DNA of 64,000 nt from contig NZ_FQVQ01000004.1 in NCBI RefSeq assembly GCF_900129405.1, positions 62,001 through 126,000 on the forward strand, in the 5' to 3' direction. Under the pieces are notes generated by a model. The model ran no database searches. It saw only the letters and a list, made by a program, of their open reading frames with translations, and was not told the DNA's origin. This DNA comes from Flavobacterium fontis. Its GTDB lineage: Bacteria; Bacteroidota; Bacteroidia; Flavobacteriales; Flavobacteriaceae. A program made the position numbers and the translations under genes. The stretch's first letter is position 1. The number at the start of each line of letters is the position of its first letter. Of this stretch, positions 1 to 64,000 are shown one piece after another.

Positions 1-1046
1 CCCTTATGGTGATTTTAATTACCAAATCAGTCATGAGCAAAGAAGCTTTTGAAGATTGGGGATGGCGTGTGCCTTTCTGGGTATCGGTATTGATGGTTGT
101 AGTTTCGTATTACATTCGTAAAGGAATGCACGAATCACCCGTTTTTGCCAAAGCGAAAGCAGAAGGAAAAACAGCAGCCAATCCGTTGAAAGAAAGTTTT
201 GGTAATAAATACAACTTAAAATTTGTTTTATTGGCTCTATTTGGTGCTACTATGGGACAAGGGGTGGTATGGTATACTGGTCAGTTTTACGCCATGAATT
301 TCTTAAAAACCGTTCAAGCTATTGACTCGTCACAAGTTGACACGTTGTTGGGTATTGCGCTTGTTCTCGGGACACCTTTCTTTGTGGTCTTTGGGAAATT
401 AAGTGACAAAGTAGGTCGAAAAAACATTATGATGCTTGGTATGTTGATTGCAATTATCGCCTACCGACCAATCTATCGCGCGATGTATACGACCACCGAT
501 TTAACCAAGAAAACGGAAATAGTAGAAAAAACAACTACCGTTCCTACAATGAAAGTGGTAGAAGGAACCAAAATAGACTCTATTTATACCACAAACCGCG
601 CTTACACCGATGGTACAACGGTTGAAGAAATCAAAACCATCCACATGGAAGAAGGAAAAGTGATGTTGGACGACAAAGGGAAAGAAAAAGTGGAAACCAA
701 AATCACCAAGAAAATAAATAATGCCGACCGATGGATGTTAGTTTTCCTCGTCTTCATACAAGTTATTTTTGTAACCATGGTTTACGGTCCTATTGCCGCT
801 TTCTTGGTGGAAATGTTCCCGGTAAAAATTCGCTACACCTCGATGTCATTACCCTATCACGTGGGGAACGGAATCTTTGGAGGTTTGCTTCCTGCCATTT
901 CAACCTACTTGGTTACCACCGCTAAAGATGCGGGCGATGTTGAATTTTACCTCGAGGGATTATGGTATCCGATTATCATCGCGGGTGTCTGTTTTGTCAT
1001 TGGGATGATTTATATTGATAAAAAAATTAACACACTTCACGAATAA
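1..1046 (+). CDS. MFS metabolite:H+ symporter, C-terminal part (5' end cut by the window)
   Basis: The frame is open at base 1, so the N-terminal half lies outside the window. The visible ~347 residues hold several membrane helices. The loop motif GKLSDKVGRKNIMM fits the conserved cytoplasmic G-x-x-x-D-R/K-x-G-R-K/R signature of the major facilitator superfamily. The sequence VEMFPVKIRYTSMSLPYHVG is typical of the MHS (ProP/ShiA-like) branch, which imports small organic acids or osmolytes with protons. About 75 mostly charged residues (roughly 160-235 of the visible part) are inserted between two helices, longer than in enterobacterial MHS proteins. Neighbouring acyl-CoA synthetases suggest a short-chain carboxylate substrate, which is an inference from context only. 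Confidence 0.85.
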   Translation, partial: LMVILITKSVMSKEAFEDWGWRVPFWVSVLMVVVSYYIRKGMHESPVFAKAKAEGKTAANPLKESFGNKYNLKFVLLALFGATMGQGVVWYTGQFYAMNFLKTVQAIDSSQVDTLLGIALVLGTPFFVVFGKLSDKVGRKNIMMLGMLIAIIAYRPIYRAMYTTTDLTKKTEIVEKTTTVPTMKVVEGTKIDSIYTTNRAYTDGTTVEEIKTIHMEEGKVMLDDKGKEKVETKITKKINNADRWMLVFLVFIQVIFVTMVYGPIAAFLVEMFPVKIRYTSMSLPYHVGNGIFGGLLPAISTYLVTTAKDAGDVEFYLEGLWYPIIIAGVCFVIGMIYIDKKINTLHE

Positions 1047-1057
1047 AACGCTGGGCT

Positions 1058-1282
1058 ATGAATGCATTAAAAAAACTTTTAGGAATTATTTGGATTCTAC
1101 TCGCAGCAGCAGTTTCCTATTATTGTATCGCCATCTTTGGTGGAAAATTGTCTTCAGGAAAGCAAGATGATTTGGTTTTTGGAATTATTATCTTCTTTAT
1201 TTTGTTACCTTTGGTTGTATCAGGGTTGGGACTCTTTGGGTATTATTGCCTAACCAATGAATATGATGAAGATTACGATTAA
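1058..1282 (+). CDS. Small two-helix membrane protein after the MFS gene (DUF6814-like)
   Basis: The 74-residue product has two hydrophobic segments (about 5-28 and 40-64) and an acidic tail ending DEDYD. It starts 11 bp after the MFS stop codon, so it is probably cotranscribed with it. Small proteins of this kind follow MHS-type transporters in other flavobacteria; I place it with the DUF6814 family from memory, with moderate certainty. A role as accessory subunit or stabiliser of the symporter is inferred only from position. A terminator-like hairpin follows its stop codon. Confidence 0.65.
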   Translation: MNALKKLLGIIWILLAAAVSYYCIAIFGGKLSSGKQDDLVFGIIIFFILLPLVVSGLGLFGYYCLTNEYDEDYD

Positions 1283-1300
1283 ATAACCATCTAATATACA

Positions 1301-1336
1301 CCCCAAAGCTCTTTCACAAGGGCTTTGGGTATTTTT
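1301..1336 (+). terminator. Rho-independent terminator-like hairpin directly before the next start codon
   Basis: CCCAAAGC (1302-1309) pairs with GCTTTGGG (1322-1329) and is followed by ATTTTT. The next gene's ATG is only 4 bp past the T-run, so this may act as an attenuator or leaky terminator in front of the downstream transporter-kinase operon. Confidence 0.65.
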
Positions 1337-1340
1337 AGTC

Positions 1341-1535
1341 ATGAAAAAAAGACACCAACAAAAATTATTGATTATCACCTTAGTCCTTGGATTAGGATTC
1401 AATCTTCCCTTGGTGTTACTTTTTGATTCGGCCACATCTATTGGCGGGTTTCCGCTCATTTATGTGTATATTTTCTCTTTATGGCTTTTTGCTAGTTTGA
1501 TCACGTTGATTATTGTAAAACGTTACCATGAGTAG
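1341..1535 (+). CDS. Small two-helix membrane protein preceding the SSS-kinase (DUF3311-like)
   Basis: The 64-residue product has a cationic start (MKKRHQQK), two hydrophobic segments and a cationic end. Its last 8 bases overlap the start of the solute-symporter/kinase gene, which implies translational coupling. Small two-helix proteins (for example DUF3311 or DUF4212 types) commonly accompany sodium:solute symporters as a minor subunit. Assignment rests on size, topology and position; the sequence alone does not fix the family. Confidence 0.65.
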   Translation: MKKRHQQKLLIITLVLGLGFNLPLVLLFDSATSIGGFPLIYVYIFSLWLFASLITLIIVKRYHE

Positions 1536-4221
1536 CCTTGTACTTATCGTAATTTTGGGTCTCTATTTGGGGATGCTTTTTTTTATTGCGCATTGGGCAG
1601 AAAAAAAAGAAGGCTCACCGATGACCAACAATCCCTATGTTTACACCCTGTCTTTGGCTGTGTATTGTACGGCTTGGACGTATTATGGAAGTATTGGAGT
1701 AGCAGCGGATAGCGGATTAAGTTATCTACCCATTTATTTAGGTCCCGTAATCATTGCCCCCGCTTGGATTATTATTTTACGACGGATTATACGAATTTCA
1801 CGGATCAATAAAATATCAAGTATCGCCGATTTTATCTCATTGCGGTATGGAAACAGTCGTTTTTTGGGTGCGATTGTCACCGTAATTTGCCTCACAGGAA
1901 TCGTACCTTACATTGGGTTGCAACTCAAAGCTATTGCCGAAACCTTTCATGTGGTGACCCAAACTCCTATTCGAACGAATATTTTTGATGATAATACCAC
2001 CTATGTGGCCATTGCCTTGGCTTTGTTTGCTTCCTATTATGGAACCCGGTACGTAGATGCCTCCGAAAAACGAAGAGGAATTGTTACCGCCGTGGCGTTG
2101 GAGAGTGTTTTGAAATTGGTCTTTTTTGTAGTGGTCGGTCTCTATGTAACCTTCGGAGTGTACAACGGATTTGACGATATTTACCAAAAAGCACAACATT
2201 TGCCTGATTTCGTAGCGCGAAATACCATCGGAGGATTGCCGCAAGCCATGAATTGGGGATTACTTTGTATTCTCTCCATGTTTGCTATTTTTCTCTTGCC
2301 GCGTCAATTTCACGTAGCTGTTGTTGAAAATAACCGCGAGAATCACCTCAAAACCGCAGTTTGGTTGTTCCCGTTATATCTGTTGATTTTTAACCTCTTT
2401 GTCTATCCCATCGCTTGGGGAGGAAATATTCTTTTTGAAGGCAAAAGTGTAAATTCCGATGCGTATTCTTTGCTGATTCCCTTGCATTTCCAAAACACAG
2501 CTATGGCAGTTTTGGTCTTTTTAGGCGGATTCTCGGCAGCAATTTCGATGATTATCGTATCGTCGATTGGGTTGTCTAATATGCTTACCAACAATGTGTT
2601 AATTCCCTACAACTTGTTGGGAAACTTAAGTGGTTCTGAACAATCAATCAACAGTCAACGGATCATCACTAGCCGAAAAATTGGAATTTTTTGCTTGATC
2701 ATCTTGGCCTATCTCATCTACCGTTTTTTTGGTTTGGATTATAATTTGGTATCGATAGGAATGGTTGCCTTTGTGATTATTGCCCAATTGGGACCTTCTT
2801 TTTTTGGGGCCTTATTCTGGCGACGAGGCTCTCGTTTGGGAGCGATTTGGGGGATTATCATGGGCTTTGTGATTTGTGTTTACACCCTTTTGCTTCCTTA
2901 TGCGATGGGTACAACCAATACCAATGCGCATTTTATCAACGAGGGGCTGTGGGGTTTTTCGTTGTTAAAACCGTTTCAGCTGTTTGGATTAGACTATTTG
3001 CAACCCGTATCACACGCCTTGTTTTGGAGTTTGTTTTTTAATTTCATTACGTATTTTGCAGTTTCGGTTAGCTTTAAAGGAAATTATCGGGAGCGCAATT
3101 ATGCCGAAATGTTTGTCGATATCAACCGCTACAGTACCAATCACGAAAATGCCTTTATCTGGAAAGGAACGGCTTACAAAAATGACATCGAAAAAGTACT
3201 CGTTCGCTTCATGGGGGAAGAACGCACCCGACGAGCAATGAACATTTTCAATGTCAAATACAATGTCGATCAAAAACAAGAGTTGGCCGATGCACGCTTG
3301 GTTAAATTTGCTGAAAATTTGCTTACAGGCTATATCGGTACGGCTTCTGCACGAATTTTGATTGCCAGCGTGGTAAAAGAGGAAAAAATCACACTACCCG
3401 AAGTGTTGAAAATTTTGGAAGAATCCAAAGAGAATATCATCATAAACAAAAAATTGACCGAAACCTCGCGTGAATTACAAGAATTAACCGCCAAATTAAA
3501 AGAAGCTAACGATTCGTTAATTCAAAAAGATCAGCAAAAAGATGAGTTTCTGGATACCGTTACCCATGAAATTCGAACACCCATCACAGCAATTCGAGCC
3601 GCCAGTGAAATTTTGATTGAAGATGAAGAAATTCCCGAGGAGCTTCGAAAACAATTTTTACAAAACATCATCTCCGAATCCGACAGGTTGAATCGTTTAA
3701 TTGATAAGGTTTTGGATTTGGAAAAATTTGAAACGGGAAAACAAGAAATTCACTTGGCCGCACATCCCATTATGGAAACCATTGAGAAAGCGGTTGAACC
3801 CCTACAACAGCTCATTTCCAATAAAAATATCGCAGTTCATTTGGAGGGAAAAGCAACCCTTATGGCATGGTATGATGAGGATCGTATTTTTCAAGTGGTC
3901 ACCAATTTAGTGTCCAATGCCATCAAATTCTCCCCAGATGAAAACGGACTTATTGTTATTGCTGTCCACGAAAAACCCGACGCCATCGAAGTACAAGTGC
4001 GCGATAACGGTAAAGGCATTGCAAAAGGAGATTTTGAAACTATTTTTGATAAATTCTACCAATCGACCAACCAAAATTTTAAAAAACCAATTGGTAGTGG
4101 ACTTGGATTAGCCATTTGTAAACAGATTATTGAAATGCACAAGGGTCAAATATGGGCCGCCAATAGCAGTACTGGCGGAGCCTGCCTTCATTTTACCCTT
4201 CCCAAAAAAGAGCAACTATGA
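1528..4221 (+). CDS. Sodium:solute symporter fused to sensor histidine kinase (CrbS-like)
   Basis: The 897-residue protein combines an N-terminal SSS transporter domain of about 13 helices (roughly 1-510) with a cytoplasmic linker (about 520-650), a short coiled coil and a histidine kinase. The phosphoacceptor is His680 in VTHEIRTP; the ATPase domain shows NLVSNAIKFSP (N box), DNGKGI (G1) and GSGLGLAIC (G2). This architecture is that of CrbS, which governs acetate use through acetyl-CoA synthetase in Vibrio and Pseudomonas. The gene overlaps the following response regulator by 4 bp (ATGA), and two acyl-CoA synthetase genes lie downstream, which supports the same job here. The ligand itself cannot be read from sequence. 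Confidence 0.9.
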   Translation: MSSLVLIVILGLYLGMLFFIAHWAEKKEGSPMTNNPYVYTLSLAVYCTAWTYYGSIGVAADSGLSYLPIYLGPVIIAPAWIIILRRIIRISRINKISSIADFISLRYGNSRFLGAIVTVICLTGIVPYIGLQLKAIAETFHVVTQTPIRTNIFDDNTTYVAIALALFASYYGTRYVDASEKRRGIVTAVALESVLKLVFFVVVGLYVTFGVYNGFDDIYQKAQHLPDFVARNTIGGLPQAMNWGLLCILSMFAIFLLPRQFHVAVVENNRENHLKTAVWLFPLYLLIFNLFVYPIAWGGNILFEGKSVNSDAYSLLIPLHFQNTAMAVLVFLGGFSAAISMIIVSSIGLSNMLTNNVLIPYNLLGNLSGSEQSINSQRIITSRKIGIFCLIILAYLIYRFFGLDYNLVSIGMVAFVIIAQLGPSFFGALFWRRGSRLGAIWGIIMGFVICVYTLLLPYAMGTTNTNAHFINEGLWGFSLLKPFQLFGLDYLQPVSHALFWSLFFNFITYFAVSVSFKGNYRERNYAEMFVDINRYSTNHENAFIWKGTAYKNDIEKVLVRFMGEERTRRAMNIFNVKYNVDQKQELADARLVKFAENLLTGYIGTASARILIASVVKEEKITLPEVLKILEESKENIIINKKLTETSRELQELTAKLKEANDSLIQKDQQKDEFLDTVTHEIRTPITAIRAASEILIEDEEIPEELRKQFLQNIISESDRLNRLIDKVLDLEKFETGKQEIHLAAHPIMETIEKAVEPLQQLISNKNIAVHLEGKATLMAWYDEDRIFQVVTNLVSNAIKFSPDENGLIVIAVHEKPDAIEVQVRDNGKGIAKGDFETIFDKFYQSTNQNFKKPIGSGLGLAICKQIIEMHKGQIWAANSSTGGACLHFTLPKKEQL

Positions 4222-4580
4222 GAAAGATACTTATTGTAGACGATGAACCCAACATTGTCATGACACTCGAATATACATTCAAGAAAAACAATTTTGAAGT
4301 CTTTATTGCACGCGATGGCCAAGAAGCATTAGAGATTTTAAAATCACAGTTGCCCGACGTGATTATCTTGGATATTATGATGCCTTTGGTGGATGGATTT
4401 GAAACGTTACAACACATTCGCCAAAATGAACAGCTCAACCATTGCAAAGTCATTTTCCTTTCGGCTAAAAATAAAGAAAGTGATATCGAAAAAGGACTGG
4501 CATTGGGCGCTGATGCTTATTTAACAAAACCCTTTTCATTGAAAAAAGTAGTCGAAAAAGTAACCGACTTACTCGCGTAA
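4218..4580 (+). CDS. Single-domain response regulator paired with the SSS-kinase
   Basis: The 120 residues form one complete receiver domain: acidic pocket Asp9/Asp10 in VDDEPN, phosphoacceptor Asp52 in ILDIMMP, and Lys104 in LTKPF. There is no DNA-binding output domain, unlike the LuxR-type CrbR partner of proteobacterial CrbS. The ATGA overlap with the kinase gene makes the pairing near certain. Output must be by protein-protein contact, phosphotransfer to another regulator, or feedback on the kinase-transporter; which of these is not visible. Confidence 0.9.
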   Translation: MRKILIVDDEPNIVMTLEYTFKKNNFEVFIARDGQEALEILKSQLPDVIILDIMMPLVDGFETLQHIRQNEQLNHCKVIFLSAKNKESDIEKGLALGADAYLTKPFSLKKVVEKVTDLLA

Positions 4581-4599
4581 AACAACAACCAACTTTAGT

Positions 4600-6498
4600 A
4601 TGAATTACAACGAATTTTACCAGGAAAGTCTTGGTAACCCGGAAGCCTTTTGGCAAAAACAAAGCAAAGCACTTCCATGGTTTAAAGCGCCAAGCACGAT
4701 ACTATCTAACGATGCCCATGGGTACCCACTTTGGTTTGCCGATGGAGAAACCAATGCCTGTTATCTAGCATTGGACCAACATATTGAAGCCGGATATGGC
4801 GAACAAACAGCACTTATTTATGATTCGCCGGTAACCCAAACCATTCGCCAATATAGTTTCAACGAGGTCAAGTCCGAAGTCGCTCGATTGGCAGGTGGAC
4901 TCTTGGCGTTGGGACTAAAAACAGGCGATACGGCGGTTATCTATATGCCCATGATTCCCCAAGCCGCTTTTGCCATGCTGGCCTGTGCACGGATAGGGGT
5001 AACGCATTCGGTCGTTTTTGGTGGATTTGCACCGCATGAATTGGCAATTCGCATCGATGATTGTACGCCAAAAGTGGTTATCACCGCATCCTCTGGGATT
5101 GAAATCGACCGATTAATTGCCTACAAACCCTTGGTCGATGAGGCCATTGCTTTGGCCAACCATAAACCGGAAAAAGTTGTCGTGTTAAACCGAAAACTAG
5201 GAGCACGAATTCCTTTTCAGAAATACGATGTCGATTATGATGCGTTGGTTTACGGCTCGGAAGAAGTAGGGTGCGTCCCTGTCTTGGCTACCCATCCCTT
5301 GTATGTTTTATACACTTCGGGTACCACAGGAAAACCGAAAGGAATTGTACGGGATACGGGCGGTTATGCAACAGCTTTAAAATTTTCAATGCAATACATT
5401 TACGGCGCACATCCGGGAGAAGTGTTTTGGGCCGCCTCCGATGTAGGGTGGGTAGTAGGCCACAGCTATATTGTTTACGGTCCGTTGATTAACCGAAATA
5501 CAACTGTTCTCTTTGAGGGCAAACCGATTCGAACTCCCGATGCAAGTACGTTTTGGCGCGTCATTTCAGAGCATAAGGTAAGCGTAATGTTTACAGCACC
5601 CACCGCCATTCGAGCCATAAAAAAAGAAGATCCCAACGGCGAATTGATTAAATCCTATGATTTGTCATGCCTTCGAACGCAATTTTTAGCTGGTGAACGT
5701 TGTGATGTAGCGACTTTGGAATGGTTTAACCAACATATTCCAGTACCTGCTATTGACCATTGGTGGCAAACCGAATCGGGATGGCCCATGATATCCAACA
5801 TGATGGGCGTTGAACAACTCCCCATAAAACCGGGCTCGGCCTCCAAAGCAGTAGCGGGATATGATATTCGTATCTTTTCTGAAAATGGTCAAGAATTAGG
5901 CCCCAATGAGGAAGGCTTTGTCGTAATCAAATTGCCATTGCCCCCCGGAACTCTTTTGGACATTTGGAAAGACAATGCCCGTTTTCACGCGGGTTATTTG
6001 TCTAAATTTCCAGGATATTATTTCTCCGGTGATGGCGGCTATAAAGATGAAGAAGGCTATATTTTCATCACGGGTAGGGTAGATGATGTCATCAATGTTG
6101 CAGGGCATCGCTTGTCGACAGCCGAGATGGAGGAAATTGTTGCGGCGCATCCTGCGGTAGCGGAATGTGCTGTAATCGGAATTAATGATGATTTAAAAGG
6201 ACAAATACCCTTGGCGTTGGTAGTTACCAAATCGGGGGAACCTATCGAGCATTTTCAGTTGCAACACGAAGTGGTTCAAAAAGTTCGCGAGCAAATTGGG
6301 GCTGTAGCTTCTTTAAAAGATGTGATCGTAGTGCAACGGTTACCGAAAACGCGTTCGGGAAAAATTTTACGAAAACTTCTCCGAAGTATAGTCGATGGAG
6401 TAGAATTTCAAATTCCTTCAACCATTGATGATGAAGCAATTATTGAGGAAATCGAAGCCGTGTTGTCGGTTTCAAAAATTGGAAGTTACAAATCGTAA
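4600..6498 (+). CDS. prpE: Acyl-CoA synthetase of the propionyl-CoA synthetase type
   Basis: The 632-residue ANL-family ligase activates a short acid with ATP and CoA through an acyl-adenylate. Visible motifs are the P-loop TSGTTGKPKG followed by IVRDTGGYATAL, which is the PrpE/ACSS3 signature rather than the MLHTT of acetyl-CoA synthetase, then WWQTESGWP and the C-terminal PKTRSGKILRK with the acetylatable catalytic lysine. It starts 19 bp after the response regulator gene, so it is probably in the same operon. Propionate is the likely substrate by motif; acetate or butyrate activity is also possible. The length matches the family. Confidence 0.8.
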   Translation: MNYNEFYQESLGNPEAFWQKQSKALPWFKAPSTILSNDAHGYPLWFADGETNACYLALDQHIEAGYGEQTALIYDSPVTQTIRQYSFNEVKSEVARLAGGLLALGLKTGDTAVIYMPMIPQAAFAMLACARIGVTHSVVFGGFAPHELAIRIDDCTPKVVITASSGIEIDRLIAYKPLVDEAIALANHKPEKVVVLNRKLGARIPFQKYDVDYDALVYGSEEVGCVPVLATHPLYVLYTSGTTGKPKGIVRDTGGYATALKFSMQYIYGAHPGEVFWAASDVGWVVGHSYIVYGPLINRNTTVLFEGKPIRTPDASTFWRVISEHKVSVMFTAPTAIRAIKKEDPNGELIKSYDLSCLRTQFLAGERCDVATLEWFNQHIPVPAIDHWWQTESGWPMISNMMGVEQLPIKPGSASKAVAGYDIRIFSENGQELGPNEEGFVVIKLPLPPGTLLDIWKDNARFHAGYLSKFPGYYFSGDGGYKDEEGYIFITGRVDDVINVAGHRLSTAEMEEIVAAHPAVAECAVIGINDDLKGQIPLALVVTKSGEPIEHFQLQHEVVQKVREQIGAVASLKDVIVVQRLPKTRSGKILRKLLRSIVDGVEFQIPSTIDDEAIIEEIEAVLSVSKIGSYKS

Positions 6499-6582
6499 TA
6501 GGATCTTTTGGAGCAAAAAATGTAATTCCTGTTGTGTATAGTAATTTAGCAACATATTTCATTTCTGCACTAGAAGAATGGC

Positions 6583-6590
6583 TATATTTA
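6583..6590 (+). promoter_or_regulatory. Possible -7 box upstream of acs
   Basis: TATATTTA, one base off the Bacteroidota TAnnTTTG box, stands 33 bp before the acs start in a 124-bp gap. It suggests that acs can be transcribed independently of the kinase operon. Confidence 0.35.
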
Positions 6591-6622
6591 CATAACCAAA
6601 AAAATATAAAACAAGATTTACA

Positions 6623-8530
6623 ATGAGTTATTATAGAATAAATAATCTCGAGCATTATTTTAAAATGTATAAAAAATCCATTCGTGAACCCCGAAAGTTT
6701 TGGGATCGCATCGCGGATGAGAATTTTACCTGGTATCAAAAATGGGATAAGGTTTTGGAATTTGATATGCAGGAAGCGGACTTCAAATGGTTTGTGAATG
6801 CCAAAGTGAATATCACCAAAAACTGTATCGATCGGCATCTAGCCAAACGAGGGGAGAAAACCGCTATTATTTTTGAACCCAACGATCCCAATGAGGAGGC
6901 ACAACATATTTCCTACAATGAGTTGTATGCTCGTGTAGCCAAAATGGCCAACGTTTTGCGTGATCAAGGCATTAAAAAAGGTGATCGTGTATGCATCTAC
7001 CTTCCGATGATTCCTGATTTGGCGGTGGCGGTTTTGGCCTGTGCGCGTATTGGTGCGATTCACTCGGTGGTTTTCGCTGGATTTTCAGCCTCAGCAGTGG
7101 CAGCCCGTATTCAGGATTGTGAAGCCAAAATGGTCATCACTTCCGATGGTGGGTATCGCGGTGATAAAACCATCAATCTCAAGGCCATTGTTGATGAAGC
7201 TCTGGAAAAATGCCCAACGATTGAAACCGTTTTAGTGGCGCGTCGTACCAATCAACAAGTAGCCATGCTAGAAGGCCGCGATTTATGGTTGCAACCCTTG
7301 TTAGATGACGCTATTCCCAACAATGTAGCTGAAATCATGGATGCCGAAGATCCGTTATTCATTTTATATACATCGGGTTCTACAGGCAAACCCAAAGGAA
7401 TGTTGCATACTACAGCTGGGTATATGGTTTACACGGCCTATACCTTTAAAAATATTTTCAATTACGAAGAAAACGATGTGTATTGGTGTACCGCAGATAT
7501 CGGTTGGATTACAGGACACTCCTATATCCTTTACGGACCTCTTTTGAATGGTGCAACAACGGTGATTTTTGAAGGTGTTCCTTCCTATCCCAATTTTAGT
7601 CGTTTTTGGGAAGTAATTGAGAAGCATAAGGTTAATCAGTTTTACACCGCACCCACGGCAATTCGAGCGTTGGCGAAAGAAAGTTTGGATTATGTCCAAA
7701 AATATCCCTTGTCTTCTTTGAAGGTAATTGGATCGGTAGGAGAGCCCATTAACGAAGAAGCTTGGCACTGGTATAACGATCATGTGGGTGGAAAACGTTG
7801 CCCACTTGTGGATACGTGGTGGCAAACGGAAACTGGCGGAATAATGATTTCTCCCGTTCCTTTTGTAACGCCCACAAAACCCACGTATGCTTCCTTGCCT
7901 TTGCCTGGAATACAACCGGTATTGATGGACGAATTGCGTAACGAAATTGAAGGCAATCAAGTCACCGGTAGCTTGTGCATCAAGTTTCCTTGGCCGAGTA
8001 TGGCTCGAACTATTTGGGGCGATCACCAACGGTACAAAGAGACCTATTTCTCTGCTTTTCCAGGAAAATATTTCACAGGTGACGGCGCATTGCGTGATGA
8101 AGTGGGGTATTATCGCATTACAGGTCGAGTGGATGATGTAATTATTGTTTCGGGCCATAATTTGGGTACTGCGCCTATAGAAGATGCAATCAACGAACAC
8201 CCAGCGGTAGCCGAAAGTGCCATTGTTGGATTCCCGCACGATATCAAAGGAAATGCGATGTATGGCTTTATTATTTTGAAAGAAGTAGGAGAGACCCGTA
8301 ATCGCGAAAATCTTGCGAAAGAAATTAATCAATTGATTTCTGATCAAATCGGACCCATTGCCAAACTAGATAAAATTCAATTTGTAAGTGGATTGCCAAA
8401 AACACGTTCAGGTAAGATTATGCGGCGTATTTTACGCAAAATTGCTGAAGGAGATTTCAGTAATTTCGGTGATATTTCTACACTTTTGAATCCTGAAATT
8501 GTTGAGGAAATCAAAAATGAACGGGTATAG
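6623..8530 (+). CDS. acs: Acetyl-CoA synthetase
   Basis: The 635-residue protein converts acetate, ATP and CoA to acetyl-CoA, AMP and pyrophosphate. It has the canonical P-loop TSGSTGKPKG followed by MLHTTAGY, then DTWWQTETGG, YFTGDGA, ITGRVDDVI and the C-terminal PKTRSGKIMRR whose lysine is the site of regulatory acetylation in known Acs proteins. Length and motif order match AcsA. It differs clearly from the upstream PrpE-type paralogue, so the cell has two ligases next to one CrbS-like sensor. A terminator follows. Confidence 0.92.
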   Translation: MSYYRINNLEHYFKMYKKSIREPRKFWDRIADENFTWYQKWDKVLEFDMQEADFKWFVNAKVNITKNCIDRHLAKRGEKTAIIFEPNDPNEEAQHISYNELYARVAKMANVLRDQGIKKGDRVCIYLPMIPDLAVAVLACARIGAIHSVVFAGFSASAVAARIQDCEAKMVITSDGGYRGDKTINLKAIVDEALEKCPTIETVLVARRTNQQVAMLEGRDLWLQPLLDDAIPNNVAEIMDAEDPLFILYTSGSTGKPKGMLHTTAGYMVYTAYTFKNIFNYEENDVYWCTADIGWITGHSYILYGPLLNGATTVIFEGVPSYPNFSRFWEVIEKHKVNQFYTAPTAIRALAKESLDYVQKYPLSSLKVIGSVGEPINEEAWHWYNDHVGGKRCPLVDTWWQTETGGIMISPVPFVTPTKPTYASLPLPGIQPVLMDELRNEIEGNQVTGSLCIKFPWPSMARTIWGDHQRYKETYFSAFPGKYFTGDGALRDEVGYYRITGRVDDVIIVSGHNLGTAPIEDAINEHPAVAESAIVGFPHDIKGNAMYGFIILKEVGETRNRENLAKEINQLISDQIGPIAKLDKIQFVSGLPKTRSGKIMRRILRKIAEGDFSNFGDISTLLNPEIVEEIKNERV

Positions 8531-8557
8531 TTTATAGTTAATTTAGTTTTATTGGTT

Positions 8558-8592
8558 GGAACTGCTTTCATTTGTGAAGGCAGTTTTTTTAT
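8558..8592 (+). terminator. Rho-independent terminator after acs
   Basis: AACTGCTTTC (8560-8569) pairs with GAAGGCAGTT (8576-8585), one G-T wobble, followed by a long T-run. It closes the acs transcript before the convergent gene at 9248-8652. Confidence 0.8.
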
Positions 8593-8651
8593 TTTACAAA
8601 AAATTGTATTTCAATTGATTAAACAATCTTAACGTGTTAATCACTTCAGGT

Positions 8652-9248
8652 TTATTTTAAACCTAATTTAGACTTTAATTTCAAAAACATCAACGCGATA
8701 TTGTAGGCGTCATCCGTAGGTGAGACGTGCTCGGTAACGGGAAGTTTGTAGGCTTTTGCCATTTCATCCAAAGCGATGCTTTTTTCAGACAAATCATGTA
8801 CTTTTTTGTACATAATTTCAATATCCAATGCCTCATTACGTAAACGTCCGCAGCCCAATTTTTCGAGTACTTCATTGAGCATTTCTACATCAAAATATGT
8901 ACGGTGCCCCACCAAAACCGCATTCTCAATAAAGGCGATAAAGTTTTCAATCGCTGCGGGTTCGGCTAATTTTGGCATTTTACTCTCCAAAACAAAGTCA
9001 TGGGTAATGCCGTTGTCATGCAAATATTTGTACTGTGGAATAGCAATTTCAAAAACATCACCGATTAACACCTGATCCTGAACAATTCCGATGGCAGCAA
9101 TCGATAAAATAACATCTTTACGCGAATTTAATCCCGTAGTTTCAAGGGTAAACGCCACATAGCGATTGGATTTTTTGTCCATTTTCTCCAGGTACGTTTT
9201 CCAAAATTCAGGATATTCTTTCTGTATGTTTTTTAGCCAATCCAACAT
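8652..9248 (-). CDS. DnaQ-fold 3'-5' exonuclease-like protein with altered Exo I motif
   Basis: The 198 residues match the DEDDh exonuclease fold. Exo II is visible as LVGHRTYFDVEML and Exo III as EHVSPTDDAYNIA. In Exo I the usual D-x-E-T-T-G reads T-L-E-T-T-G: the first metal-binding aspartate is Thr (codon ACC on the coding strand). If the alignment is right, one of four catalytic acids is missing, so activity may be weak or lost. The gene lies 2 bp after the DUF294 gene and is cotranscribed with it, an arrangement seen in other flavobacteria. Substrate and role are unknown. Confidence 0.8.
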   Translation of the reverse strand: MLDWLKNIQKEYPEFWKTYLEKMDKKSNRYVAFTLETTGLNSRKDVILSIAAIGIVQDQVLIGDVFEIAIPQYKYLHDNGITHDFVLESKMPKLAEPAAIENFIAFIENAVLVGHRTYFDVEMLNEVLEKLGCGRLRNEALDIEIMYKKVHDLSEKSIALDEMAKAYKLPVTEHVSPTDDAYNIALMFLKLKSKLGLK

Positions 9249-9250
9249 AA

Positions 9251-11164
9251 TTAGGAAAATTGGGTGAGTTGGTAATTATCTTTAATCAATTCTTCCAAGT
9301 CGCGCATGGGGACTAACGCCGCTTTGAGTCTTTCTTTATCCACTTTATTCATATCCTCCAAAGATAGAAAATGACCGTTAGAATCTTCTTTTAACCCTTC
9401 TTCTGTGCTGAATTTGGACAAGGTTAAAAAAGCTTCGGCGCAGTTGAGATAGATTTCTGCATGTTTCGGATCAATGATCGCCAGCTGTTTGTACCGCTGA
9501 AAGGTGCTGTTGATTCCTTTTATCCCATTGCTTAATGTAAGCAAACGTGCCGCATCAACCAAAGGTAAAATAGCCCGGTTTTTAAGGTCAAATTTACCTT
9601 TAAATTCGCCTTCCTCTTCCACATTGAATTTTTTAAAGAACGTTAGAGGCGGTGGTTTTCGTAACGCATCATTCCCCAAGAAATCGTAGAACAATACATT
9701 GTTTTTAGCATTTTTAAATATAACCTCCGTCAACGCATCCTCGATTTTTTGCTCCCCGGAAGCCATTTCATAATCAAAGAAAACACTGCTAATTTCATTG
9801 GATTTTTCACCGGGAGTATTCATCCAACTGTTGTACTGTTTTATCCAGTCAGTCAATGATTTACACCACAGCATATTGCTGGCAACATGATTTTGCGCAC
9901 ACAGTTTATATCCTACTTTTTCAAGCGTCGCGGTTGCTTTTTTGGCCAAACGAATAAAGTAATCTTTGGTATCGCGATACTTATCGGCGGGCACATCTTC
10001 AAAAATCAAAATACTATCTTGGTCCGTTAGTAACAATTGTTCTTTTCGACCCTGACTCCCAATGCATAACCAAGCATAACGAGCAGGAGGGGAGCCCAAC
10101 TCTAAAATCGCCAATTCGATAGCACGTTTAACCAAAGCTAGGGTGATTTCACCAGCAATACTTTGGATGTGCGTAAGCGGTATATTGCGTTGAAGCGACG
10201 ACTGGATGATTTCTGTGAGTTTGTCGCGTACTGATTTTAGTTCTTTAGCAGATGTCGATTTTCGGATTTCTTTAAGTAAAACCCCTGGATTATTGGCTTG
10301 AGCGACAACCAAATCATGCTCTGAAATAATGCCTTTGACTTCTGATTTATCGGTGCCATCATACGTGACACAAAGGTGCGTAACTCCGTGCTTTAACATG
10401 ACCAATTGCGCTTCAGCCACTGAAATATTTTCAATTACTGTAACCACAGGCGCACTCATCAATTGGGTAATGGGTTGCGAAATGGCAACACGACCCGTAG
10501 CTACTTTGGCCCGAAAATCTTTATCCGTGACGATTCCAACAGGATTTCCTTGCTCGGTGATAACTGCGCTATCGTATAAATTATCGGTAATTAATTGCGC
10601 AGTATCTTTCACTGTTGTTTGGATGCCGATTTTTAGTGGTGATCTATTGTAAGTCAAGGTTTGGAAATACAATAAATCGGATTGATTTTCACTAAACGCG
10701 ATAGAATCAGTGATCAGTCCCTTAGCCATTTTATCGGACTGATTCTTGGAATTGGTGGCAAAACTTTCCAATAAAAAATCCAAAACCGCTTGATTCTTGG
10801 ACACATAAGGTTTAAAAACCGTAATAGGAATGGCGTATACAATACAATCATCTTTGGCTTTGGCCGTCATTTGATAATTGTTCTTGGCAAAAAAGGGCCG
10901 CAATCCAAAAATATCGCCGGCATGGCATTTATTTAAAAGCATTTCTTCGGCGTCGGAAACCACCATTAATTGAATGATTCCATGGGCCACCACGTAAAAA
11001 CTATCGTGTAAGGCGTCGTTGATTTGAAATAAGGTTTTGTTTTTATCCAGATTTAAAACCCGAATCGATTGAGCAATAACCACAAGTTCGTCATAACTCA
11101 AAAAATTAAACGGCTCAAAATCTTTTAAAAAGTCGGCAACTCGGTAGGCAATTGCATTACTCAT
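9251..11164 (-). CDS. Cyclic-nucleotide-binding/CBS/DUF294 nucleotidyltransferase-like protein
   Basis: The 637-residue cytoplasmic protein has, in order, a cNMP-binding-like domain (about 15-140), a CBS pair (about 165-290), a DUF294 putative nucleotidyltransferase domain (about 310-450) and a DUF294 C-terminal domain (about 480-620). The nucleotidyltransferase core is visible as GSQGRKEQLLLTDQDS, a G-S...D-x-D pattern. The family is thought to sense small ligands and regulate through nucleotidyl transfer, but targets are not known. It is the first gene of a two-gene leftward operon and is the last chromosomal gene before the prophage. Confidence 0.88.
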   Translation of the reverse strand: MSNAIAYRVADFLKDFEPFNFLSYDELVVIAQSIRVLNLDKNKTLFQINDALHDSFYVVAHGIIQLMVVSDAEEMLLNKCHAGDIFGLRPFFAKNNYQMTAKAKDDCIVYAIPITVFKPYVSKNQAVLDFLLESFATNSKNQSDKMAKGLITDSIAFSENQSDLLYFQTLTYNRSPLKIGIQTTVKDTAQLITDNLYDSAVITEQGNPVGIVTDKDFRAKVATGRVAISQPITQLMSAPVVTVIENISVAEAQLVMLKHGVTHLCVTYDGTDKSEVKGIISEHDLVVAQANNPGVLLKEIRKSTSAKELKSVRDKLTEIIQSSLQRNIPLTHIQSIAGEITLALVKRAIELAILELGSPPARYAWLCIGSQGRKEQLLLTDQDSILIFEDVPADKYRDTKDYFIRLAKKATATLEKVGYKLCAQNHVASNMLWCKSLTDWIKQYNSWMNTPGEKSNEISSVFFDYEMASGEQKIEDALTEVIFKNAKNNVLFYDFLGNDALRKPPPLTFFKKFNVEEEGEFKGKFDLKNRAILPLVDAARLLTLSNGIKGINSTFQRYKQLAIIDPKHAEIYLNCAEAFLTLSKFSTEEGLKEDSNGHFLSLEDMNKVDKERLKAALVPMRDLEELIKDNYQLTQFS

Positions 11165-11183
11165 AGCGGATAAAATTAAGCTA

Positions 11184-11191
11184 CAAAGTTA
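11184..11191 (-). promoter_or_regulatory. Promoter -7 box for the DUF294/exonuclease operon
   Basis: On the minus strand TAACTTTG fits TAnnTTTG exactly and stands 19 bp before the DUF294 start codon. No clear -33 TTTG is seen. Confidence 0.5.
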
Positions 11192-11287
11192 TAAATTTGT
11201 TTGTGCCCATACCGATAAAGAAGCATCGTTTTATGATTAGTTTTAACGATGAGATGTTTATAACCTAAACCATCTTCTTATTATTCT

Positions 11288-11315
11288 ATTTTACATAATA
11301 TAAATTATAGCGCAT
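11288..11315. repeat. Left attachment site: hybrid dif-like site (attL)
   Basis: A 28-bp dif-like site: arm ATTTTACATAA, centre TATAAA, arm TTATAGCGCAT. The left arm ends in CATAA and the right arm begins TTAT, as in the E. coli dif XerC and XerD arms recalled from memory. Compared with the right border (23306-23333), the left arm differs at three positions and the right arm after TTATAG. Its left arm is therefore chromosomal and its right arm comes from the phage, as expected after Xer recombination in the centre. Confidence 0.8.
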
Positions 11316-11353
11316 TAAATACGGTACATTTTAGCATAAAACGCACAATATCA

Positions 11354-12514
11354 ATGATAAACCAAAACTTTTTCGATATCCCATTAAATCAAGGGTTAAT
11401 AGATTCGTTAACCGTTTTTTTACCTCTTGACAAGATTACAATAATTGATAACCGCCTAACTGACGAGTATATGTGCTATTATCCCGACAACAACGATTCA
11501 GGCCTTTTAATTGAGGAACTACACCCGCCAAAACCAATAATGATAAACCACAACGGTATTAATTTCCGAATGAATAAAGTCGTCTTATCAGAACTCAAAG
11601 ATAAACGAGGTAATATACTCCGTGAACATTCCGAAGCAATTCGCCTAACCCTTACCGCAAAAATGCTACACGGTGAATATTTCCGAGGCATCAATAACGA
11701 CAATATTAGTCGCATTGTCGATTATATCAACACCACAAATATTATAAAAATAGATACCGAAACCATACTTAATTCACCCTGTAATGATATCGATATTTGT
11801 ATTAATTACAGGCTTGATTTTGATATTTTCAAGGAATCCCGAAAGTTCTTATACAACCTCGTTAAAGATTCAAAAAAGCATGCTGTGGAACTCTTCCCTG
11901 CAAAAGAAACCCAAAAAATCAATAAAAATATAGGTTTGATATATGGCGACCGTGAAAAGGGTCTTATTTCAACACCTTTTTGTAAATTCTACAACAAAGA
12001 AAACGAACTACTTACAAAATCAGCCGAGTTTTATAATATCTATCTTTTTCCTCAACTCAAATACGGCTTATCAATAAAAAACCTAATCAGAAAAGAAATT
12101 ACACTACGAAATAACGAGCAAAAAAAGAATCTTATAAAAAATGGTCAAGTAAACAAAGATAATCCCCTAAAAACGCTTAAAAACATTCTCGATATAACAC
12201 AAGACCAACTTACTGAAATATGTAACTCAACATTAAGATATTACTATGACAAAAAACAATTTTCAATCCCTGACGACCTCAAACCCCTTGAAAAGATATT
12301 GGCGGGATACATGCAACAGATTATTAACCTTGGCGGTGATAAACTTGCTCTTATTGCTCCCCTTGATAGTATATCTTGCAAGGTCACCAAGTCGAGAACA
12401 AAAGCCAAAATCGACGAACTAATCAAAATAGTTTTCTCCGACGATTACATAAAAAAACAGGCTCAAAAAAACGAATTTATGAACGACTTTTTAAAGCTTC
12501 AATCCATTTGGTAA
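11354..12514 (+). CDS. Rolling-circle-type phage replication initiator (copy 1)
   Basis: The 386-residue protein is the largest of the unit and the first after the attachment site. It resembles phage/plasmid replication initiation factors (Rep_trans/inovirus gpII-like): DSLTVFLPL near the N-terminus, FCKFYNKENEL around residue 215 (the family's Y-[DN]-K-x-x-E pattern that carries a candidate nicking tyrosine), and LIRKEITLRNN about 35 residues later (family R-x-E-[IV]-x-L-R). No Walker A motif is present, so it is not a helicase or packaging ATPase. The predicted role is nicking of the plus strand at the phage origin. In this copy the upstream DNA is chromosomal, so the phage's own 585-nt control region lies downstream rather than upstream of it. 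Confidence 0.65.
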   Translation: MINQNFFDIPLNQGLIDSLTVFLPLDKITIIDNRLTDEYMCYYPDNNDSGLLIEELHPPKPIMINHNGINFRMNKVVLSELKDKRGNILREHSEAIRLTLTAKMLHGEYFRGINNDNISRIVDYINTTNIIKIDTETILNSPCNDIDICINYRLDFDIFKESRKFLYNLVKDSKKHAVELFPAKETQKINKNIGLIYGDREKGLISTPFCKFYNKENELLTKSAEFYNIYLFPQLKYGLSIKNLIRKEITLRNNEQKKNLIKNGQVNKDNPLKTLKNILDITQDQLTEICNSTLRYYYDKKQFSIPDDLKPLEKILAGYMQQIINLGGDKLALIAPLDSISCKVTKSRTKAKIDELIKIVFSDDYIKKQAQKNEFMNDFLKLQSIW

Positions 12515-12528
12515 AAAACCCCCTTGGC

Positions 12529-12547
12529 GGGGCTATGTGATAGCCCC
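12529..12547 (+). other. Perfect GC hairpin after the replication gene (copy 1)
   Basis: GGGGCTAT (12529-12536) and ATAGCCCC (12540-12547) form an 8-bp stem with loop GTG, 15 bp after the initiator stop codon. No T-run follows, so it is not a standard terminator. It could be an RNA processing/attenuation signal or an origin element for complementary-strand synthesis. Confidence 0.55.
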
Positions 12548-12586
12548 GATAAGTTAATAAAAATGTTAACCATAAAAATTAAAATT

Positions 12587-12808
12587 ATGACAAAACAGCA
12601 ACTAAAAACACAATTAGTAAACCTTTATGTATTACAAGCTAAACTTAAGAAACTAACATCAAATGAGGCTTACGAAAACTACCATTTTATATCGGGTCAA
12701 ATAAAAGTCTTAGAAACTTTAATTAATGGGCAAAAATTCATTAATAATAACCATGTCAACGAATTTATCACTTATGAAAACGAAAGAAAAAAACGCTCTT
12801 TCTTCTAA
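12587..12808 (+). CDS. Small early phage protein of 73 aa (copy 1)
   Basis: I start it at ATG 12587 (MTKQQLKTQLVNLY); the longer in-frame start at 12524 would read through the GC hairpin and is unlikely. The product is helical and charged, with leucines and lysines spaced as in a short coiled coil (about residues 5-50) and a basic end KKRSFF. It lies between the replication gene and the HTH-like gene, overlapping the next gene. No family was recognised; a role in replication, for example ssDNA binding, is only suggested by position. Confidence 0.55.
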   Translation: MTKQQLKTQLVNLYVLQAKLKKLTSNEAYENYHFISGQIKVLETLINGQKFINNNHVNEFITYENERKKRSFF

Positions 12809-12956
12809 AGGCACACGTCCTACAATGGTACAACGTGCCGAAAATGACAAAGGATATAGCTACAAATTAAAAAACGGTGAATTTCTATATTTTCCCGATA
12901 AAAAATTTCCCGTTGACGATATCGGGAAAAATGGCCAAACAAAGTTAATATTATAA
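12774..12956 (+). CDS. Small early phage protein of 60 aa (copy 1)
   Basis: I chose ATG 12774 (MKTKEKNALSSKG); 12753 and 12726 are in-frame alternatives deeper inside the previous gene. It overlaps the previous gene by 35 bp in another frame. The product has a basic N-terminus and a short beta-like segment (YSYKLKNGEFLYFPDKKFPVDDIG). No family was recognised. The overlap and compactness are typical of very small phage genomes. Confidence 0.5.
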   Translation: MKTKEKNALSSKGTRPTMVQRAENDKGYSYKLKNGEFLYFPDKKFPVDDIGKNGQTKLIL

Positions 12957-12959
12957 AAA

Positions 12960-12979
12960 GGGCGGGTTGCACCCCGCCC
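12960..12979 (+). other. GC-rich hairpin before the HTH-like gene (copy 1)
   Basis: GGGCGGG (12960-12966) pairs with CCCGCCC (12973-12979), loop TTGCAC. It is an island of GC in AT-rich DNA, without T-run. It may be a regulatory or replication structure. Confidence 0.5.
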
Positions 12980-12997
12980 CAACAAAATCCCTACGTT

Positions 12998-13180
12998 ATG
13001 TCAAAAATTTCAGAATTTCGCATTTTATCAATTAAAGATTTTATGATATTACTTGAAGTATCAGAAACAACTGCGAAGCAATATCGAAAAGATTTAAGAG
13101 AACACTTAAGACTTGAAAAAAAGCCAATACTTTTTATTCATTTCAAGCGATATTTTAACATAAATGACGCCAAGGTATAA
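12998..13180 (+). CDS. Small helix-turn-helix-like phage protein (copy 1)
   Basis: The 60-residue basic protein contains ILSIKDFMILLEVSETTAKQY, which reads like a helix-turn-helix (first helix, turn at residues V-S, recognition helix ETTAKQYRKDL), as in small excisionase or MerR-type DNA-binding proteins. It is the last gene before the terminator at 13206 that separates early from structural genes. A role as repressor or switch for the phage is an inference from fold and position. Confidence 0.5.
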   Translation: MSKISEFRILSIKDFMILLEVSETTAKQYRKDLREHLRLEKKPILFIHFKRYFNINDAKV

Positions 13181-13205
13181 AAATAGTCTTAAATGGGTCG
13201 TAAAT

Positions 13206-13235
13206 AGTCGGGTTTAAATACTCGACTTTTTTTAT
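13206..13235 (+). terminator. Terminator between the early and structural gene blocks (copy 1)
   Basis: AGTCGGGT (13206-13213) pairs with the segment ending CTCGACT (13227), one wobble, followed by TTTTTTTATT. It ends the replication-block transcript 48 bp before the capsid gene, so the structural genes need their own promoter. CACCTTTG at 13240-13247 is a weak -7 candidate. Confidence 0.65.
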
Positions 13236-13282
13236 TTATCACCTTTGAATCATTATTAATACCAACTTTAAAAAACATCTTT

Positions 13283-14059
13283 ATGTTATTGAAACGTGTA
13301 TCGGGTACATCAAAGGACAAAATTGTAACCCAAACAGAATTAAGTAAATTGGTACTTCTCACAAACATGACCTTTAACGGTTTACAGGATGAGAAAATCC
13401 AAATTACTATTGAACGAAATGGCGGGAAATCAATTTCCGTTCATCCAAAGCCTGTAAATCTTCGCCAATATATTTTGGCATCAACTTACGGCCAAAATGC
13501 AATTTGCGCATTCCCTACGGCGCATTACTCAGGACACAATATGTCCGTAGTTCTTGACTTGACCGTAGCGGGTAACGTTGAACTTGTCGACTCAGACAAA
13601 ATCGTCGTAGAATTATCAAACTTGAATGAAGACCCAGACATTTACTACGAATTTCGTGGGATTCAGTCCGAAGATGGAAATGGCGACGATTCAGATATTT
13701 ACATCTTCGAGCCAAAAGTAATTCCCGATTACGAAGAAAATTTCAACCTCAATGTTGACAAATACGACGTATGCGTTATCCCTGACCTTAATACAATTCG
13801 CGAAATCAATTTCACCCATGCGTTAACTCGTCAGGTAACTAAGCGCGACCCAATTTGTCTACGTGCCGAGCATATCGATTTTGACCCTGTCGGAATCGTT
13901 TACCAAAACGGTAACGTTCGCACAAGCGACCCCAATTTTTTACAATTGGATACAGACGAGTTAATTAATATTAACGTGGTCAAGGAATTGACAGCGGGTC
14001 AAAACATCGATGTTTTGTTTCGTAAATCAGTTTCACAGGCACAATTAGGACTAAAATAG
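13283..14059 (+). CDS. Probable major capsid protein, beta-rich 258 aa (copy 1)
   Basis: No close family was recognised. The protein is almost entirely predicted beta strand with alternating hydrophobic residues, no signal peptide, no membrane helix, and an acidic middle loop (EDGNGDDSD, about residues 133-141). It heads the structural block and is followed by membrane-protein genes and a lysozyme, the place of the capsid gene in small tailless phages. Its length is close to that of the PM2 double-jelly-roll capsid protein P2 (269 aa), so one or two jelly rolls would fit. The assignment is inference from composition and gene order; another beta-rich virion protein such as a spike is possible. 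Confidence 0.5.
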   Translation: MLLKRVSGTSKDKIVTQTELSKLVLLTNMTFNGLQDEKIQITIERNGGKSISVHPKPVNLRQYILASTYGQNAICAFPTAHYSGHNMSVVLDLTVAGNVELVDSDKIVVELSNLNEDPDIYYEFRGIQSEDGNGDDSDIYIFEPKVIPDYEENFNLNVDKYDVCVIPDLNTIREINFTHALTRQVTKRDPICLRAEHIDFDPVGIVYQNGNVRTSDPNFLQLDTDELININVVKELTAGQNIDVLFRKSVSQAQLGLK

Positions 14060-14065
14060 TAACCT

Positions 14066-14614
14066 ATGGGATTTTTTAAAAGAATCGGTAAGGGAATCGG
14101 AAAAGGTATCAAAGGTGCGGGTAAATTCATCAAGAAAAACGCCACATTTAAGAACCTTGTATCTCTTGCCTCAAATTTTGACCCCTCGGGCATTGTTGGC
14201 GGTTTACAGGCCAAACACGAAGCAAAAAAGCAAGAACAGCAAGCATTGGCCGAAATGCAACAAAATCCTGAGTTTAACCAATTACCCGCTACTGAACAGG
14301 TAATGTTAGTAAAAAACCACGTTGGCGCACAAAACGCCCAAGCAATTGCCACGGCTTCAGATATTGCACAAAAACGAGGTATCACAATTGGCGAAGTTTT
14401 ACAAGGTGCTGCGGGTGGTGCTTTACAGGGTGCAGGCTCTGTAATGGCGGGCGATACAAAAGTAGCTACCACGGGCGGAACCCTTACACAAAATGTGTTT
14501 ATGAATTGGCTTAAACGCTTTTGGTATATCCCTCTCGGCATTGTTGTAATTCTTGCCCTCGTATGGCGTAAACTCGCAAACCCTCAAAGCGGACGAACCT
14601 ACCGCAGACGATAA
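14066..14614 (+). CDS. Glycine-zipper membrane-active virion protein, 182 aa (copy 1)
   Basis: The N-terminus (MGFFKRIGKGIGKGIKGAGKF) repeats G-x-x-x-G with lysines, an amphipathic cationic membrane-active helix like pore-forming peptides. The middle (about 45-130) is Ala/Gln-rich and helical. A C-terminal membrane helix (WYIPLGIVVILALVW, about 157-171) ends in RTYRRR. It starts 6 bp after the capsid candidate. Such a layout suits a DNA-injection or penetration protein embedded in a virion membrane, or an internal scaffold. No named family was recognised. Confidence 0.5.
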   Translation: MGFFKRIGKGIGKGIKGAGKFIKKNATFKNLVSLASNFDPSGIVGGLQAKHEAKKQEQQALAEMQQNPEFNQLPATEQVMLVKNHVGAQNAQAIATASDIAQKRGITIGEVLQGAAGGALQGAGSVMAGDTKVATTGGTLTQNVFMNWLKRFWYIPLGIVVILALVWRKLANPQSGRTYRRR

Positions 14615-14620
14615 AAATAC

Positions 14621-14779
14621 ATGAAAACAACCCTTTTAACAGGTGGCCTTGGCATCGGGATGATGCAAGCCATACAGCAAGTTGACCCGGCACAAACGGT
14701 CAACCTCTTAAGTACTATCGTTGTTGCGGTCGTTACTTTAATTCGATTGTTTAAAAAAGACAAACCAAAAAACCAATAA
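14621..14779 (+). CDS. Small membrane protein of 52 aa, holin-like (copy 1)
   Basis: Below the usual size cut-off. The reading frame MKTTLLTGGLGIGMMQA...KPKNQ has one hydrophobic helix (about 27-45, STIVVAVVTLIRLF) and a lysine-rich end. It starts 6 bp after the previous stop and ends 3 bp before the next start, which supports it as a real gene. A holin or a virion membrane protein would fit beside the downstream lysozyme. Confidence 0.5.
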   Translation: MKTTLLTGGLGIGMMQAIQQVDPAQTVNLLSTIVVAVVTLIRLFKKDKPKNQ

Positions 14780-14782
14780 ATC

Positions 14783-14998
14783 ATGCAAAGAAATAAACGC
14801 ATCAGTACAGACCGTTTCGGTAACCCTTATCAAGTTATTGGCTTGAAAGATACAAAAGGCACAGGCTTCCCAAAAGGTTACGTTGAGTTAGGCGGAAAAC
14901 TTTACAAATTAGAGCATTCACCCTCACAAAAAGAAGGTGTTGAAGCTTGGATTCGTGTTACAAAAGTTGACCAAAAACAACGTCAAACCTCAATGTAA
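14783..14998 (+). CDS. Small beta-rich phage protein of 71 aa (copy 1)
   Basis: The basic, glycine-containing product (MQRNKRISTDRFGNPYQVIG...) has no membrane segment and looks like a small beta barrel or OB/SH3-like fold, which is a guess from composition. Its stop codon overlaps the next start (TAATG). Possible minor virion protein; no family recognised. Confidence 0.5.
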   Translation: MQRNKRISTDRFGNPYQVIGLKDTKGTGFPKGYVELGGKLYKLEHSPSQKEGVEAWIRVTKVDQKQRQTSM

Positions 14999-15168
14999 TG
15001 AAGTCAATCATTAATTTCCTATCTGCGTGCCGTGATTATATCGATTATGGCTACGCTTTACTCGACTCGCTTAACTATACCGTTAAGCGTTTCGAGGAAG
15101 TAGGCAAAAAACAAAAAACCGATGTTAACGACAAAGGAAATAGCCCTGAATCTAATAATCCCGCATGA
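14998..15168 (+). CDS. Small phage protein of 56 aa overlapping the lysozyme gene (copy 1)
   Basis: The frame starts in the TAATG overlap with the previous stop and runs MKSIINFLSACRDYIDYGYALL...NNPA. Its last 47 bp overlap the lysozyme gene in another frame. The first half is helical with aromatic residues, the end is polar. Start/stop coupling on one side and the lysozyme on the other support translation, though no homologue was recognised. Confidence 0.42.
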   Translation: MKSIINFLSACRDYIDYGYALLDSLNYTVKRFEEVGKKQKTDVNDKGNSPESNNPA

Positions 15169-15673
15169 AGGGTTATATAGTGCCTCCCCTACCGGGTTGG
15201 TACGAGTAAAGGACAAAAAAACACCTATTTATCCCTATCGTGATCCCTCGGGAGTATGGACAATTGGTTTTGGGACTACAATTTACCCCGACGGTAAACC
15301 CGTCCGTAAAACAGACCCGCCAATTACATACGAAAAGGCTGTCGAATTTATGCTTTTGCACATCGACAACGACCTTAAGAATCTTAAAAAGTATCTTCCA
15401 CAACGTTTAACACGTTATCAGGTTGCATCCTTGTTAAGTCTTTCTTATAACATTGGTTGGCCAAGATTAGCCCGTACAAAGGCAACTAAAGGTCTACTAC
15501 ATGTAATTAACGAAAACCCCGACGATTTTAACCGAATTGAACCATTATTCAAACAATATCAATTTGCTAACGGTCGTCGCCTCTCAGGACTAATTAAACG
15601 TCGAAACGACGAATTCAAAACTTATAAAAAAAAAGTATCTTCATCATGTTTGACAAAATCAAAAATTTCGTAA
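15122..15673 (+). CDS. Phage lysozyme, glycoside hydrolase family 24 (copy 1)
   Basis: The 183-residue protein cleaves the glycan backbone of peptidoglycan. The catalytic triad of T4-type lysozymes is visible: Glu16 in IPHEGLY, Asp41 and Thr47 in the motif YRDPSGVWTIGFG. Between Glu16 and Asp41 there is an insertion of about 15 residues compared with T4 lysozyme. Conserved helices follow (YQVASLLSLSYNIG). No signal peptide is present, so export would need a holin or delivery as part of the virion. A dedicated lysozyme argues for release by lysis, or entry by local wall digestion, and against filamentous extrusion. Confidence 0.88.
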   Translation: MLTTKEIALNLIIPHEGLYSASPTGLVRVKDKKTPIYPYRDPSGVWTIGFGTTIYPDGKPVRKTDPPITYEKAVEFMLLHIDNDLKNLKKYLPQRLTRYQVASLLSLSYNIGWPRLARTKATKGLLHVINENPDDFNRIEPLFKQYQFANGRRLSGLIKRRNDEFKTYKKKVSSSCLTKSKIS

Positions 15674-15762
15674 CTGAAAAGCCCGCAATTGCTGTTGCTA
15701 TCGCTGTGGGTCTTGTAGTTGTAATTTGGAAAGTAGTTTTACCTATGTTCCGTAAAAAATAA
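15646..15762 (+). CDS. Tiny membrane protein of 38 aa (copy 1)
   Basis: Too short for ordinary gene calling. It overlaps the lysozyme 3' end by 28 bp and consists of a short amphipathic start (MFDKIKNFVTEKP), one membrane helix (AIAVAIAVGLVVVIWKVVL) and a cationic end (FRKK). This resembles the small virion membrane proteins of PM2- and PRD1-type phages, or a holin. Confidence 0.5.
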   Translation: MFDKIKNFVTEKPAIAVAIAVGLVVVIWKVVLPMFRKK

Positions 15763-15768
15763 TCTACT

Positions 15769-16389
15769 ATGCGCAGAACTTCACCTACTTCAAAATTTGC
15801 GCTATTTTTCAAGGCCAATTGGGTTCAACTCCTTTTGGCTTTACTTTTTTTCCTCTTTGTTTTCCCATGGATTTACAGAAAAGCACAAGACGCAATTTCA
15901 TCATTTAAGCAAAACAAACAGGATAACGCTACCGACGAATTGAAAAATCAAATCGATAACGCAATAAAAGTAAATAGCGCTGAAAATTCAACTGCAAACC
16001 CTGTTACACGTACACAAAAACAAACCGCAGTAGCTAAAAAATACAAGTCTAAACGACTTTCAAAAGCCAAAATGCGCGAACTCGCAAATATTTCAGAAAA
16101 CATCGCAATAGCTTTTGGAACTAATGCCGAGGAAAACGGCTCACTTTTAGGCGTTGATTTTTTCGGAGACGTACCGAAAACTTTTTCAGCAATGACCGAG
16201 GACGAGAAAGAAGCTATTAAGCAATTGAAAAAAGTACCTGGCACATTCGGCATTGTCGCCGACTATTACTACAACGTCTACACTCGTAGCCGTAATCTTA
16301 AGACCGATATTAAACGGTTTCTTACTACTTCACAAATTCAAGAACTCCGAGACCATTATAAAAAATATGGAATCCGTAACGTAATCTAA
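15769..16389 (+). CDS. Membrane-anchored phage protein of 206 aa (copy 1)
   Basis: An N-terminal membrane helix (about 18-36, WVQLLLALLFFLFVFPWIY) is followed by a polar, Asn/Gln/Lys-rich linker (about 40-105) and a helical soluble domain (about 105-206). It starts 6 bp after the 38-aa gene and ends 1 bp before the last gene. It has no recognisable ATPase or peptidase motif. A virion membrane protein linking membrane and capsid is a reasonable guess only. Confidence 0.5.
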   Translation: MRRTSPTSKFALFFKANWVQLLLALLFFLFVFPWIYRKAQDAISSFKQNKQDNATDELKNQIDNAIKVNSAENSTANPVTRTQKQTAVAKKYKSKRLSKAKMRELANISENIAIAFGTNAEENGSLLGVDFFGDVPKTFSAMTEDEKEAIKQLKKVPGTFGIVADYYYNVYTRSRNLKTDIKRFLTTSQIQELRDHYKKYGIRNVI

Positions 16390-16390
16390 T

Positions 16391-16777
16391 ATGCAAAGTC
16401 TACACGCTTATTTATCCGATTATAATCTTGCAATTTACGCACAAAACAATAACTTAAGACCAAAACAATTAGTCCTTTTGTACGTAAATGAACACGGATT
16501 ATTAAAACAAACCCCCGTTATCTCAGCACCTAAACCAAATGGCGAAAACATGATGGGCGTAATTTTTGACGAAGAAGCTTTTTGTTTAGGTGTTTATGTA
16601 AATGGTGTACAAGTCAATGCAACCGAATTGCGTAGTCAATTCACTCCAAAGGAGTTATATTTTATGAATTTAAATTCAAAAACTCCCGTTCCTTTACCTT
16701 TTGCACCTGAACTGCTTACTGAACAGGATTTTAGGCCACGAGGCTCCGTGCTTCTTATGCCTTACATTATGCCTTAA
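16391..16777 (+). CDS. Phage protein of 128 aa, last gene of the unit (copy 1)
   Basis: Soluble product without membrane helix, mixed alpha/beta composition, ending in a hydrophobic proline-containing stretch (GSVLLMPYIMP). It follows the 206-aa gene by one base, so both are likely translated together. No family recognised; receptor-binding or vertex protein is possible by position at the end of a structural block. Confidence 0.42.
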   Translation: MQSLHAYLSDYNLAIYAQNNNLRPKQLVLLYVNEHGLLKQTPVISAPKPNGENMMGVIFDEEAFCLGVYVNGVQVNATELRSQFTPKELYFMNLNSKTPVPLPFAPELLTEQDFRPRGSVLLMPYIMP

Positions 16778-16798
16778 GAGAATTTTTTTATCCTTTTA

Positions 16799-16828
16799 TT
16801 TGCCTAATTAAAAATTTCTTTATATTTG
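16799..16828 (+). promoter_or_regulatory. Strong Bacteroidota promoter after the last phage gene (copy 1)
   Basis: TTTG (16799-16802) and TATATTTG (16821-16828) match the -33 and -7 consensus (TTTG, TAnnTTTG) with an 18-bp spacer. This is the best-matching promoter of the unit, and it faces a non-coding region. Confidence 0.7.
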
Positions 16829-16834
16829 GGCATC

Positions 16835-16930
16835 ATTTAGCGATGATAAACGGTAAAAATTTATGAATAAAGGACAAAAAATTTTCTTCATATTCCTGTA
16901 CTCTATTTCGGGTACAGGATTTTTCTTTTT
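16835..16930 (+). ncRNA. Candidate ~90-nt transcript with terminator, enclosing a 26-aa reading frame (copy 1)
   Basis: The promoter at 16799-16828 predicts a start near 16835. A terminator follows: CCTGTAC (16895-16901) with GTACAGG (16912-16918), then ATTTTTCTTTTT. The predicted RNA of roughly 90 nt could be a phage regulatory RNA or primer RNA for the replication origin. Alternatively it is the leader of a 26-aa hydrophobic reading frame (16863-16943, MNKGQKIFFIFLYS...) that runs through the hairpin. Both the RNA and the peptide are predictions. Confidence 0.45.
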
Positions 16931-16949
16931 ATCACTTCGCTAAAAGCCT

Positions 16950-17295
16950 CCACCGTTAAAAAAACCGACTAAGGTTTTTAGGTGGTACGTGACAGGCAAA
17001 ACAAAAAAATCGCCGAAGGCAACCTTTTAAAAATTAAAAATTGCCCTTTTTAATTTTTAACCGCAAAAGAGCCCGGTAGGCGATTGCAATTTCAAAAAAT
17101 TCCGTAGGATCAATTTTTTGAAATAAAAAACTCCGAGTCAAACGGTGTTAACGCACCTCCCCGGAGTTTGTAAACGGTAATAATGTACAAACCTAAACAA
17201 ATATTGTGCATTATTCCCACAAAATGAATGTTAATTAATTGCTAATACGTTCCATTATTTAAAGCTATCCTTTAAAAACCCCTGTAAATACAGGG
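16950..17295. other. Non-coding hairpin cluster: probable phage replication origin/packaging region (copy 1)
   Basis: The gene-free stretch 16778-17362 holds, besides the promoter and terminator, six inverted repeats: CCACC/GGTGG around AAAAACC/GGTTTTT (16950-16985); ATCGCC/GGCGAT (17009-17084) enclosing a perfect 14-bp AT stem (17027-17040 with 17047-17060); a perfect 12-bp stem TTTCAAAAAATT (17090-17101 with 17112-17123); AACTCCG/CGGAGTT with inner GGTG/CACC (17129-17168); GTTTGTA/TACAAAC (17166-17192); CCCTGT/ACAGGG (17280-17295). Such clusters carry plus- and minus-strand origins and the packaging signal in ssDNA phages. Which hairpin is nicked is not known. Confidence 0.6.
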
Positions 17296-17296
17296 T

Positions 17297-17324
17297 TCTT
17301 TACATACTATAAATTATAGCGCAT
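17297..17324. repeat. Internal attachment site between the two prophage units (attP-like)
   Basis: Arms TCTTTACATAC and TTATAGCGCAT around centre TATAAA. Both arms are phage-type, since the left arm equals that of the right border and the right arm equals that of the left border. This is the site expected on the circular phage genome. Confidence 0.8.
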
Positions 17325-17362
17325 TAAATACGGTACATTTTAGCATAAAACGCACAATATCA

Positions 17363-18523
17363 ATGATAAACCAAAACTTTTTCGATATCCCATTAAATCA
17401 AGGGTTAATAGATTCGTTAACCGTTTTTTTACCTCTTGACAAGATTACAATAATTGATAACCGCCTAACTGACGAGTATATGTGCTATTATCCCGACAAC
17501 AACGATTCAGGCCTTTTAATTGAGGAACTACACCCGCCAAAACCAATAATGATAAACCACAACGGTATTAATTTCCGAATGAATAAAGTCGTCTTATCAG
17601 AACTCAAAGATAAACGAGGTAATATACTCCGTGAACATTCCGAAGCAATTCGCCTAACCCTTACCGCAAAAATGCTACACGGTGAATATTTCCGAGGCAT
17701 CAATAACGACAATATTAGTCGCATTGTCGATTATATCAACACCACAAATATTATAAAAATAGATACCGAAACCATACTTAATTCACCCTGTAATGATATC
17801 GATATTTGTATTAATTACAGGCTTGATTTTGATATTTTCAAGGAATCCCGAAAGTTCTTATACAACCTCGTTAAAGATTCAAAAAAGCATGCTGTGGAAC
17901 TCTTCCCTGCAAAAGAAACCCAAAAAATCAATAAAAATATAGGTTTGATATATGGCGACCGTGAAAAGGGTCTTATTTCAACACCTTTTTGTAAATTCTA
18001 CAACAAAGAAAACGAACTACTTACAAAATCAGCCGAGTTTTATAATATCTATCTTTTTCCTCAACTCAAATACGGCTTATCAATAAAAAACCTAATCAGA
18101 AAAGAAATTACACTACGAAATAACGAGCAAAAAAAGAATCTTATAAAAAATGGTCAAGTAAACAAAGATAATCCCCTAAAAACGCTTAAAAACATTCTCG
18201 ATATAACACAAGACCAACTTACTGAAATATGTAACTCAACATTAAGATATTACTATGACAAAAAACAATTTTCAATCCCTGACGACCTCAAACCCCTTGA
18301 AAAGATATTGGCGGGATACATGCAACAGATTATTAACCTTGGCGGTGATAAACTTGCTCTTATTGCTCCCCTTGATAGTATATCTTGCAAGGTCACCAAG
18401 TCGAGAACAAAAGCCAAAATCGACGAACTAATCAAAATAGTTTTCTCCGACGATTACATAAAAAAACAGGCTCAAAAAAACGAATTTATGAACGACTTTT
18501 TAAAGCTTCAATCCATTTGGTAA
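17363..18523 (+). CDS. Rolling-circle-type phage replication initiator (copy 2)
   Basis: Protein identical to the product of 11354-12514, including the FYNKENEL and IRKEITLR motifs. Here the upstream sequence is phage DNA with the promoter/hairpin region of unit 1, so this copy is the one most likely expressed as on the free phage genome. Acting at the origin of each unit, it could excise one 6-kb circle by replication from origin to origin without any recombinase. Confidence 0.65.
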   Translation: MINQNFFDIPLNQGLIDSLTVFLPLDKITIIDNRLTDEYMCYYPDNNDSGLLIEELHPPKPIMINHNGINFRMNKVVLSELKDKRGNILREHSEAIRLTLTAKMLHGEYFRGINNDNISRIVDYINTTNIIKIDTETILNSPCNDIDICINYRLDFDIFKESRKFLYNLVKDSKKHAVELFPAKETQKINKNIGLIYGDREKGLISTPFCKFYNKENELLTKSAEFYNIYLFPQLKYGLSIKNLIRKEITLRNNEQKKNLIKNGQVNKDNPLKTLKNILDITQDQLTEICNSTLRYYYDKKQFSIPDDLKPLEKILAGYMQQIINLGGDKLALIAPLDSISCKVTKSRTKAKIDELIKIVFSDDYIKKQAQKNEFMNDFLKLQSIW

Positions 18524-18537
18524 AAAACCCCCTTGGC

Positions 18538-18556
18538 GGGGCTATGTGATAGCCCC
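18538..18556 (+). other. Perfect GC hairpin after the replication gene (copy 2)
   Basis: Same 8-bp stem and GTG loop as at 12529-12547. Confidence 0.55.
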
Positions 18557-18595
18557 GATAAGTTAATAAAAATGTTAACCATAAAAATTAAAATT

Positions 18596-18817
18596 ATGAC
18601 AAAACAGCAACTAAAAACACAATTAGTAAACCTTTATGTATTACAAGCTAAACTTAAGAAACTAACATCAAATGAGGCTTACGAAAACTACCATTTTATA
18701 TCGGGTCAAATAAAAGTCTTAGAAACTTTAATTAATGGGCAAAAATTCATTAATAATAACCATGTCAACGAATTTATCACTTATGAAAACGAAAGAAAAA
18801 AACGCTCTTTCTTCTAA
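18596..18817 (+). CDS. Small early phage protein of 73 aa (copy 2)
   Basis: Identical to 12587-12808; start chosen at MTKQQLK for the same reason. Function unknown. Confidence 0.55.
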   Translation: MTKQQLKTQLVNLYVLQAKLKKLTSNEAYENYHFISGQIKVLETLINGQKFINNNHVNEFITYENERKKRSFF

Positions 18818-18965
18818 AGGCACACGTCCTACAATGGTACAACGTGCCGAAAATGACAAAGGATATAGCTACAAATTAAAAAACGGTGAATTTCTATATT
18901 TTCCCGATAAAAAATTTCCCGTTGACGATATCGGGAAAAATGGCCAAACAAAGTTAATATTATAA
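18783..18965 (+). CDS. Small early phage protein of 60 aa (copy 2)
   Basis: Identical to 12774-12956, overlapping the previous gene by 35 bp. Function unknown. Confidence 0.5.
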   Translation: MKTKEKNALSSKGTRPTMVQRAENDKGYSYKLKNGEFLYFPDKKFPVDDIGKNGQTKLIL

Positions 18966-18968
18966 AAA

Positions 18969-18988
18969 GGGCGGGTTGCACCCCGCCC
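18969..18988 (+). other. GC-rich hairpin before the HTH-like gene (copy 2)
   Basis: GGGCGGG/CCCGCCC stem, as at 12960-12979. Confidence 0.5.
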
Positions 18989-19006
18989 CAACAAAATCCC
19001 TACGTT

Positions 19007-19189
19007 ATGTCAAAAATTTCAGAATTTCGCATTTTATCAATTAAAGATTTTATGATATTACTTGAAGTATCAGAAACAACTGCGAAGCAATATCGAAAAG
19101 ATTTAAGAGAACACTTAAGACTTGAAAAAAAGCCAATACTTTTTATTCATTTCAAGCGATATTTTAACATAAATGACGCCAAGGTATAA
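19007..19189 (+). CDS. Small helix-turn-helix-like phage protein (copy 2)
   Basis: Identical to 12998-13180. If it is the repressor, the tandem doubles its gene dose, which would help keep both units silent. Confidence 0.5.
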   Translation: MSKISEFRILSIKDFMILLEVSETTAKQYRKDLREHLRLEKKPILFIHFKRYFNINDAKV

Positions 19190-19214
19190 AAATAGTCTTA
19201 AATGGGTCGTAAAT

Positions 19215-19244
19215 AGTCGGGTTTAAATACTCGACTTTTTTTAT
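19215..19244 (+). terminator. Terminator between early and structural blocks (copy 2)
   Basis: Same stem and T-run as at 13206-13235. Confidence 0.65.
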
Positions 19245-19291
19245 TTATCACCTTTGAATCATTATTAATACCAACTTTAAAAAACATCTTT

Positions 19292-20068
19292 ATGTTATTG
19301 AAACGTGTATCGGGTACATCAAAGGACAAAATTGTAACCCAAACAGAATTAAGTAAATTGGTACTTCTCACAAACATGACCTTTAACGGTTTACAGGATG
19401 AGAAAATCCAAATTACTATTGAACGAAATGGCGGGAAATCAATTTCCGTTCATCCAAAGCCTGTAAATCTTCGCCAATATATTTTGGCATCAACTTACGG
19501 CCAAAATGCAATTTGCGCATTCCCTACGGCGCATTACTCAGGACACAATATGTCCGTAGTTCTTGACTTGACCGTAGCGGGTAACGTTGAACTTGTCGAC
19601 TCAGACAAAATCGTCGTAGAATTATCAAACTTGAATGAAGACCCAGACATTTACTACGAATTTCGTGGGATTCAGTCCGAAGATGGAAATGGCGACGATT
19701 CAGATATTTACATCTTCGAGCCAAAAGTAATTCCCGATTACGAAGAAAATTTCAACCTCAATGTTGACAAATACGACGTATGCGTTATCCCTGACCTTAA
19801 TACAATTCGCGAAATCAATTTCACCCATGCGTTAACTCGTCAGGTAACTAAGCGCGACCCAATTTGTCTACGTGCCGAGCATATCGATTTTGACCCTGTC
19901 GGAATCGTTTACCAAAACGGTAACGTTCGCACAAGCGACCCCAATTTTTTACAATTGGATACAGACGAGTTAATTAATATTAACGTGGTCAAGGAATTGA
20001 CAGCGGGTCAAAACATCGATGTTTTGTTTCGTAAATCAGTTTCACAGGCACAATTAGGACTAAAATAG
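19292..20068 (+). CDS. Probable major capsid protein, beta-rich 258 aa (copy 2)
   Basis: Identical to 13283-14059; see there for the reasoning behind the capsid assignment. Confidence 0.5.
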   Translation: MLLKRVSGTSKDKIVTQTELSKLVLLTNMTFNGLQDEKIQITIERNGGKSISVHPKPVNLRQYILASTYGQNAICAFPTAHYSGHNMSVVLDLTVAGNVELVDSDKIVVELSNLNEDPDIYYEFRGIQSEDGNGDDSDIYIFEPKVIPDYEENFNLNVDKYDVCVIPDLNTIREINFTHALTRQVTKRDPICLRAEHIDFDPVGIVYQNGNVRTSDPNFLQLDTDELININVVKELTAGQNIDVLFRKSVSQAQLGLK

Positions 20069-20074
20069 TAACCT

Positions 20075-20623
20075 ATGGGATTTTTTAAAAGAATCGGTAA
20101 GGGAATCGGAAAAGGTATCAAAGGTGCGGGTAAATTCATCAAGAAAAACGCCACATTTAAGAACCTTGTATCTCTTGCCTCAAATTTTGACCCCTCGGGC
20201 ATTGTTGGCGGTTTACAGGCCAAACACGAAGCAAAAAAGCAAGAACAGCAAGCATTGGCCGAAATGCAACAAAATCCTGAGTTTAACCAATTACCCGCTA
20301 CTGAACAGGTAATGTTAGTAAAAAACCACGTTGGCGCACAAAACGCCCAAGCAATTGCCACGGCTTCAGATATTGCACAAAAACGAGGTATCACAATTGG
20401 CGAAGTTTTACAAGGTGCTGCGGGTGGTGCTTTACAGGGTGCAGGCTCTGTAATGGCGGGCGATACAAAAGTAGCTACCACGGGCGGAACCCTTACACAA
20501 AATGTGTTTATGAATTGGCTTAAACGCTTTTGGTATATCCCTCTCGGCATTGTTGTAATTCTTGCCCTCGTATGGCGTAAACTCGCAAACCCTCAAAGCG
20601 GACGAACCTACCGCAGACGATAA
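20075..20623 (+). CDS. Glycine-zipper membrane-active virion protein, 182 aa (copy 2)
   Basis: Identical to 14066-14614, with cationic glycine-zipper N-terminus and C-terminal membrane helix. Confidence 0.5.
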   Translation: MGFFKRIGKGIGKGIKGAGKFIKKNATFKNLVSLASNFDPSGIVGGLQAKHEAKKQEQQALAEMQQNPEFNQLPATEQVMLVKNHVGAQNAQAIATASDIAQKRGITIGEVLQGAAGGALQGAGSVMAGDTKVATTGGTLTQNVFMNWLKRFWYIPLGIVVILALVWRKLANPQSGRTYRRR

Positions 20624-20629
20624 AAATAC

Positions 20630-20788
20630 ATGAAAACAACCCTTTTAACAGGTGGCCTTGGCATCGGGATGATGCAAGCCATACAGCAAGTTGACCCGGC
20701 ACAAACGGTCAACCTCTTAAGTACTATCGTTGTTGCGGTCGTTACTTTAATTCGATTGTTTAAAAAAGACAAACCAAAAAACCAATAA
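20630..20788 (+). CDS. Small membrane protein of 52 aa, holin-like (copy 2)
   Basis: Identical to 14621-14779; one membrane helix and a lysine-rich end. Confidence 0.5.
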   Translation: MKTTLLTGGLGIGMMQAIQQVDPAQTVNLLSTIVVAVVTLIRLFKKDKPKNQ

Positions 20789-20791
20789 ATC

Positions 20792-21007
20792 ATGCAAAGA
20801 AATAAACGCATCAGTACAGACCGTTTCGGTAACCCTTATCAAGTTATTGGCTTGAAAGATACAAAAGGCACAGGCTTCCCAAAAGGTTACGTTGAGTTAG
20901 GCGGAAAACTTTACAAATTAGAGCATTCACCCTCACAAAAAGAAGGTGTTGAAGCTTGGATTCGTGTTACAAAAGTTGACCAAAAACAACGTCAAACCTC
21001 AATGTAA
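20792..21007 (+). CDS. Small beta-rich phage protein of 71 aa (copy 2)
   Basis: Identical to 14783-14998; stop/start overlap TAATG with the next gene. Confidence 0.5.
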   Translation: MQRNKRISTDRFGNPYQVIGLKDTKGTGFPKGYVELGGKLYKLEHSPSQKEGVEAWIRVTKVDQKQRQTSM

Positions 21008-21177
21008 TGAAGTCAATCATTAATTTCCTATCTGCGTGCCGTGATTATATCGATTATGGCTACGCTTTACTCGACTCGCTTAACTATACCGTTAAGCGTT
21101 TCGAGGAAGTAGGCAAAAAACAAAAAACCGATGTTAACGACAAAGGAAATAGCCCTGAATCTAATAATCCCGCATGA
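21007..21177 (+). CDS. Small phage protein of 56 aa overlapping the lysozyme gene (copy 2)
   Basis: Identical to 14998-15168, with the same 47-bp overlap into the lysozyme gene. Confidence 0.42.
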   Translation: MKSIINFLSACRDYIDYGYALLDSLNYTVKRFEEVGKKQKTDVNDKGNSPESNNPA

Positions 21178-21682
21178 AGGGTTATATAGTGCCTCCCCTA
21201 CCGGGTTGGTACGAGTAAAGGACAAAAAAACACCTATTTATCCCTATCGTGATCCCTCGGGAGTATGGACAATTGGTTTTGGGACTACAATTTACCCCGA
21301 CGGTAAACCCGTCCGTAAAACAGACCCGCCAATTACATACGAAAAGGCTGTCGAATTTATGCTTTTGCACATCGACAACGACCTTAAGAATCTTAAAAAG
21401 TATCTTCCACAACGTTTAACACGTTATCAGGTTGCATCCTTGTTAAGTCTTTCTTATAACATTGGTTGGCCAAGATTAGCCCGTACAAAGGCAACTAAAG
21501 GTCTACTACATGTAATTAACGAAAACCCCGACGATTTTAACCGAATTGAACCATTATTCAAACAATATCAATTTGCTAACGGTCGTCGCCTCTCAGGACT
21601 AATTAAACGTCGAAACGACGAATTCAAAACTTATAAAAAAAAAGTATCTTCATCATGTTTGACAAAATCAAAAATTTCGTAA
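21131..21682 (+). CDS. Phage lysozyme, glycoside hydrolase family 24 (copy 2)
   Basis: Identical to 15122-15673, with Glu16, Asp41 and Thr47 intact, so both copies should be active. Confidence 0.88.
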   Translation: MLTTKEIALNLIIPHEGLYSASPTGLVRVKDKKTPIYPYRDPSGVWTIGFGTTIYPDGKPVRKTDPPITYEKAVEFMLLHIDNDLKNLKKYLPQRLTRYQVASLLSLSYNIGWPRLARTKATKGLLHVINENPDDFNRIEPLFKQYQFANGRRLSGLIKRRNDEFKTYKKKVSSSCLTKSKIS

Positions 21683-21771
21683 CTGAAAAGCCCGCAATTG
21701 CTGTTGCTATCGCTGTGGGTCTTGTAGTTGTAATTTGGAAAGTAGTTTTACCTATGTTCCGTAAAAAATAA
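21655..21771 (+). CDS. Tiny membrane protein of 38 aa (copy 2)
   Basis: Identical to 15646-15762; one membrane helix. Confidence 0.5.
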   Translation: MFDKIKNFVTEKPAIAVAIAVGLVVVIWKVVLPMFRKK

Positions 21772-21777
21772 TCTACT

Positions 21778-22398
21778 ATGCGCAGAACTTCACCTACTTC
21801 AAAATTTGCGCTATTTTTCAAGGCCAATTGGGTTCAACTCCTTTTGGCTTTACTTTTTTTCCTCTTTGTTTTCCCATGGATTTACAGAAAAGCACAAGAC
21901 GCAATTTCATCATTTAAGCAAAACAAACAGGATAACGCTACCGACGAATTGAAAAATCAAATCGATAACGCAATAAAAGTAAATAGCGCTGAAAATTCAA
22001 CTGCAAACCCTGTTACACGTACACAAAAACAAACCGCAGTAGCTAAAAAATACAAGTCTAAACGACTTTCAAAAGCCAAAATGCGCGAACTCGCAAATAT
22101 TTCAGAAAACATCGCAATAGCTTTTGGAACTAATGCCGAGGAAAACGGCTCACTTTTAGGCGTTGATTTTTTCGGAGACGTACCGAAAACTTTTTCAGCA
22201 ATGACCGAGGACGAGAAAGAAGCTATTAAGCAATTGAAAAAAGTACCTGGCACATTCGGCATTGTCGCCGACTATTACTACAACGTCTACACTCGTAGCC
22301 GTAATCTTAAGACCGATATTAAACGGTTTCTTACTACTTCACAAATTCAAGAACTCCGAGACCATTATAAAAAATATGGAATCCGTAACGTAATCTAA
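21778..22398 (+). CDS. Membrane-anchored phage protein of 206 aa (copy 2)
   Basis: Identical to 15769-16389; N-terminal membrane helix, polar linker, helical domain. Confidence 0.5.
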   Translation: MRRTSPTSKFALFFKANWVQLLLALLFFLFVFPWIYRKAQDAISSFKQNKQDNATDELKNQIDNAIKVNSAENSTANPVTRTQKQTAVAKKYKSKRLSKAKMRELANISENIAIAFGTNAEENGSLLGVDFFGDVPKTFSAMTEDEKEAIKQLKKVPGTFGIVADYYYNVYTRSRNLKTDIKRFLTTSQIQELRDHYKKYGIRNVI

Positions 22399-22399
22399 T

Positions 22400-22786
22400 A
22401 TGCAAAGTCTACACGCTTATTTATCCGATTATAATCTTGCAATTTACGCACAAAACAATAACTTAAGACCAAAACAATTAGTCCTTTTGTACGTAAATGA
22501 ACACGGATTATTAAAACAAACCCCCGTTATCTCAGCACCTAAACCAAATGGCGAAAACATGATGGGCGTAATTTTTGACGAAGAAGCTTTTTGTTTAGGT
22601 GTTTATGTAAATGGTGTACAAGTCAATGCAACCGAATTGCGTAGTCAATTCACTCCAAAGGAGTTATATTTTATGAATTTAAATTCAAAAACTCCCGTTC
22701 CTTTACCTTTTGCACCTGAACTGCTTACTGAACAGGATTTTAGGCCACGAGGCTCCGTGCTTCTTATGCCTTACATTATGCCTTAA
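22400..22786 (+). CDS. Phage protein of 128 aa, last gene of the unit (copy 2)
   Basis: Identical to 16391-16777. Function unknown. Confidence 0.42.
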   Translation: MQSLHAYLSDYNLAIYAQNNNLRPKQLVLLYVNEHGLLKQTPVISAPKPNGENMMGVIFDEEAFCLGVYVNGVQVNATELRSQFTPKELYFMNLNSKTPVPLPFAPELLTEQDFRPRGSVLLMPYIMP

Positions 22787-22807
22787 GAGAATTTTTTTAT
22801 CCTTTTA

Positions 22808-22837
22808 TTTGCCTAATTAAAAATTTCTTTATATTTG
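22808..22837 (+). promoter_or_regulatory. Strong Bacteroidota promoter after the last phage gene (copy 2)
   Basis: TTTG, 18-bp spacer and TATATTTG as at 16799-16828. Confidence 0.7.
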
Positions 22838-22843
22838 GGCATC

Positions 22844-22939
22844 ATTTAGCGATGATAAACGGTAAAAATTTATGAATAAAGGACAAAAAATTTTCTTCAT
22901 ATTCCTGTACTCTATTTCGGGTACAGGATTTTTCTTTTT
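22844..22939 (+). ncRNA. Candidate ~90-nt transcript with terminator (copy 2)
   Basis: Same promoter-to-terminator unit as at 16835-16930, including the 26-aa frame (22872-22952). Confidence 0.45.
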
Positions 22940-22958
22940 ATCACTTCGCTAAAAGCCT

Positions 22959-23304
22959 CCACCGTTAAAAAAACCGACTAAGGTTTTTAGGTGGTACGTG
23001 ACAGGCAAAACAAAAAAATCGCCGAAGGCAACCTTTTAAAAATTAAAAATTGCCCTTTTTAATTTTTAACCGCAAAAGAGCCCGGTAGGCGATTGCAATT
23101 TCAAAAAATTCCGTAGGATCAATTTTTTGAAATAAAAAACTCCGAGTCAAACGGTGTTAGCGCACCTCCCCGGAGTTTGTAAACGGTAATAATGTACAAA
23201 CCTAAACAAATATTGTGCATTATTCCCACAAAATGAATGTTAATTAATTGCTAATACGTTCCATTATTTAAAGCTATCCTTTAAAAACCCCTGTAAATAC
23301 AGGG
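22959..23304. other. Non-coding hairpin cluster: probable origin/packaging region (copy 2)
   Basis: Same six inverted repeats as at 16950-17295. The only base difference seen between the two units lies here: G23160 in place of A17151, in the loop between GGTG and CACC. Its position in an unpaired loop leaves the stem intact. Confidence 0.6.
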
Positions 23305-23305
23305 T

Positions 23306-23333
23306 TCTTTACATACTATAAATTATAGTTTAT
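23306..23333. repeat. Right attachment site: hybrid dif-like site (attR)
   Basis: Arms TCTTTACATAC (phage-type) and TTATAGTTTAT (chromosomal) around TATAAA. Joining the chromosomal left arm (11288-11298) to this right arm gives the unoccupied chromosomal site: ATTTTACATAA, TATAAA, TTATAGTTTAT. It matches the E. coli dif layout with CATAA before and TTAT after a 6-bp centre. Confidence 0.8.
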
Positions 23334-23397
23334 TCGTATTGATTTTTAAAGCAAACATATTTGTACATATTTTCTTACTAATAAAATGAGTTAATTG

Positions 23398-23463
23398 CAT
23401 TTCACCGATGTTTTTGGAATTAAACTACATTTCATCGGTATTATATGTCATTTTATCTATATT
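23398..23463. promoter_or_regulatory. Three direct TTTCATCG-type repeats upstream of the DUF4832 gene
   Basis: CATTTCACCGATGTT (23398), CATTTCATCGGTATT (23428) and the weaker CATTTTATCTATATT (23449) repeat in one orientation at 30- and 21-bp steps, about 3 and 2 helical turns. The last overlaps TATATTTT, a near -7 box. The same motif recurs upstream of the exopolysaccharide operon at 35172-35303. The remaining stretch 23334-23534 shows nothing else. Confidence 0.5.
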
Positions 23464-23534
23464 TTTATTGAGTTGATTTTTCCCCCAAGAAATGAACAAC
23501 TCCAAATCTATCGTAACTTAACCGAACATTGCGT

Positions 23535-25175
23535 ATGAAAACTTTTTGGATTTCCCTCAGTATTTTGTTCATACAATGGACAGTAGCTCAAAATTCAACC
23601 GTAAATTACCAACCCTCCACAGAAGTAATTGCCAATCCTGAGCGCGGTTTTTTCAAATTTACCGAAACCCATTCCAACGCCTATACAGCGTTAAATACCA
23701 CCACGTTAACCAATTACCGCATAAATCAAAAAATTAGTTTGATTTACCGTGTGTTTTATTTAGAGAATTTCATAAACAGTCCCATTTCTAGTGCATACCT
23801 CGCACAAATGCAATTGGATTTTGATAAGGTTCGTGCTGCAGGTTTGAAATGCATCATCCGGTTTGCTTATTCTGATAATGAAGACGCCATGCAACGTGAT
23901 GCTTCCAAGGCAATGATGTTAACTCATATTCAGCAAATTGCTCCTTTATTGCAAGCCAACGAGGATGTAATCAGTGTGATGCAAGCGGGATTTATCGGAC
24001 TTTGGGGCGAATGGTACTACACCAGCCAAGCTGAATTTGGTGGCTGGGGCTACAACCAAACCGATTTGACCCCTGCCAATAACAACCATAGAAAAGACAT
24101 TTTGAATGCCATTTTGAATGCACTTCCTGCCAGTCGCATGGTTCAAATACGCTATCCTGCCTTCAAACAACAAATGTATTCCAATACCGCTTTATCGTCA
24201 ACACAAGGATTTTCACAAACCCAAGTGGCGCGAATCGGTCACCACAACGATTGTTTTTTAGCCAGTGCAACCGATTATGGCACGTACGAAAATCCTACCA
24301 CACAATACCCGTATTTGGAGCAAGAAACCAAGTTTGTCCCTATGGGCGGAGAAACTTGTGCTGTGAATTTACCTCGCTCTGGATGTGCAACTGCCGTTGA
24401 AGAATTGGCAAAATTCCATTGGTCGTTCATGAATATCGATTATTTCCCTGGTGTTATCAATGGATTTGAGAGCAATAATTGCTTTACCGACATGGAAAAA
24501 AAGTTGGGTTATCGTTTTGAAATGCGCAGTAGCACTTTGCCTCAAAATGCTGTTTTAGGGGCTACCATACCCGTCTCGTTACGTTTGGTCAACACGGGGT
24601 ATGCGGCGCCCTACAATGCCCGCACTGTGGCTTTGGTATTAAAAAATAACACGACACAACAATACATCTCCTTGCCCATGAATACCGATCCCCGACGATG
24701 GTTGGGCACTACAGAGATCGTGGTTTCTGAAAACATTCCGCTTCCCACTTCGTTACCGGTGGGGAATTACAGTGTGTATTTGCACGTAGCCGATGCGAGT
24801 CCCAGTCTCACCAACCGTCCTGAATATGCCATTCGTTTGGCCAATCAAAATATGTGGGATGCTACAACGGGCTTCAATAATTTGAATTTCAATATCAATG
24901 TTACTGCGCCCTTGGCTTTAGCCGACATCGCAAACCCACAAGCAGTCATTTATCCTGTACCTGCACAAGACCTTTTAACGATTCAATTAACCAATATCGA
25001 ATCGTACACCATTGCCTTGTACAATGCGTTAGGACAAAAAATAACGACCAAAAAAACGCAACAATCTGACAAGGTTATTCTTGATGTTAAAGGATTAAGT
25101 AATGGCGTATATTTTGTTGATATAGAAAAAGATGGGATAAAAGATACACGACCCATTGTTTTGGGTGATGACTAA
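23535..25175 (+). CDS. Secreted DUF4874/DUF4832 protein with type IX sorting domain
   Basis: I start at ATG 23535 (MKTFWISLSILFIQWTVAQ), which gives a clean signal peptide; an in-frame TTG lies two codons earlier. The 546 residues hold a DUF4874-like (about 20-190) and a DUF4832-like region (about 195-440), a barrel-type hydrolase-like fold with the typical GFIGLWGEWYYT. The last ~75 residues (YPVPAQDLLTIQ...LYNALGQKI...GLSNGVYFVDI) are a type A C-terminal domain for type IX secretion. It is therefore exported to the cell surface or medium. It converges on the Pel-like operon and shares its promoter repeats, so action on that polysaccharide is plausible but unproven. Confidence 0.8.
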   Translation: MKTFWISLSILFIQWTVAQNSTVNYQPSTEVIANPERGFFKFTETHSNAYTALNTTTLTNYRINQKISLIYRVFYLENFINSPISSAYLAQMQLDFDKVRAAGLKCIIRFAYSDNEDAMQRDASKAMMLTHIQQIAPLLQANEDVISVMQAGFIGLWGEWYYTSQAEFGGWGYNQTDLTPANNNHRKDILNAILNALPASRMVQIRYPAFKQQMYSNTALSSTQGFSQTQVARIGHHNDCFLASATDYGTYENPTTQYPYLEQETKFVPMGGETCAVNLPRSGCATAVEELAKFHWSFMNIDYFPGVINGFESNNCFTDMEKKLGYRFEMRSSTLPQNAVLGATIPVSLRLVNTGYAAPYNARTVALVLKNNTTQQYISLPMNTDPRRWLGTTEIVVSENIPLPTSLPVGNYSVYLHVADASPSLTNRPEYAIRLANQNMWDATTGFNNLNFNINVTAPLALADIANPQAVIYPVPAQDLLTIQLTNIESYTIALYNALGQKITTKKTQQSDKVILDVKGLSNGVYFVDIEKDGIKDTRPIVLGDD

Positions 25176-25205
25176 AAAAAGGGATTCGATTGAATCCCTT
25201 TTTTG
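25173..25205. terminator. Bidirectional terminator between the DUF4832 gene and the exopolysaccharide operon
   Basis: GGGATTC (25181-25187), loop GATT, GAATCCC (25192-25198), flanked by AAAAAAA and TTTTTT, so it can end transcripts from both sides. Confidence 0.85.
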
Positions 25206-28200
25206 TTATCGTTTTTTCCGTGGTTTAAAATTATGCTTTATCCCTAGCATGACATTGTTGGAATAAAACTTATCCTGCTCATACAATTCAAAATTGATCG
25301 TAAACGCAGTGAAATCCATCAATTGATAGCTCATTAACGATGTTAGACGTTTGAAATCACTGCTAAAGGTATCGTGGAATATTCCGCCTTCAACATTGAT
25401 ATTGAAGTTGTCCGTTCCAAATTCAAACCCAACACCGCCTCCGGTATAAAAGCGATCTTTCAGCATCCAATACGGAAAACCTACAGCCAAATCACGGCTT
25501 CCCCAATAGCCATGGGTTTCTAGAAATGGTAGTATTTTGAATTTTCGAACTTTACGGTTGTCCCAAACAAAACGTACAGTCAATTCGGCATTGAATGCGT
25601 CGTCAAATTCTTCAAACAATAAGGACCCATCGGGTAATTCCGTGACTACGGTTCGCATGATATCTGTTTCTCTTGGATCGGGATTGCGTTCAACTAGAGT
25701 TCTGGTGAGCAATCCGTCGGTGTAATAATTGGCCTCAAAATTTAAAGAAGCCTCTATCCTATTGAAAAAATGACGGTCATGATAGCCCCGTAATTGAATG
25801 TTGTAAATCTTTTCATTCAATCCTCCGGAGGTTTCCGCTGGGAAAAAACTTAAATCGGCTGTTTTATAAGACTTCTCTTTTCCATGACTAAATCCAATAC
25901 CTCCTTGGACAAAACCATTAGAAAAACGATCCATTTCAAAACGTCCTCTTGCCCAATACTGTGGTTTTCCATCAACGACTGCCGTTGTAAACTTATACTC
26001 CAATCCAACGGTATAGTTAAATAGATTGGACGTATAAATTTCATCCACAAACTCTAATTTATAGTATTCATTATAGGCAATTCCGAAACTATGAATTCGA
26101 TTTTTACGGTCATAACGATTGTAGGTAAACAAATTTTTCAGAATAGCGGGATCGTCTTGGTTGGTTTCCATCGCTGCATTAAACTCGACAAAATCCCCAA
26201 AATTTAAACGCAATTCCTTTTGCAACTTTTTCAAAACTTCGGGATAAAATAAAGCACTATGATTGGCTATCAAGTCCTGTTGCAACTCGGTTTTTTCATA
26301 GGGAACATCGGTGTTCAACATTTTTCGCACCGTCTCTTTCTCGGGAGAATCGTTCATGCCATTCGCAATAATCCAACTCTCTTTGAATTGCCCTTGGTCG
26401 TGATAATAACTCACCATCAGTGACTTTGCTTCTTGATCGTTCGGATTTTTGGCGATGTACTCCTTGTACAACGGTTCAACCAATTTATACTGGCGGGTTT
26501 CCAACAACCAATTCATTTTTTGGGCAAATACAATTTCTTTCGCATAATCTGCCCAAGCCAAAGCTGCGGTATAGTTTTCTTCATCGGCATACATCCAAAC
26601 AATCGTATCGGCCAGATCACTCCATTCGGCACTCGGGCTAAGCGTCATGATTTCTTTTTTGGCGGCTACAGGATCTACATCCAATAAATGCTGAATATAC
26701 GCCATTTTATGGGCTGTGGTAGGTTCTAATCGCGCTATCGTTTGCAAGGCGGTTCTAATTTTTGGCTCAAAGGCTTCAATGTCAAAATTGGCGACATACT
26801 CTTTCCATAAGGGCACGGCATCAGGTTTTACTTTCAACTGTTCCCACATCCATTTTTCTTTATCAGCATCGTGTAAATAGCCAATTTGACGATCTAATTC
26901 GGCCGAATACATGACATTATTTTCACTGGGATACTTTTGAACATGCTGACTGTAAAAGTCCCAAACCTCCTTCCCTTTTTCCTCCCACGATAGCATTTTG
27001 GCATATTTATTCCACTGGACCGAATCGATTTCACGGGTATTGGCTAAACGCTCTCGAAAGGCTTTTCGATAGGCCATCTCTTGCGCAATTTGCAAATCAT
27101 CCCAGTATTTTCCGGATTGGTAATCTCGTAATTCGGATTGGAAGGTTTGGTAGGCCGCCATAACCTCTTTTTTCACTTCGGCCAACGCCAATGACGATTG
27201 GGTTGTTTTTGGGAATAAATCGGGTAAACTAATCTCTTGTTTTGGTGTTGCAACGCTTAACAAATACCCGTTTAGCATTGGCGTTTGATGTACGGTATAA
27301 CCCTTGCTTTTCAGGGCATTGCTGTAAATGCCAACATGCGTTTGTTCTGAAAAAATCGACCAATAATTTTGGGGTTGAGCATACGAGGTGGTGGCTTTAA
27401 CCGAATACATACCGTCTACAGATTCATGCTTCATTTGCGAGGCACGCCAAGCCCATACCAATTTACCTCCAGTTCTTCCGTCGGTGAAGCGCAAAAGCGG
27501 ATATTGTTTTTTAAAATTGATGATGAATTTTCTAAACTCGGGAAACATGGCTTTATCGCTGTTTGCCGACTTGCGCCACCCATAGGTTTTTTGGTTTCGT
27601 AAACTGTACCCGCCCGAGGTTTTATCGGCTGTAGCAGGAATTTGATAGATGTCATCAGGATGCACAAAATGGTTCCATATTCCCGTGATCAAATACAAGG
27701 ATTGAATGGTATATTCTTCGTCTTCCGAGAAGTAGAATCCACTGGAAATCCGCGGATAATCAAAAAATTGTTTCTCGTAGGGATCAAAATCAAACTCACG
27801 GTCCCCTCCTACGGGTTTTTCGCCCAGATACAAGCTACACATAAACTGTAATGAAGGCATAGACTCTTTCAACAACTTAAGTCCAGTCGCATCAATAATG
27901 TTGGAGGGCGGCACATACGTAGCTGGTAAGCTCCCGTAGTTGTTGATTTCCCATTTCTTTTTGACCGTATTCATGGCCATAGGAATAAACTTAGGATTGG
28001 TCCACAATTTCTTGGTTAAAGAAACGTGATTATACCCGTGAAAAGCCATTTCGTGACCGTTCTTTTTTACATCATCGACCAACCAATCCGACAATGATTC
28101 GACCTTATCGCGCTTGTTCGTTTTCAACAAATTCCATTGATCCAACGTAAACGGAGGCACAATTTTGTTTCGGTAATCAAAGGTCAACATCGCTGCATAA

Positions 28201-29141
28201 GGAATGTCAAACTCTTTGGCTAGTTTCCGCATATCGGGCCACCACACATCCGATACAAACTCGGCTGTCGTTTTGTTCATTTCGGTCAATACGGGTTCGG
28301 CTTTGATATCGTATTGGGGCGCGGGAAAATCATCGAGAAAAAGAGTCGAGGTATTGGCCACTGCATACGGCACACCTTCGATCCCTTTTAAAATTCCCAC
28401 AAACAAGAAACCACGGTCAATTTTGGTAAAATCAAATGAAGTATTGTAAAATAACACCCGCCCCTTCCCTATCGGATTTTCAATGATGGTGGGGTAATTG
28501 GGATTATTGGCCGCCGTAGCCAAGACTTTGATGGAGGGACTAAAATTATCGGGGGTAAAACCATAAAGCGGAATCTCTTTGCCAATTTTCTTTCCAGTCA
28601 TCCCGGGAAATACAGGCGTAGTATAATGCCAGCCTTTGGAGGTTGTATCGGTTTCCCAATTAGCCCGAGATTGAAATCCTAGCAAAAAGGCAAATCGATG
28701 ATCTTCAACGGCAAAAGGCACATAAACGGTTCCTCCACGCAACACAAAATCCAATAAAACAGGAATTCCAGCCGATTCTACCCGTTTGGTATTGTGAATC
28801 ATAACCACCCGAACAGATGCTGGAATACTGGGTTGTGCATTCCAACCATCAATATCTGTAGCTCGAAAAGGAAGTTTGGTGTAGTCGCAAGATTTTTGAA
28901 TAGCCTCAGAATAGGCTTTACTGCTTTTCGATTTTGCATCCAACAACGTTAGCACTACGGGTTGATCACTCATACCAGGTAAGGCGTAGGGCTGAAGATT
29001 TTCAAACGTTTCTTCTTGTTCATTTTTCAGCAAATCAAATGACAAGTCACTCCAATCCTCGCGTTTGCCACAACTTTGCAACAATAGGACGAGACTAATG
29101 AAAAAGAGTACAACGTGTTTATGTAGGTAGGTTGTTTTCAT
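25206..29141 (-). CDS. Lipoprotein fusion: DUF2194/polysaccharide deacetylase, helical repeats, outer membrane beta barrel (PelA-deacetylase + PelB-like)
   Basis: I start at 29141 (MKTTYLHKH...LLLQSCGKRED), which gives a lipoprotein signal with Cys after LLLQS, 7 bp after the upstream stop; a 21-residue longer frame exists. The ~1311-residue product has a DUF2194-type N-terminal part with a deacetylase site (DDFPAP near 275 and HGYNH near 375, the Asp and His-x-x-x-His of NodB-type enzymes). Helical repeats of TPR type follow (about 680-1010), then a C-terminal barrel (about 1030-1311) of alternating strands ending in NFKPRKK. In Pel systems these are separate proteins PelA and PelB. Predicted job: deacetylate and export the polymer through the outer membrane. 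Confidence 0.8.
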   Translation of the reverse strand: MKTTYLHKHVVLFFISLVLLLQSCGKREDWSDLSFDLLKNEQEETFENLQPYALPGMSDQPVVLTLLDAKSKSSKAYSEAIQKSCDYTKLPFRATDIDGWNAQPSIPASVRVVMIHNTKRVESAGIPVLLDFVLRGGTVYVPFAVEDHRFAFLLGFQSRANWETDTTSKGWHYTTPVFPGMTGKKIGKEIPLYGFTPDNFSPSIKVLATAANNPNYPTIIENPIGKGRVLFYNTSFDFTKIDRGFLFVGILKGIEGVPYAVANTSTLFLDDFPAPQYDIKAEPVLTEMNKTTAEFVSDVWWPDMRKLAKEFDIPYAAMLTFDYRNKIVPPFTLDQWNLLKTNKRDKVESLSDWLVDDVKKNGHEMAFHGYNHVSLTKKLWTNPKFIPMAMNTVKKKWEINNYGSLPATYVPPSNIIDATGLKLLKESMPSLQFMCSLYLGEKPVGGDREFDFDPYEKQFFDYPRISSGFYFSEDEEYTIQSLYLITGIWNHFVHPDDIYQIPATADKTSGGYSLRNQKTYGWRKSANSDKAMFPEFRKFIINFKKQYPLLRFTDGRTGGKLVWAWRASQMKHESVDGMYSVKATTSYAQPQNYWSIFSEQTHVGIYSNALKSKGYTVHQTPMLNGYLLSVATPKQEISLPDLFPKTTQSSLALAEVKKEVMAAYQTFQSELRDYQSGKYWDDLQIAQEMAYRKAFRERLANTREIDSVQWNKYAKMLSWEEKGKEVWDFYSQHVQKYPSENNVMYSAELDRQIGYLHDADKEKWMWEQLKVKPDAVPLWKEYVANFDIEAFEPKIRTALQTIARLEPTTAHKMAYIQHLLDVDPVAAKKEIMTLSPSAEWSDLADTIVWMYADEENYTAALAWADYAKEIVFAQKMNWLLETRQYKLVEPLYKEYIAKNPNDQEAKSLMVSYYHDQGQFKESWIIANGMNDSPEKETVRKMLNTDVPYEKTELQQDLIANHSALFYPEVLKKLQKELRLNFGDFVEFNAAMETNQDDPAILKNLFTYNRYDRKNRIHSFGIAYNEYYKLEFVDEIYTSNLFNYTVGLEYKFTTAVVDGKPQYWARGRFEMDRFSNGFVQGGIGFSHGKEKSYKTADLSFFPAETSGGLNEKIYNIQLRGYHDRHFFNRIEASLNFEANYYTDGLLTRTLVERNPDPRETDIMRTVVTELPDGSLLFEEFDDAFNAELTVRFVWDNRKVRKFKILPFLETHGYWGSRDLAVGFPYWMLKDRFYTGGGVGFEFGTDNFNINVEGGIFHDTFSSDFKRLTSLMSYQLMDFTAFTINFELYEQDKFYSNNVMLGIKHNFKPRKKR

Positions 29142-29148
29142 GGGTAGG

Positions 29149-31134
29149 CTATTTAAAAATGATATCCGAGATTTTGCTTTCATTCGGATTGTTGACCACT
29201 TCATACACGGTTAATAAGGGTGAACGGTAAAATACATTGACTTCACGTCCACGGTCTTTCAGCGTTTGAAGTTGCTTCATTAAGGGATCATAATACTTTA
29301 TATTTTCGGAAAATGAGGAGTTATCCCGAGGGTGATTTTTATCTAAAACAAAAACCAAAACACTTTTGGATAAAATTTGATCCGGATTGCTTTGTAAAAT
29401 TTTCTTATTCTTTTTAATACGTTCGTATTGTGCGTCTTTTTCCAGGTATTGGCTTAGGAAATCCTCGTAATTCATGAAAAAATGCGAATTATTACTGATT
29501 ACCTGCGTTGCCCGATCGTTGACAATCGTATAGGTGTAGCTAAAGTACGTTTTGGCAATGTTATCGTAGGCATTCAACATGTATTTGGGCGTCGCATCGG
29601 AGGGCGTAAGCTGTTGGAGAAACGACTTTTGAAAAGTAAATGCACCGTACAACATGCCTACAAAAGTAAGTCCCATGAAAATTGGCGTAAATCGGAACCA
29701 TGGAAAAGGGATGATTTGAAACAGTCGAATCAACATAGCGACCGTAAATCCAAGCACAATGGGAATGAATACCACAAATGAATTGTAAAGCAAGTCGCGA
29801 TCGAGCCATTCACTTTTAATATGGGTAACGATAACCAACACATTGAAATACATAAAAAAGGCCAACGGTCCTCTCCCCTTCTCTTTTTGAAAAAAATAAA
29901 GGATTGCCCATAAAACGGTTCCAATCATGGCACACCATTGCGTATAGTAGATAATCGTTTTATACGGTAAAATAAGTTGCGGTAAATATGTATAGGCGCT
30001 TACCGACAGCATATTGGATTGAATAAAATAATCCAAAGGCACTTTTTGTGAAGCACAGGCGAAGTAATAAATCGTTAAAATTACACCTACGGAAAACCCA
30101 TAAATAGCCAACACCCGAAGATTGTATTTTTTAACACTCCAGGACGTTGTAAACAGTCCAATCACCAAAAACAAAGGAACCAAAATGAAAAAAGTAATCA
30201 AATCAGTAAGTCCAACGGAAACAAAAACAGCAAAAAAACTAAACAAATAGTTGAGCGTACTCCCGTTAAATTGTTTGGGTTGAATGTAAAATACAAAAGC
30301 AGGCAAGGCAAAAGCCAAGGCGAGAAATAAAGGATTTCCTTTGAGTAAATAGTAAACATTAATGGGCGTAATCACATAAACCAAGGCAAAAAACAAGGCC
30401 GCCAACAATGGCGCGATGTATCGTGAAGGTGCCAAACGATGAATCACCCAAAACACGATGAGAGCCAAAATAGTAGATTCGAGTATGGCAATGACTTGCA
30501 ACGCGATAATCGGACTCACATCGGTTACTTTACTGTAAAAATTGGCAAGCGCCAACTCGGCATCGGTGGCTAGTTCATAGGTAAACCAATACTGATTGTC
30601 AAAATTGATCAATTTTGTCAAATCATTAATCCAAGCATCCGATAGCGAATAATTGTCGTATTGTACAAAATAGTAACGACTTAAAAAGGCAGTAATTCCG
30701 ATGAAAATGGGGGTGAAAAATAGAATCCAATTTTGCGTTCGTTGTTCGGGTGCACTTTTTCGAAAGGACAACCAATACAGAAGTGGTTTTTTGGTTTCTA
30801 CAAATTTCAAATAGCGTAACGAATGCTCTTTAAATTTTTGGGTAAAATATGAGCGTGGACGAATAATATTTTTCCAACCCAACCAATCAATGAGCAATAG
30901 CAAGGTAAAAATGACAAAACAGTTGAAAAGATTGTAGGCCCCCACTTCGACCAACACAAATAAGGTAAGCGTTAACACCGCAGCATAACGATACCAATTG
31001 AGTACGATAAAGTCCAACAAATGCAAACGTTGGTCTACGGCTATGAATTTTCGACTTAAGTAAAATAGAAATAAGACGATCACACACAAACGCACAAACC
31101 CCATTAAAATCGAACTGCTCCAGAATAATTCCAT
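29149..31134 (-). CDS. Large polytopic membrane protein of the exopolysaccharide operon
   Basis: Start taken at ATG 31134 (MELFWSSSILMGF), one base after the upstream stop, giving 661 residues; the longer frame lacks support. It has about 12-14 membrane helices and a C-terminal soluble domain of roughly 140 residues (from about 520). The fold is reminiscent of membrane glycosyltransferase C-like or PelE/PelD-position proteins, but no domain was recognised. No GGDEF-like or c-di-GMP-binding motif is visible. Position between hydrolase and export fusion implies a part in synthesis, modification or export of the polymer. Confidence 0.65.
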   Translation of the reverse strand: MELFWSSSILMGFVRLCVIVLFLFYLSRKFIAVDQRLHLLDFIVLNWYRYAAVLTLTLFVLVEVGAYNLFNCFVIFTLLLLIDWLGWKNIIRPRSYFTQKFKEHSLRYLKFVETKKPLLYWLSFRKSAPEQRTQNWILFFTPIFIGITAFLSRYYFVQYDNYSLSDAWINDLTKLINFDNQYWFTYELATDAELALANFYSKVTDVSPIIALQVIAILESTILALIVFWVIHRLAPSRYIAPLLAALFFALVYVITPINVYYLLKGNPLFLALAFALPAFVFYIQPKQFNGSTLNYLFSFFAVFVSVGLTDLITFFILVPLFLVIGLFTTSWSVKKYNLRVLAIYGFSVGVILTIYYFACASQKVPLDYFIQSNMLSVSAYTYLPQLILPYKTIIYYTQWCAMIGTVLWAILYFFQKEKGRGPLAFFMYFNVLVIVTHIKSEWLDRDLLYNSFVVFIPIVLGFTVAMLIRLFQIIPFPWFRFTPIFMGLTFVGMLYGAFTFQKSFLQQLTPSDATPKYMLNAYDNIAKTYFSYTYTIVNDRATQVISNNSHFFMNYEDFLSQYLEKDAQYERIKKNKKILQSNPDQILSKSVLVFVLDKNHPRDNSSFSENIKYYDPLMKQLQTLKDRGREVNVFYRSPLLTVYEVVNNPNESKISDIIFK

Positions 31135-31135
31135 A

Positions 31136-31945
31136 CTACTTAGTGTTTTGGGGTAATTTTTGCAAACTGATACTTCCGATGAAAAAATCAAAAGGGGTAT
31201 CCTCCAGCTCTTTTGCAATATGATTTTTTAACTCCGAACTCTCGGCATACTCAATCAAATGGGTTGGCAATTTATACTTAGCATACAATTGCAACAATTC
31301 TTCCCGATAGGATTGGTATTGTTTGGCCGCCCGTAACCGGTATTTTTTTGTTTTAAAATCATAGTCCGTTACCACCGATTCTACCGCCAAAGCGTCCACC
31401 CACGGGTACGTTTGTGGCACCAATTCAATTCCGGCATTTTGAATTAAAAATTTAGTGGGATAGGTTTCTCGAATTCGTTTCACAAAAGCGATAAATGCTT
31501 CTTTATGTGCCTTTTGCGGACCCCATTGATTGAAATTGTCAAAATTATCCAAAAACAAACCGTCATATCCTTGATCAAACAAACCTTTCATGAGTTGCAA
31601 CAAGGTAGATTGTGTTTGCTCTTTTCGAATATCAAGGTAGTAGCTATCCCAAATTTCATTTTTACCCAAAGTCGATTGCTGCAATTTTTCAAAATGAGCC
31701 GCGTAGCGATTGACTTCTCCCAAACTGATATACGCAATGACTTTTTTATTGTTGGCTTTTAAAACGCGAATATTACTCGGAAAAAAGTGCGCTGCTTCGA
31801 CCACCACCAAATCATAGCCTTTGACCAATTCGGGTTTGAATTTGCCGTAGCAATACAAAATTTTCATTTTTGGAGGAGATTGTAGAGCCATAAGCACAAG
31901 TACGATGAGTAATATGGGAATCCAAAGGGAATTAAAACGCCGCAT
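31136..31945 (-). CDS. Endo alpha-1,4-polygalactosaminidase-like glycoside hydrolase (PelA hydrolase-like)
   Basis: Start taken at 31945 (MRRFNSLWIPILLIVLVLM), which gives a signal anchor and overlaps the PelG-like gene by 14 bp. The 269 residues match the GH114/PelA-hydrolase type TIM barrel: VIAYISLGEVN, IWDSYYLDIRK, GYDGLFLDNFDNF and AVESV, with acidic catalytic residues in the GEVN and LDNFD segments. Relatives cut alpha-1,4-linked galactosamine polymers such as Pel. In the operon it probably trims the polymer in the periplasm. It is separate from the deacetylase, as in some Gram-positive Pel loci. Confidence 0.8.
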   Translation of the reverse strand: MRRFNSLWIPILLIVLVLMALQSPPKMKILYCYGKFKPELVKGYDLVVVEAAHFFPSNIRVLKANNKKVIAYISLGEVNRYAAHFEKLQQSTLGKNEIWDSYYLDIRKEQTQSTLLQLMKGLFDQGYDGLFLDNFDNFNQWGPQKAHKEAFIAFVKRIRETYPTKFLIQNAGIELVPQTYPWVDALAVESVVTDYDFKTKKYRLRAAKQYQSYREELLQLYAKYKLPTHLIEYAESSELKNHIAKELEDTPFDFFIGSISLQKLPQNTK

Positions 31946-33539
31946 AATAATGATAATCCAATTGTTTAAAAAAGCTTCGCAAGGCACGACATGTTAGCAT
32001 CATAAATACAATTGCGCCTACGAGCATACCAAACACACTGTAGTCATAAGCAACGAAACGACTTAAAATAAAACCAACTAAAAAATTGATGATTATGGCA
32101 TACACAATCGCTTTAAGTGGTTTAATAATTTGTCCTAACGTAAACAAATATAGGGTATTAAGTATTCCCCAAGCCAAAATAATATAGCCAATCCCGCCCA
32201 CGATAAAAATGGTGAGACATTGTGCTATCATTTCGGGTTTGAAATGGTTTTTTAAGGCCCAAGGCGCTTGCAAAAGGTAAAAAATAAGTCCAAAAGCAAG
32301 GATGCCAGTAATCCAAAGCGCTATTACATGAATGCGGTAATTTCGCTGCATTTCAAGGGCATAGTTGGCAATTTGATCAGATGCCGTATTTTTTTGACCA
32401 ATATCGATAAAGCGTGTAAAAGTAGCAATACTAAACTCTAAGACCCCCGCCAAAAGTAAGAATACCAAAATCGCCAGGTCCATACCCAATTCGTAATTCT
32501 TTTCAAAATACACCAAAAAGGGAGGATTGGCTTGTATCCCCGACGACCAGGCCAAAATTCGATCCACAAAAATAAACGCATACAACAGCATTCCATACAG
32601 AAAATGACTGTAATTGTGAAATAAAACCACCGGGGTTTTCAAGGGAGCACTATGGGCATTTAGCCCTTTTTTCTGGATGCTTTTAAAGAAAAAGAAAAGA
32701 AAAACTTGCGTCACCAAAATCGTGATGGTAATCCCAAACCAATGCGTGATATAAATGGGGTAATCGGAATTATTTTTTAAAAGTAAAGCCGCTACAGTTC
32801 CCGCCAAAATTGAAACGGTGATCATCCAGCGTTGCTTTATAGGGTGCAAAGGTGCTAAAATAAGAAGCAACAATCCTACAAAAAAGGCATAACAAAACAC
32901 AATTAGCAGCACTTCATACGGATAGATATGGAAAAAGAAATTAACCAAGAAAATACCAAAAAGTACTGAGAAAAGGGTCTTCATTCCCAATTTAAACAAG
33001 TACGAAATGGTTTGTTGCACCATAGCATAATCCTTGTAGTTCCAGTAAAATGAGGCTTGTTTTCCGATAACTTGTACAAAACCACCGGTTGATACCATTC
33101 CGACAATAACGCCCAAAACAACGGCAGTTGATTGAATTTCGTTGAAACCCGTATAGGTCCACAGCGAATAGCCAAACAAGATAATGGCCGCAATTTGAAT
33201 AAACACCGGGAGAAGGTGAAAAATTCCCAACGAATAATACTGGGAAAACAATTTCATTTTCACCGTTGCATAATCCGAAATAGTAATCGTTTCCCGAGCC
33301 TCACTTTCGCGTTCCCGAAAATTGCGCAATGGGATTTCTTGATCTTGCGCCCGAAGGGTTTGATAGATCGCCGCCGCCAAGGCTTCAATAGAGGGATAGC
33401 CATAATCGACTGGAGTGTCTTTGGGACGTATGCCCAGCGATTCGATGGCCGCCTCCACCACTTGAGGACTCACAGGTTTCCCAAGTCGGTTTTGCAGTTC
33501 GGAGGTAAGGTCTTTTAGATTTTGGGTTTGGTTTTCCAT
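31932..33539 (-). CDS. pelG: PelG-like polysaccharide membrane transporter
   Basis: The 535-residue protein has a soluble N-terminus of about 90 residues followed by about 12 membrane helices of the Wzx/MATE-like fold. PelG-type segments are FLYGMLLYAFIFVDRILAW and PPFLVYFEKNYELGMDLA. It lies 23 bp after the PelF-like gene, the order pelF-pelG being universal in pel operons. With PelF it should form the inner membrane synthase/transporter. The N-terminal extension, compared with Pseudomonas PelG, is an oddity. Confidence 0.82.
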   Translation of the reverse strand: MENQTQNLKDLTSELQNRLGKPVSPQVVEAAIESLGIRPKDTPVDYGYPSIEALAAAIYQTLRAQDQEIPLRNFRERESEARETITISDYATVKMKLFSQYYSLGIFHLLPVFIQIAAIILFGYSLWTYTGFNEIQSTAVVLGVIVGMVSTGGFVQVIGKQASFYWNYKDYAMVQQTISYLFKLGMKTLFSVLFGIFLVNFFFHIYPYEVLLIVFCYAFFVGLLLLILAPLHPIKQRWMITVSILAGTVAALLLKNNSDYPIYITHWFGITITILVTQVFLFFFFKSIQKKGLNAHSAPLKTPVVLFHNYSHFLYGMLLYAFIFVDRILAWSSGIQANPPFLVYFEKNYELGMDLAILVFLLLAGVLEFSIATFTRFIDIGQKNTASDQIANYALEMQRNYRIHVIALWITGILAFGLIFYLLQAPWALKNHFKPEMIAQCLTIFIVGGIGYIILAWGILNTLYLFTLGQIIKPLKAIVYAIIINFLVGFILSRFVAYDYSVFGMLVGAIVFMMLTCRALRSFFKQLDYHYYAAF

Positions 33540-33562
33540 GGTAGGTTAAGGGCTTCTGTGGG

Positions 33563-35104
33563 TTATGACGCTTCCATCGCAATTTCATCCACCAACTGAT
33601 GCAAGTAAATGGCATTGTTAAATTTGGCTTCCATTACCGCATCGTAAGCTTTTTCATAGGCCGATATAAACGTATCGATGGTAAAATGGTCGAGTACTCG
33701 TTGGCGAGCAGCCTCCCCCATTTTTTTACGCAACGCTTCATTTTGTAGCAATTCAATCACACTATTTCCAATAGCAATGTGATCTTTGGGTTTGCATACA
33801 CGTCCACAAGTATTATCTAAAGCTTCGGTTACCCCGCCCACATCGGTAGCGACGACTGGAATGCCACAACTCATGGATTCAAGTACGGTATAGGGAAAAC
33901 CTTCTGAAATAGAGGTCAAAATGGATACATCACCTTCACAAAACAATTCATGTGGCGCATTGTGATACCCCGCCAAGAAGAAGTTTTTCTCCAATTTCAA
34001 GGCAGCAATCAAGGCGCGACATTCTTCCGTGTATTCTGGAACAGCATCATAGTCGCCATAGACCCAGTACTCAACATTAGGAATGGTAGCTTTTACCACG
34101 GCGCAAGAGCGAATCATGGTAAGAATATCTTTCAATTCAAAAACTCGTGCAGCAGCCACTACAGTAGGAATATCTTTTCGGTGGGCTGGCTTGACCTTTG
34201 GGACAAATACATCGCTGTCAATACCGTTGTAGATGACCTCAATTTTATTGGGATCGGCACCGTATTTGGTTTCCCAAGTTTTGTTAAAATTGTTCACCGA
34301 CAAAATGCGGTCGGCTTTATGATATACCAAACGGGTAATGGCTTCTGAAAAGCGAATCAAAAGATTTTTCAAGAAAAAAGAATACTCCGATTGGTTGATG
34401 GCAATTAATCGTTCGCGGATGAATACCCCATGCTCAGTCACCACCAATGGAGTGTCGTATTTGTATTTTAATACCAACGCAGGGATTACCGGAAAACCAG
34501 CCAATGTTAAATGTGCAATATCTGCTTTTTTGACGGGAATGGAAATGGGGAGTAAAAAGCGATAAATCCAACGCATACCCACAGTAAAATCTTGTAAGGT
34601 CGCGGTATAATGTCCGTCTTTTTCGATTTGTTGCTGCGAAAAACGCTTGTAACAATCCCAAACCAAGCTGTGGGTCATGGTTTTTTTGTAATCGCGTTTT
34701 TGGAAGTAGCTCCACAAAGCAAAGAAAAGTTTGTCCAACGCTTTCGGGTCTTGTGTCTCTGCATAGATGGCTTCCAACAATTCTGTAAACAAAGGTAAAA
34801 ACTGGGTTTGAATAGCTGTATCTTCAGCTTTCAATTTTCGAATAACCGATTTGTAATACTTTTTGCCGTAGTTGACCAACTCATGCGGTTCCATAGGAGC
34901 CCATAAGGGAACTTGGATGCATTCTTTGACCTTAGGACTCAAAGTATACTTTGGTTTTTTCTCGTATTGGGCGTTGATAGAATACAAGGTGTATTCTGCA
35001 TTGTCTACCCGATTGCACAACATATGTGCCCACGTGGAGACTCCTCCGCCATTGAAAGGGTATGTCCCTTCCATGATCAGCATTACTTCATGTTTGTTTC
35101 GCAT
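33563..35104 (-). CDS. pelF: PelF-like GT4 glycosyltransferase
   Basis: The 513-residue cytoplasmic enzyme opens with EVMLIMEGTYPFNGGGVSTW, the PelF signature, and has the GT4 C-terminal site GDVSILTSISEGFPYTVLESMSCGIPVVATDVGGV with the E-x7-E motif. PelF uses UDP-sugar, UDP-GalNAc in Pseudomonas, to polymerise Pel; the sugar used here is an inference from the family. It is the first gene of the operon, 53 bp after the predicted -7 box at 35157-35164. Length matches PelF. Confidence 0.9.
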   Translation of the reverse strand: MRNKHEVMLIMEGTYPFNGGGVSTWAHMLCNRVDNAEYTLYSINAQYEKKPKYTLSPKVKECIQVPLWAPMEPHELVNYGKKYYKSVIRKLKAEDTAIQTQFLPLFTELLEAIYAETQDPKALDKLFFALWSYFQKRDYKKTMTHSLVWDCYKRFSQQQIEKDGHYTATLQDFTVGMRWIYRFLLPISIPVKKADIAHLTLAGFPVIPALVLKYKYDTPLVVTEHGVFIRERLIAINQSEYSFFLKNLLIRFSEAITRLVYHKADRILSVNNFNKTWETKYGADPNKIEVIYNGIDSDVFVPKVKPAHRKDIPTVVAAARVFELKDILTMIRSCAVVKATIPNVEYWVYGDYDAVPEYTEECRALIAALKLEKNFFLAGYHNAPHELFCEGDVSILTSISEGFPYTVLESMSCGIPVVATDVGGVTEALDNTCGRVCKPKDHIAIGNSVIELLQNEALRKKMGEAARQRVLDHFTIDTFISAYEKAYDAVMEAKFNNAIYLHQLVDEIAMEAS

Positions 35105-35156
35105 AAGAATCTAATAGGATTTTTTAATCTGGGGCGATTAAAACTCATATTTGAAA

Positions 35157-35164
35157 CAAAGATA
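35157..35164 (-). promoter_or_regulatory. Promoter -7 box of the exopolysaccharide operon
   Basis: On the minus strand TATCTTTG fits TAnnTTTG exactly. The place of the -33 box is taken by the repeat at 35172-35187, an arrangement typical of promoters that need an activator. Confidence 0.55.
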
Positions 35165-35171
35165 TTTTTGA

Positions 35172-35303
35172 CATTTTATCGATGAAACGAAATCAGGTAT
35201 AAACATGAATATACTCGATGAAATGCAGTTTTTTATGAATGAAGTATCGTTGAATATTTACTACAAGCTACAAACGTCGATAATTTGATGTATTTCATCG
35301 AGT
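35172..35303. promoter_or_regulatory. TTTCATCG repeats upstream of the exopolysaccharide operon
   Basis: Three copies: CATTTTATCGATGAAA (35172-35187, a near-palindrome), ACTCGATGAAATG (35213-35225) and TATTTCATCGAGT (35291-35303). The last two are inverted copies agreeing at 12 of 13 bases. The motif also stands upstream of the convergent DUF4832 gene at 23398-23463. The 224-bp gap 35105-35328 holds nothing else recognisable. Confidence 0.55.
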
Positions 35304-35328
35304 TACGATAAAATTCGTATTGCATTTT

Positions 35329-36861
35329 TTACGAGAATAATTTCAAACGCATTTTACGAGCGATTTCAAGGACCAATTTTTCTTTGTAATCTTCTATCAA
35401 CCAAAGGCGGTAATTTTTGGTAGTATTCCCCAATAAAACACAATACTGCCGCACACGGTATTCGATGTCATCATGCAATTCTTTCGCTAAAAACTTGGCT
35501 TGAATCGCATCATCGGCATTTTCGACACATAGGCGCGCATGTTGTTGAATCGATAAATCAATAACGGTTTTGGCTTTGAGGTTATTTTTGACCGTTTTCT
35601 TAAACTCTTCATGAAGATCGAAGGAGAAATCGGTGGTTTTGGCAAACTTTTTCCGTAACTCAGGCGGCATTTCGTAAGTGAAATTACGCTCAATTTCGGC
35701 ATCATCTCTAAGGCTTGCTAAGTAAAATTCGGGCGATTTGAATATTTGTTGCCAATCGACAGGCGCATTCCACAATCCAAACCGTAAGGCATTGTTCCCC
35801 AAATCGATAATGGTAAACTCCGTTTTGTGCGGCAAACGTCGGGACCCTCTTCCGATCATTTGGAAATACAAGGTAATCGACTTGGTAGCGCGATTCAAAA
35901 TGATACTTTCAACCGTAGGCTCGTCAAATCCTGTGGTTAAGATACTGACTGAGGTTAGAATCGCATCGGGTGTTTTTTTGAACCATTTCAAAATCGATTT
36001 GCGTTCATCATTGGGCGTTGTGTTGTCGAGGTGACGAATATTTAAGCCCGCTTTTTTAAACGTATCATATACATACAAAGACGTATGAATACCATTGTTG
36101 AAAATCAAGGTTTTTTTTCCAAACGATTTTTCCATATAAGCATGCAGTAGTTTTTCCTGCATCATCAAATTGGAATACAATTCATCAGAAGATTTTACCG
36201 TATAATCGCCGTTGATACCCACTTTTAGAGAGGTTAAACCTACATTGTAACTGTAGGTCGTTGCTTTTGCCAAATACCCTTGGTCGATGAGCTCTTGTAT
36301 GGTGTCGCCCACAATCAATTCGTTGTAATTTTGATACATCGGCAACTTGATATTGGAACTCAGCGGCGTTGCGGTTACGCCCAAGATAAAAGCTTCTTTA
36401 AACGCGCTAAATAATTTTCGGAACGAATTAAAATGTGCCTCATCAACAATTACCAAGCCCACGTCTTGTATCGCTAACTTTTTGTCATTCAAGCGATTTT
36501 TTAAGGTTTCGACCATGGCTACAAAACACGCATATTCATCTTGGTCGGGCAGTTCTTTAATCGTACTGTTAATGACTTTGTTTTTAACCTGAAAATGGGT
36601 GAGCATTTTTGAGGTCTGCTTACACAATTCTATTCGATGGGTAAGCACGACCACTTTCTTTTGATGTTTTTCTAAATAGCGTCGTGTAATTTCAGAAAAG
36701 ATCACTGTTTTTCCCCCACCTGTCGGCAATTGATAAAGTAAATGATAGGGCGCTGGAGCGTGATCAAGACGTTCAAAAATTGCATTGATGTCACGAATTT
36801 GGTAGTCGTAAAGCTCTTTACGGACTTCAAATTCATCGTTATGGAGTAGTTCGGACATCAA
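35329..36861 (-). CDS. Superfamily 2 DEAD/DEAH-box helicase (RadD/SSL2-like)
   Basis: The 510 residues show motif I LPTGGGKT, motif II DEAH, motif III GVTATP, motif V TGFDEPTVE and motif VI QMIGRGSRR, followed by a ~150-residue helical C-terminus. This is the layout of ATP-dependent DNA helicases of the COG1061 type such as RadD, involved in DNA repair or restriction-like systems. No nuclease domain and no partner gene are visible, so a stand-alone repair function is likeliest. A second Met codon directly follows the chosen one. Confidence 0.85.
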   Translation of the reverse strand: MMSELLHNDEFEVRKELYDYQIRDINAIFERLDHAPAPYHLLYQLPTGGGKTVIFSEITRRYLEKHQKKVVVLTHRIELCKQTSKMLTHFQVKNKVINSTIKELPDQDEYACFVAMVETLKNRLNDKKLAIQDVGLVIVDEAHFNSFRKLFSAFKEAFILGVTATPLSSNIKLPMYQNYNELIVGDTIQELIDQGYLAKATTYSYNVGLTSLKVGINGDYTVKSSDELYSNLMMQEKLLHAYMEKSFGKKTLIFNNGIHTSLYVYDTFKKAGLNIRHLDNTTPNDERKSILKWFKKTPDAILTSVSILTTGFDEPTVESIILNRATKSITLYFQMIGRGSRRLPHKTEFTIIDLGNNALRFGLWNAPVDWQQIFKSPEFYLASLRDDAEIERNFTYEMPPELRKKFAKTTDFSFDLHEEFKKTVKNNLKAKTVIDLSIQQHARLCVENADDAIQAKFLAKELHDDIEYRVRQYCVLLGNTTKNYRLWLIEDYKEKLVLEIARKMRLKLFS

Positions 36862-36874
36862 AAATGAAATTTTG

Positions 36875-36882
36875 CAAAAGTA
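36875..36882 (-). promoter_or_regulatory. Promoter -7 box for the helicase gene
   Basis: TACTTTTG on the minus strand, an exact TAnnTTTG match 13 bp before the start codon; -33 box unclear. Confidence 0.4.
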
Positions 36883-36971
36883 ACATTAAAAAAGACGTTC
36901 CTCCTAATTTTCAACGCTTTTGTTTTGGTTAAATTTTCGATAATTATGTGGTATCAACGTTAACACTCCCC

Positions 36972-36979
36972 TATTTTTG
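36972..36979 (+). promoter_or_regulatory. Promoter -7 box for the DUF3817/MscS pair
   Basis: TATTTTTG fits TAnnTTTG exactly and lies 14 bp before the DUF3817 start codon; no convincing -33 box. Confidence 0.4.
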
Positions 36980-36993
36980 CATTCAAAAAAAGT

Positions 36994-37281
36994 ATGACAA
37001 CCCTATTTCGTTTCGTCGCTTGGGGCGAAGGACTATCCTACATCGCTTTGTTTATCAATATGCTGTTGATAAAACCCACAGATTTAACCTTATACAAAAC
37101 ACTTTTGTTTCCCATCGGTATGGCACATGGGATTTTGTTCATTGGGTATGTCTACCTTGCTTTTGCGATCAAATCATCACAAAGATGGACTTGGAAAGAT
37201 TTATTTTGGGTAGAATTGGCTTCCCTCCTTCCATTTGGTACCTTTGTCGCTGAAAAACGTTTTGTAAAAAATGCATCATAA
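36994..37281 (+). CDS. DUF3817 family integral membrane protein
   Basis: The 95-residue protein has three membrane helices and the family's typical features: an N-terminal R-x-x-x-x-x-E-G-x-S (RFVAWGEGLSY), a conserved G-x-x-H-G segment (IGMAHGILF) and a conserved F-G-T-F end. DUF3817 proteins are small membrane proteins of unknown role, also found fused or next to transporters. Its end overlaps the MscS gene start by 11 bp, so the two are translationally coupled, which suggests a role linked to membrane tension or transport. Confidence 0.8.
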   Translation: MTTLFRFVAWGEGLSYIALFINMLLIKPTDLTLYKTLLFPIGMAHGILFIGYVYLAFAIKSSQRWTWKDLFWVELASLLPFGTFVAEKRFVKNAS

Positions 37282-38536
37282 ACTGGAATTACTCTACGGT
37301 TGGTTGTACCCCTTAATACGAAAACTGGGGTTTGGCGACACTTTTGCATCCTATACGAGCCTTGTGGTCAATATGATCGAGATGGTAGGGGTGGCCTTTA
37401 TCATTTACTGGGTTTTTCGGTTTACATTGGTGACCATTTTGGCTGTAGTGGCCCAACGTACAAAAACAAATTTTGATGATTTGTTGGTCAACAACAAAAC
37501 GGCCAAATACATTTCGTATCTCATTCCTTTTTTATTTATCTACAAATCGGTTCCAGTCATCTTGGAGGAATACGTGTATTGGGAAGCTTTTTTTGGAAAA
37601 GTGGTTGGGGTGTACATTGTTGTACTGACTTTATGGATTATTCGAAGTATATTAAAGTCCATACGTGATTTTTTGAAAGAAAAACCAAAGTATGCCGACA
37701 AACCGATTGATAGTTTCATCCAAGTAATCATGATTATGCTTTGGGTGGTAGGTTCGGGCATTATCATTTCAAGCATTTTTGAAATATCAACCAATACCTT
37801 GCTGGGAACCTTGGGAGCCGTTTCGGCCTTTGTCATCTTGATTTTTAGAGATACCATACTGGGATTTGTAGCGAGCGTTCAAGTCGCCACCAACGATATG
37901 GTTCGCATTGGCGATTGGATTACCTTCGATAAATATGGTGCCGACGGGGACGTAATTGAAATTAATTTGGCTACGGTAAAAGTGAGAAACTTCGACCATA
38001 CCACAACCACAATCCCAACCTACAGTCTCATTTCCGATTCTTTTCGAAACTGGCGCGGGATGCTCGATTCTGATGGACGGCGCATCAAACGTTCGATCCT
38101 GATAAAAGCCAAAAGCATTCGTTTTTTGGAAGAACACGAACTTCAAAAAATGAAACAAATTCAATTGATTTCGCAGTATATCGATTCGCGCCAACAAGAG
38201 ATTACAAAGTTTAATGCAGCTCATCAAATCGATAAATCATTGTTGGTAAATGGACGCAATATGACCAATTTTGGATTGTTCCGAAAATACATTACGGGCT
38301 ATTTGGAACAGCATCCTGGGCTAAATAAAAACATGATTTTATTATGCCGGCAATTGCAACCGACAGCACAAGGGATTCCACTAGAAATCTATGCATTTTC
38401 GAAAGACCAGCGCTTTGAACAATACGAATACATCATGGCCGATATTTTTGATCACGTGATGGCTTCGGTACCCTATTTTGACTTGGAAATATTTGAATTA
38501 TCGTCCACATTGGTTAGCGATTCTACCCCTAACTAG
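37271..38536 (+). CDS. Mechanosensitive ion channel, MscS family (YbdG-like)
   Basis: The 421-residue inner membrane protein has about five helices; the pore-lining helix region is LLGTLGAVSAFVILIFRDTILGFVASVQV, followed by the conserved beta domain (MVRIGDWITFDKYGADGDV..EINLATVKVRNFDHTTTTIPT). Length and the YGADGDV variant match the YbdG-type 'miniconductance' group rather than classical 280-residue MscS. It opens under membrane tension during osmotic downshock. The C-terminus overlaps the convergent thioesterase gene by 8 bp. Confidence 0.9.
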   Translation: MHHKLELLYGWLYPLIRKLGFGDTFASYTSLVVNMIEMVGVAFIIYWVFRFTLVTILAVVAQRTKTNFDDLLVNNKTAKYISYLIPFLFIYKSVPVILEEYVYWEAFFGKVVGVYIVVLTLWIIRSILKSIRDFLKEKPKYADKPIDSFIQVIMIMLWVVGSGIIISSIFEISTNTLLGTLGAVSAFVILIFRDTILGFVASVQVATNDMVRIGDWITFDKYGADGDVIEINLATVKVRNFDHTTTTIPTYSLISDSFRNWRGMLDSDGRRIKRSILIKAKSIRFLEEHELQKMKQIQLISQYIDSRQQEITKFNAAHQIDKSLLVNGRNMTNFGLFRKYITGYLEQHPGLNKNMILLCRQLQPTAQGIPLEIYAFSKDQRFEQYEYIMADIFDHVMASVPYFDLEIFELSSTLVSDSTPN

Positions 38537-38924
38537 AACGATTTAACCGATCACTGATATATTCTATTTTTGTTTTTCCGTGCGGTTTGGGTTTCCCAAA
38601 TTCGTCAACGCCCACCATAGTGATGTGGTCGATAGTAATGATGGTTTCCCGCGTCATCATGTTGCGCACCTCACAGGTTAGGGTAAGCGAAGTGGTTCCA
38701 AACTTCAAGACATCAATACCAATTTCTACAATATCGCCTTGTCGGGCTGAACTCCGAAAGTTGATTTCCGACATGTGCTTGGTAACAATACGCGGCGTCT
38801 CCAGTTGAATGATGGCGTAAAGGGCAATTTCTTCATCAATCCATGCCAATAATCGACCGCCAAATAATGTGCTGTTTGGATTTAAATCTTCGGGTTTAAC
38901 CCATTTTCGAGTGTGGAAACGCAT
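38529..38924 (-). CDS. Acyl-CoA thioesterase, hotdog fold (YciA-like)
   Basis: The 131-residue protein has the acyl-CoA hydrolase pattern: NPNSTLFGGRLLAWIDEEIALYA (helix with the catalytic acidic residue), then INFRSSARQGDIVEI and a strand region ending TIDHITMVGVD. YciA-type enzymes hydrolyse a wide range of acyl-CoAs in the cytoplasm. No partner gene is adjacent, so the physiological substrate is open. Confidence 0.85.
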   Translation of the reverse strand: MRFHTRKWVKPEDLNPNSTLFGGRLLAWIDEEIALYAIIQLETPRIVTKHMSEINFRSSARQGDIVEIGIDVLKFGTTSLTLTCEVRNMMTRETIITIDHITMVGVDEFGKPKPHGKTKIEYISDRLNRSS

Positions 38925-39023
38925 AACTAATTCGCTTTTAAATTATTAACAAGACATCAAACTCAGAATTTTTCTTACAATTGTTAATGATTGTGTTGGT
39001 AAAAATACGGAATCTTTTAACAC

Positions 39024-39059
39024 TTTTTGTTGGCTATTAGCTTCAAAGGCTTATATTTG
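39024..39059 (+). promoter_or_regulatory. Promoter of the OmpA-family gene
   Basis: TTG at 39030-39032 and TATATTTG at 39052-39059 (19-bp spacer) match the Bacteroidota -33/-7 consensus, 31 bp before the start codon. A good match, in line with a highly expressed outer membrane protein. Confidence 0.65.
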
Positions 39060-39090
39060 CAATTCAAAGTATAAATTTAACCTATACCGT

Positions 39091-40407
39091 ATGAAGAAAA
39101 TTACTTTGTTGTCTTTAGTGTTGGCCTCTTCTGCCGCTCTAAATGCACAAAAGAAAGAGGTTGCCAAAGACACTGTTGCCTCTTCTGAATTCAACCGTTG
39201 GACTGTTGAAGCCTCTGTAGGACAAGCCAAAGGTGTTAAACCTTATTCACCCGGTTATTTTTCAAGTGATCCTGGAACCTTTTTCGGAAAACCCCAAGCG
39301 AATAGTTTTGCTTTGGCAGGTCGTTATATGTTCAGTCCAAACTTCGGTTTTAAAGGAGCATTACATTTCGAAGAAATCAGAAATATCAAAGGAAATGGAA
39401 GTTTACCTTTCAAAATGCAACAGTTTGGTGTATCTATCCAAGGGGTAGTGAACCTAAGTCGTTTGTTTGGTATTCAAGAAAGTCTTAATCGTTTTGGACT
39501 TTTAGCCCATGCTGGGATTAAAATCGATGCGATGACTTCCAAAACACATAATATTATTGAAAACGATCACAACTATAATGTGACCGAATGGAATGGTGGT
39601 TTAGTGGTTGGAATTACTCCCCAATTCAGAATTACCAATCGTTTGGCAGCCATGTTGGACATCACGGTACAAAACAACTACCGTCAACATTTCAACTGGG
39701 ATGGAACTTATGCTGACATCACAAACAACCTGAATGGTCAACTAATTTCTGGAACAATCGGATTATCGTATTCGTTTGGTGCCAATGACATGCATGGTGA
39801 CTGGGCTACAATTCGCGATAAAAAATCGGAAGAAATTGAAGCTTTGGGCAAACGTGTAGACGAAATGGAGACATTGATGAACGATACCGACAAAGACGGT
39901 GTGCCTGATTACTTAGATCAAGAGAACAATTCAGTGGCAGGTGTTGCGGTGGATACCCGTGGTAAAATGGTGGATATGAACCGTAACGGTGTACCGGATG
40001 AATTGGAGCGCTACGTAGACAAGTCAACCAAAGATATTTCAGAGAAGTCCAATGTGGATATGGTTAAGAAATTAATCAACGAAGGTTATGTTACAACCTA
40101 TTTCGACACCAACAAATCAACTCCAACCAATGTATCAACAGAAGGAATCGATTTTATGTTGACTTACTTACGTAACTTCCCTGAGGCTAAAATTGACATT
40201 ATTGGACATGCAGACGAAATTGGTTCAACGGCATATAATAACAATTTAGCAAACAAACGTGCTGAAGCGGTGAAAGCAATCTTAGTGAAAGCGGGTATCA
40301 GTGCTGATCGAATGAACGTAGTGGTTCAAGGAGAAGATACTTCGGTAGATCCAAACTCCGATGGTGCACGTAAACTAGTACGTCGTGTTACCTTCCGTGT
40401 GAAGTAA
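39091..40407 (+). CDS. OmpA-family outer membrane protein with calcium-binding repeats
   Basis: The 438 residues comprise a signal peptide (about 1-19, ending LNAQ), an N-terminal beta barrel (about 30-240), thrombospondin type 3 calcium-binding repeats (NDTDKDGVPDYLDQE and DMNRNGVPDELERY, about 265-310) and a C-terminal OmpA peptidoglycan-binding domain (about 330-438; YFDTNKSTPT, IIGHADEIGSTAYN, LANKRAEAVK). It tethers the outer membrane to the cell wall. The gene stands alone with its own promoter and terminator. Confidence 0.92.
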   Translation: MKKITLLSLVLASSAALNAQKKEVAKDTVASSEFNRWTVEASVGQAKGVKPYSPGYFSSDPGTFFGKPQANSFALAGRYMFSPNFGFKGALHFEEIRNIKGNGSLPFKMQQFGVSIQGVVNLSRLFGIQESLNRFGLLAHAGIKIDAMTSKTHNIIENDHNYNVTEWNGGLVVGITPQFRITNRLAAMLDITVQNNYRQHFNWDGTYADITNNLNGQLISGTIGLSYSFGANDMHGDWATIRDKKSEEIEALGKRVDEMETLMNDTDKDGVPDYLDQENNSVAGVAVDTRGKMVDMNRNGVPDELERYVDKSTKDISEKSNVDMVKKLINEGYVTTYFDTNKSTPTNVSTEGIDFMLTYLRNFPEAKIDIIGHADEIGSTAYNNNLANKRAEAVKAILVKAGISADRMNVVVQGEDTSVDPNSDGARKLVRRVTFRVK

Positions 40408-40433
40408 TTAACAAAAAGCTATTAATAACTACT

Positions 40434-40465
40434 AAAGCCTCTGCTTCAACGCAGGGGCTTTTTTA
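40434..40465 (+). terminator. Terminator of the OmpA-family gene
   Basis: AAGCCTCTGC (40435-40444), loop TTCAAC, GCAGGGGCTT (40451-40460), then TTTT. Confidence 0.8.
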
Positions 40466-40484
40466 GTTACCTTTAAAAGAAAAA

Positions 40485-40880
40485 ATGGAACCCAGAGACC
40501 CCAGCTTGATGGAATTGCGCGGCGAAGCCATTGGCACCATTACCCCTTTCTCTTCGTCTGAAGAGGTTTTTCAAAATCAAACGCTACGTCCAATCTTGAA
40601 GTTACAAAATGATTTGTTCCTTGAGGTTTTTCGAAATTATGCCGTCAAGCAAAAAAACGTTTTTTTTGACCTATCCCCCGATAAAAAAATGGCGTATATC
40701 GAGAATGTCATCCAGCGGGACATTAAATTTAGAAACTCTCTCAAAGGGATTGTCATCGGTTTGTTTACAGTCAATGAATACCGCGAGTATATTCAAAATT
40801 CCTCCAATTTAAATAAACGAATGATGAACATGCTTATCGAACGCTTGAAAAGTCAGATTCAACTTTTTGAACAGGCATAA
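40485..40880 (+). CDS. Conserved flavobacterial hypothetical protein of 131 aa
   Basis: A soluble, mostly helical protein with an internal motif PRDPSLMELRGEAIG near the N-terminus. Relatives in flavobacteria are sometimes labelled 'glyoxalase', but no metal-binding glyoxalase residues or beta-alpha-beta repeats are visible, so I do not adopt that name. It starts 20 bp after the OmpA terminator and has its own bidirectional terminator downstream. Confidence 0.65.
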   Translation: MEPRDPSLMELRGEAIGTITPFSSSEEVFQNQTLRPILKLQNDLFLEVFRNYAVKQKNVFFDLSPDKKMAYIENVIQRDIKFRNSLKGIVIGLFTVNEYREYIQNSSNLNKRMMNMLIERLKSQIQLFEQA

Positions 40881-40882
40881 AA

Positions 40883-40914
40883 AAAACGGACGCTCAAATG
40901 AACGTCCGTTTTGC
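40883..40914. terminator. Bidirectional terminator between convergent genes
   Basis: AACGGACG (40885-40892) and CGTCCGTT (40903-40910) with A-run before and TTTT after; ends the 131-aa gene and the leftward metal operon. Confidence 0.8.
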
Positions 40915-40934
40915 TTCAATCTTATTAAAAGGGT

Positions 40935-41426
40935 TTACTCTTCATGGGACTCTGTAGGCTCTTGTGTTACCGGACTTTGCGTTGTCGCTTCACGAATTTC
41001 AGTGTGACGAATCTCACCTCCGCTAGTACCCGTTAAACTTCCCAATATCATCCCGGCTATGGAGACTAGAGTTGCTAAAAGTGCTACCCATTTTGCTTTG
41101 GCATTTTCTTTCGTATTCATATACCAACCTGCCAAAGAAAGTCCACCTAATGCATACATTACCAATGCCATTTTTTCAGCTATCTCTTCATGTTCATGAA
41201 TGATATCGTGTCCGATTTCGGGCATTTCTTCTACAATTTCCTCAGCACCCTCGCCAGTTTGCATGCTGACTAATGTTGTCACTGCGCTGATGATGAATAA
41301 AAAATAAGCTGTATTTTGTAACGTCTTGTTACGAAAAACCAAACTGCCTACTAGGAGTAAAAATCCAAAAATTACGCCCACAATAGGAAAATGATTGACT
41401 ACTAAATGTAAATGTGCTTCGTTCAT
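40935..41426 (-). CDS. Membrane protein of 163 aa at the end of the metal operon (DUF2231-like)
   Basis: Four membrane helices (about 10-28, 36-53, 84-103, 110-130) with an acidic loop containing HDIIHEHEEIAEK and an N-terminal HLHLVVNHFPIVG. The H-x-x-x-x-H-F-P opening resembles DUF2231 membrane proteins. Histidines and acidic residues on the outer side could bind metal or haem, which is inference. It is the last gene of the leftward metal cluster, 29 bp after the VIT1-type transporter. Confidence 0.6.
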   Translation of the reverse strand: MNEAHLHLVVNHFPIVGVIFGFLLLVGSLVFRNKTLQNTAYFLFIISAVTTLVSMQTGEGAEEIVEEMPEIGHDIIHEHEEIAEKMALVMYALGGLSLAGWYMNTKENAKAKWVALLATLVSIAGMILGSLTGTSGGEIRHTEIREATTQSPVTQEPTESHEE

Positions 41427-41455
41427 AAGAAATGTATATAAAAATTAAAATTGTA

Positions 41456-42574
41456 TTATCCTGCCAATTGCACGCCTATCAATGCCCCAATGCCATAGGT
41501 TATAGCTGCTGCGGTTAACCCAAAAAGGATTTGTCGCATTCCCGAAAACCAAATCGATTTCCCCGTAAACAAAGTAATAGAGGCCCCAATGGAAAACAAT
41601 CCCACCACACTAGAAGCTAAACTAAGCAATACCGCTTGATGCCCCGAAAGGATAAAGAATGGAAAAAGGGGAATTATCGCTCCTAAAGCAAACAAAATAA
41701 AGGAGGTAATCGCAGCTTCCCAAGCCGATCCGCCCAACTCGTCTTTGTCAATGCCCAACTCTTCTACAATTAAGGTGTCTAAAGCCGATTCAGGGGTGGC
41801 AAATGCCTTAGCTGCCAATTGTTGTGCTTCATTTTCCGACAAACCTTTCGCTTGATACAACAAAACCAACTCTTTTTTTTCTTCTTCAGGTGAGGCTTCG
41901 AGTTCGCTCATTTCCAGGTCAATTTGCCTTTGGTGCAATTCGCGTGAACTTTGCACCGATAACCATTCGCCCAAAGCCATCGAAATAGCTCCCGCCAACA
42001 AGCCCGCAATTCCCGTTAATAAAATCGTGTCATTTTGTGCGGCTGCACCGGCCACACCCATCACCAAACTCATATTGGAAACCAAACCATCATTGGCGCC
42101 TAGCACTGCTGCCCGTAACGCATTTCCTCCCACAGATTTATGGCGACTTTCCAATTTCGAAAGCAAACCTCCCGAAACATTTAAGGCTTCGTTGGCACTA
42201 ACCGCTTCAATGATCCGCAAATGGTTGTGTTCAAATCCCGAAAGCGGTTCCCCTGATTTTTGCTTAGCGCGTACCGATGAAGAGGCCATTTGCTTTTCTA
42301 CACTCGCCAAACTACTGATAATGGCATTGTAGCCAAAAAGTTTACCCAAGCGCAATTGCAAACGCGCCCGACGTGAGGGTTTGGGAAAAAGCGCATTGGC
42401 ATTTCCCTGTAACAATTCTTTATAAAAATGATGGGCATGCGCCTCCTCAATGGCTGCGAGCGCCTCTAAAACCTTCTGCAAATTTGCATCCGTTTGCACC
42501 GCTGCAATACTTCGGTACAAAAATGCCGTATCGACTTCGGTTTGCAGTTGTGCTTCTAATTGCGATGGGTTCAT
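41456..42574 (-). CDS. Ferritin-like/VIT1 fusion, iron or manganese exporter (MbfA-like)
   Basis: Residues about 1-135 form a ferritin-like (erythrin-vacuolar) four-helix domain with acidic metal ligands in EVDTAFLY and AIEEAHAHHF. Residues about 150-372 form a VIT1/CCC1 transporter with the conserved VLGANDGLVSNMSLVMGVAGA and acidic helices (SELEASPEEEKKE). Known proteins of this architecture (MbfA, rubrerythrin-VIT) export iron, protecting against oxidative stress. It follows the CusB-like gene by 2 bp, so it belongs to the metal efflux operon. Confidence 0.85.
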   Translation of the reverse strand: MNPSQLEAQLQTEVDTAFLYRSIAAVQTDANLQKVLEALAAIEEAHAHHFYKELLQGNANALFPKPSRRARLQLRLGKLFGYNAIISSLASVEKQMASSSVRAKQKSGEPLSGFEHNHLRIIEAVSANEALNVSGGLLSKLESRHKSVGGNALRAAVLGANDGLVSNMSLVMGVAGAAAQNDTILLTGIAGLLAGAISMALGEWLSVQSSRELHQRQIDLEMSELEASPEEEKKELVLLYQAKGLSENEAQQLAAKAFATPESALDTLIVEELGIDKDELGGSAWEAAITSFILFALGAIIPLFPFFILSGHQAVLLSLASSVVGLFSIGASITLFTGKSIWFSGMRQILFGLTAAAITYGIGALIGVQLAG

Positions 42575-42576
42575 GC

Positions 42577-43695
42577 TTAGTTGGTTACATCAAAAACTCC
42601 TTTAACCAGTAGTTTAGCTTCAGGATTTATTTTTCCGTTTAACTTAATTTCCACAAAATCCTCGGAGGTACCGCCCACTTGAACGGGCACTTTGGTAAAA
42701 TGGAATCCTTTGGCATCTTTATGATGTAATAAAAGTACAAAATATTTGTCATTCGTTTTGCCTAAGGCGTCTTTCGGTATCGCATATCCTTTTTTACGAT
42801 CAATCACGATACGGGCATCCACAAACATTCCTGTGAGCAGTTCTTGTTTTTGTTCTTCATCCAAATGGCCGTGCACGTTGGTTGTACGCTCTGTACCTTC
42901 GATTGATTTCCCAATCAAATGAACACTTCCTGTATATTCTTTTTGAGTGGCTTCGGGAACAGTAAACTTGATTAACTGATTTTCTTTTACTTGTAAAATG
43001 TCTTTTTCAAAAACACTCAACTCGACATGCAATTCACGGGTATTGACAATTTCCATTAACGATTCCGACGTATTGACAGCCATCCCCACCGTTGCATTTA
43101 CAGTAATCACATCGCCCGAAATTGGGGCATACAACGTAATTGTTGAGGCTATCTTACCCTGCTCAACTGCGTTGGGATTAATGTGCAACATCACCAATTT
43201 TTGCCGTAATGTTTGGTATTGTCCCAAAGCCGTTTTGTAGTCGCTATCGGCTTTCAAATAATTTTTTTGAGAGGTAATTTTTTCATCGTATAGGGTTTTC
43301 TGCCGCGTGAATTCCGATTTCAAATAGGAAATCTGTCGCGCTACGGTGAGATACTCTTTCTGCAGGTCTACCACTTCCGGACTTTCAATTGTCAACAAGG
43401 CTTGACCTTTTTGCACCTTATCCCCGATCAACAGGTTTGAAGACTTCACAAATCCACCGATGTACGTTGTGATTTTTGCCCGATTTTTTGGGGGAACATC
43501 AATTCTTCCTGAGGCTTTAATGGTTACATCAAAATCCTTGATAAGCGGTGTACTCACGACCATCCCCATCGTGTTGAATTGCTGTTGTGAAACGGTCACA
43601 TAACCGGTGTCTTGCGTAGTTTCTTCAGAAGTGGTTGACTCGTTTTTACACCCTAGGGCAAGTAAACCCAACGTAATTGCGATTATTTTTTTCAT
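42577..43695 (-). CDS. RND efflux periplasmic adaptor (CusB/CzcB-like lipoprotein)
   Basis: The 372 residues start with a lipoprotein signal (ITLGLLALGCKNE). Next come a barrel-sandwich/lipoyl segment (IGDKVQKGQALLTIESPE), a long coiled-coil hairpin (about 115-180) and beta-barrel and membrane-proximal domains (PISGDVITVNATVGMAVN, GMFVDARIVI). It links the inner membrane RND pump to the outer membrane channel. Its start overlaps the end of the pump gene by 4 bp. No His/Met-rich metal-binding N-terminus is evident. Confidence 0.9.
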   Translation of the reverse strand: MKKIIAITLGLLALGCKNESTTSEETTQDTGYVTVSQQQFNTMGMVVSTPLIKDFDVTIKASGRIDVPPKNRAKITTYIGGFVKSSNLLIGDKVQKGQALLTIESPEVVDLQKEYLTVARQISYLKSEFTRQKTLYDEKITSQKNYLKADSDYKTALGQYQTLRQKLVMLHINPNAVEQGKIASTITLYAPISGDVITVNATVGMAVNTSESLMEIVNTRELHVELSVFEKDILQVKENQLIKFTVPEATQKEYTGSVHLIGKSIEGTERTTNVHGHLDEEQKQELLTGMFVDARIVIDRKKGYAIPKDALGKTNDKYFVLLLHHKDAKGFHFTKVPVQVGGTSEDFVEIKLNGKINPEAKLLVKGVFDVTN

Positions 43696-46600
43696 AAGTA
43701 AGGAAGTGTCAAATAGTATAATTGATAGTGAAGGGCATTATAATGGTAGACCGCATCCAGATAGGCGGCGCGAATTTCGGTTGCATTTTCCAAACTGATG
43801 ATGTATTGGAAAAAGTCAATTTCACCTTGCTTAAAACTTCGATCAGCTACTTTGGTAATTTCATCGGCCAATTGTTTCCCCGTTTCCTGATAATATTGCA
43901 TGGCTTTTTGGTACCGTTCAAGTTCTTTTTGTTGGGCTTTTATCGTTTGCTCCAAACGTTGAATGTGATCCTGCTTCTGAAATTCCCAGCGTTGTTGCTC
44001 TAATTGGGCTGTCTTTATTTTTGCTTGCGTTGCGCCAAAAAACAAAGGAACTGAAACCCCTACTTGAAATCCGTACAATGAGGACGACAATCCGTTGTTT
44101 CGTCCCTGAAAGTATTCCAAACTCAAATCGGGCATCCAGCCTTGCTTTTGGAGTACTATATTCCGATTACTAACCTCACTAACTTTTTGAAAATAAACAT
44201 CGTAAAGGCTTTTATTTGAACTATAATCCAATGCAACTATGGGTTCTAATTTTTTTGTAGTAACCACGGGAGCCTCTTTATCTTGCAACACGGCACGCAA
44301 CCGCGCGTAAGAAGCTTCTAGTGCCACATCCAATTGTTCCAACTTGGTATGAATTTGTCGATACTTGCTCTCGGCGGTGATTTTTTCTAAATAATTACTT
44401 TCTCCCAATTCAAATTTTCGACCACTGGCTTTTGAAAAATTTTGATACAAACTGTCTAAGTAGCGGTACATTTCTTTTTGATGGTTCAAGTAGACCAAAG
44501 TATTGTAATGCTGCGCAACTTCTTGAAAAACAGCTAACTTTTGTAGTTCAAAGGCTGCTTTTTCTTTTTCATATTCGGCTTCTAATACTTTTCGTTGTGC
44601 CCCATATACTGTGGGAAAACTAAATTGTTGCTGGACCCCAAAAACTTTTATGGGAATATCGTTTAAGGCTAAATTATTTTGATCGTAACTGTAATACAAG
44701 GTGGTTTTATCAATAGAATAGGCGGTTTTCACAGCTGCTTTGGCACGATCGACATTGGTGTTCATGGCTTTAAGTGCTGCATTATTGGTCGTTGCTTTTT
44801 CCAACAATCCTTCCAACTCTGCATTTTTTTGTTGTGCAATGCCTGAGAAGGAACAACAAAATAGCGCCAACACGAGTATATTGGGATTGATTTTTAATTT
44901 GGCTTTTTTCGTTTCTTTAGTATCCAAAACTTTGTATAAAACGGGCAACACAATAAGGGTCAAAATCGTGGCGGTCACCAATCCCCCAATGACTACAGTC
45001 GCGAGGGGACGTTGCACTTCAGCACCTGCCGAACTCGAGATGGCCATCGGTAAAAATCCCAAGGCAGCAGCCGCAGCGGTCAACAAAACCGGTCGCAATC
45101 GATCGGAAGTTCCTTTCAAAATTAAGGCATTAATATCTTGCATTCCCTCTTTTTTAAGTTCTTTAAAATGTTCGATCAACACAATTCCATTAAGTACTGC
45201 AATTCCAAACAAAGCTATGAAACCCACCCCCGCAGAAATACTAAAAGGCAAATCGCGCAGCCACAAAAACAAGATTCCTCCTACTGCCGATAATGGGATT
45301 GCCGAATAAACCATCAAGGCTTCTCGTACCGATTGAAACGCAAAATACAACAAGACAAAAATGAGGAACAATGCGATGGGCACCGCAATCAACAAACGTG
45401 CTTCAGCACTTTTTAGATTTTCAAATTGCCCACCATAGGTAATGTAATATCCTGATGGCAATTTTATTTGGGTTTGAATTATTTTCTGGATATCATCCAC
45501 TACACTTTGCATATCGCGGTTGCGCACATTGATACCCACAACAATACGACGATGGGTGTTGTCACGTGATATTTTGGCAGGACCTTCGGTATATTCGATT
45601 TTAGCCAACTGAAAAAGAGGAATTTGCTCGCCTTGCGGTGTGGTAACATAGAGATTACGTAAATCTTCAATACTTTGGCGATTTTTTTGATCCAAACGAA
45701 TAACCATATCAAAGCGTTTTTCACCCTCAAAAACAGTGCCCACACTTTTGCCTGCAAACCCCAACGAAATCATGTCGTTTAGCGCTTCAACATTCATTCC
45801 GTAACGCGCTATTTTGGCACGATCGTATTGAACCGACATTTGGGGCAAACCTTCAGTTTTTTCAACGATAATATCAGAAGCACCTTCTACATTTTTAATC
45901 GCATTTTTAATCGCATGAGCGCGCTCGGCCAAAACATTCAAGTCTTCCCCAAAGATTTTTATTGCCACATCGCTTCGTGTTCCCGAAATCAATTCGTTGA
46001 ACCGCATTTCAATGGGCTGTGTAAATTCAATTTCAATATTGGGAATATGTTCTTCTACAGCCGTTTTTATCTTATCAGCCAATTCGTCTTTGGTGGCCGC
46101 CGAGGTCCAATCGCCTCGGGGTTTCAATTTTACAATTACATCACTTTCCTCCATACTCATGGGGTCGGTGGGCACTTCGGCCGCACCAATACGACTTACC
46201 ACTTGTTCAACCTCAGGAAATTTCTTAAGAATTGTTTTTTCAATTTCGGTGGTTATGGCAATTGTTTTGGATAACGATGTTCCTGTTTTCAAAACGGATT
46301 GTATCACAAAATCGCCTTCATCCAAGGTAGGAATGAACTCTCCTCCCATCGTTGTAAAAAGTCCGAGGGTCACTACCAACAATGCTCCGGCTCCATACAA
46401 TACTTTTTTGGTATTGTCGAGCGCCCATCGAATCATGAGTTCATACCACAAATTTAATCGGCGAATCAATCGAACCGTAAAGGAGTCTTTGGATTCTTCT
46501 TCGGGTTTCAACACCAAAGAGGCCACTACGGGAACATAGGTAAAACAAAACAACATGGCTCCAATCAAGGCAAAACTAAAGGTCATTGCCATGGGTTTAA

Positions 46601-48032
46601 ACATTTTACCTTCCACTCCCGACAAGGACAAAATAGGGATAAAAACAATAAGAATGATCAACTGCCCAAAAACCGCCGAGTTCATCATTTTGGAGGCGCT
46701 TTTGAAAGTTATCTCATCGACTTGAAGTTGCTTTTCTTCTTTGGTCAAATGTTTTAAATGTTTGGCTTTATGCGCAATCTGAAAAGCGATAAACTCCACA
46801 ATAATAACAGCACCATCGATGATGATTCCAAAATCGATAGCCCCTAAACTCATCAGATTGGCATCGATATCAAAAACATTCATAAACGAAATGGCAAACA
46901 ATAAACAAAGCGGGATGACGGAAGCAACCACCAATCCCGAGCGCCAGTTACCCAACAAAAGAACCACAACAAAGATGACAATCAAACACCCCAGAATCAA
47001 GTTCTCGGCCACGGTAAATGTTGTTTTCCCCACCAATTCAGAACGTTCAATGACGGGATTGATGTACACACCTTCAGGCAATGACTGCTGTAAGGATGCA
47101 ATTCGTGTTTTAACCTCATGAATCACTTGTTTGGAGTTCCCCCCTTTCAACATCATAATTTGTCCCATCACTTTCTCCCCTTGTCCGTTGCCCGTGATGG
47201 CACCGAAGCGATTGGCGTGACCAAATCGAATTTGCGCTACATCTTTGACATAAATCGGCACTCCATTTTTGTTGGCGACTACAATACTTCCAATGTCCTC
47301 GAGGGACTTCACTTTGCCTTCTCCTCGTATAAAATAGCTTTGATTGACCTTTTCAATATAAGCCCCTCCAGCAACACTATTGTTTAAGGATAAGGCAGTA
47401 AATACCTCCGCAGTACCAATATTCATCGCTTTGAGTTTGGCCGGATTGAGGGCTACTTCATATTGTTTTAAATAACCTCCCCAGGTATTGATTTCGACCA
47501 CCCCTTTTATACCCGACAATTGTCTTTTGACGATCCAATCTTGAATGGTGCGTAAGTCGGTGGCATCATATAAATCGGTGTAACCGGGTTTAACTTCAAG
47601 CGTATATTGATAAATCTCTCCCAAACCTGTCGTAATCGGTCCCATTTGTGGGGTGCCAAAGCCCGGCGGAATCTTTTCAGAGGCGGCAATAATTTTTTCG
47701 GCTATCAATTGACGGGGCAAATAGGTACCCATATCGTCTTCAAATACGATGGTTACCACAGAAAGTCCGAATTTTGAAATGGACCGTATCTCTTTTACGC
47801 CCGGTAAATTGGCCATTTCAATCTCCACCGGATAGGTAATAAACTGTTCGATATCTTGGGTCGAAAGATTGCGTGACGTCGTAATAACTTGTACTTGATT
47901 ATTGGTAACATCGGGAACGGCACCAATAGAGATCTGAAAGACGGAATGTATACCAAAACCGACGATGATCGCCGTAAAAAGTAATACGATAAGTTTGTTT
48001 TTTAAACTAAAAGCAATGAGTTTTTGGAGCAT
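43692..48032 (-). CDS. CusA/CzcA heavy-metal RND pump fused to a TolC/CusC-like outer membrane factor
   Basis: The 1446-residue protein holds a full heavy-metal RND pump (about 1-1040): start LIAFSLKNKLIVLLFTAIIVGFG, helix-4 region with GAIDFGIIIDGAVIIVEF, which carries the D-F-G-I-I-x-D-G motif of metal-transporting RND pumps, and a final helix bundle. After a second hydrophobic segment resembling a signal peptide (ILVLALFCCSFSGIAQQ) there follow about 390 residues of coiled-coil outer membrane efflux protein (about 1065-1446). Pump and exit channel are thus one reading frame, an arrangement known in some Bacteroidota. The substrate is a divalent or monovalent metal, not defined further. Operon with adaptor and VIT1-type gene. 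Confidence 0.9.
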   Translation of the reverse strand: MLQKLIAFSLKNKLIVLLFTAIIVGFGIHSVFQISIGAVPDVTNNQVQVITTSRNLSTQDIEQFITYPVEIEMANLPGVKEIRSISKFGLSVVTIVFEDDMGTYLPRQLIAEKIIAASEKIPPGFGTPQMGPITTGLGEIYQYTLEVKPGYTDLYDATDLRTIQDWIVKRQLSGIKGVVEINTWGGYLKQYEVALNPAKLKAMNIGTAEVFTALSLNNSVAGGAYIEKVNQSYFIRGEGKVKSLEDIGSIVVANKNGVPIYVKDVAQIRFGHANRFGAITGNGQGEKVMGQIMMLKGGNSKQVIHEVKTRIASLQQSLPEGVYINPVIERSELVGKTTFTVAENLILGCLIVIFVVVLLLGNWRSGLVVASVIPLCLLFAISFMNVFDIDANLMSLGAIDFGIIIDGAVIIVEFIAFQIAHKAKHLKHLTKEEKQLQVDEITFKSASKMMNSAVFGQLIILIVFIPILSLSGVEGKMFKPMAMTFSFALIGAMLFCFTYVPVVASLVLKPEEESKDSFTVRLIRRLNLWYELMIRWALDNTKKVLYGAGALLVVTLGLFTTMGGEFIPTLDEGDFVIQSVLKTGTSLSKTIAITTEIEKTILKKFPEVEQVVSRIGAAEVPTDPMSMEESDVIVKLKPRGDWTSAATKDELADKIKTAVEEHIPNIEIEFTQPIEMRFNELISGTRSDVAIKIFGEDLNVLAERAHAIKNAIKNVEGASDIIVEKTEGLPQMSVQYDRAKIARYGMNVEALNDMISLGFAGKSVGTVFEGEKRFDMVIRLDQKNRQSIEDLRNLYVTTPQGEQIPLFQLAKIEYTEGPAKISRDNTHRRIVVGINVRNRDMQSVVDDIQKIIQTQIKLPSGYYITYGGQFENLKSAEARLLIAVPIALFLIFVLLYFAFQSVREALMVYSAIPLSAVGGILFLWLRDLPFSISAGVGFIALFGIAVLNGIVLIEHFKELKKEGMQDINALILKGTSDRLRPVLLTAAAAALGFLPMAISSSAGAEVQRPLATVVIGGLVTATILTLIVLPVLYKVLDTKETKKAKLKINPNILVLALFCCSFSGIAQQKNAELEGLLEKATTNNAALKAMNTNVDRAKAAVKTAYSIDKTTLYYSYDQNNLALNDIPIKVFGVQQQFSFPTVYGAQRKVLEAEYEKEKAAFELQKLAVFQEVAQHYNTLVYLNHQKEMYRYLDSLYQNFSKASGRKFELGESNYLEKITAESKYRQIHTKLEQLDVALEASYARLRAVLQDKEAPVVTTKKLEPIVALDYSSNKSLYDVYFQKVSEVSNRNIVLQKQGWMPDLSLEYFQGRNNGLSSSLYGFQVGVSVPLFFGATQAKIKTAQLEQQRWEFQKQDHIQRLEQTIKAQQKELERYQKAMQYYQETGKQLADEITKVADRSFKQGEIDFFQYIISLENATEIRAAYLDAVYHYNALHYQLYYLTLPYL

Positions 48033-48091
48033 AATTCATCTTTTGTGCTACAAAGGTAGCTGAACCCAAGTAGAAATAAATTAAGAACGGC

Positions 48092-49486
48092 TTAATTTTC
48101 GGCAGGAAAAAACAAGAAAATCGAGGTACCTCCCCCCTCTTTGGAGTCGAGTGAAATTTGAATGCCCAACAGTTCACACAAACGACTTACAATGGACAAA
48201 CCCAAACCATGTCCCTTTATTTCGGGTTGGTCTTGGGCCGCTTTACTGCGGTAAAAAGGTTGAAAAACGGTCGCCCATTCGGTTGGATTTATACCCATCC
48301 CTTGATCTTTGAGACATAATAGCGTTCCTTGGGGTTGGGGTTGAATGGCAACTTCAATCGTACTTTTTTCGGGCGAATACTTTAAGGCATTGGATACCAG
48401 ATTGTGGAGAATAATCGTCAGAAAATATCGGTCACTGGCTACTTCAAAAGTATCGGTATACGACTCTTTGATTTGGATCTGTTTGTCTAAAATTTTGGCA
48501 TCAAAATGTGTCCAACACGCACTGATGATTTCGTTTAAAACAAGCGGCTCCAATGTTACGGATTGCTTTTGATTCTCCAAACGCGCTAAAACCAATAGCT
48601 GCTCAATCATCGAATTGATACGATCGACTTCTGTAATGCAGTGGCTAATCTTTTGATTGTATTCCTCTACCGAGCGAGGTTTTCGTTGCAAAACTTCCAG
48701 CGTACCCCGAATAACTGCCAAAGGCGTTCGCAATTCGTGCGAGGCATCAGAGGTAAACTGCTTTTCGCGTTCAACCGCCTGTTCAATGCGATCCAAAAGG
48801 GCATTAATTGTTTCGGTCAACGTAAATATTTCGTCCCGATTGGCGGGTGGAGTAATACGTGATTTCAAATTGTCGCGGGTAATCATTCGAGCGGTCGAAA
48901 TCACATTCTGAATAGGCCGAATACTTCTTCCTGCAATGGATCGTGCAATGAGAAATAAAATCAAAAGAATGGTCGGATAGGCCAAAACCAAAATGATAAA
49001 CAAGTTGTGAAGCACCGACAAGCCATCGACCAACGACATAGCGATAATAAGATAGCCTATTTTTTTTCCTTTTTCATAAAGTGGGACTTGGATTTGCCGA
49101 ATTTGATTGCCTTCCAACTGACAGTCGTACAGGGTTTTATCTTCCTGTTCGGGGTGAATCTTTAAGACATGTTTCTTGAGATTCGGTGATTTTTCAAAAA
49201 CCTTTCCCAAAGTATCGGAAAATTGAATGAATACGGGATTAACATCCAATGTGTTGTGCTCGCGTTCCCGCCATTCCTCTTCATGTTCAATGGTCACAAT
49301 TCCTTGTTGAATTGAAATTTCCGAGAGATGTTTTTTGACCTCAGTCTGAATGTCGCGATCCAAATCATGGTAAACCGTAATTTTTACAATACTGTAAACC
49401 GCCAAAAAGGCCACAAACACCAGAATGGCTGTGGTGAGAATGTAGTAAAAAGCAATGCGGTTTTTAAGCGTTCCGGCGAATTTCAT
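48092..49486 (-). CDS. Sensor histidine kinase of the metal operon (CusS-like)
   Basis: Start taken at MKFAGTLKNRI (49486); ATG codons at 49489 and 49498 are alternatives, all overlapping the CDF gene. Two membrane helices (about 12-33 and 155-178) enclose a periplasmic sensor of ~120 residues with His/Glu-rich stretch (EHEEEWREREHN), then HAMP, HisKA (SDASHELRTPLAVIRG) and HATPase (NLVSNALKYSP, DQGMGI, GHGLGLSIV). The pairing with the response regulator two genes upstream follows from the operon. Periplasmic acidic/His residues would suit metal sensing. Confidence 0.85.
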   Translation of the reverse strand: MKFAGTLKNRIAFYYILTTAILVFVAFLAVYSIVKITVYHDLDRDIQTEVKKHLSEISIQQGIVTIEHEEEWREREHNTLDVNPVFIQFSDTLGKVFEKSPNLKKHVLKIHPEQEDKTLYDCQLEGNQIRQIQVPLYEKGKKIGYLIIAMSLVDGLSVLHNLFIILVLAYPTILLILFLIARSIAGRSIRPIQNVISTARMITRDNLKSRITPPANRDEIFTLTETINALLDRIEQAVEREKQFTSDASHELRTPLAVIRGTLEVLQRKPRSVEEYNQKISHCITEVDRINSMIEQLLVLARLENQKQSVTLEPLVLNEIISACWTHFDAKILDKQIQIKESYTDTFEVASDRYFLTIILHNLVSNALKYSPEKSTIEVAIQPQPQGTLLCLKDQGMGINPTEWATVFQPFYRSKAAQDQPEIKGHGLGLSIVSRLCELLGIQISLDSKEGGGTSIFLFFPAEN

Positions 49487-50354
49487 CATGGGGTTCAATG
49501 TGAATTAAAACATGTCCTAATTGGGGTAAGTTTTCTCGGAGCCCATCTTTTAAAGCGTGCGCAAGATCGTGTCCTTCTTTTACTGACAAATTCCCATCGA
49601 CTATGGCATGAAGGTCGACATGGTATTTCATGCCAGCTTTACGAATAAAACACTTTTCGGTAGCCAAAATTCCGGGAACCTGTAGGGCATTGAGACGAAT
49701 GTCATCGACCAAATCATCATATAAATGTTCGTCCATAATTTCCCCTAAAGCGGGACGAAAAATGCGGTAACTGTTGTAAACAATAAAAATCGAGGCCAAC
49801 AATGCTGCCCAATCGTCGGCTGCTTCATAACCAGGCCCCATTGAGAGCGCAATAGCAATACCTGCAAAAGCCGCCAACGACGTCAAGGCATCACTGCGAT
49901 GGTGCCATGCATCGGCTTTTAAGGATGAACTGTGAATTTGTTTACTTTTTTGATTTACTATGCGGTAAGTTATTTCTTTCCAAAGGATGATTCCGCCCAA
50001 AACCACCAGCGTAAAAGGATGCGGCAATTCATGGGGATGTTGAATATTTTGAATGCTTTCGTGTGCGATGAATGCCGCTGAAACAACCAAAAAAACAACC
50101 ACCAAAAAGGTTACCAGCGGTTCGATTCTTCCATGACCGTAAGGATGGTTGGCATCGGCGGGACGGTTGGCATAGTGGAGGCCCAACAAGACCAAAAGTG
50201 AGGCAAAAATGTCGGTCGTGGACTCGATCGCATCCGCTATAAGTGCATACGAATTCCCTAGAATTCCACTGATTCCTTTAAGAAGCGCCAAGAGTACATT
50301 TCCAAAAATACTGAAATATGTAGTCTTTACGGCTATGTCGGCTGCTTTATTCAT
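49464..50354 (-). CDS. Cation diffusion facilitator family transporter
   Basis: The 296 residues show six membrane helices and the CDF features: ALIADAIESTTDIFASLLVLLG (helix II H/D-x-x-x-D site), a cytoplasmic loop with HSSSLKADAWHHRSDALTSLAA (helix V D-x-x-x-D site) and a C-terminal metallochaperone-like domain (YHVDLHAIVDG). It exports Zn2+, Fe2+, Mn2+ or Co2+ from the cytoplasm in exchange for protons. It sits between the response regulator and the kinase genes, overlapping both (ATGA at its start), so it must be made together with the two-component system. Confidence 0.9.
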   Translation of the reverse strand: MNKAADIAVKTTYFSIFGNVLLALLKGISGILGNSYALIADAIESTTDIFASLLVLLGLHYANRPADANHPYGHGRIEPLVTFLVVVFLVVSAAFIAHESIQNIQHPHELPHPFTLVVLGGIILWKEITYRIVNQKSKQIHSSSLKADAWHHRSDALTSLAAFAGIAIALSMGPGYEAADDWAALLASIFIVYNSYRIFRPALGEIMDEHLYDDLVDDIRLNALQVPGILATEKCFIRKAGMKYHVDLHAIVDGNLSVKEGHDLAHALKDGLRENLPQLGHVLIHIEPHDEIRRNA

Positions 50355-51016
50355 ACTTCTTCGGCCATATATCCTACGCCACGAACAGTTTTTAAATAGT
50401 CGTTGTCTTTGGTGAGTTGCAACTTTTTTCGAATGGCATTCATAAACACATCAATCACGCCAGAATCGTATTCAAAATGAATATGCCAAACTTGTTCGAT
50501 AATTTGATTTCGAGTGCAAACTTTTCCTTTATTTTTAACCAAAAAAAGCAGCAGTTCAAACTCGCGCTGGGTTAGTACAATTTCTTCCTCAAGATGAAAA
50601 ACCTTGTAGCGGTGGGGTTCTAATCGAAAAGGACCTAAGGTAAAAATCTCCGTAGCTTGTGCATTTCTGAAATGAACCTTAATACGCTCCAGTAACTCTT
50701 CAAAGCTAAACGGCTTTTTGATATAATCATTGGCACCCGCTTGGAGTCCCTCTATCGTTTCTTGCACGGTATCTTTGGCGGTCAAAAACAAAATTGGGGT
50801 TTCGACATCTTTGGTTCGAATGGTTTTACACAACTCCAGTCCATTCATCTTGGGCAACATCCAATCCAGAAGATACAAATCAAACGTGGTTTCATGTAGT
50901 CGCTTGAGACCTTGTACCCCATCGAGGGCGTGTGTCACTTGAAATCCTTCCTCTTCGAGCCCTTGCTGTATAAAGTCTGCGATTCCTTTTTCGTCTTCAA
51001 CCAACAAAATCTTCAT
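50351..51016 (-). CDS. OmpR/PhoB-family response regulator of the metal operon (CusR-like)
   Basis: Start taken at 51016 (MKILLVEDEKG); eight more codons upstream are in frame but unlikely. The receiver domain has DEKG acidic pocket, LYLLDWMLPKMNG phosphoacceptor and IKKPFSFEEL; the C-terminal winged helix (about 130-220) ends with VIDVFMNAIRKKL and the typical TVRGVGYMAEE. It should bind DNA upstream of its own operon and activate metal efflux genes. First gene of the seven-gene cluster. Confidence 0.9.
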   Translation of the reverse strand: MKILLVEDEKGIADFIQQGLEEEGFQVTHALDGVQGLKRLHETTFDLYLLDWMLPKMNGLELCKTIRTKDVETPILFLTAKDTVQETIEGLQAGANDYIKKPFSFEELLERIKVHFRNAQATEIFTLGPFRLEPHRYKVFHLEEEIVLTQREFELLLFLVKNKGKVCTRNQIIEQVWHIHFEYDSGVIDVFMNAIRKKLQLTKDNDYLKTVRGVGYMAEEV

Positions 51017-51151
51017 GGCTTTTTTTTGTAAAGGTAACATAGGACAAAAGTTTGCGGTGAAACGGTTGTCCTAAATTAAGCAAATATTAAGGATAAATGG
51101 CTAGGGTAAAGTATAATTTAGATGTTTCCATTTAAGTTAATTAATTTGCAC

Positions 51152-53239
51152 ATGTTCGTACTCAAAAAGAATCCATTTTTTAGTTTTTTAAAATTGTATA
51201 TCCTTCTTGGCTTTATCACCCGTATAATTCTCCTTTTTCACCCGATCACGCAGGCTAGTTTTCAAAGTTTAGATTTACTTAAAGTGTTTGTGGTAGGCGC
51301 GATTAATGACCTTGCAATTGCCGTTTTATTGGGAAGTTTCTTGGGATTGTATCTGCTTACCCTTTCAAATACCAAATTCTCAAAACCTTGGGGGATTGTT
51401 GGATTTGCAAGTCTATCACTTCTTTTTCTTTATATCGCCTCCGGAAAATCTATTCTTTCGGAATATGGCGGTGTTTTACCCGAGATTGCCTTAGTTTTTG
51501 TGGGAATAAAAACGCTTCTTTTTGGAATCATGCTTCAATTTCCGCAGTATCGTACGATAATACGAAAGGCCATGTATAGCCTAACACTCTTTCTCATGAC
51601 TGCCTTAATGGTTCAAAATGCGGTCAGTGAATTTTTCTTTTGGAATGAATTCGGATTACGATACAACTTTATTGCCGTCGATTATTTGGTGTATACCAAC
51701 GAAGTGATTGGAAACATTATGGAATCCTATCCTGCAGTACCTTTATTTACAGCCATTGGAATCGTTGCTATTACAATTACCTATTTCGTAGTAAAGCAAA
51801 CACAAGACATGGTAATAAACCTCCCAAGTCTTTCCACCAAAATCAAAGCCTTGGTTTTATATTCGGTTCTTTTTACGCTATCCATCTTCAGTTTACCCCA
51901 TCTGGCAAAACTCGAAAACGGTGATAACATTTTTGCCAATGAATTGCAAGCCAATGGCCTGTACAAGTTTTATCGTGCTTTTCAAAACAGTTCCTTAGAT
52001 TACAACACTTTTTACCCCACCCTCCCTGAAGCGAAAGTACAATCGATACTGCAAGCTCAGGGTATAACACCCTTTTCCATTCAAACTATTAATGCTTCTT
52101 CGCCTGAGCTACGGAAAAATATCGTACTCATCACAATTGAAAGTTACAGTGCAGAATTCATGAAGCATTATGGAAATACGCAAAATATTACTCCTTTTTT
52201 GGATACTTTGAGTGATCAATCGATGTTTTTTACAAACCTATATGCTGTGGGTAATCGCACCGTTCGTGGGCTCGAAGCAGTCACTCTTTGCCTTCCGCCC
52301 TCCCCTGGGGAAAGTGTTGTGAAACGAAAGGATAATAAACAAAAGTTCAGCACCGGTTCGATTTTACAATCCAAAGGGTATGCCGTAAACTATTTGTACG
52401 GAGGCGATGCTTATTTTGACAATATGGAGGATTTTTTTGGAGGAAATGGCTATGCTATAGTAGATAAGAAAAAAATGAAACCCGAGGAAATCACTTTTTC
52501 GAATGTTTGGGGTGTTTGTGATGAAGATATGGCTCAAAAGGCAATTCGAGTGATGAATGAAGAGTCTCAAAAAGGCAATCCTTTTTTCAATCACTGGATG
52601 ACCGTAAGTAATCACCGTCCGTTTACTTACCCTGAGCATAAAATCAATATCGATGCAAATTCCAAATCTCGTGAAGGCGGTGTAAAATACACGGATTATG
52701 CTTTACGACAGTTTTTCAAAGCCGCACAAAAGCAACCTTGGTTTGCCAATACCGTATTCGTAATTGTTGCTGATCATTGTGCTTCGAGTTCGGGTAAAAC
52801 GGAACTACCTTTGCATAAGTACCGAATTCCCGCCCTAATTTATGCTCCGGGGTTTATAAAGCCACAAAAAATTACAACCTTGATGTCGCAAATTGATGTT
52901 ATGCCTACTTTGTTTGGCTTGTTGCATTTGAAGTACAAATCCAAATTTATTGGAAAAGATATTTTTTCGCCCAACTATCAAGAACGTGCCTTCATTGCGA
53001 CTTACCAAGACTTAGGGTACATAAAAGATAACAAACTTACCCTCTTGTCTCCAAAGAATCGAATTCGCCAGTATGATTTAAAATTGAATCCAACTCCGGG
53101 ATTAACGCAAGTATTTCAAGAGTTTTATGATGAAATACCCCGAAAAAAAATTGATGAAAAATTGGTTCATGAAACCATTGCCTTTTATCAGTATGCGGCG
53201 CAGCTCCTTCGCGACAAAAAATACCAACGTATTCCTTAA
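51152..53239 (+). CDS. LTA-synthase-like sulfatase-fold membrane transferase
   Basis: Start at 51152 (MFVLKKNPFFSFLKLY) preferred; ATG 51122 adds ten residues and is possible. Five N-terminal membrane helices (about 1-230) precede an extracytoplasmic alkaline-phosphatase-fold domain. Its metal/nucleophile sites are visible as ITIESYSAEF, GNRTVRGLEA (candidate nucleophile Thr), and VADHCASSSGKTE. Relatives transfer phosphoglycerol or phosphoethanolamine to polymers or lipids. In a Gram-negative flavobacterium the acceptor is unknown, since no lipoteichoic acid is expected. It ends 4 bp inside the convergent vWA gene. Confidence 0.82.
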   Translation: MFVLKKNPFFSFLKLYILLGFITRIILLFHPITQASFQSLDLLKVFVVGAINDLAIAVLLGSFLGLYLLTLSNTKFSKPWGIVGFASLSLLFLYIASGKSILSEYGGVLPEIALVFVGIKTLLFGIMLQFPQYRTIIRKAMYSLTLFLMTALMVQNAVSEFFFWNEFGLRYNFIAVDYLVYTNEVIGNIMESYPAVPLFTAIGIVAITITYFVVKQTQDMVINLPSLSTKIKALVLYSVLFTLSIFSLPHLAKLENGDNIFANELQANGLYKFYRAFQNSSLDYNTFYPTLPEAKVQSILQAQGITPFSIQTINASSPELRKNIVLITIESYSAEFMKHYGNTQNITPFLDTLSDQSMFFTNLYAVGNRTVRGLEAVTLCLPPSPGESVVKRKDNKQKFSTGSILQSKGYAVNYLYGGDAYFDNMEDFFGGNGYAIVDKKKMKPEEITFSNVWGVCDEDMAQKAIRVMNEESQKGNPFFNHWMTVSNHRPFTYPEHKINIDANSKSREGGVKYTDYALRQFFKAAQKQPWFANTVFVIVADHCASSSGKTELPLHKYRIPALIYAPGFIKPQKITTLMSQIDVMPTLFGLLHLKYKSKFIGKDIFSPNYQERAFIATYQDLGYIKDNKLTLLSPKNRIRQYDLKLNPTPGLTQVFQEFYDEIPRKKIDEKLVHETIAFYQYAAQLLRDKKYQRIP

Positions 53240-55284
53240 AGCATCCCGTTGTACTTACGAATAAACCATTCGGCAGCCAATAATGCAGTGATCATGAGCA
53301 ACAACCAAGTCCATTCGATTAAAGGCGATTTGACCACTTGTTCTTTTTGTATGGGCTGATAATTCGGGTCGGCAATCCATTTTTCAATCCATTGATCGAT
53401 TTGATTGGGAACAAAAACCGCTCCTTGCGTATGTTGAGCCAATTGCTTCAGTTGGTCCATATTGGGATTGACAAACTGTTTTTCAATGTTAAAATCCAAC
53501 ACTTCAAACGCACCACTGTAGCTGGTATTGGTGTTCAATTCGCGAACGGTGAACGAATATTTTCCGGGGGATAAATCGTCTAAGTCTACTTTGTAATATT
53601 GGTTGGACAACAGCAAATCGTATTGCTTTTTTTGCTGATTTTGCTTGTTGACCAATGCGATACTCAACCGTGCTTTGGCATCAAATTCATAGTTTTTATT
53701 GAAAAATTGCGCGGTAATTTCAAGCGGATCGCCCGAGTTGTAAAAGCGTTCATGATTGACAACCAAAGATTTACGAGCATCATTTGAGGCCAGATACTGA
53801 ATCGTTTTGTCCAGAAACTGATCAAAGGGTTCAAACGACTGTTTGGCGACAAAAACGTGAGCACGCCATTTCCATAGGTTTTCACCGAGGAGCATAGCAC
53901 TTCGTTGTCCTTCATTTTCTGTGAAAAACCATAACGGGTCACCTGTTCCTATGGTGCGAATGCGCGACTCCAAAACCGGCTGCACCCCCGAACTTACCGT
54001 GACATTACCAAACGGATTTTCTAACGGAGGAAATTGATCAAATCCGATGTCCTCTGTCGCAAAGATTGAAAAATCCGAACGATACAACGCTTGATAATCC
54101 TCTTTTTGATTAGACATTTTGAAGGTAGCCGCTTTCTGCATCTGATTTAAAAAACCAAAATCAGTATGATTTCCGGTAATGATAAACGTATTGAGACGAC
54201 GGTTTTTATTGGCTTCCCATACCGATCTAAATCGAGCCGTGGGTTGGTACAATAGTAAAATATTGTATTTCTGTAAATCACTCGCATTCTGGGGTTTAAG
54301 CAAGGTTACTTTTCGCTGTGCATTCGATTCAATACTGCGTTTCAATACGCCAAGATCGGGATGTTCAATTTCAGAAATCAAAGCGACTTCTGTTCGTTGA
54401 TCAATAACTTCTACAGCAAATCGTTGGGTATTATTATAGCTGTTTTTTTCCTTTTCATTCGAAGAAATATTCACAGCATACGTTTGAACTCCCAGCGCAT
54501 TGGCCGGTAATAACGCATTGACAACTTGGGCCCGTTTGTCGGGTGAAAAGGTAAGCGCTTGTCGGTACACTACAGCGGCACCATTTCGTATAGAAAAAGT
54601 GGTTTGAAGCGTCTTTGTTCCGTTATAATTGACAAAAACTTCAACAGGAAATTGGTTTTTATAAAAAGCATACTTGTTGGCATTTACTTTGGCAATTCGT
54701 AAGTCCAAATACTGCGTTGTATCGCCCATGACCACAGCAAAAACCTTATGATCGGGCTGAAAACCAAAAACATAATCGCTGCCCGATGTTTGATTCCCAT
54801 CGGTGAGTAGAATAGACGCGTACGGTAGATTTTTATACAAATTATGCACGGTGGGTCCGACTAGATCCAAGCGTGAAGCTTTGCCTTGATAAGTAAGACT
54901 ACTATCGTCAAAAAAAGAACGGCATTCGGTATCAACATGAAACGATTGAATGTCAAATTTGTCTTGCAAACGCGAATTGGATGTAATTTTTTTCCAAATT
55001 TCTTTTGAGGTTTCCTTAGCGCCTAATTCTTTAATCGAAGACGAATTATCTACGACAACGGCCAAAGGGGTTTTTTGAATTTGCAAGGTAGACCGACGAA
55101 TAATTGGATTGATAAGCAACAACAGGAATCCGAAAATCGCCAAAAAACGCAAAAAAGCCAAAACCTTCACCGTTAGGCTTAGCGTTTTGGCTTTATAAAT
55201 ATAATGATAATACGACAAGCCGCCCGCTGCAAGGAGCGCTAGCACAAGCCATAACACGGTGTTTGTCGTCATAAAAGTGTTCAA
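53236..55284 (-). CDS. Membrane-anchored von Willebrand factor A-like protein
   Basis: The 682 residues begin with two membrane helices (about 8-26 and 40-62), then a vWA-like domain with MIDAS motif D-x-S-x-S in VVVDNSSSIK and ILLTDGNQTSG (about 80-200), a long extracytoplasmic beta-rich region, and a C-terminal membrane helix (about 660-677). Flavobacteria carry several such BatA-neighbour-like proteins of unknown function; a role in envelope assembly or stress is the common guess. It lies 2 bp after fabG on the same strand. Confidence 0.72.
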   Translation of the reverse strand: MNTFMTTNTVLWLVLALLAAGGLSYYHYIYKAKTLSLTVKVLAFLRFLAIFGFLLLLINPIIRRSTLQIQKTPLAVVVDNSSSIKELGAKETSKEIWKKITSNSRLQDKFDIQSFHVDTECRSFFDDSSLTYQGKASRLDLVGPTVHNLYKNLPYASILLTDGNQTSGSDYVFGFQPDHKVFAVVMGDTTQYLDLRIAKVNANKYAFYKNQFPVEVFVNYNGTKTLQTTFSIRNGAAVVYRQALTFSPDKRAQVVNALLPANALGVQTYAVNISSNEKEKNSYNNTQRFAVEVIDQRTEVALISEIEHPDLGVLKRSIESNAQRKVTLLKPQNASDLQKYNILLLYQPTARFRSVWEANKNRRLNTFIITGNHTDFGFLNQMQKAATFKMSNQKEDYQALYRSDFSIFATEDIGFDQFPPLENPFGNVTVSSGVQPVLESRIRTIGTGDPLWFFTENEGQRSAMLLGENLWKWRAHVFVAKQSFEPFDQFLDKTIQYLASNDARKSLVVNHERFYNSGDPLEITAQFFNKNYEFDAKARLSIALVNKQNQQKKQYDLLLSNQYYKVDLDDLSPGKYSFTVRELNTNTSYSGAFEVLDFNIEKQFVNPNMDQLKQLAQHTQGAVFVPNQIDQWIEKWIADPNYQPIQKEQVVKSPLIEWTWLLLMITALLAAEWFIRKYNGML

Positions 55285-55286
55285 AT

Positions 55287-56033
55287 TTAAGTGAGCATTC
55301 CTCCATCTACATTAAGAACTTGCCCCGTTACGTAGGCACTCATATCGGAAGCTAGGAATAGACAGGCATTGGCTACATCTTCTGGCGTACCCCCGCGTTT
55401 TAACGGGATGGAATCGCGCCATCCTTGTACTACATCGGGATTTAATTTGGCAGTCATTTCGGTTTCAATGAACCCTGGCGCAATAGCGTTGCAACGAATG
55501 TTTCGCGAACCGAGTTCCAAAGCAATCGATTTGGTAAATCCGATCATTCCTGCTTTAGAAGCCGCATAGTTTGCCTGACCCGCATTTCCTTTTACCCCAA
55601 CAACACTACTCATGTTGACAATAGAACCGTAACGGTTTTTCAACATGATTTTTTGAACGGCTTTGGTCATATTGAAAACAGACTTTAGGTTGATTTCAAT
55701 GACTTTATCAAAATCTTCTTCGCTCATTCGCATTAGTAAATTGTCTTTGGTAATTCCCGCATTATTGATCAAAACATCAACGGTTCCAAAATCGGCAATC
55801 ACGGCATCGACCAATTGTTGCGCCTCTTCAAAACTTCCTGCATTCGATTGATAGCCTTTTGCTTTAACTCCAAGCGCGAGCAATTCATTTTGCAATACCA
55901 AAGCCGATTCGGCCGAGGAACTGTATGTAAATGCCACATGGGCTCCTTGTTGTGCAAAAACTTTTGCAATACCACTTCCAATCCCACGACTGGCCCCAGT
56001 GATGATAGCTACTTTACCTTCGAGTAATTTCAT
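55287..56033 (-). CDS. fabG: 3-oxoacyl-[acyl-carrier-protein] reductase
   Basis: The 248-residue short-chain dehydrogenase reduces 3-oxoacyl-ACP with NADPH in fatty acid elongation. It shows the cofactor loop TGASRGIGSGIA, NNAGITKDNLLMRM, the catalytic Ser-Tyr-Lys set (NMSSVVGVKGNAGQANYAASKAG) and the FabG-type end GQVLNVDGGM. Length matches FabG. It heads a two-gene leftward unit with the vWA protein. Confidence 0.92.
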   Translation of the reverse strand: MKLLEGKVAIITGASRGIGSGIAKVFAQQGAHVAFTYSSSAESALVLQNELLALGVKAKGYQSNAGSFEEAQQLVDAVIADFGTVDVLINNAGITKDNLLMRMSEEDFDKVIEINLKSVFNMTKAVQKIMLKNRYGSIVNMSSVVGVKGNAGQANYAASKAGMIGFTKSIALELGSRNIRCNAIAPGFIETEMTAKLNPDVVQGWRDSIPLKRGGTPEDVANACLFLASDMSAYVTGQVLNVDGGMLT

Positions 56034-56066
56034 GTGTGAATGATTTAATATCGATTAACAAAGTGC

Positions 56067-56074
56067 CAAATATA
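56067..56074 (-). promoter_or_regulatory. Promoter -7 box of fabG
   Basis: TATATTTG on the minus strand, an exact TAnnTTTG match, 33 bp before the start codon; -33 box unclear. Confidence 0.5.
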
Positions 56075-56187
56075 GCGAATAATTGCGCGTTGAAAAAAAT
56101 CTTTAACGCCCAGTAAACCTTTTTATGAAATTCATGTCATACCTAGTATTCACTGCTTTTTGCCGTGCATTCACCAACCTAACCACT

Positions 56188-57366
56188 ATGAAACGAATTA
56201 CGCTAACCCTATTGATTGGCTTTCTAGCGCTTTCTTGTCAAAAAAGCGAAGACTATGTAGCCGTTCCCGATTATCCTGCCGTTACGGCAACTTTTGGAAC
56301 CAACCTCGATTTGGATAATTTGGCCAACTATGCCAACCAACCGATTCCGAGTTACATCACCAAGTTCAACGGTCAAAATAATCCCATAACCAACAAAGGG
56401 GCAACCTTGGGCCGGGTTTTGTTTTACGACAAAAAACTTTCGTCCAACAACAGCATTTCCTGTGCTTCTTGTCACCAACAAGCTCATGCTTTTAGTGATG
56501 CCCAAGTAGCAAGTGTGGGCGTCAATGGGGTAACGGAACGTCATTCGATGCGTTTAATCAATACGCGATTTTCGATAGAATCAAAATTTTTCTGGGATGA
56601 ACGCGCTGCTTCCCTCGAAGCCCAAAGCACACAACCTATACGTAATCATGGTGAAATGGGCTACAGCGGTACGAATGGCGATGAAGATTTTTCGGCCTTA
56701 ATTACAAAACTCAATGGATTGGGCTACTACCAAGAGCTTTTTCAATTTGTGTACGGTTCCCCTGAAATTACCGAAGCAAAAATTCAAAATGCCCTAGCGC
56801 AATTTATCCGCAGTATTCAATCATTTGACTCCAAATATGATCAAGGGCGCAACCAAGTGGCCAATGATGCAGTACCTTTTCCCAATTTTACCAATCAAGA
56901 AAATATGGGAAAAAATTTATTTTTAACGCCTCCGCAGTTTAATGCCCAAGGGGTTCGTACCGGCGGAGGATTAGGTTGTGCGGGCTGTCATGCGGCACCT
57001 GAATTTGATATCGCGCCCAACAGCGGAAATAATGGCATTATTGGAACACTGGCAGGAAGCGGCATTGATATCCATGTTACCCGCGCCCCAAGTTTACGTG
57101 ATTTAGTAAAAACCGATGGAACCGTCAACGGCCCCATGATGCATACCGGCGTGATTAGCTCGCTTCAGGCTGTGATTGGACATTATGGCACCATAAATTT
57201 GGCACCGGGCAATACCAACCTTGACCCCAAACTGCGCCCCAACGGATTTGGACAACAACTCAACCTGAATCAACAAGAAGTGAATGCTGTAATCGCTTTT
57301 ATGCGAACGTTGAGTGGTATCCAAGTATATACCGATATAAAATGGTCCAATCCTTTTCCGAATTAA
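56188..57366 (+). CDS. Di-haem cytochrome c peroxidase family lipoprotein
   Basis: Start at 56188 (MKRITLTLLIGFLALSCQKS) gives a lipoprotein signal; the frame extends 21 codons upstream without support. The ~392 residues carry two C-x-x-C-H haem sites: CASCH (about residue 93) and CAGCH (about 270), with conserved KLSSNNSISCASCH, RNHGEMG and the final R-T-P/A-x-L-R-D (RAPSLRDL). This is the CcpA/MauG architecture that reduces hydrogen peroxide with electrons from cytochromes in the periplasm. No partner gene nearby. Confidence 0.9.
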   Translation: MKRITLTLLIGFLALSCQKSEDYVAVPDYPAVTATFGTNLDLDNLANYANQPIPSYITKFNGQNNPITNKGATLGRVLFYDKKLSSNNSISCASCHQQAHAFSDAQVASVGVNGVTERHSMRLINTRFSIESKFFWDERAASLEAQSTQPIRNHGEMGYSGTNGDEDFSALITKLNGLGYYQELFQFVYGSPEITEAKIQNALAQFIRSIQSFDSKYDQGRNQVANDAVPFPNFTNQENMGKNLFLTPPQFNAQGVRTGGGLGCAGCHAAPEFDIAPNSGNNGIIGTLAGSGIDIHVTRAPSLRDLVKTDGTVNGPMMHTGVISSLQAVIGHYGTINLAPGNTNLDPKLRPNGFGQQLNLNQQEVNAVIAFMRTLSGIQVYTDIKWSNPFPN

Positions 57367-57391
57367 ATTCGAAAACCAACAGGTATAAAAT

Positions 57392-57425
57392 AAAAAATCC
57401 CGCTGCAAACGAGCGGGATTTTGTT
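57392..57425. terminator. Bidirectional terminator between the peroxidase gene and sucD
   Basis: ATCCCGCT (57397-57404), loop of 7, AGCGGGAT (57412-57419), with A-run before and T-run after. Confidence 0.85.
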
Positions 57426-57444
57426 TATGTAAGAAATGAGCTGA

Positions 57445-58317
57445 TTAGCCCAATACCTCTTTTACTTTTTTACCAATTTCAGCAGGTGAATCCACCACGT
57501 GAATTCCACATTCTCTCATGATGGCTTTTTTAGCAGCAGCGGTATCATCAGAACCACCCACAATAGCACCAGCATGCCCCATAGTACGACCTTTAGGAGC
57601 CGTTTCACCCGCGATGAATCCTACAACGGGCTTGCGATTTCCATTGGCTTTAATCCAACGGGCTGCATCCCCTTCCAATTGACCACCGATTTCACCAATC
57701 ATAATGATACATTCGGTTTCAGGATCATTCATCAACAGCTCAACCGCTTCTTTGGTGGTCGTTCCAATAATCGGGTCACCCCCAATTCCAATCGCAGTAG
57801 TGATACCGTATCCTTGACGTACTACTTGATCAGCGGCTTCATAAGTTAACGTTCCCGATTTAGAGACGATACCTACATTTCCTTTTTTGAAAACGAAACC
57901 AGGCATGATACCCACTTTTGCTTCTTCGGGAGTAATTACCCCTGGGCAGTTGGGTCCGATTAAGCGGCATGATCTATTCTTGATATAGTCATAAGCTTTC
58001 ATCATATCAGCAACAGGAATACCCTCGGTAATGGCAATGATCACTTTGATACCCGCATCAGCTGCTTCCATAATGGCATCAGCCGCAAAGGCAGGGGGAA
58101 CAAAAATAATCGAAGTATCCGCTCCAGCTTGGTCTACAGCATCTTTAACGGTATTGAAAACAGGACGATCCAAATGGGTTGTTCCTCCTTTTCCAGGAGT
58201 AACGCCACCGACTACATTGGTGCCATATTCAATCATTTGAGACGCGTGAAAAGTACCTTCACTACCGGTAAATCCTTGAACGATTATTTTGGAATTTTTA
58301 TTGACTAAAACACTCAT
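57445..58317 (-). CDS. sucD: Succinyl-CoA ligase (ADP-forming), alpha subunit
   Basis: The 290-residue subunit binds CoA and carries the phosphohistidine of the TCA-cycle enzyme that interconverts succinyl-CoA and succinate with ATP formation. Motifs: [20 protein letters not shown] (CoA-binding Rossmann fold), [19 protein letters not shown]-type segment ([11 protein letters not shown]) and [13 protein letters not shown] with the active His. The beta subunit gene is not adjacent. Terminator downstream, own promoter upstream. Confidence 0.95.
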
Positions 58318-58350
58318 GACAGTTATTTATATGTTTGTTAAAAGGTGTCA

Positions 58351-58358
58351 CAAAAATA
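58351..58358 (-). promoter_or_regulatory. Promoter -7 box of sucD
   Basis: TATTTTTG on the minus strand, exact TAnnTTTG, 33 bp before the sucD start codon. Confidence 0.5.
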
Positions 58359-58398
58359 GGAAAACAGATTCAGAATAGAATGCACTATTCATAGAATT

Positions 58399-59577
58399 TT
58401 ATCGTTTTTTTTGCAAATTTTCTATACACCCGACTTGTAACGGATTACCCATTTTTATCCGATAGGAGGTATTGGCTGTAAATGGATAGGAAGTGATATA
58501 CCAATATCCTTTTGAATTGGAAAACTCCTTTTCGTAAGCTACTACAAATGAATGTAATATGTAGTCATCATTAGGGAGTACAAGATGGAGTTCGCGCTTG
58601 CACCATCGCGACGGACTCACTACCCAATACGTTTTGTTTTCAATTTTTCGCAGATGTAAAAAAGAGAGCAACGGTTTTGGACAGTCGTTATAGTTGTCAA
58701 AAATAATTGAGAGCGACTTCCCTTTTCCGCTGTATACATCAAAGGAAAAATACCGATTATAGTACCCAAAATATCCAAACACGGGCAAAATCCAAAAACA
58801 GAGGATGACCAAACCGTGCTTTTTAAACTCTAAGGGCCAAAGTGCGTCAAAAAAACGTTTTTTTGTGGCAACGCATCCTATACCACTGATGCCTAACAAC
58901 AGTATATTCCATGGTACCACAACTCCATTGGAAAAAAAACCTATTGGAGACAACCCTAATAAAATCAACACATGCATTAGCACTAGTCCACGAAACGCCC
59001 CAAGACGCGTTTGTTGAAAGAGCAATCCAATTCCGAAAAGAATTTCAATCAAACCTACTAGTAATCCCGCATAGTGAAAAAATAAAAAAAAGGAATCGTT
59101 GGAAGTGATCCCAAAACGGTTTTTTAATACGTAGGAATCCCAAATCGTATACAAAAATGCCCCATTGATTTTATGGAGTCCGCTGAAGGTGTACAACGCC
59201 GAAAGAAGAAGCAAGCAACGCGTCCAAAACTGTTTTTCTGACTTGGAGAAAAAATGAATCACGGCAATCGCCAAAAAACAATAGGTATAGGGTTGCCAAA
59301 AAACATAATCCCAAGCCCATGAGCCCACGACCAGTACAATCCACAGTCCGACGCCCTTTTTCCAATGCGGTTTCCACAACAACAATAAGGTAATAGCTAT
59401 TGTAGCACAATATAAAATAAATGGAAATTCCCTGGGAAGATTTTGAGCAAATGGAAATACAGTAAGCGTGGGAAAAACACGATTCAGGGTCCACGCTTTG
59501 TACAGAAAAAGTTGGGTCAAAAGATGCGCCAGCAATGTAAGACGCACGATTGCTGTAACCCAAATCGTTTTGTGCAT
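58399..59577 (-). CDS. Polytopic membrane protein of unknown function (HTTM/DoxX-like)
   Basis: Start at 59577 (MHKTIWVTAIVRLTLLAHL), where ATG overlaps the stop of the NTF2-like gene (TAATG). The 392 residues have about eight membrane helices and a C-terminal extracytoplasmic domain (about 285-392). The segment YTFSGLHKINGAFL followed by a long helix pair recalls HTTM (vitamin-K-carboxylase-like) membrane proteins, but the match is weak. Position within the lipid A gene string suggests an envelope role only loosely. Confidence 0.6.
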   Translation of the reverse strand: MHKTIWVTAIVRLTLLAHLLTQLFLYKAWTLNRVFPTLTVFPFAQNLPREFPFILYCATIAITLLLLWKPHWKKGVGLWIVLVVGSWAWDYVFWQPYTYCFLAIAVIHFFSKSEKQFWTRCLLLLSALYTFSGLHKINGAFLYTIWDSYVLKNRFGITSNDSFFLFFHYAGLLVGLIEILFGIGLLFQQTRLGAFRGLVLMHVLILLGLSPIGFFSNGVVVPWNILLLGISGIGCVATKKRFFDALWPLEFKKHGLVILCFWILPVFGYFGYYNRYFSFDVYSGKGKSLSIIFDNYNDCPKPLLSFLHLRKIENKTYWVVSPSRWCKRELHLVLPNDDYILHSFVVAYEKEFSNSKGYWYITSYPFTANTSYRIKMGNPLQVGCIENLQKKR

Positions 59578-59939
59578 TATCCGAATTGGCTCATTTGATA
59601 ACCGCGATACAGCTTTTGATCTTTCACTTCCCAAATTACAAAGAAATTGGCCAATAACATCTCTTCTCTCGGATTTTCAATCGTTTTCACAAAATGAGAA
59701 TAGCGTACCGAAACGAAGTTTCCTTCTTGAATGAGGTGAGAAATACGAATTTTGGAACGAACATACGCCCGATTCAATTCTTCACTCAAATTGAGCACAT
59801 CGTTAGCATCCATCTGAACGAATCCTTTGGTGCTGTTCCATTCGATAATTAATTCGGGATGCAAAAACTGTTTTACTTCATCGCGATGCAATAATACATC
59901 TGATTTATATAAGTCTAAAACTAGATCTTTCGGTTGCAT
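59577..59939 (-). CDS. NTF2-like family protein of 120 aa
   Basis: A small cone-shaped alpha+beta protein by pattern: N-terminal helix (LVLDLYKSDVLLHRDEVKQFLHPELIIEWN) followed by helix and four strands (VSVRYSHFVKTI, ANFFVIWEVKDQKLYRGYQM). Such NTF2-like proteins bind small ligands; no catalytic residues can be named. Its start overlaps the stop region of the LpxD-like gene by one base, so it is co-translated with the envelope cluster. Confidence 0.75.
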   Translation of the reverse strand: MQPKDLVLDLYKSDVLLHRDEVKQFLHPELIIEWNSTKGFVQMDANDVLNLSEELNRAYVRSKIRISHLIQEGNFVSVRYSHFVKTIENPREEMLLANFFVIWEVKDQKLYRGYQMSQFG

Positions 59940-60871
59940 TATTCGGGTTTTTTATTCAACAATTCAGGTAAACGCTTCACGTAAGCCATTTGTTTTAATT
60001 TTTCACGCGATTCTTCGGCGGGAGTACCGAAGTAAGTAATTCCGCCGGCTACCGATTTTGTCACTCCAGATTGCGCCAGAATGACTGCTTTGGTACCGAT
60101 AGTAATGCCACTATTGGTTCCTACTTGGCCCCAAATAGTCACTTCATCTTCAATGACTACACATCCTGCAATGCCTGTTTGGGCGGCGATGAGACATTTT
60201 TTTCCAATGATTGTATCGTGTGCCACGTGGATTTGATTGTCCAAAATTGAACCTTCACCTATGGTCGTATCCCCAGTGACGCCGCGGTCAATAGTACATA
60301 AGGCACCAATGCCCACATGATCTTCTATAACTACCCGCCCCCCGGAAAGCAATTGGTCAAATCCTTCGGGACGTTTTTTATAATAAAATGCATCGGCCCC
60401 CAATACCGTGCCGGCTTGGATAATCACGTTGTCGCCAATTTGAGTATGATCGTAAATCGAGACATTGGAATGTATAATGCAATTTTTTCCGATGCGAACG
60501 TGATTTCCAATGAAGCAGTTCGGTTGAATTATGGTCCCTTCGCCGATCTCTGCCGACAACGAAACGGCTGCTTGTGCCGCCACAAATGGACGGAAATACC
60601 GGGTAAGTTTGTTAAAATCCCGAAACGGATCGTCGGAAATCAAAAGTGCTTTTCCTTCAGGACAAGGAACTTCTTTGTTAATCAGTACTATAGTAGCCGC
60701 CGATTGTAGCGCCTTGTCATAATACTTCGGATGATCAACAAAAACAATATCTCCGGGGGTCACGACATGAATTTCGTTCATCCCTTCAACAGGAAAATCA
60801 TCGGCTCCCACATACTGGGAATCGATGATTGCTGCAATTTCTTTCAACGTGTGCGTTTGCGGGAACTTCAT
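59939..60871 (-). CDS. Second LpxD homologue, UDP-3-O-acylglucosamine N-acyltransferase
   Basis: The 310 residues have the LpxD N-terminal uridine-binding domain (about 1-95) and a left-handed beta helix of hexapeptide repeats (about 100-265), with the catalytic His in DNQIHVAHDTIIG. It should transfer a 3-hydroxyacyl chain to UDP-3-O-acyl-glucosamine in lipid A synthesis. A second LpxD-type gene, cut by the window edge, lies at 63677-64000 in the same string. Conservation of the active His argues that both are functional; this one may use another acyl chain or sugar. Confidence 0.85.
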   Translation of the reverse strand: MKFPQTHTLKEIAAIIDSQYVGADDFPVEGMNEIHVVTPGDIVFVDHPKYYDKALQSAATIVLINKEVPCPEGKALLISDDPFRDFNKLTRYFRPFVAAQAAVSLSAEIGEGTIIQPNCFIGNHVRIGKNCIIHSNVSIYDHTQIGDNVIIQAGTVLGADAFYYKKRPEGFDQLLSGGRVVIEDHVGIGALCTIDRGVTGDTTIGEGSILDNQIHVAHDTIIGKKCLIAAQTGIAGCVVIEDEVTIWGQVGTNSGITIGTKAVILAQSGVTKSVAGGITYFGTPAEESREKLKQMAYVKRLPELLNKKPE

Positions 60872-60874
60872 GTG

Positions 60875-61441
60875 TTATTCTTTTACCCGTTCCAAATAAT
60901 CACCCGTAGCGGTATCAATTTTAATCTTATCTCCTTCATTAATAAACAAAGGAACGTTAACATTGGCTCCTGTTTCAACCGTAGCCGGTTTAGTTGCATT
61001 GGTTGCTGTATTTCCTTTCACACCCGGTTCGGCATAAGTCACCTCCAACACAATAGAAGCAGGCATATCAACCGACAAAGGCATATCGGTTTCGGTGTTA
61101 ATTTGTACCATTACATTGGTTCCCTCTTTTAAAAACTGAGGTGCATCCAATACATCCTTGTTCAACGTGATTTGTTCATAGGATTCGGTATTCATAAAAT
61201 GATAATCATTGCCTTCGTTGTACAAATACTGAAATGTATGGGTTTCTACACGAACTACATCAATTTTATGACCTGCAGAAAAGGTATTATCCAATACTTT
61301 TCCTGTCGTCAATGATTTTAATTTGGTACGCACGAAAGCGGGACCTTTTCCGGGTTTCACATGAAGAAACTCAATAATTTTGTAAATGTCGTGGTTGAAT
61401 TTGATACAAAGTCCGTTACGAATATCTGCCGTAGATGCCAT
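60875..61441 (-). CDS. efp: Translation elongation factor P
   Basis: The 188-residue, three-barrel protein rescues ribosomes stalled at polyproline. Its tip loop is HVKPGKGPAFVRTK with Lys32 at the modification position, and the C-terminal domain ends in the conserved GDYLERV. No EpmA/B or YmfI-type modification gene is visible in the window. Position between lpxA and the second lpxD gene is typical of flavobacteria. Confidence 0.95.
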   Translation of the reverse strand: MASTADIRNGLCIKFNHDIYKIIEFLHVKPGKGPAFVRTKLKSLTTGKVLDNTFSAGHKIDVVRVETHTFQYLYNEGNDYHFMNTESYEQITLNKDVLDAPQFLKEGTNVMVQINTETDMPLSVDMPASIVLEVTYAEPGVKGNTATNATKPATVETGANVNVPLFINEGDKIKIDTATGDYLERVKE

Positions 61442-61478
61442 TAGTATTGATTTTTTAAATTTAAAATTTTAGTTATTT

Positions 61479-62264
61479 TTAATACGTTCCTGAATACCCT
61501 TTCATAATACCGCGGGATGAATTGCGAATAAAATCTAAAATCTCATCGCGTTCGGGAGAAGCCGCCATTTCAGCTTCAATAATCCCCACCGCTTGCGAGG
61601 TATTGTAATTTTTTTGGTATAAAATGCGGTAAATATCTTGAATTTCTCGAATCTTTTCCGTTGAAAATCCGCGTCGACGCAAGCCTACCGAATTAATTCC
61701 AACATACGATAAAGGTTCCTTAGCGGCTTTAGTATAGGGCGGAACATCCTTACGTACCAGAGAACCGCCAGAAATCATAGCATGTTCACCGATATGAATA
61801 AATTGATGAATCGCTGCTAATCCACCGATGATGGCAAAATTCCCTACGACGACATGTCCTGCCAGCGCCACACCATTGACAATAATCACGTTATCCCCAA
61901 TATGGCAATCATGCGCAACGTGAGCAGTGGCCATGATCAAACAGTTGCTTCCAATTTTGGTTTGCCCCGAAGCGATAGTTCCTCTGTTGATGGTTACAAA
62001 TTCACGAACCGTCGTGTTATCCCCAATGATAGCAAGAGAATCTTCCCCACCAAATTTCAAATCTTGAGGCACCGCTGCAATTACAGCGCCAGGGAAAATA
62101 TTACAATTCTTTCCGATGCGAGCTCCCTCCATGATGGTCACGTTTGAACCAATCCAAGTTCCTTCGCCGATTTCGACGTTGTTATGAATAGTGGTAAATG
62201 GCTCGATTACTACATTCTTAGCAATCTTAGCACCGGGATGCACATAGGCTAGCGGTTGATTCAT
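61479..62264 (-). CDS. lpxA: UDP-N-acetylglucosamine acyltransferase
   Basis: The 261-residue hexapeptide-repeat protein catalyses the first step of lipid A synthesis. Visible are the repeat rungs (IGEGTWIGSNVTIMEGARIGKNCNIFPGA), NRGT in TINRGTIAS and the active His in ATAHVAHDCHIG, then a helical C-terminus (TEKIREIQDIYRILYQ). Length agrees with LpxA. It follows the lpxC-fabZ fusion by 3 bp. Confidence 0.95.
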   Translation of the reverse strand: MNQPLAYVHPGAKIAKNVVIEPFTTIHNNVEIGEGTWIGSNVTIMEGARIGKNCNIFPGAVIAAVPQDLKFGGEDSLAIIGDNTTVREFVTINRGTIASGQTKIGSNCLIMATAHVAHDCHIGDNVIIVNGVALAGHVVVGNFAIIGGLAAIHQFIHIGEHAMISGGSLVRKDVPPYTKAAKEPLSYVGINSVGLRRRGFSTEKIREIQDIYRILYQKNYNTSQAVGIIEAEMAASPERDEILDFIRNSSRGIMKGYSGTY

Positions 62265-62267
62265 AAT

Positions 62268-63656
62268 TTATTGGTTTTTGACGATTTGTGCCATGAGTTC
62301 CGCTTCAGCGACCAAGCGCCCGTTGGCATAAGCGTTGGCTTGCATATGGCATATTCCGCGACGGATAGGCGAAATCAAATCACATTTAAATATTAACGTA
62401 TCGCCCGGTAAAACTTTATGCTTGAACTTTACGTTGTCGATTTTCATAAAATAAGTCAGGTAATTTTCGGGATCTGGAACAGAGCTTAAAATTAAAATCC
62501 CTCCCGTTTGTGCCATAGCTTCAACAATCAAAACACCTGGCATGACAGGAGCTCCAGGAAAATGACCCACAAAGAAGTCCTCATTCATCGTCACATTTTT
62601 CAATCCCACGACATGAGATTCAGACATTTCGATGATTTTATCCACTAACAAAAATGGCGGACGATGGGGCAACATTTTCATGATTTTGGTCACATCCATC
62701 AAAGGCTCTTTGTTTAAATCATAAGTAGGCACATGATTGCGTTGCTCTATCTTGATGATTTTAGATAGTTTTTTGGCAAATTGCGTATTGACAAAATGCC
62801 CTGGTTTGTTGGCGATAACTTTCCCTTTGATACGGCAACCTATCAAGGCCAAATCACCAATAACATCTAGCAATTTGTGGCGGGCAGCTTCGTTAGGGTG
62901 ATGCAACGTAAGGTTATCTAAAATACCGTTGGGTTTAACCGAAATATTTTCTTTTCCAAAGGCCTTTTTCAAGTTCTCCATCGTTTTTTCGGAGATTTCC
63001 TTGTCAACATACACGATGGCATTGTTCAAATCGCCTCCTTTAATGAGTCCGTTGTCTAGTAACGTTTCCAACTCATGTAAAAAACTAAAGGTTCGCGCAC
63101 TTGCAATTTCCGCTTTGAAATTGGACATGCTCTTCAACGTCGCGTTTTGGGTACCCAAGACTTTTGTACCAAAATCAACCATAGCGGTTACTTGGTAATC
63201 GTCGGCAGGCATGACAATGATTTCGCTCCCCGTACTTTCATCGATATACGAAATAACTTCTTTTACCACATAACAATACCGTTCAGCCTCTTGCTCAACG
63301 ATTCCTGCTTTTTCGATTGCTTCTACAAAATACTTGGAAGAACCGTCCATAATCGGGGGTTCCGACTCATTCAATTCGATAATCACATTGTCCAAATCAC
63401 ATCCTACGCAAGCCGCTAAAACATGTTCAGAGGTTTGAATCTTTACGCCCAACTTTTCTAAATTGGTTCCGCGCTGGGTATTTACTACATAGTTGGCGTC
63501 GGCTTCAATGACTGGGGAACCTTCCAAATCCACACGTACAAAGGTAAATCCATTATTGATAGGTGCTGGCTTTAACGTCATGGTCACTTCTTTTCCTGTG
63601 TGAAGTCCAACACCCGTAAGGGTAATTTCTGATTGAATGGTTTTTTGTTTAACCAT
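62268..63656 (-). CDS. lpxC-fabZ: Bifunctional UDP-3-O-acyl-N-acetylglucosamine deacetylase / 3-hydroxyacyl-ACP dehydratase
   Basis: The 462 residues join LpxC (about 1-300) and FabZ (about 315-462). LpxC starts KQKTIQSEITLTGVGLHTGKEV-like (TGVGLHTG motif), with zinc ligands in SSEHVLA-type segment TSEHVLAACVG and HKLLDVIGDL. FabZ shows LPHRPPFLLVDKI and GHFPGAPVMPGVLIVEAMAQ with the catalytic His and Glu. The fusion is characteristic of Bacteroidota and couples lipid A deacetylation with fatty acid elongation. Confidence 0.95.
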   Translation of the reverse strand: MVKQKTIQSEITLTGVGLHTGKEVTMTLKPAPINNGFTFVRVDLEGSPVIEADANYVVNTQRGTNLEKLGVKIQTSEHVLAACVGCDLDNVIIELNESEPPIMDGSSKYFVEAIEKAGIVEQEAERYCYVVKEVISYIDESTGSEIIVMPADDYQVTAMVDFGTKVLGTQNATLKSMSNFKAEIASARTFSFLHELETLLDNGLIKGGDLNNAIVYVDKEISEKTMENLKKAFGKENISVKPNGILDNLTLHHPNEAARHKLLDVIGDLALIGCRIKGKVIANKPGHFVNTQFAKKLSKIIKIEQRNHVPTYDLNKEPLMDVTKIMKMLPHRPPFLLVDKIIEMSESHVVGLKNVTMNEDFFVGHFPGAPVMPGVLIVEAMAQTGGILILSSVPDPENYLTYFMKIDNVKFKHKVLPGDTLIFKCDLISPIRRGICHMQANAYANGRLVAEAELMAQIVKNQ

Positions 63657-63676
63657 AATGCTTGTATTAATTCTGT

Positions 63677-64000
63677 TTAGCTTAATTTTTTCTTGAGATT
63701 GTCCAAATCGGCCACAATTTTGGGAAGATTACGGAAATGGACATACGATTTATTCCAATCGCCATAGTTAAAGGCCGGACTTCCTTGAATCGTTTCGCCA
63801 TCGGGGATACTTTTTCCGATACCCGATTGTGCTTGAATCCGTACATTATTGCCTACGGTAATATGGCCTACTATTCCTACTTGCCCACCGATCATGCAGT
63901 TTTTACCGATTTTGGTAGATCCCGCAATACCGGTTTGTGAGGCAATCACGGTGTTTTCACCAATTTCTACATTGTGTGCAATCTGGATTTGATTATCGAG
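63677..64000 (-). CDS. lpxD: LpxD, C-terminal part (5' end beyond the window)
   Basis: The frame continues to the window edge: upstream of the first internal Met it reads [20 protein letters not shown], containing the LpxD active-site His. The visible ~107 residues are hexapeptide repeats plus the C-terminal helix ([15 protein letters not shown]). It lies 20 bp before lpxC-fabZ, the canonical place of lpxD. Confidence 0.9.

Follow-up and report, generated by a model that had tools for sequence, protein, structure and literature searches.

Organization of the locus

The window analysed here, i.e. the whole stretch of 64,000 nt, corresponds to positions 62,001-126,000 (forward strand) of contig NZ_FQVQ01000004.1 in the Flavobacterium fontis assembly GCF_900129405.1. 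It contains two direct repeats of 6009 bp bordered by three dif-like sites, and the ORF list of the window shows the main ORFs running rightward and open in both copies (Table 1). A single base distinguishes the copies, A at 17151 in the first and G at 23160 in the second, and the repeated attachment core carries the identity on to 23328.

Table 1. Features of the repeated element (L numbers denote other loci used for comparison)
Feature	Position	Copy 2	Strand	Remarks
attL	11290..11310		+	dif arms: left from the host, right from the phage; TTTACATAA-TATAAA-TTATAG
Prophage copy 1	11299..17307		+	6009 bp
Putative replication initiator (Rep), 386 aa	11354..12514	17363-18523	+	Divergent
60-aa protein	12998..13180	19007-19189	+	Weakly HTH-like (PF08220, E 0.082)
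Major capsid protein, double jelly roll, 258 aa	13283..14059	19292-20068	+	By homology and predicted fold
182-aa protein	14066..14614	20075-20623	+	Hydrophobic stretch (by eye)
52-aa protein	14621..14779	20630-20788	+	Single hydrophobic stretch (by eye); relative found in L014 only
71-aa protein	14783..14998	20792-21007	+	One relative found, in L020
56-aa ORF	14998..15168	21007-21177	+	Weak match in L021 (E 0.0071), dropped by profile search
GH24 lysozyme (endolysin)	15122..15673	21131-21682	+	PF00959/GH24, E 2e-18
206-aa protein	15769..16389	21778-22398	+	Hydrophobic N-terminal stretch (by eye)
128-aa vertex protein	16391..16777	22400-22786	+	Matches the penton domain of phiCjT23 spike P13
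Non-coding hairpin-rich region before att	16778..17298	22787-23307	+	By DNA folding
Junction att (phage attP form)	17299..17319		+	TTTACATAC-TATAAA-TTATAG
Prophage copy 2	17308..23316		+	6009 bp; one base unlike copy 1
attR	23308..23328		+	Phage left arm and host right arm

An earlier sequence-only reading had described two direct repeats, each with a complete rightward gene set, a GH24 lysozyme and a hairpin-rich non-coding end, lacking integrase, tail and packaging ATPase genes, and this description holds. When 16778-17300 is folded as DNA, the energy is -84.9 kcal/mol, whereas 100 shuffles give -49.2 +/- 4.3 kcal/mol (z -8.3); a role of this region as origin or in packaging would be a guess. 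Across positions 9000-25500, Rfam models gave nothing at gathering score. No integrase or packaging ATPase was recognised among 10 of the 11 proteins compared with PHROGs and NCBIfam, or among the 11 compared with Pfam. The sole tail match, that of the 206-aa protein to a PHROG tape-measure family (E 0.057), was taken as chance.

The putative Rep is common to three other elements (L020, L021 and L078). It gave no useful match in Pfam, PHROGs, NCBIfam or the PDB, and none by tblastn in the phage collection. Profile comparison with phiCjT23-type Rep proteins was not significant (P 0.059 and 0.13).

Capsid protein and kinship with phiCjT23

The sequence-only reading had proposed the 258-aa protein as a double-jelly-roll capsid candidate, to be examined by structure prediction. 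By sequence, the protein matches the major capsid protein (MCP) of phiCjT23 (tblastn, E 1e-11), the solved structure of its P5 protein (PDB 7zzz; phmmer, E 1.3e-15) and a PHROG virion structural protein family (E 1.5e-5). The AlphaFold model (pLDDT 80.8, pTM 0.84) finds 7zzz_A as its top match with Foldseek (E 8.7e-22, TM 0.83/0.90), followed by the capsid proteins of PR772 and PRD1, with PM2 P2 at rank 26. Sequence and predicted fold thus agree that the protein is homologous to phiCjT23 P5. Its identity amounts to 32% with L014, 27% with phiCjT23, 23% with phi12:2 and 21% with FLiP.

Besides the capsid gene, phiCjT23 has counterparts of three more genes, arranged in the same order. The 60-aa protein corresponds to phiCjT23 gp4 and phi12:2 gp3, the 182-aa protein to phiCjT23 gp6, phi12:2 gp5 and the capsid-adjoining FLiP gene, and the 206-aa protein, which has no tblastn match in the phage collection, to phiCjT23 gp12 and phi12:2 gp9. 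Homologous units occur in related genomes: when a small set of ORFs from 37 loci (3 isolates and 34 prophage loci) was searched iteratively, counterparts at E 1e-3 were found for the 60-aa (36/37), capsid (36/37), 182-aa (37/37) and 206-aa (36/37) proteins. Pattern scans of IMG/VR with the capsid protein and with Rep returned no relatives, for which the method rather than true absence may be the cause.

Kejzar et al. (2022) described phiCjT23 as a 7.6-kb ssDNA phage that contains lipid and is temperate, together with 57 putative Flavobacterium prophages of 6021-8407 bp carrying dif sites at their ends (PMC9719478). The view that such a combination was undescribed is hence wrong. Like the window element, phiCjT23 (ON067806) and these prophages combine a Flavobacterium host with a double-jelly-roll capsid protein; phiCjT23 and the window element have the gene order Rep, 60-aa protein, MCP, gp6, further genes, gp12 and vertex protein in common, and in both the att site lies at dif with a C beside the central hexamer. 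A putative replication gene closely followed by an MCP gene homologous to that of phiCjT23, by which phiCjT23-like prophages are recognised, is present here. The window element differs in several respects: 6009 against 7642 bp, a capsid protein 27% identical, a Rep not recognisably related, a GH24 lysozyme for which no phiCjT23 counterpart was detected, a vertex protein of 128 instead of 283 aa, and a tandem arrangement.

The window element is, then, a small, divergent relative of an already described phage; particular to it are the tandem pair, the smallest unit (6009 bp) of the comparison set, the divergent Rep, the GH24 lysozyme and a vertex protein that matches only the penton domain. In place of a new kind of phage, the locus contributes a divergent double-jelly-roll ssDNA prophage of very small size, in tandem lysogeny and apparently with no spike on its vertex. 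The capsid tree has no starred branch, 14 of its 20 inner branches are open and its branches are long; therefore no placement within the group is claimed.

Attachment at dif and tandem integration

The 21-base dif-like core starts at 11290, 17299 and 23308. Its 17-base heart occurs in the window at these three places only (average of 100 window shuffles, 0.00), and a whole-genome scan at up to 2 mismatches found no further site in the source genome. Among 150 Flavobacterium genomes, its own included, 113 hold the 21-mer with no more than 1 mismatch, 111 of them in single copy; it is absent at this threshold from 37, including the prophage-bearing genome G133, whose site is more divergent. The gene to the left of attL adjoins dif in 10/10 phage-free dif loci and in 33/37 prophage loci, and the GC skew passes at the element from mostly positive to mostly negative. 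The attachment site is the chromosomal dif, as the sequence-only reading had supposed. For the right flank, neither the 10 phage-free nor the 37 prophage loci gave a match, and among the genomes of 100 relatives the matches were partial or short; a clean empty site was not found in a near relative.

The phage att equals dif save for one base, a C instead of an A next to the central hexamer in one of the arms; integration therefore leaves an unaltered host arm at the left end (attL) and a phage arm at the right end (attR). The same polarity recurs in relatives: two same-strand sites flank 32/37 prophage loci (30/35 distinct loci, as two genomes are included twice), and in 32/32 an A stands at one end and another base (C in 29, T in 3) at the other. 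The remaining five comprise four loci with one site (L021, L032, L037 and L047) and one with two sites on opposite strands (L049).

With a probability of about 0.92, we regard the element as the tandemly integrated genome of a phiCjT23-like phage: small, tail-less, temperate and ssDNA-based. Its ssDNA genome, internal membrane and temperate cycle would follow from homology to its relatives. The sites at both prophage ends are of the XerC/XerD type, and a XerD is encoded by the source genome (335 bits, above the cut-off; four more matches, the next at 234 bits). Judging from the att sites and from precedent, a circular double-stranded replicative form would be recombined into the chromosomal dif by the host XerC/XerD. 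If another circle then entered at attL, the order would be attL-copy-junction-copy-attR, as observed. The repeat would allow a whole circle to be regenerated, whether through Rep-driven copy-to-copy replication, recombination or Xer. Virions would carry the double-jelly-roll protein on a membrane vesicle and a small penton protein at each vertex; the GH24 lysozyme would open the cells. The function of Rep, induction and the order of arrival of the copies are likewise what we infer.

The tandem state is that given by the assembler, in an assembly of 36 contigs. A single prophage, duplicated in assembly because circular replicative forms abounded in the culture that was sequenced, would fit this fragmentation and the fact that tandem copies were seen in this genome only, no other genome or locus searched showing two capsid genes. 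This explanation is unlikely, given that the copies are one base apart and that one 244-kb contig holds both the outer and inner junctions, with arms as tandem integration predicts.

A vertex protein apparently without external spike

Within the tandem prophage, the 128-aa protein matches the penton domain alone of the 283-aa phiCjT23 spike and ends after it. An HMM recognises the penton part at E 5.1e-7, where the best of 200 shuffles reaches 0.056, and hhalign does so at 76%. Short vertex proteins also occur in L014 (104 aa) and L020 (113 aa, with a separate 150-aa ORF), and the three gave no match against the PDB. The model of the 128-aa protein is of low confidence, and its fold search, which placed receptor domains on top (E at least 0.055) and 7zzz_P at rank 49 (E 0.93), was set aside as support for the penton assignment.

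From its sequence, the element seems to lack an outer spike, and no receptor-binding candidate was recognised in it. Both points might suggest a defective or domesticated remnant that no longer makes particles. Such a state is rather improbable, however, with the main ORFs open in both copies, short vertex proteins in two other loci and near-identical tandem copies, which suggest recent activity.

Relationship to FLiP and to filamentous phages

The element had been compared with FLiP in the sequence-only reading. Distant kinship and a common double-jelly-roll fold stand, along with a small circular ssDNA genome (presumed for the window element) and a lytic enzyme; FLiP as nearest kin was rejected, phiCjT23 being the closest isolate by capsid (27% vs 21%) and having the dif habit as well. 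Membership of Finnlakeviridae could also draw on a distant counterpart of the capsid-adjoining FLiP gene (E 3.5e-7, from the small ORF set) and on weak Rep similarity (profile comparison, P 0.00055), but it is highly improbable: the capsid protein is closer to L014 (32%) too, its tblastn search misses FLiP even at E 0.1, and FLiP, stated to be non-integrating (PMC13269007), shows nothing like dif when as many as 3 mismatches are allowed. The capsid tree does not separate the element and phiCjT23 from FLiP. Moreover, FLiP differs in its 9174 bp, Phage_CRI Rep, lytic transglycosylase and separate canonical penton protein (PMC9719478).

Pfam, PHROGs and NCBIfam scans found no filamentous phage proteins in the element, which has an icosahedral-type capsid protein instead, and no sequence kinship to CTXphi-type phages was seen. 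The latter are filamentous and form tandem arrays. They use XerC/XerD at dif (cited in PMC9719478), as the window element would. A non-viral plasmid, satellite or Xer-exploiting element, as small size, dif use and a Rep-like gene might suggest, is hardly credible, given that genes for capsid, vertex and lysozyme are arranged as in a phage.

Obscuriviridae and the use of dif across the group

Finally, 6.5-kb relatives including phi18:4 and Omtje form the family Obscuriviridae. Like the window element, these Cellulophaga phages (phi12:2, phi12a:1, phi18:4, phi48:1 and Omtje) are non-tailed and have small ssDNA genomes (about 6.5 kb), and phi12:2 gp3, gp4, gp5 and gp9 are counterparts of window proteins. 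The family core is described as a replication initiation factor plus a glucosaminidase (PMC8776804). The Obscuriviridae have a Rep_trans-type Rep, whereas the window Rep lacks a useful family match, PF02486 included, and its lytic enzyme is GH24 rather than glucosaminidase. They are known as plaque-forming isolates, in descriptions that do not report integration.

All five genomes examined carry a dif-like site, with 0 mismatches to the 17-base core in phi12:2, phi18:4 and phi48:1 and one in phi12a:1 and Omtje. It sits behind the vertex-position gene, in the non-coding gap corresponding to that of the window element. This survey of dif use across the group predicts that Obscuriviridae can lysogenise via the host XerC/XerD.

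We give even odds to a joint proposal, in which the window element, L014 and L020 would form a spike-less branch of the phiCjT23 group, and the whole group, Obscuriviridae included, would be temperate through a captured dif. In that branch the vertex would consist of the penton small barrel alone, or be accompanied by a separate spike gene, possibly so in L020; if real, it would be an intermediate suited to the published spike-swapping scenario. phi18:4 is described as having no identifiable lysogeny genes, yet its plaque is surrounded by a turbid, temperate-like zone (PMC11946311); were the Obscuriviridae temperate through a captured dif, this turbid rim would be lysogeny.

The prophage and its kind

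The two 6009-bp direct repeats described in the sequence-only reading are real, lying head to tail with a single mismatch between them and accompanied by three dif-like cores (Table). The window that holds them comes from contig C19 (244 kb), in an assembly of 36 contigs and 3.08 Mb. The element is a tandem prophage, and the proposal that it was an undescribed kind of phage falls, as it belongs to a kind already described, that of the Flavobacterium temperate phage phiCjT23. Within this kind it has a divergent capsid and, apparently, a vertex without spike; the particle nature and genome type of the phage we infer.

Second capsid ORFs were present in none of the 37 loci compared (prophage loci and isolates), nor were two capsid matches found in any other genome in the genus, family and class searches, draft assemblies being able to hide tandems. 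In a literature search mostly outside subscription papers, tandem copies of a prophage of this kind were reported in no title or abstract listed, and the word "tandem" is absent from the main text of PMC9719478.

Table. Coordinates of the features in the window and in compared phage records
Locus	Feature	Position
Window	DUF294/CBS/cNMP-binding gene	9251-11164
Window	dif-like core	11290
Window	Repeat copy, left	11299-17307
Window	Mismatch between copies	17151/23160
Window	dif-like core	17299
Window	Repeat copy, right	17308-23316
Window	dif-like core	23308
L011 (FLiP)	Structural protein adjoining capsid gene	3992-4363
L012 (Obscuriviridae)	dif-like site	5141-5161
L055 (Obscuriviridae)	dif-like site	near 1127
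L056-L058 (Obscuriviridae)	dif-like site	near 5172

Capsid and vertex proteins

The 258-aa protein, earlier put forward as a capsid candidate, aligns with the major capsid protein of phiCjT23 at 26% identity and 82% coverage (E 1e-11), and its match to the structure solved for that protein, 7zzz, has E 1.3e-15. The predicted structure bears this role out: a model built from 20 sequences of the window and related loci (pLDDT 80.8, pTM 0.84) retrieved 7zzz_A as the first Foldseek match (E 8.7e-22, TM 0.83/0.90), followed by the capsid proteins of PR772 and PRD1, with PM2 P2 at rank 26.

The phiCjT23 spike protein P13 has 283 residues, the penton barrel comprising residues 1-91 (PMC9719478), and the window protein at the equivalent position has 128. 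A 39-row profile of vertex-position proteins, cut at residue 115 and including phi12:2 twice, matched it with E 5.1e-7 among 326 sequences (best of 200 shuffles, 0.056), and with E 8e-6 after removal of the two other short vertex proteins; hhalign gave 76%. Its predicted model was poor (pLDDT 60) and the structure search with it unhelpful. The other short vertex proteins belong to prophage loci L014 (104 aa) and L020 (113 aa), and the remaining 34 of 36 have at least 186 aa. In L020, a separate 150-aa ORF lies behind the short vertex protein.

Integration at dif

With up to two mismatches, the core occurs in its own genome only at the three window sites. At no more than one mismatch, the 21-mer is present in 113 of 150 Flavobacterium genomes (own included), in three copies in the own genome, two in one and one in 111, and is absent from 37; the control column was zero among the rows listed. 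The DUF294/CBS/cNMP-binding gene, left neighbour of the element, adjoins dif in all ten phage-free dif loci and in 33 of the 37 prophage loci compared; its place beside dif is conserved in Flavobacterium whether or not a prophage is present. Mostly positive up to the element, GC skew becomes mostly negative from there on, with scatter. The own genome encodes a XerD that scores 335 bits, above the cut-off; of four additional matches, the best scores 234 bits. Integration at dif by the host XerC/XerD is proposed with high confidence; the XerC and XerD arms of att are presumed by analogy with E. coli dif.

When the central hexamer TATAAA was required and up to two mismatches allowed elsewhere, two same-strand sites were found in 32 of 37 prophage loci, that is, in 30 of 35 distinct ones, since L016 and L036 are one contig, as are L019 and L050. 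In these 32 loci the base before the hexamer is always A at one end and C (29) or T (3) at the other. The inter-site distances are 6470-8280 bp, which makes the 6009-bp unit the smallest of the set, just under the smallest prophage published, 6021 bp (PMC9719478). The L045 prophage has the opposite orientation to its dif sites relative to the other loci of the scan.

Furthermore, the 17-base heart of the core is found in the Obscuriviridae phages phi12:2, phi18:4 and phi48:1 with zero mismatches and in phi12a:1 and Omtje with one; positions compared with gene tables place it in the gap behind the vertex-position gene. Shuffled controls gave one core match in 1/200 cases for phi18:4 and 0/200 for Omtje. 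FLiP has no dif-like site at up to three mismatches, in agreement with its not integrating (PMC13269007). Presence in the former and absence from the latter suggest that Obscuriviridae may be able to integrate at dif. PMC11946311 describes phi18:4 as having no identifiable lysogeny genes and lacks the word "dif" in its main text; among the titles and abstracts listed in the same literature search, mostly outside subscription papers, none reports such a site for Obscuriviridae. These phages (L012, L055-L058) still stand under Microviridae in phage-collection taxonomy lines.

Other shared genes

A small set of ORFs from 37 loci, namely phiCjT23, FLiP, phi12:2 and 34 prophage loci, was searched for counterparts with iterated profiles at a threshold of E 1e-3. 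The 60-aa, capsid and 206-aa proteins have counterparts in 36 loci each, and the 182-aa protein in all 37. In FLiP the latter is a distant one, the structural protein adjoining the capsid gene (E 3.5e-7, small set), which may connect FLiP with the phiCjT23 group through more than the capsid. The membrane character of the small window proteins was judged by eye from the ORFs.

Among these loci, a homologue of the window lysozyme (PF00959) was detected in L051 only, and the lytic enzymes annotated for phi12:2 and FLiP are of other kinds; the lysis gene therefore appears to have been exchanged within the group. The 386-aa protein is a putative replication protein, judging from its position and weak motifs, of a type that it shares with L020, L021 and L078 only. 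The phiCjT23/phi12:2 type is present in 33 of 41 loci searched, and the PF02486 cut-off is reached by the phi12:2 protein, that of phiCjT23 lying below.

Spread of relatives

Homologous units, looked for in other genomes, do exist. Single-sequence capsid searches, whose counts are lower bounds, matched at least 8 of 150 genus genomes (seven besides the own) and at least 2 of 397 family genomes (one other). With an 18-row capsid profile, three matching genomes were found among 299 of the family and four among 395 of the class, the own being one of them each time. A contig scan yielded 29 loci, 28 from Flavobacterium and one from a "Flavobacteriaceae bacterium". Finally, two further families of the class contain capsid relatives (L093 and L094), flanked by different dif-like repeats (TTTACATTATGTTA; TTACTTAACATAATGTTAATT), of which L093 has three copies.
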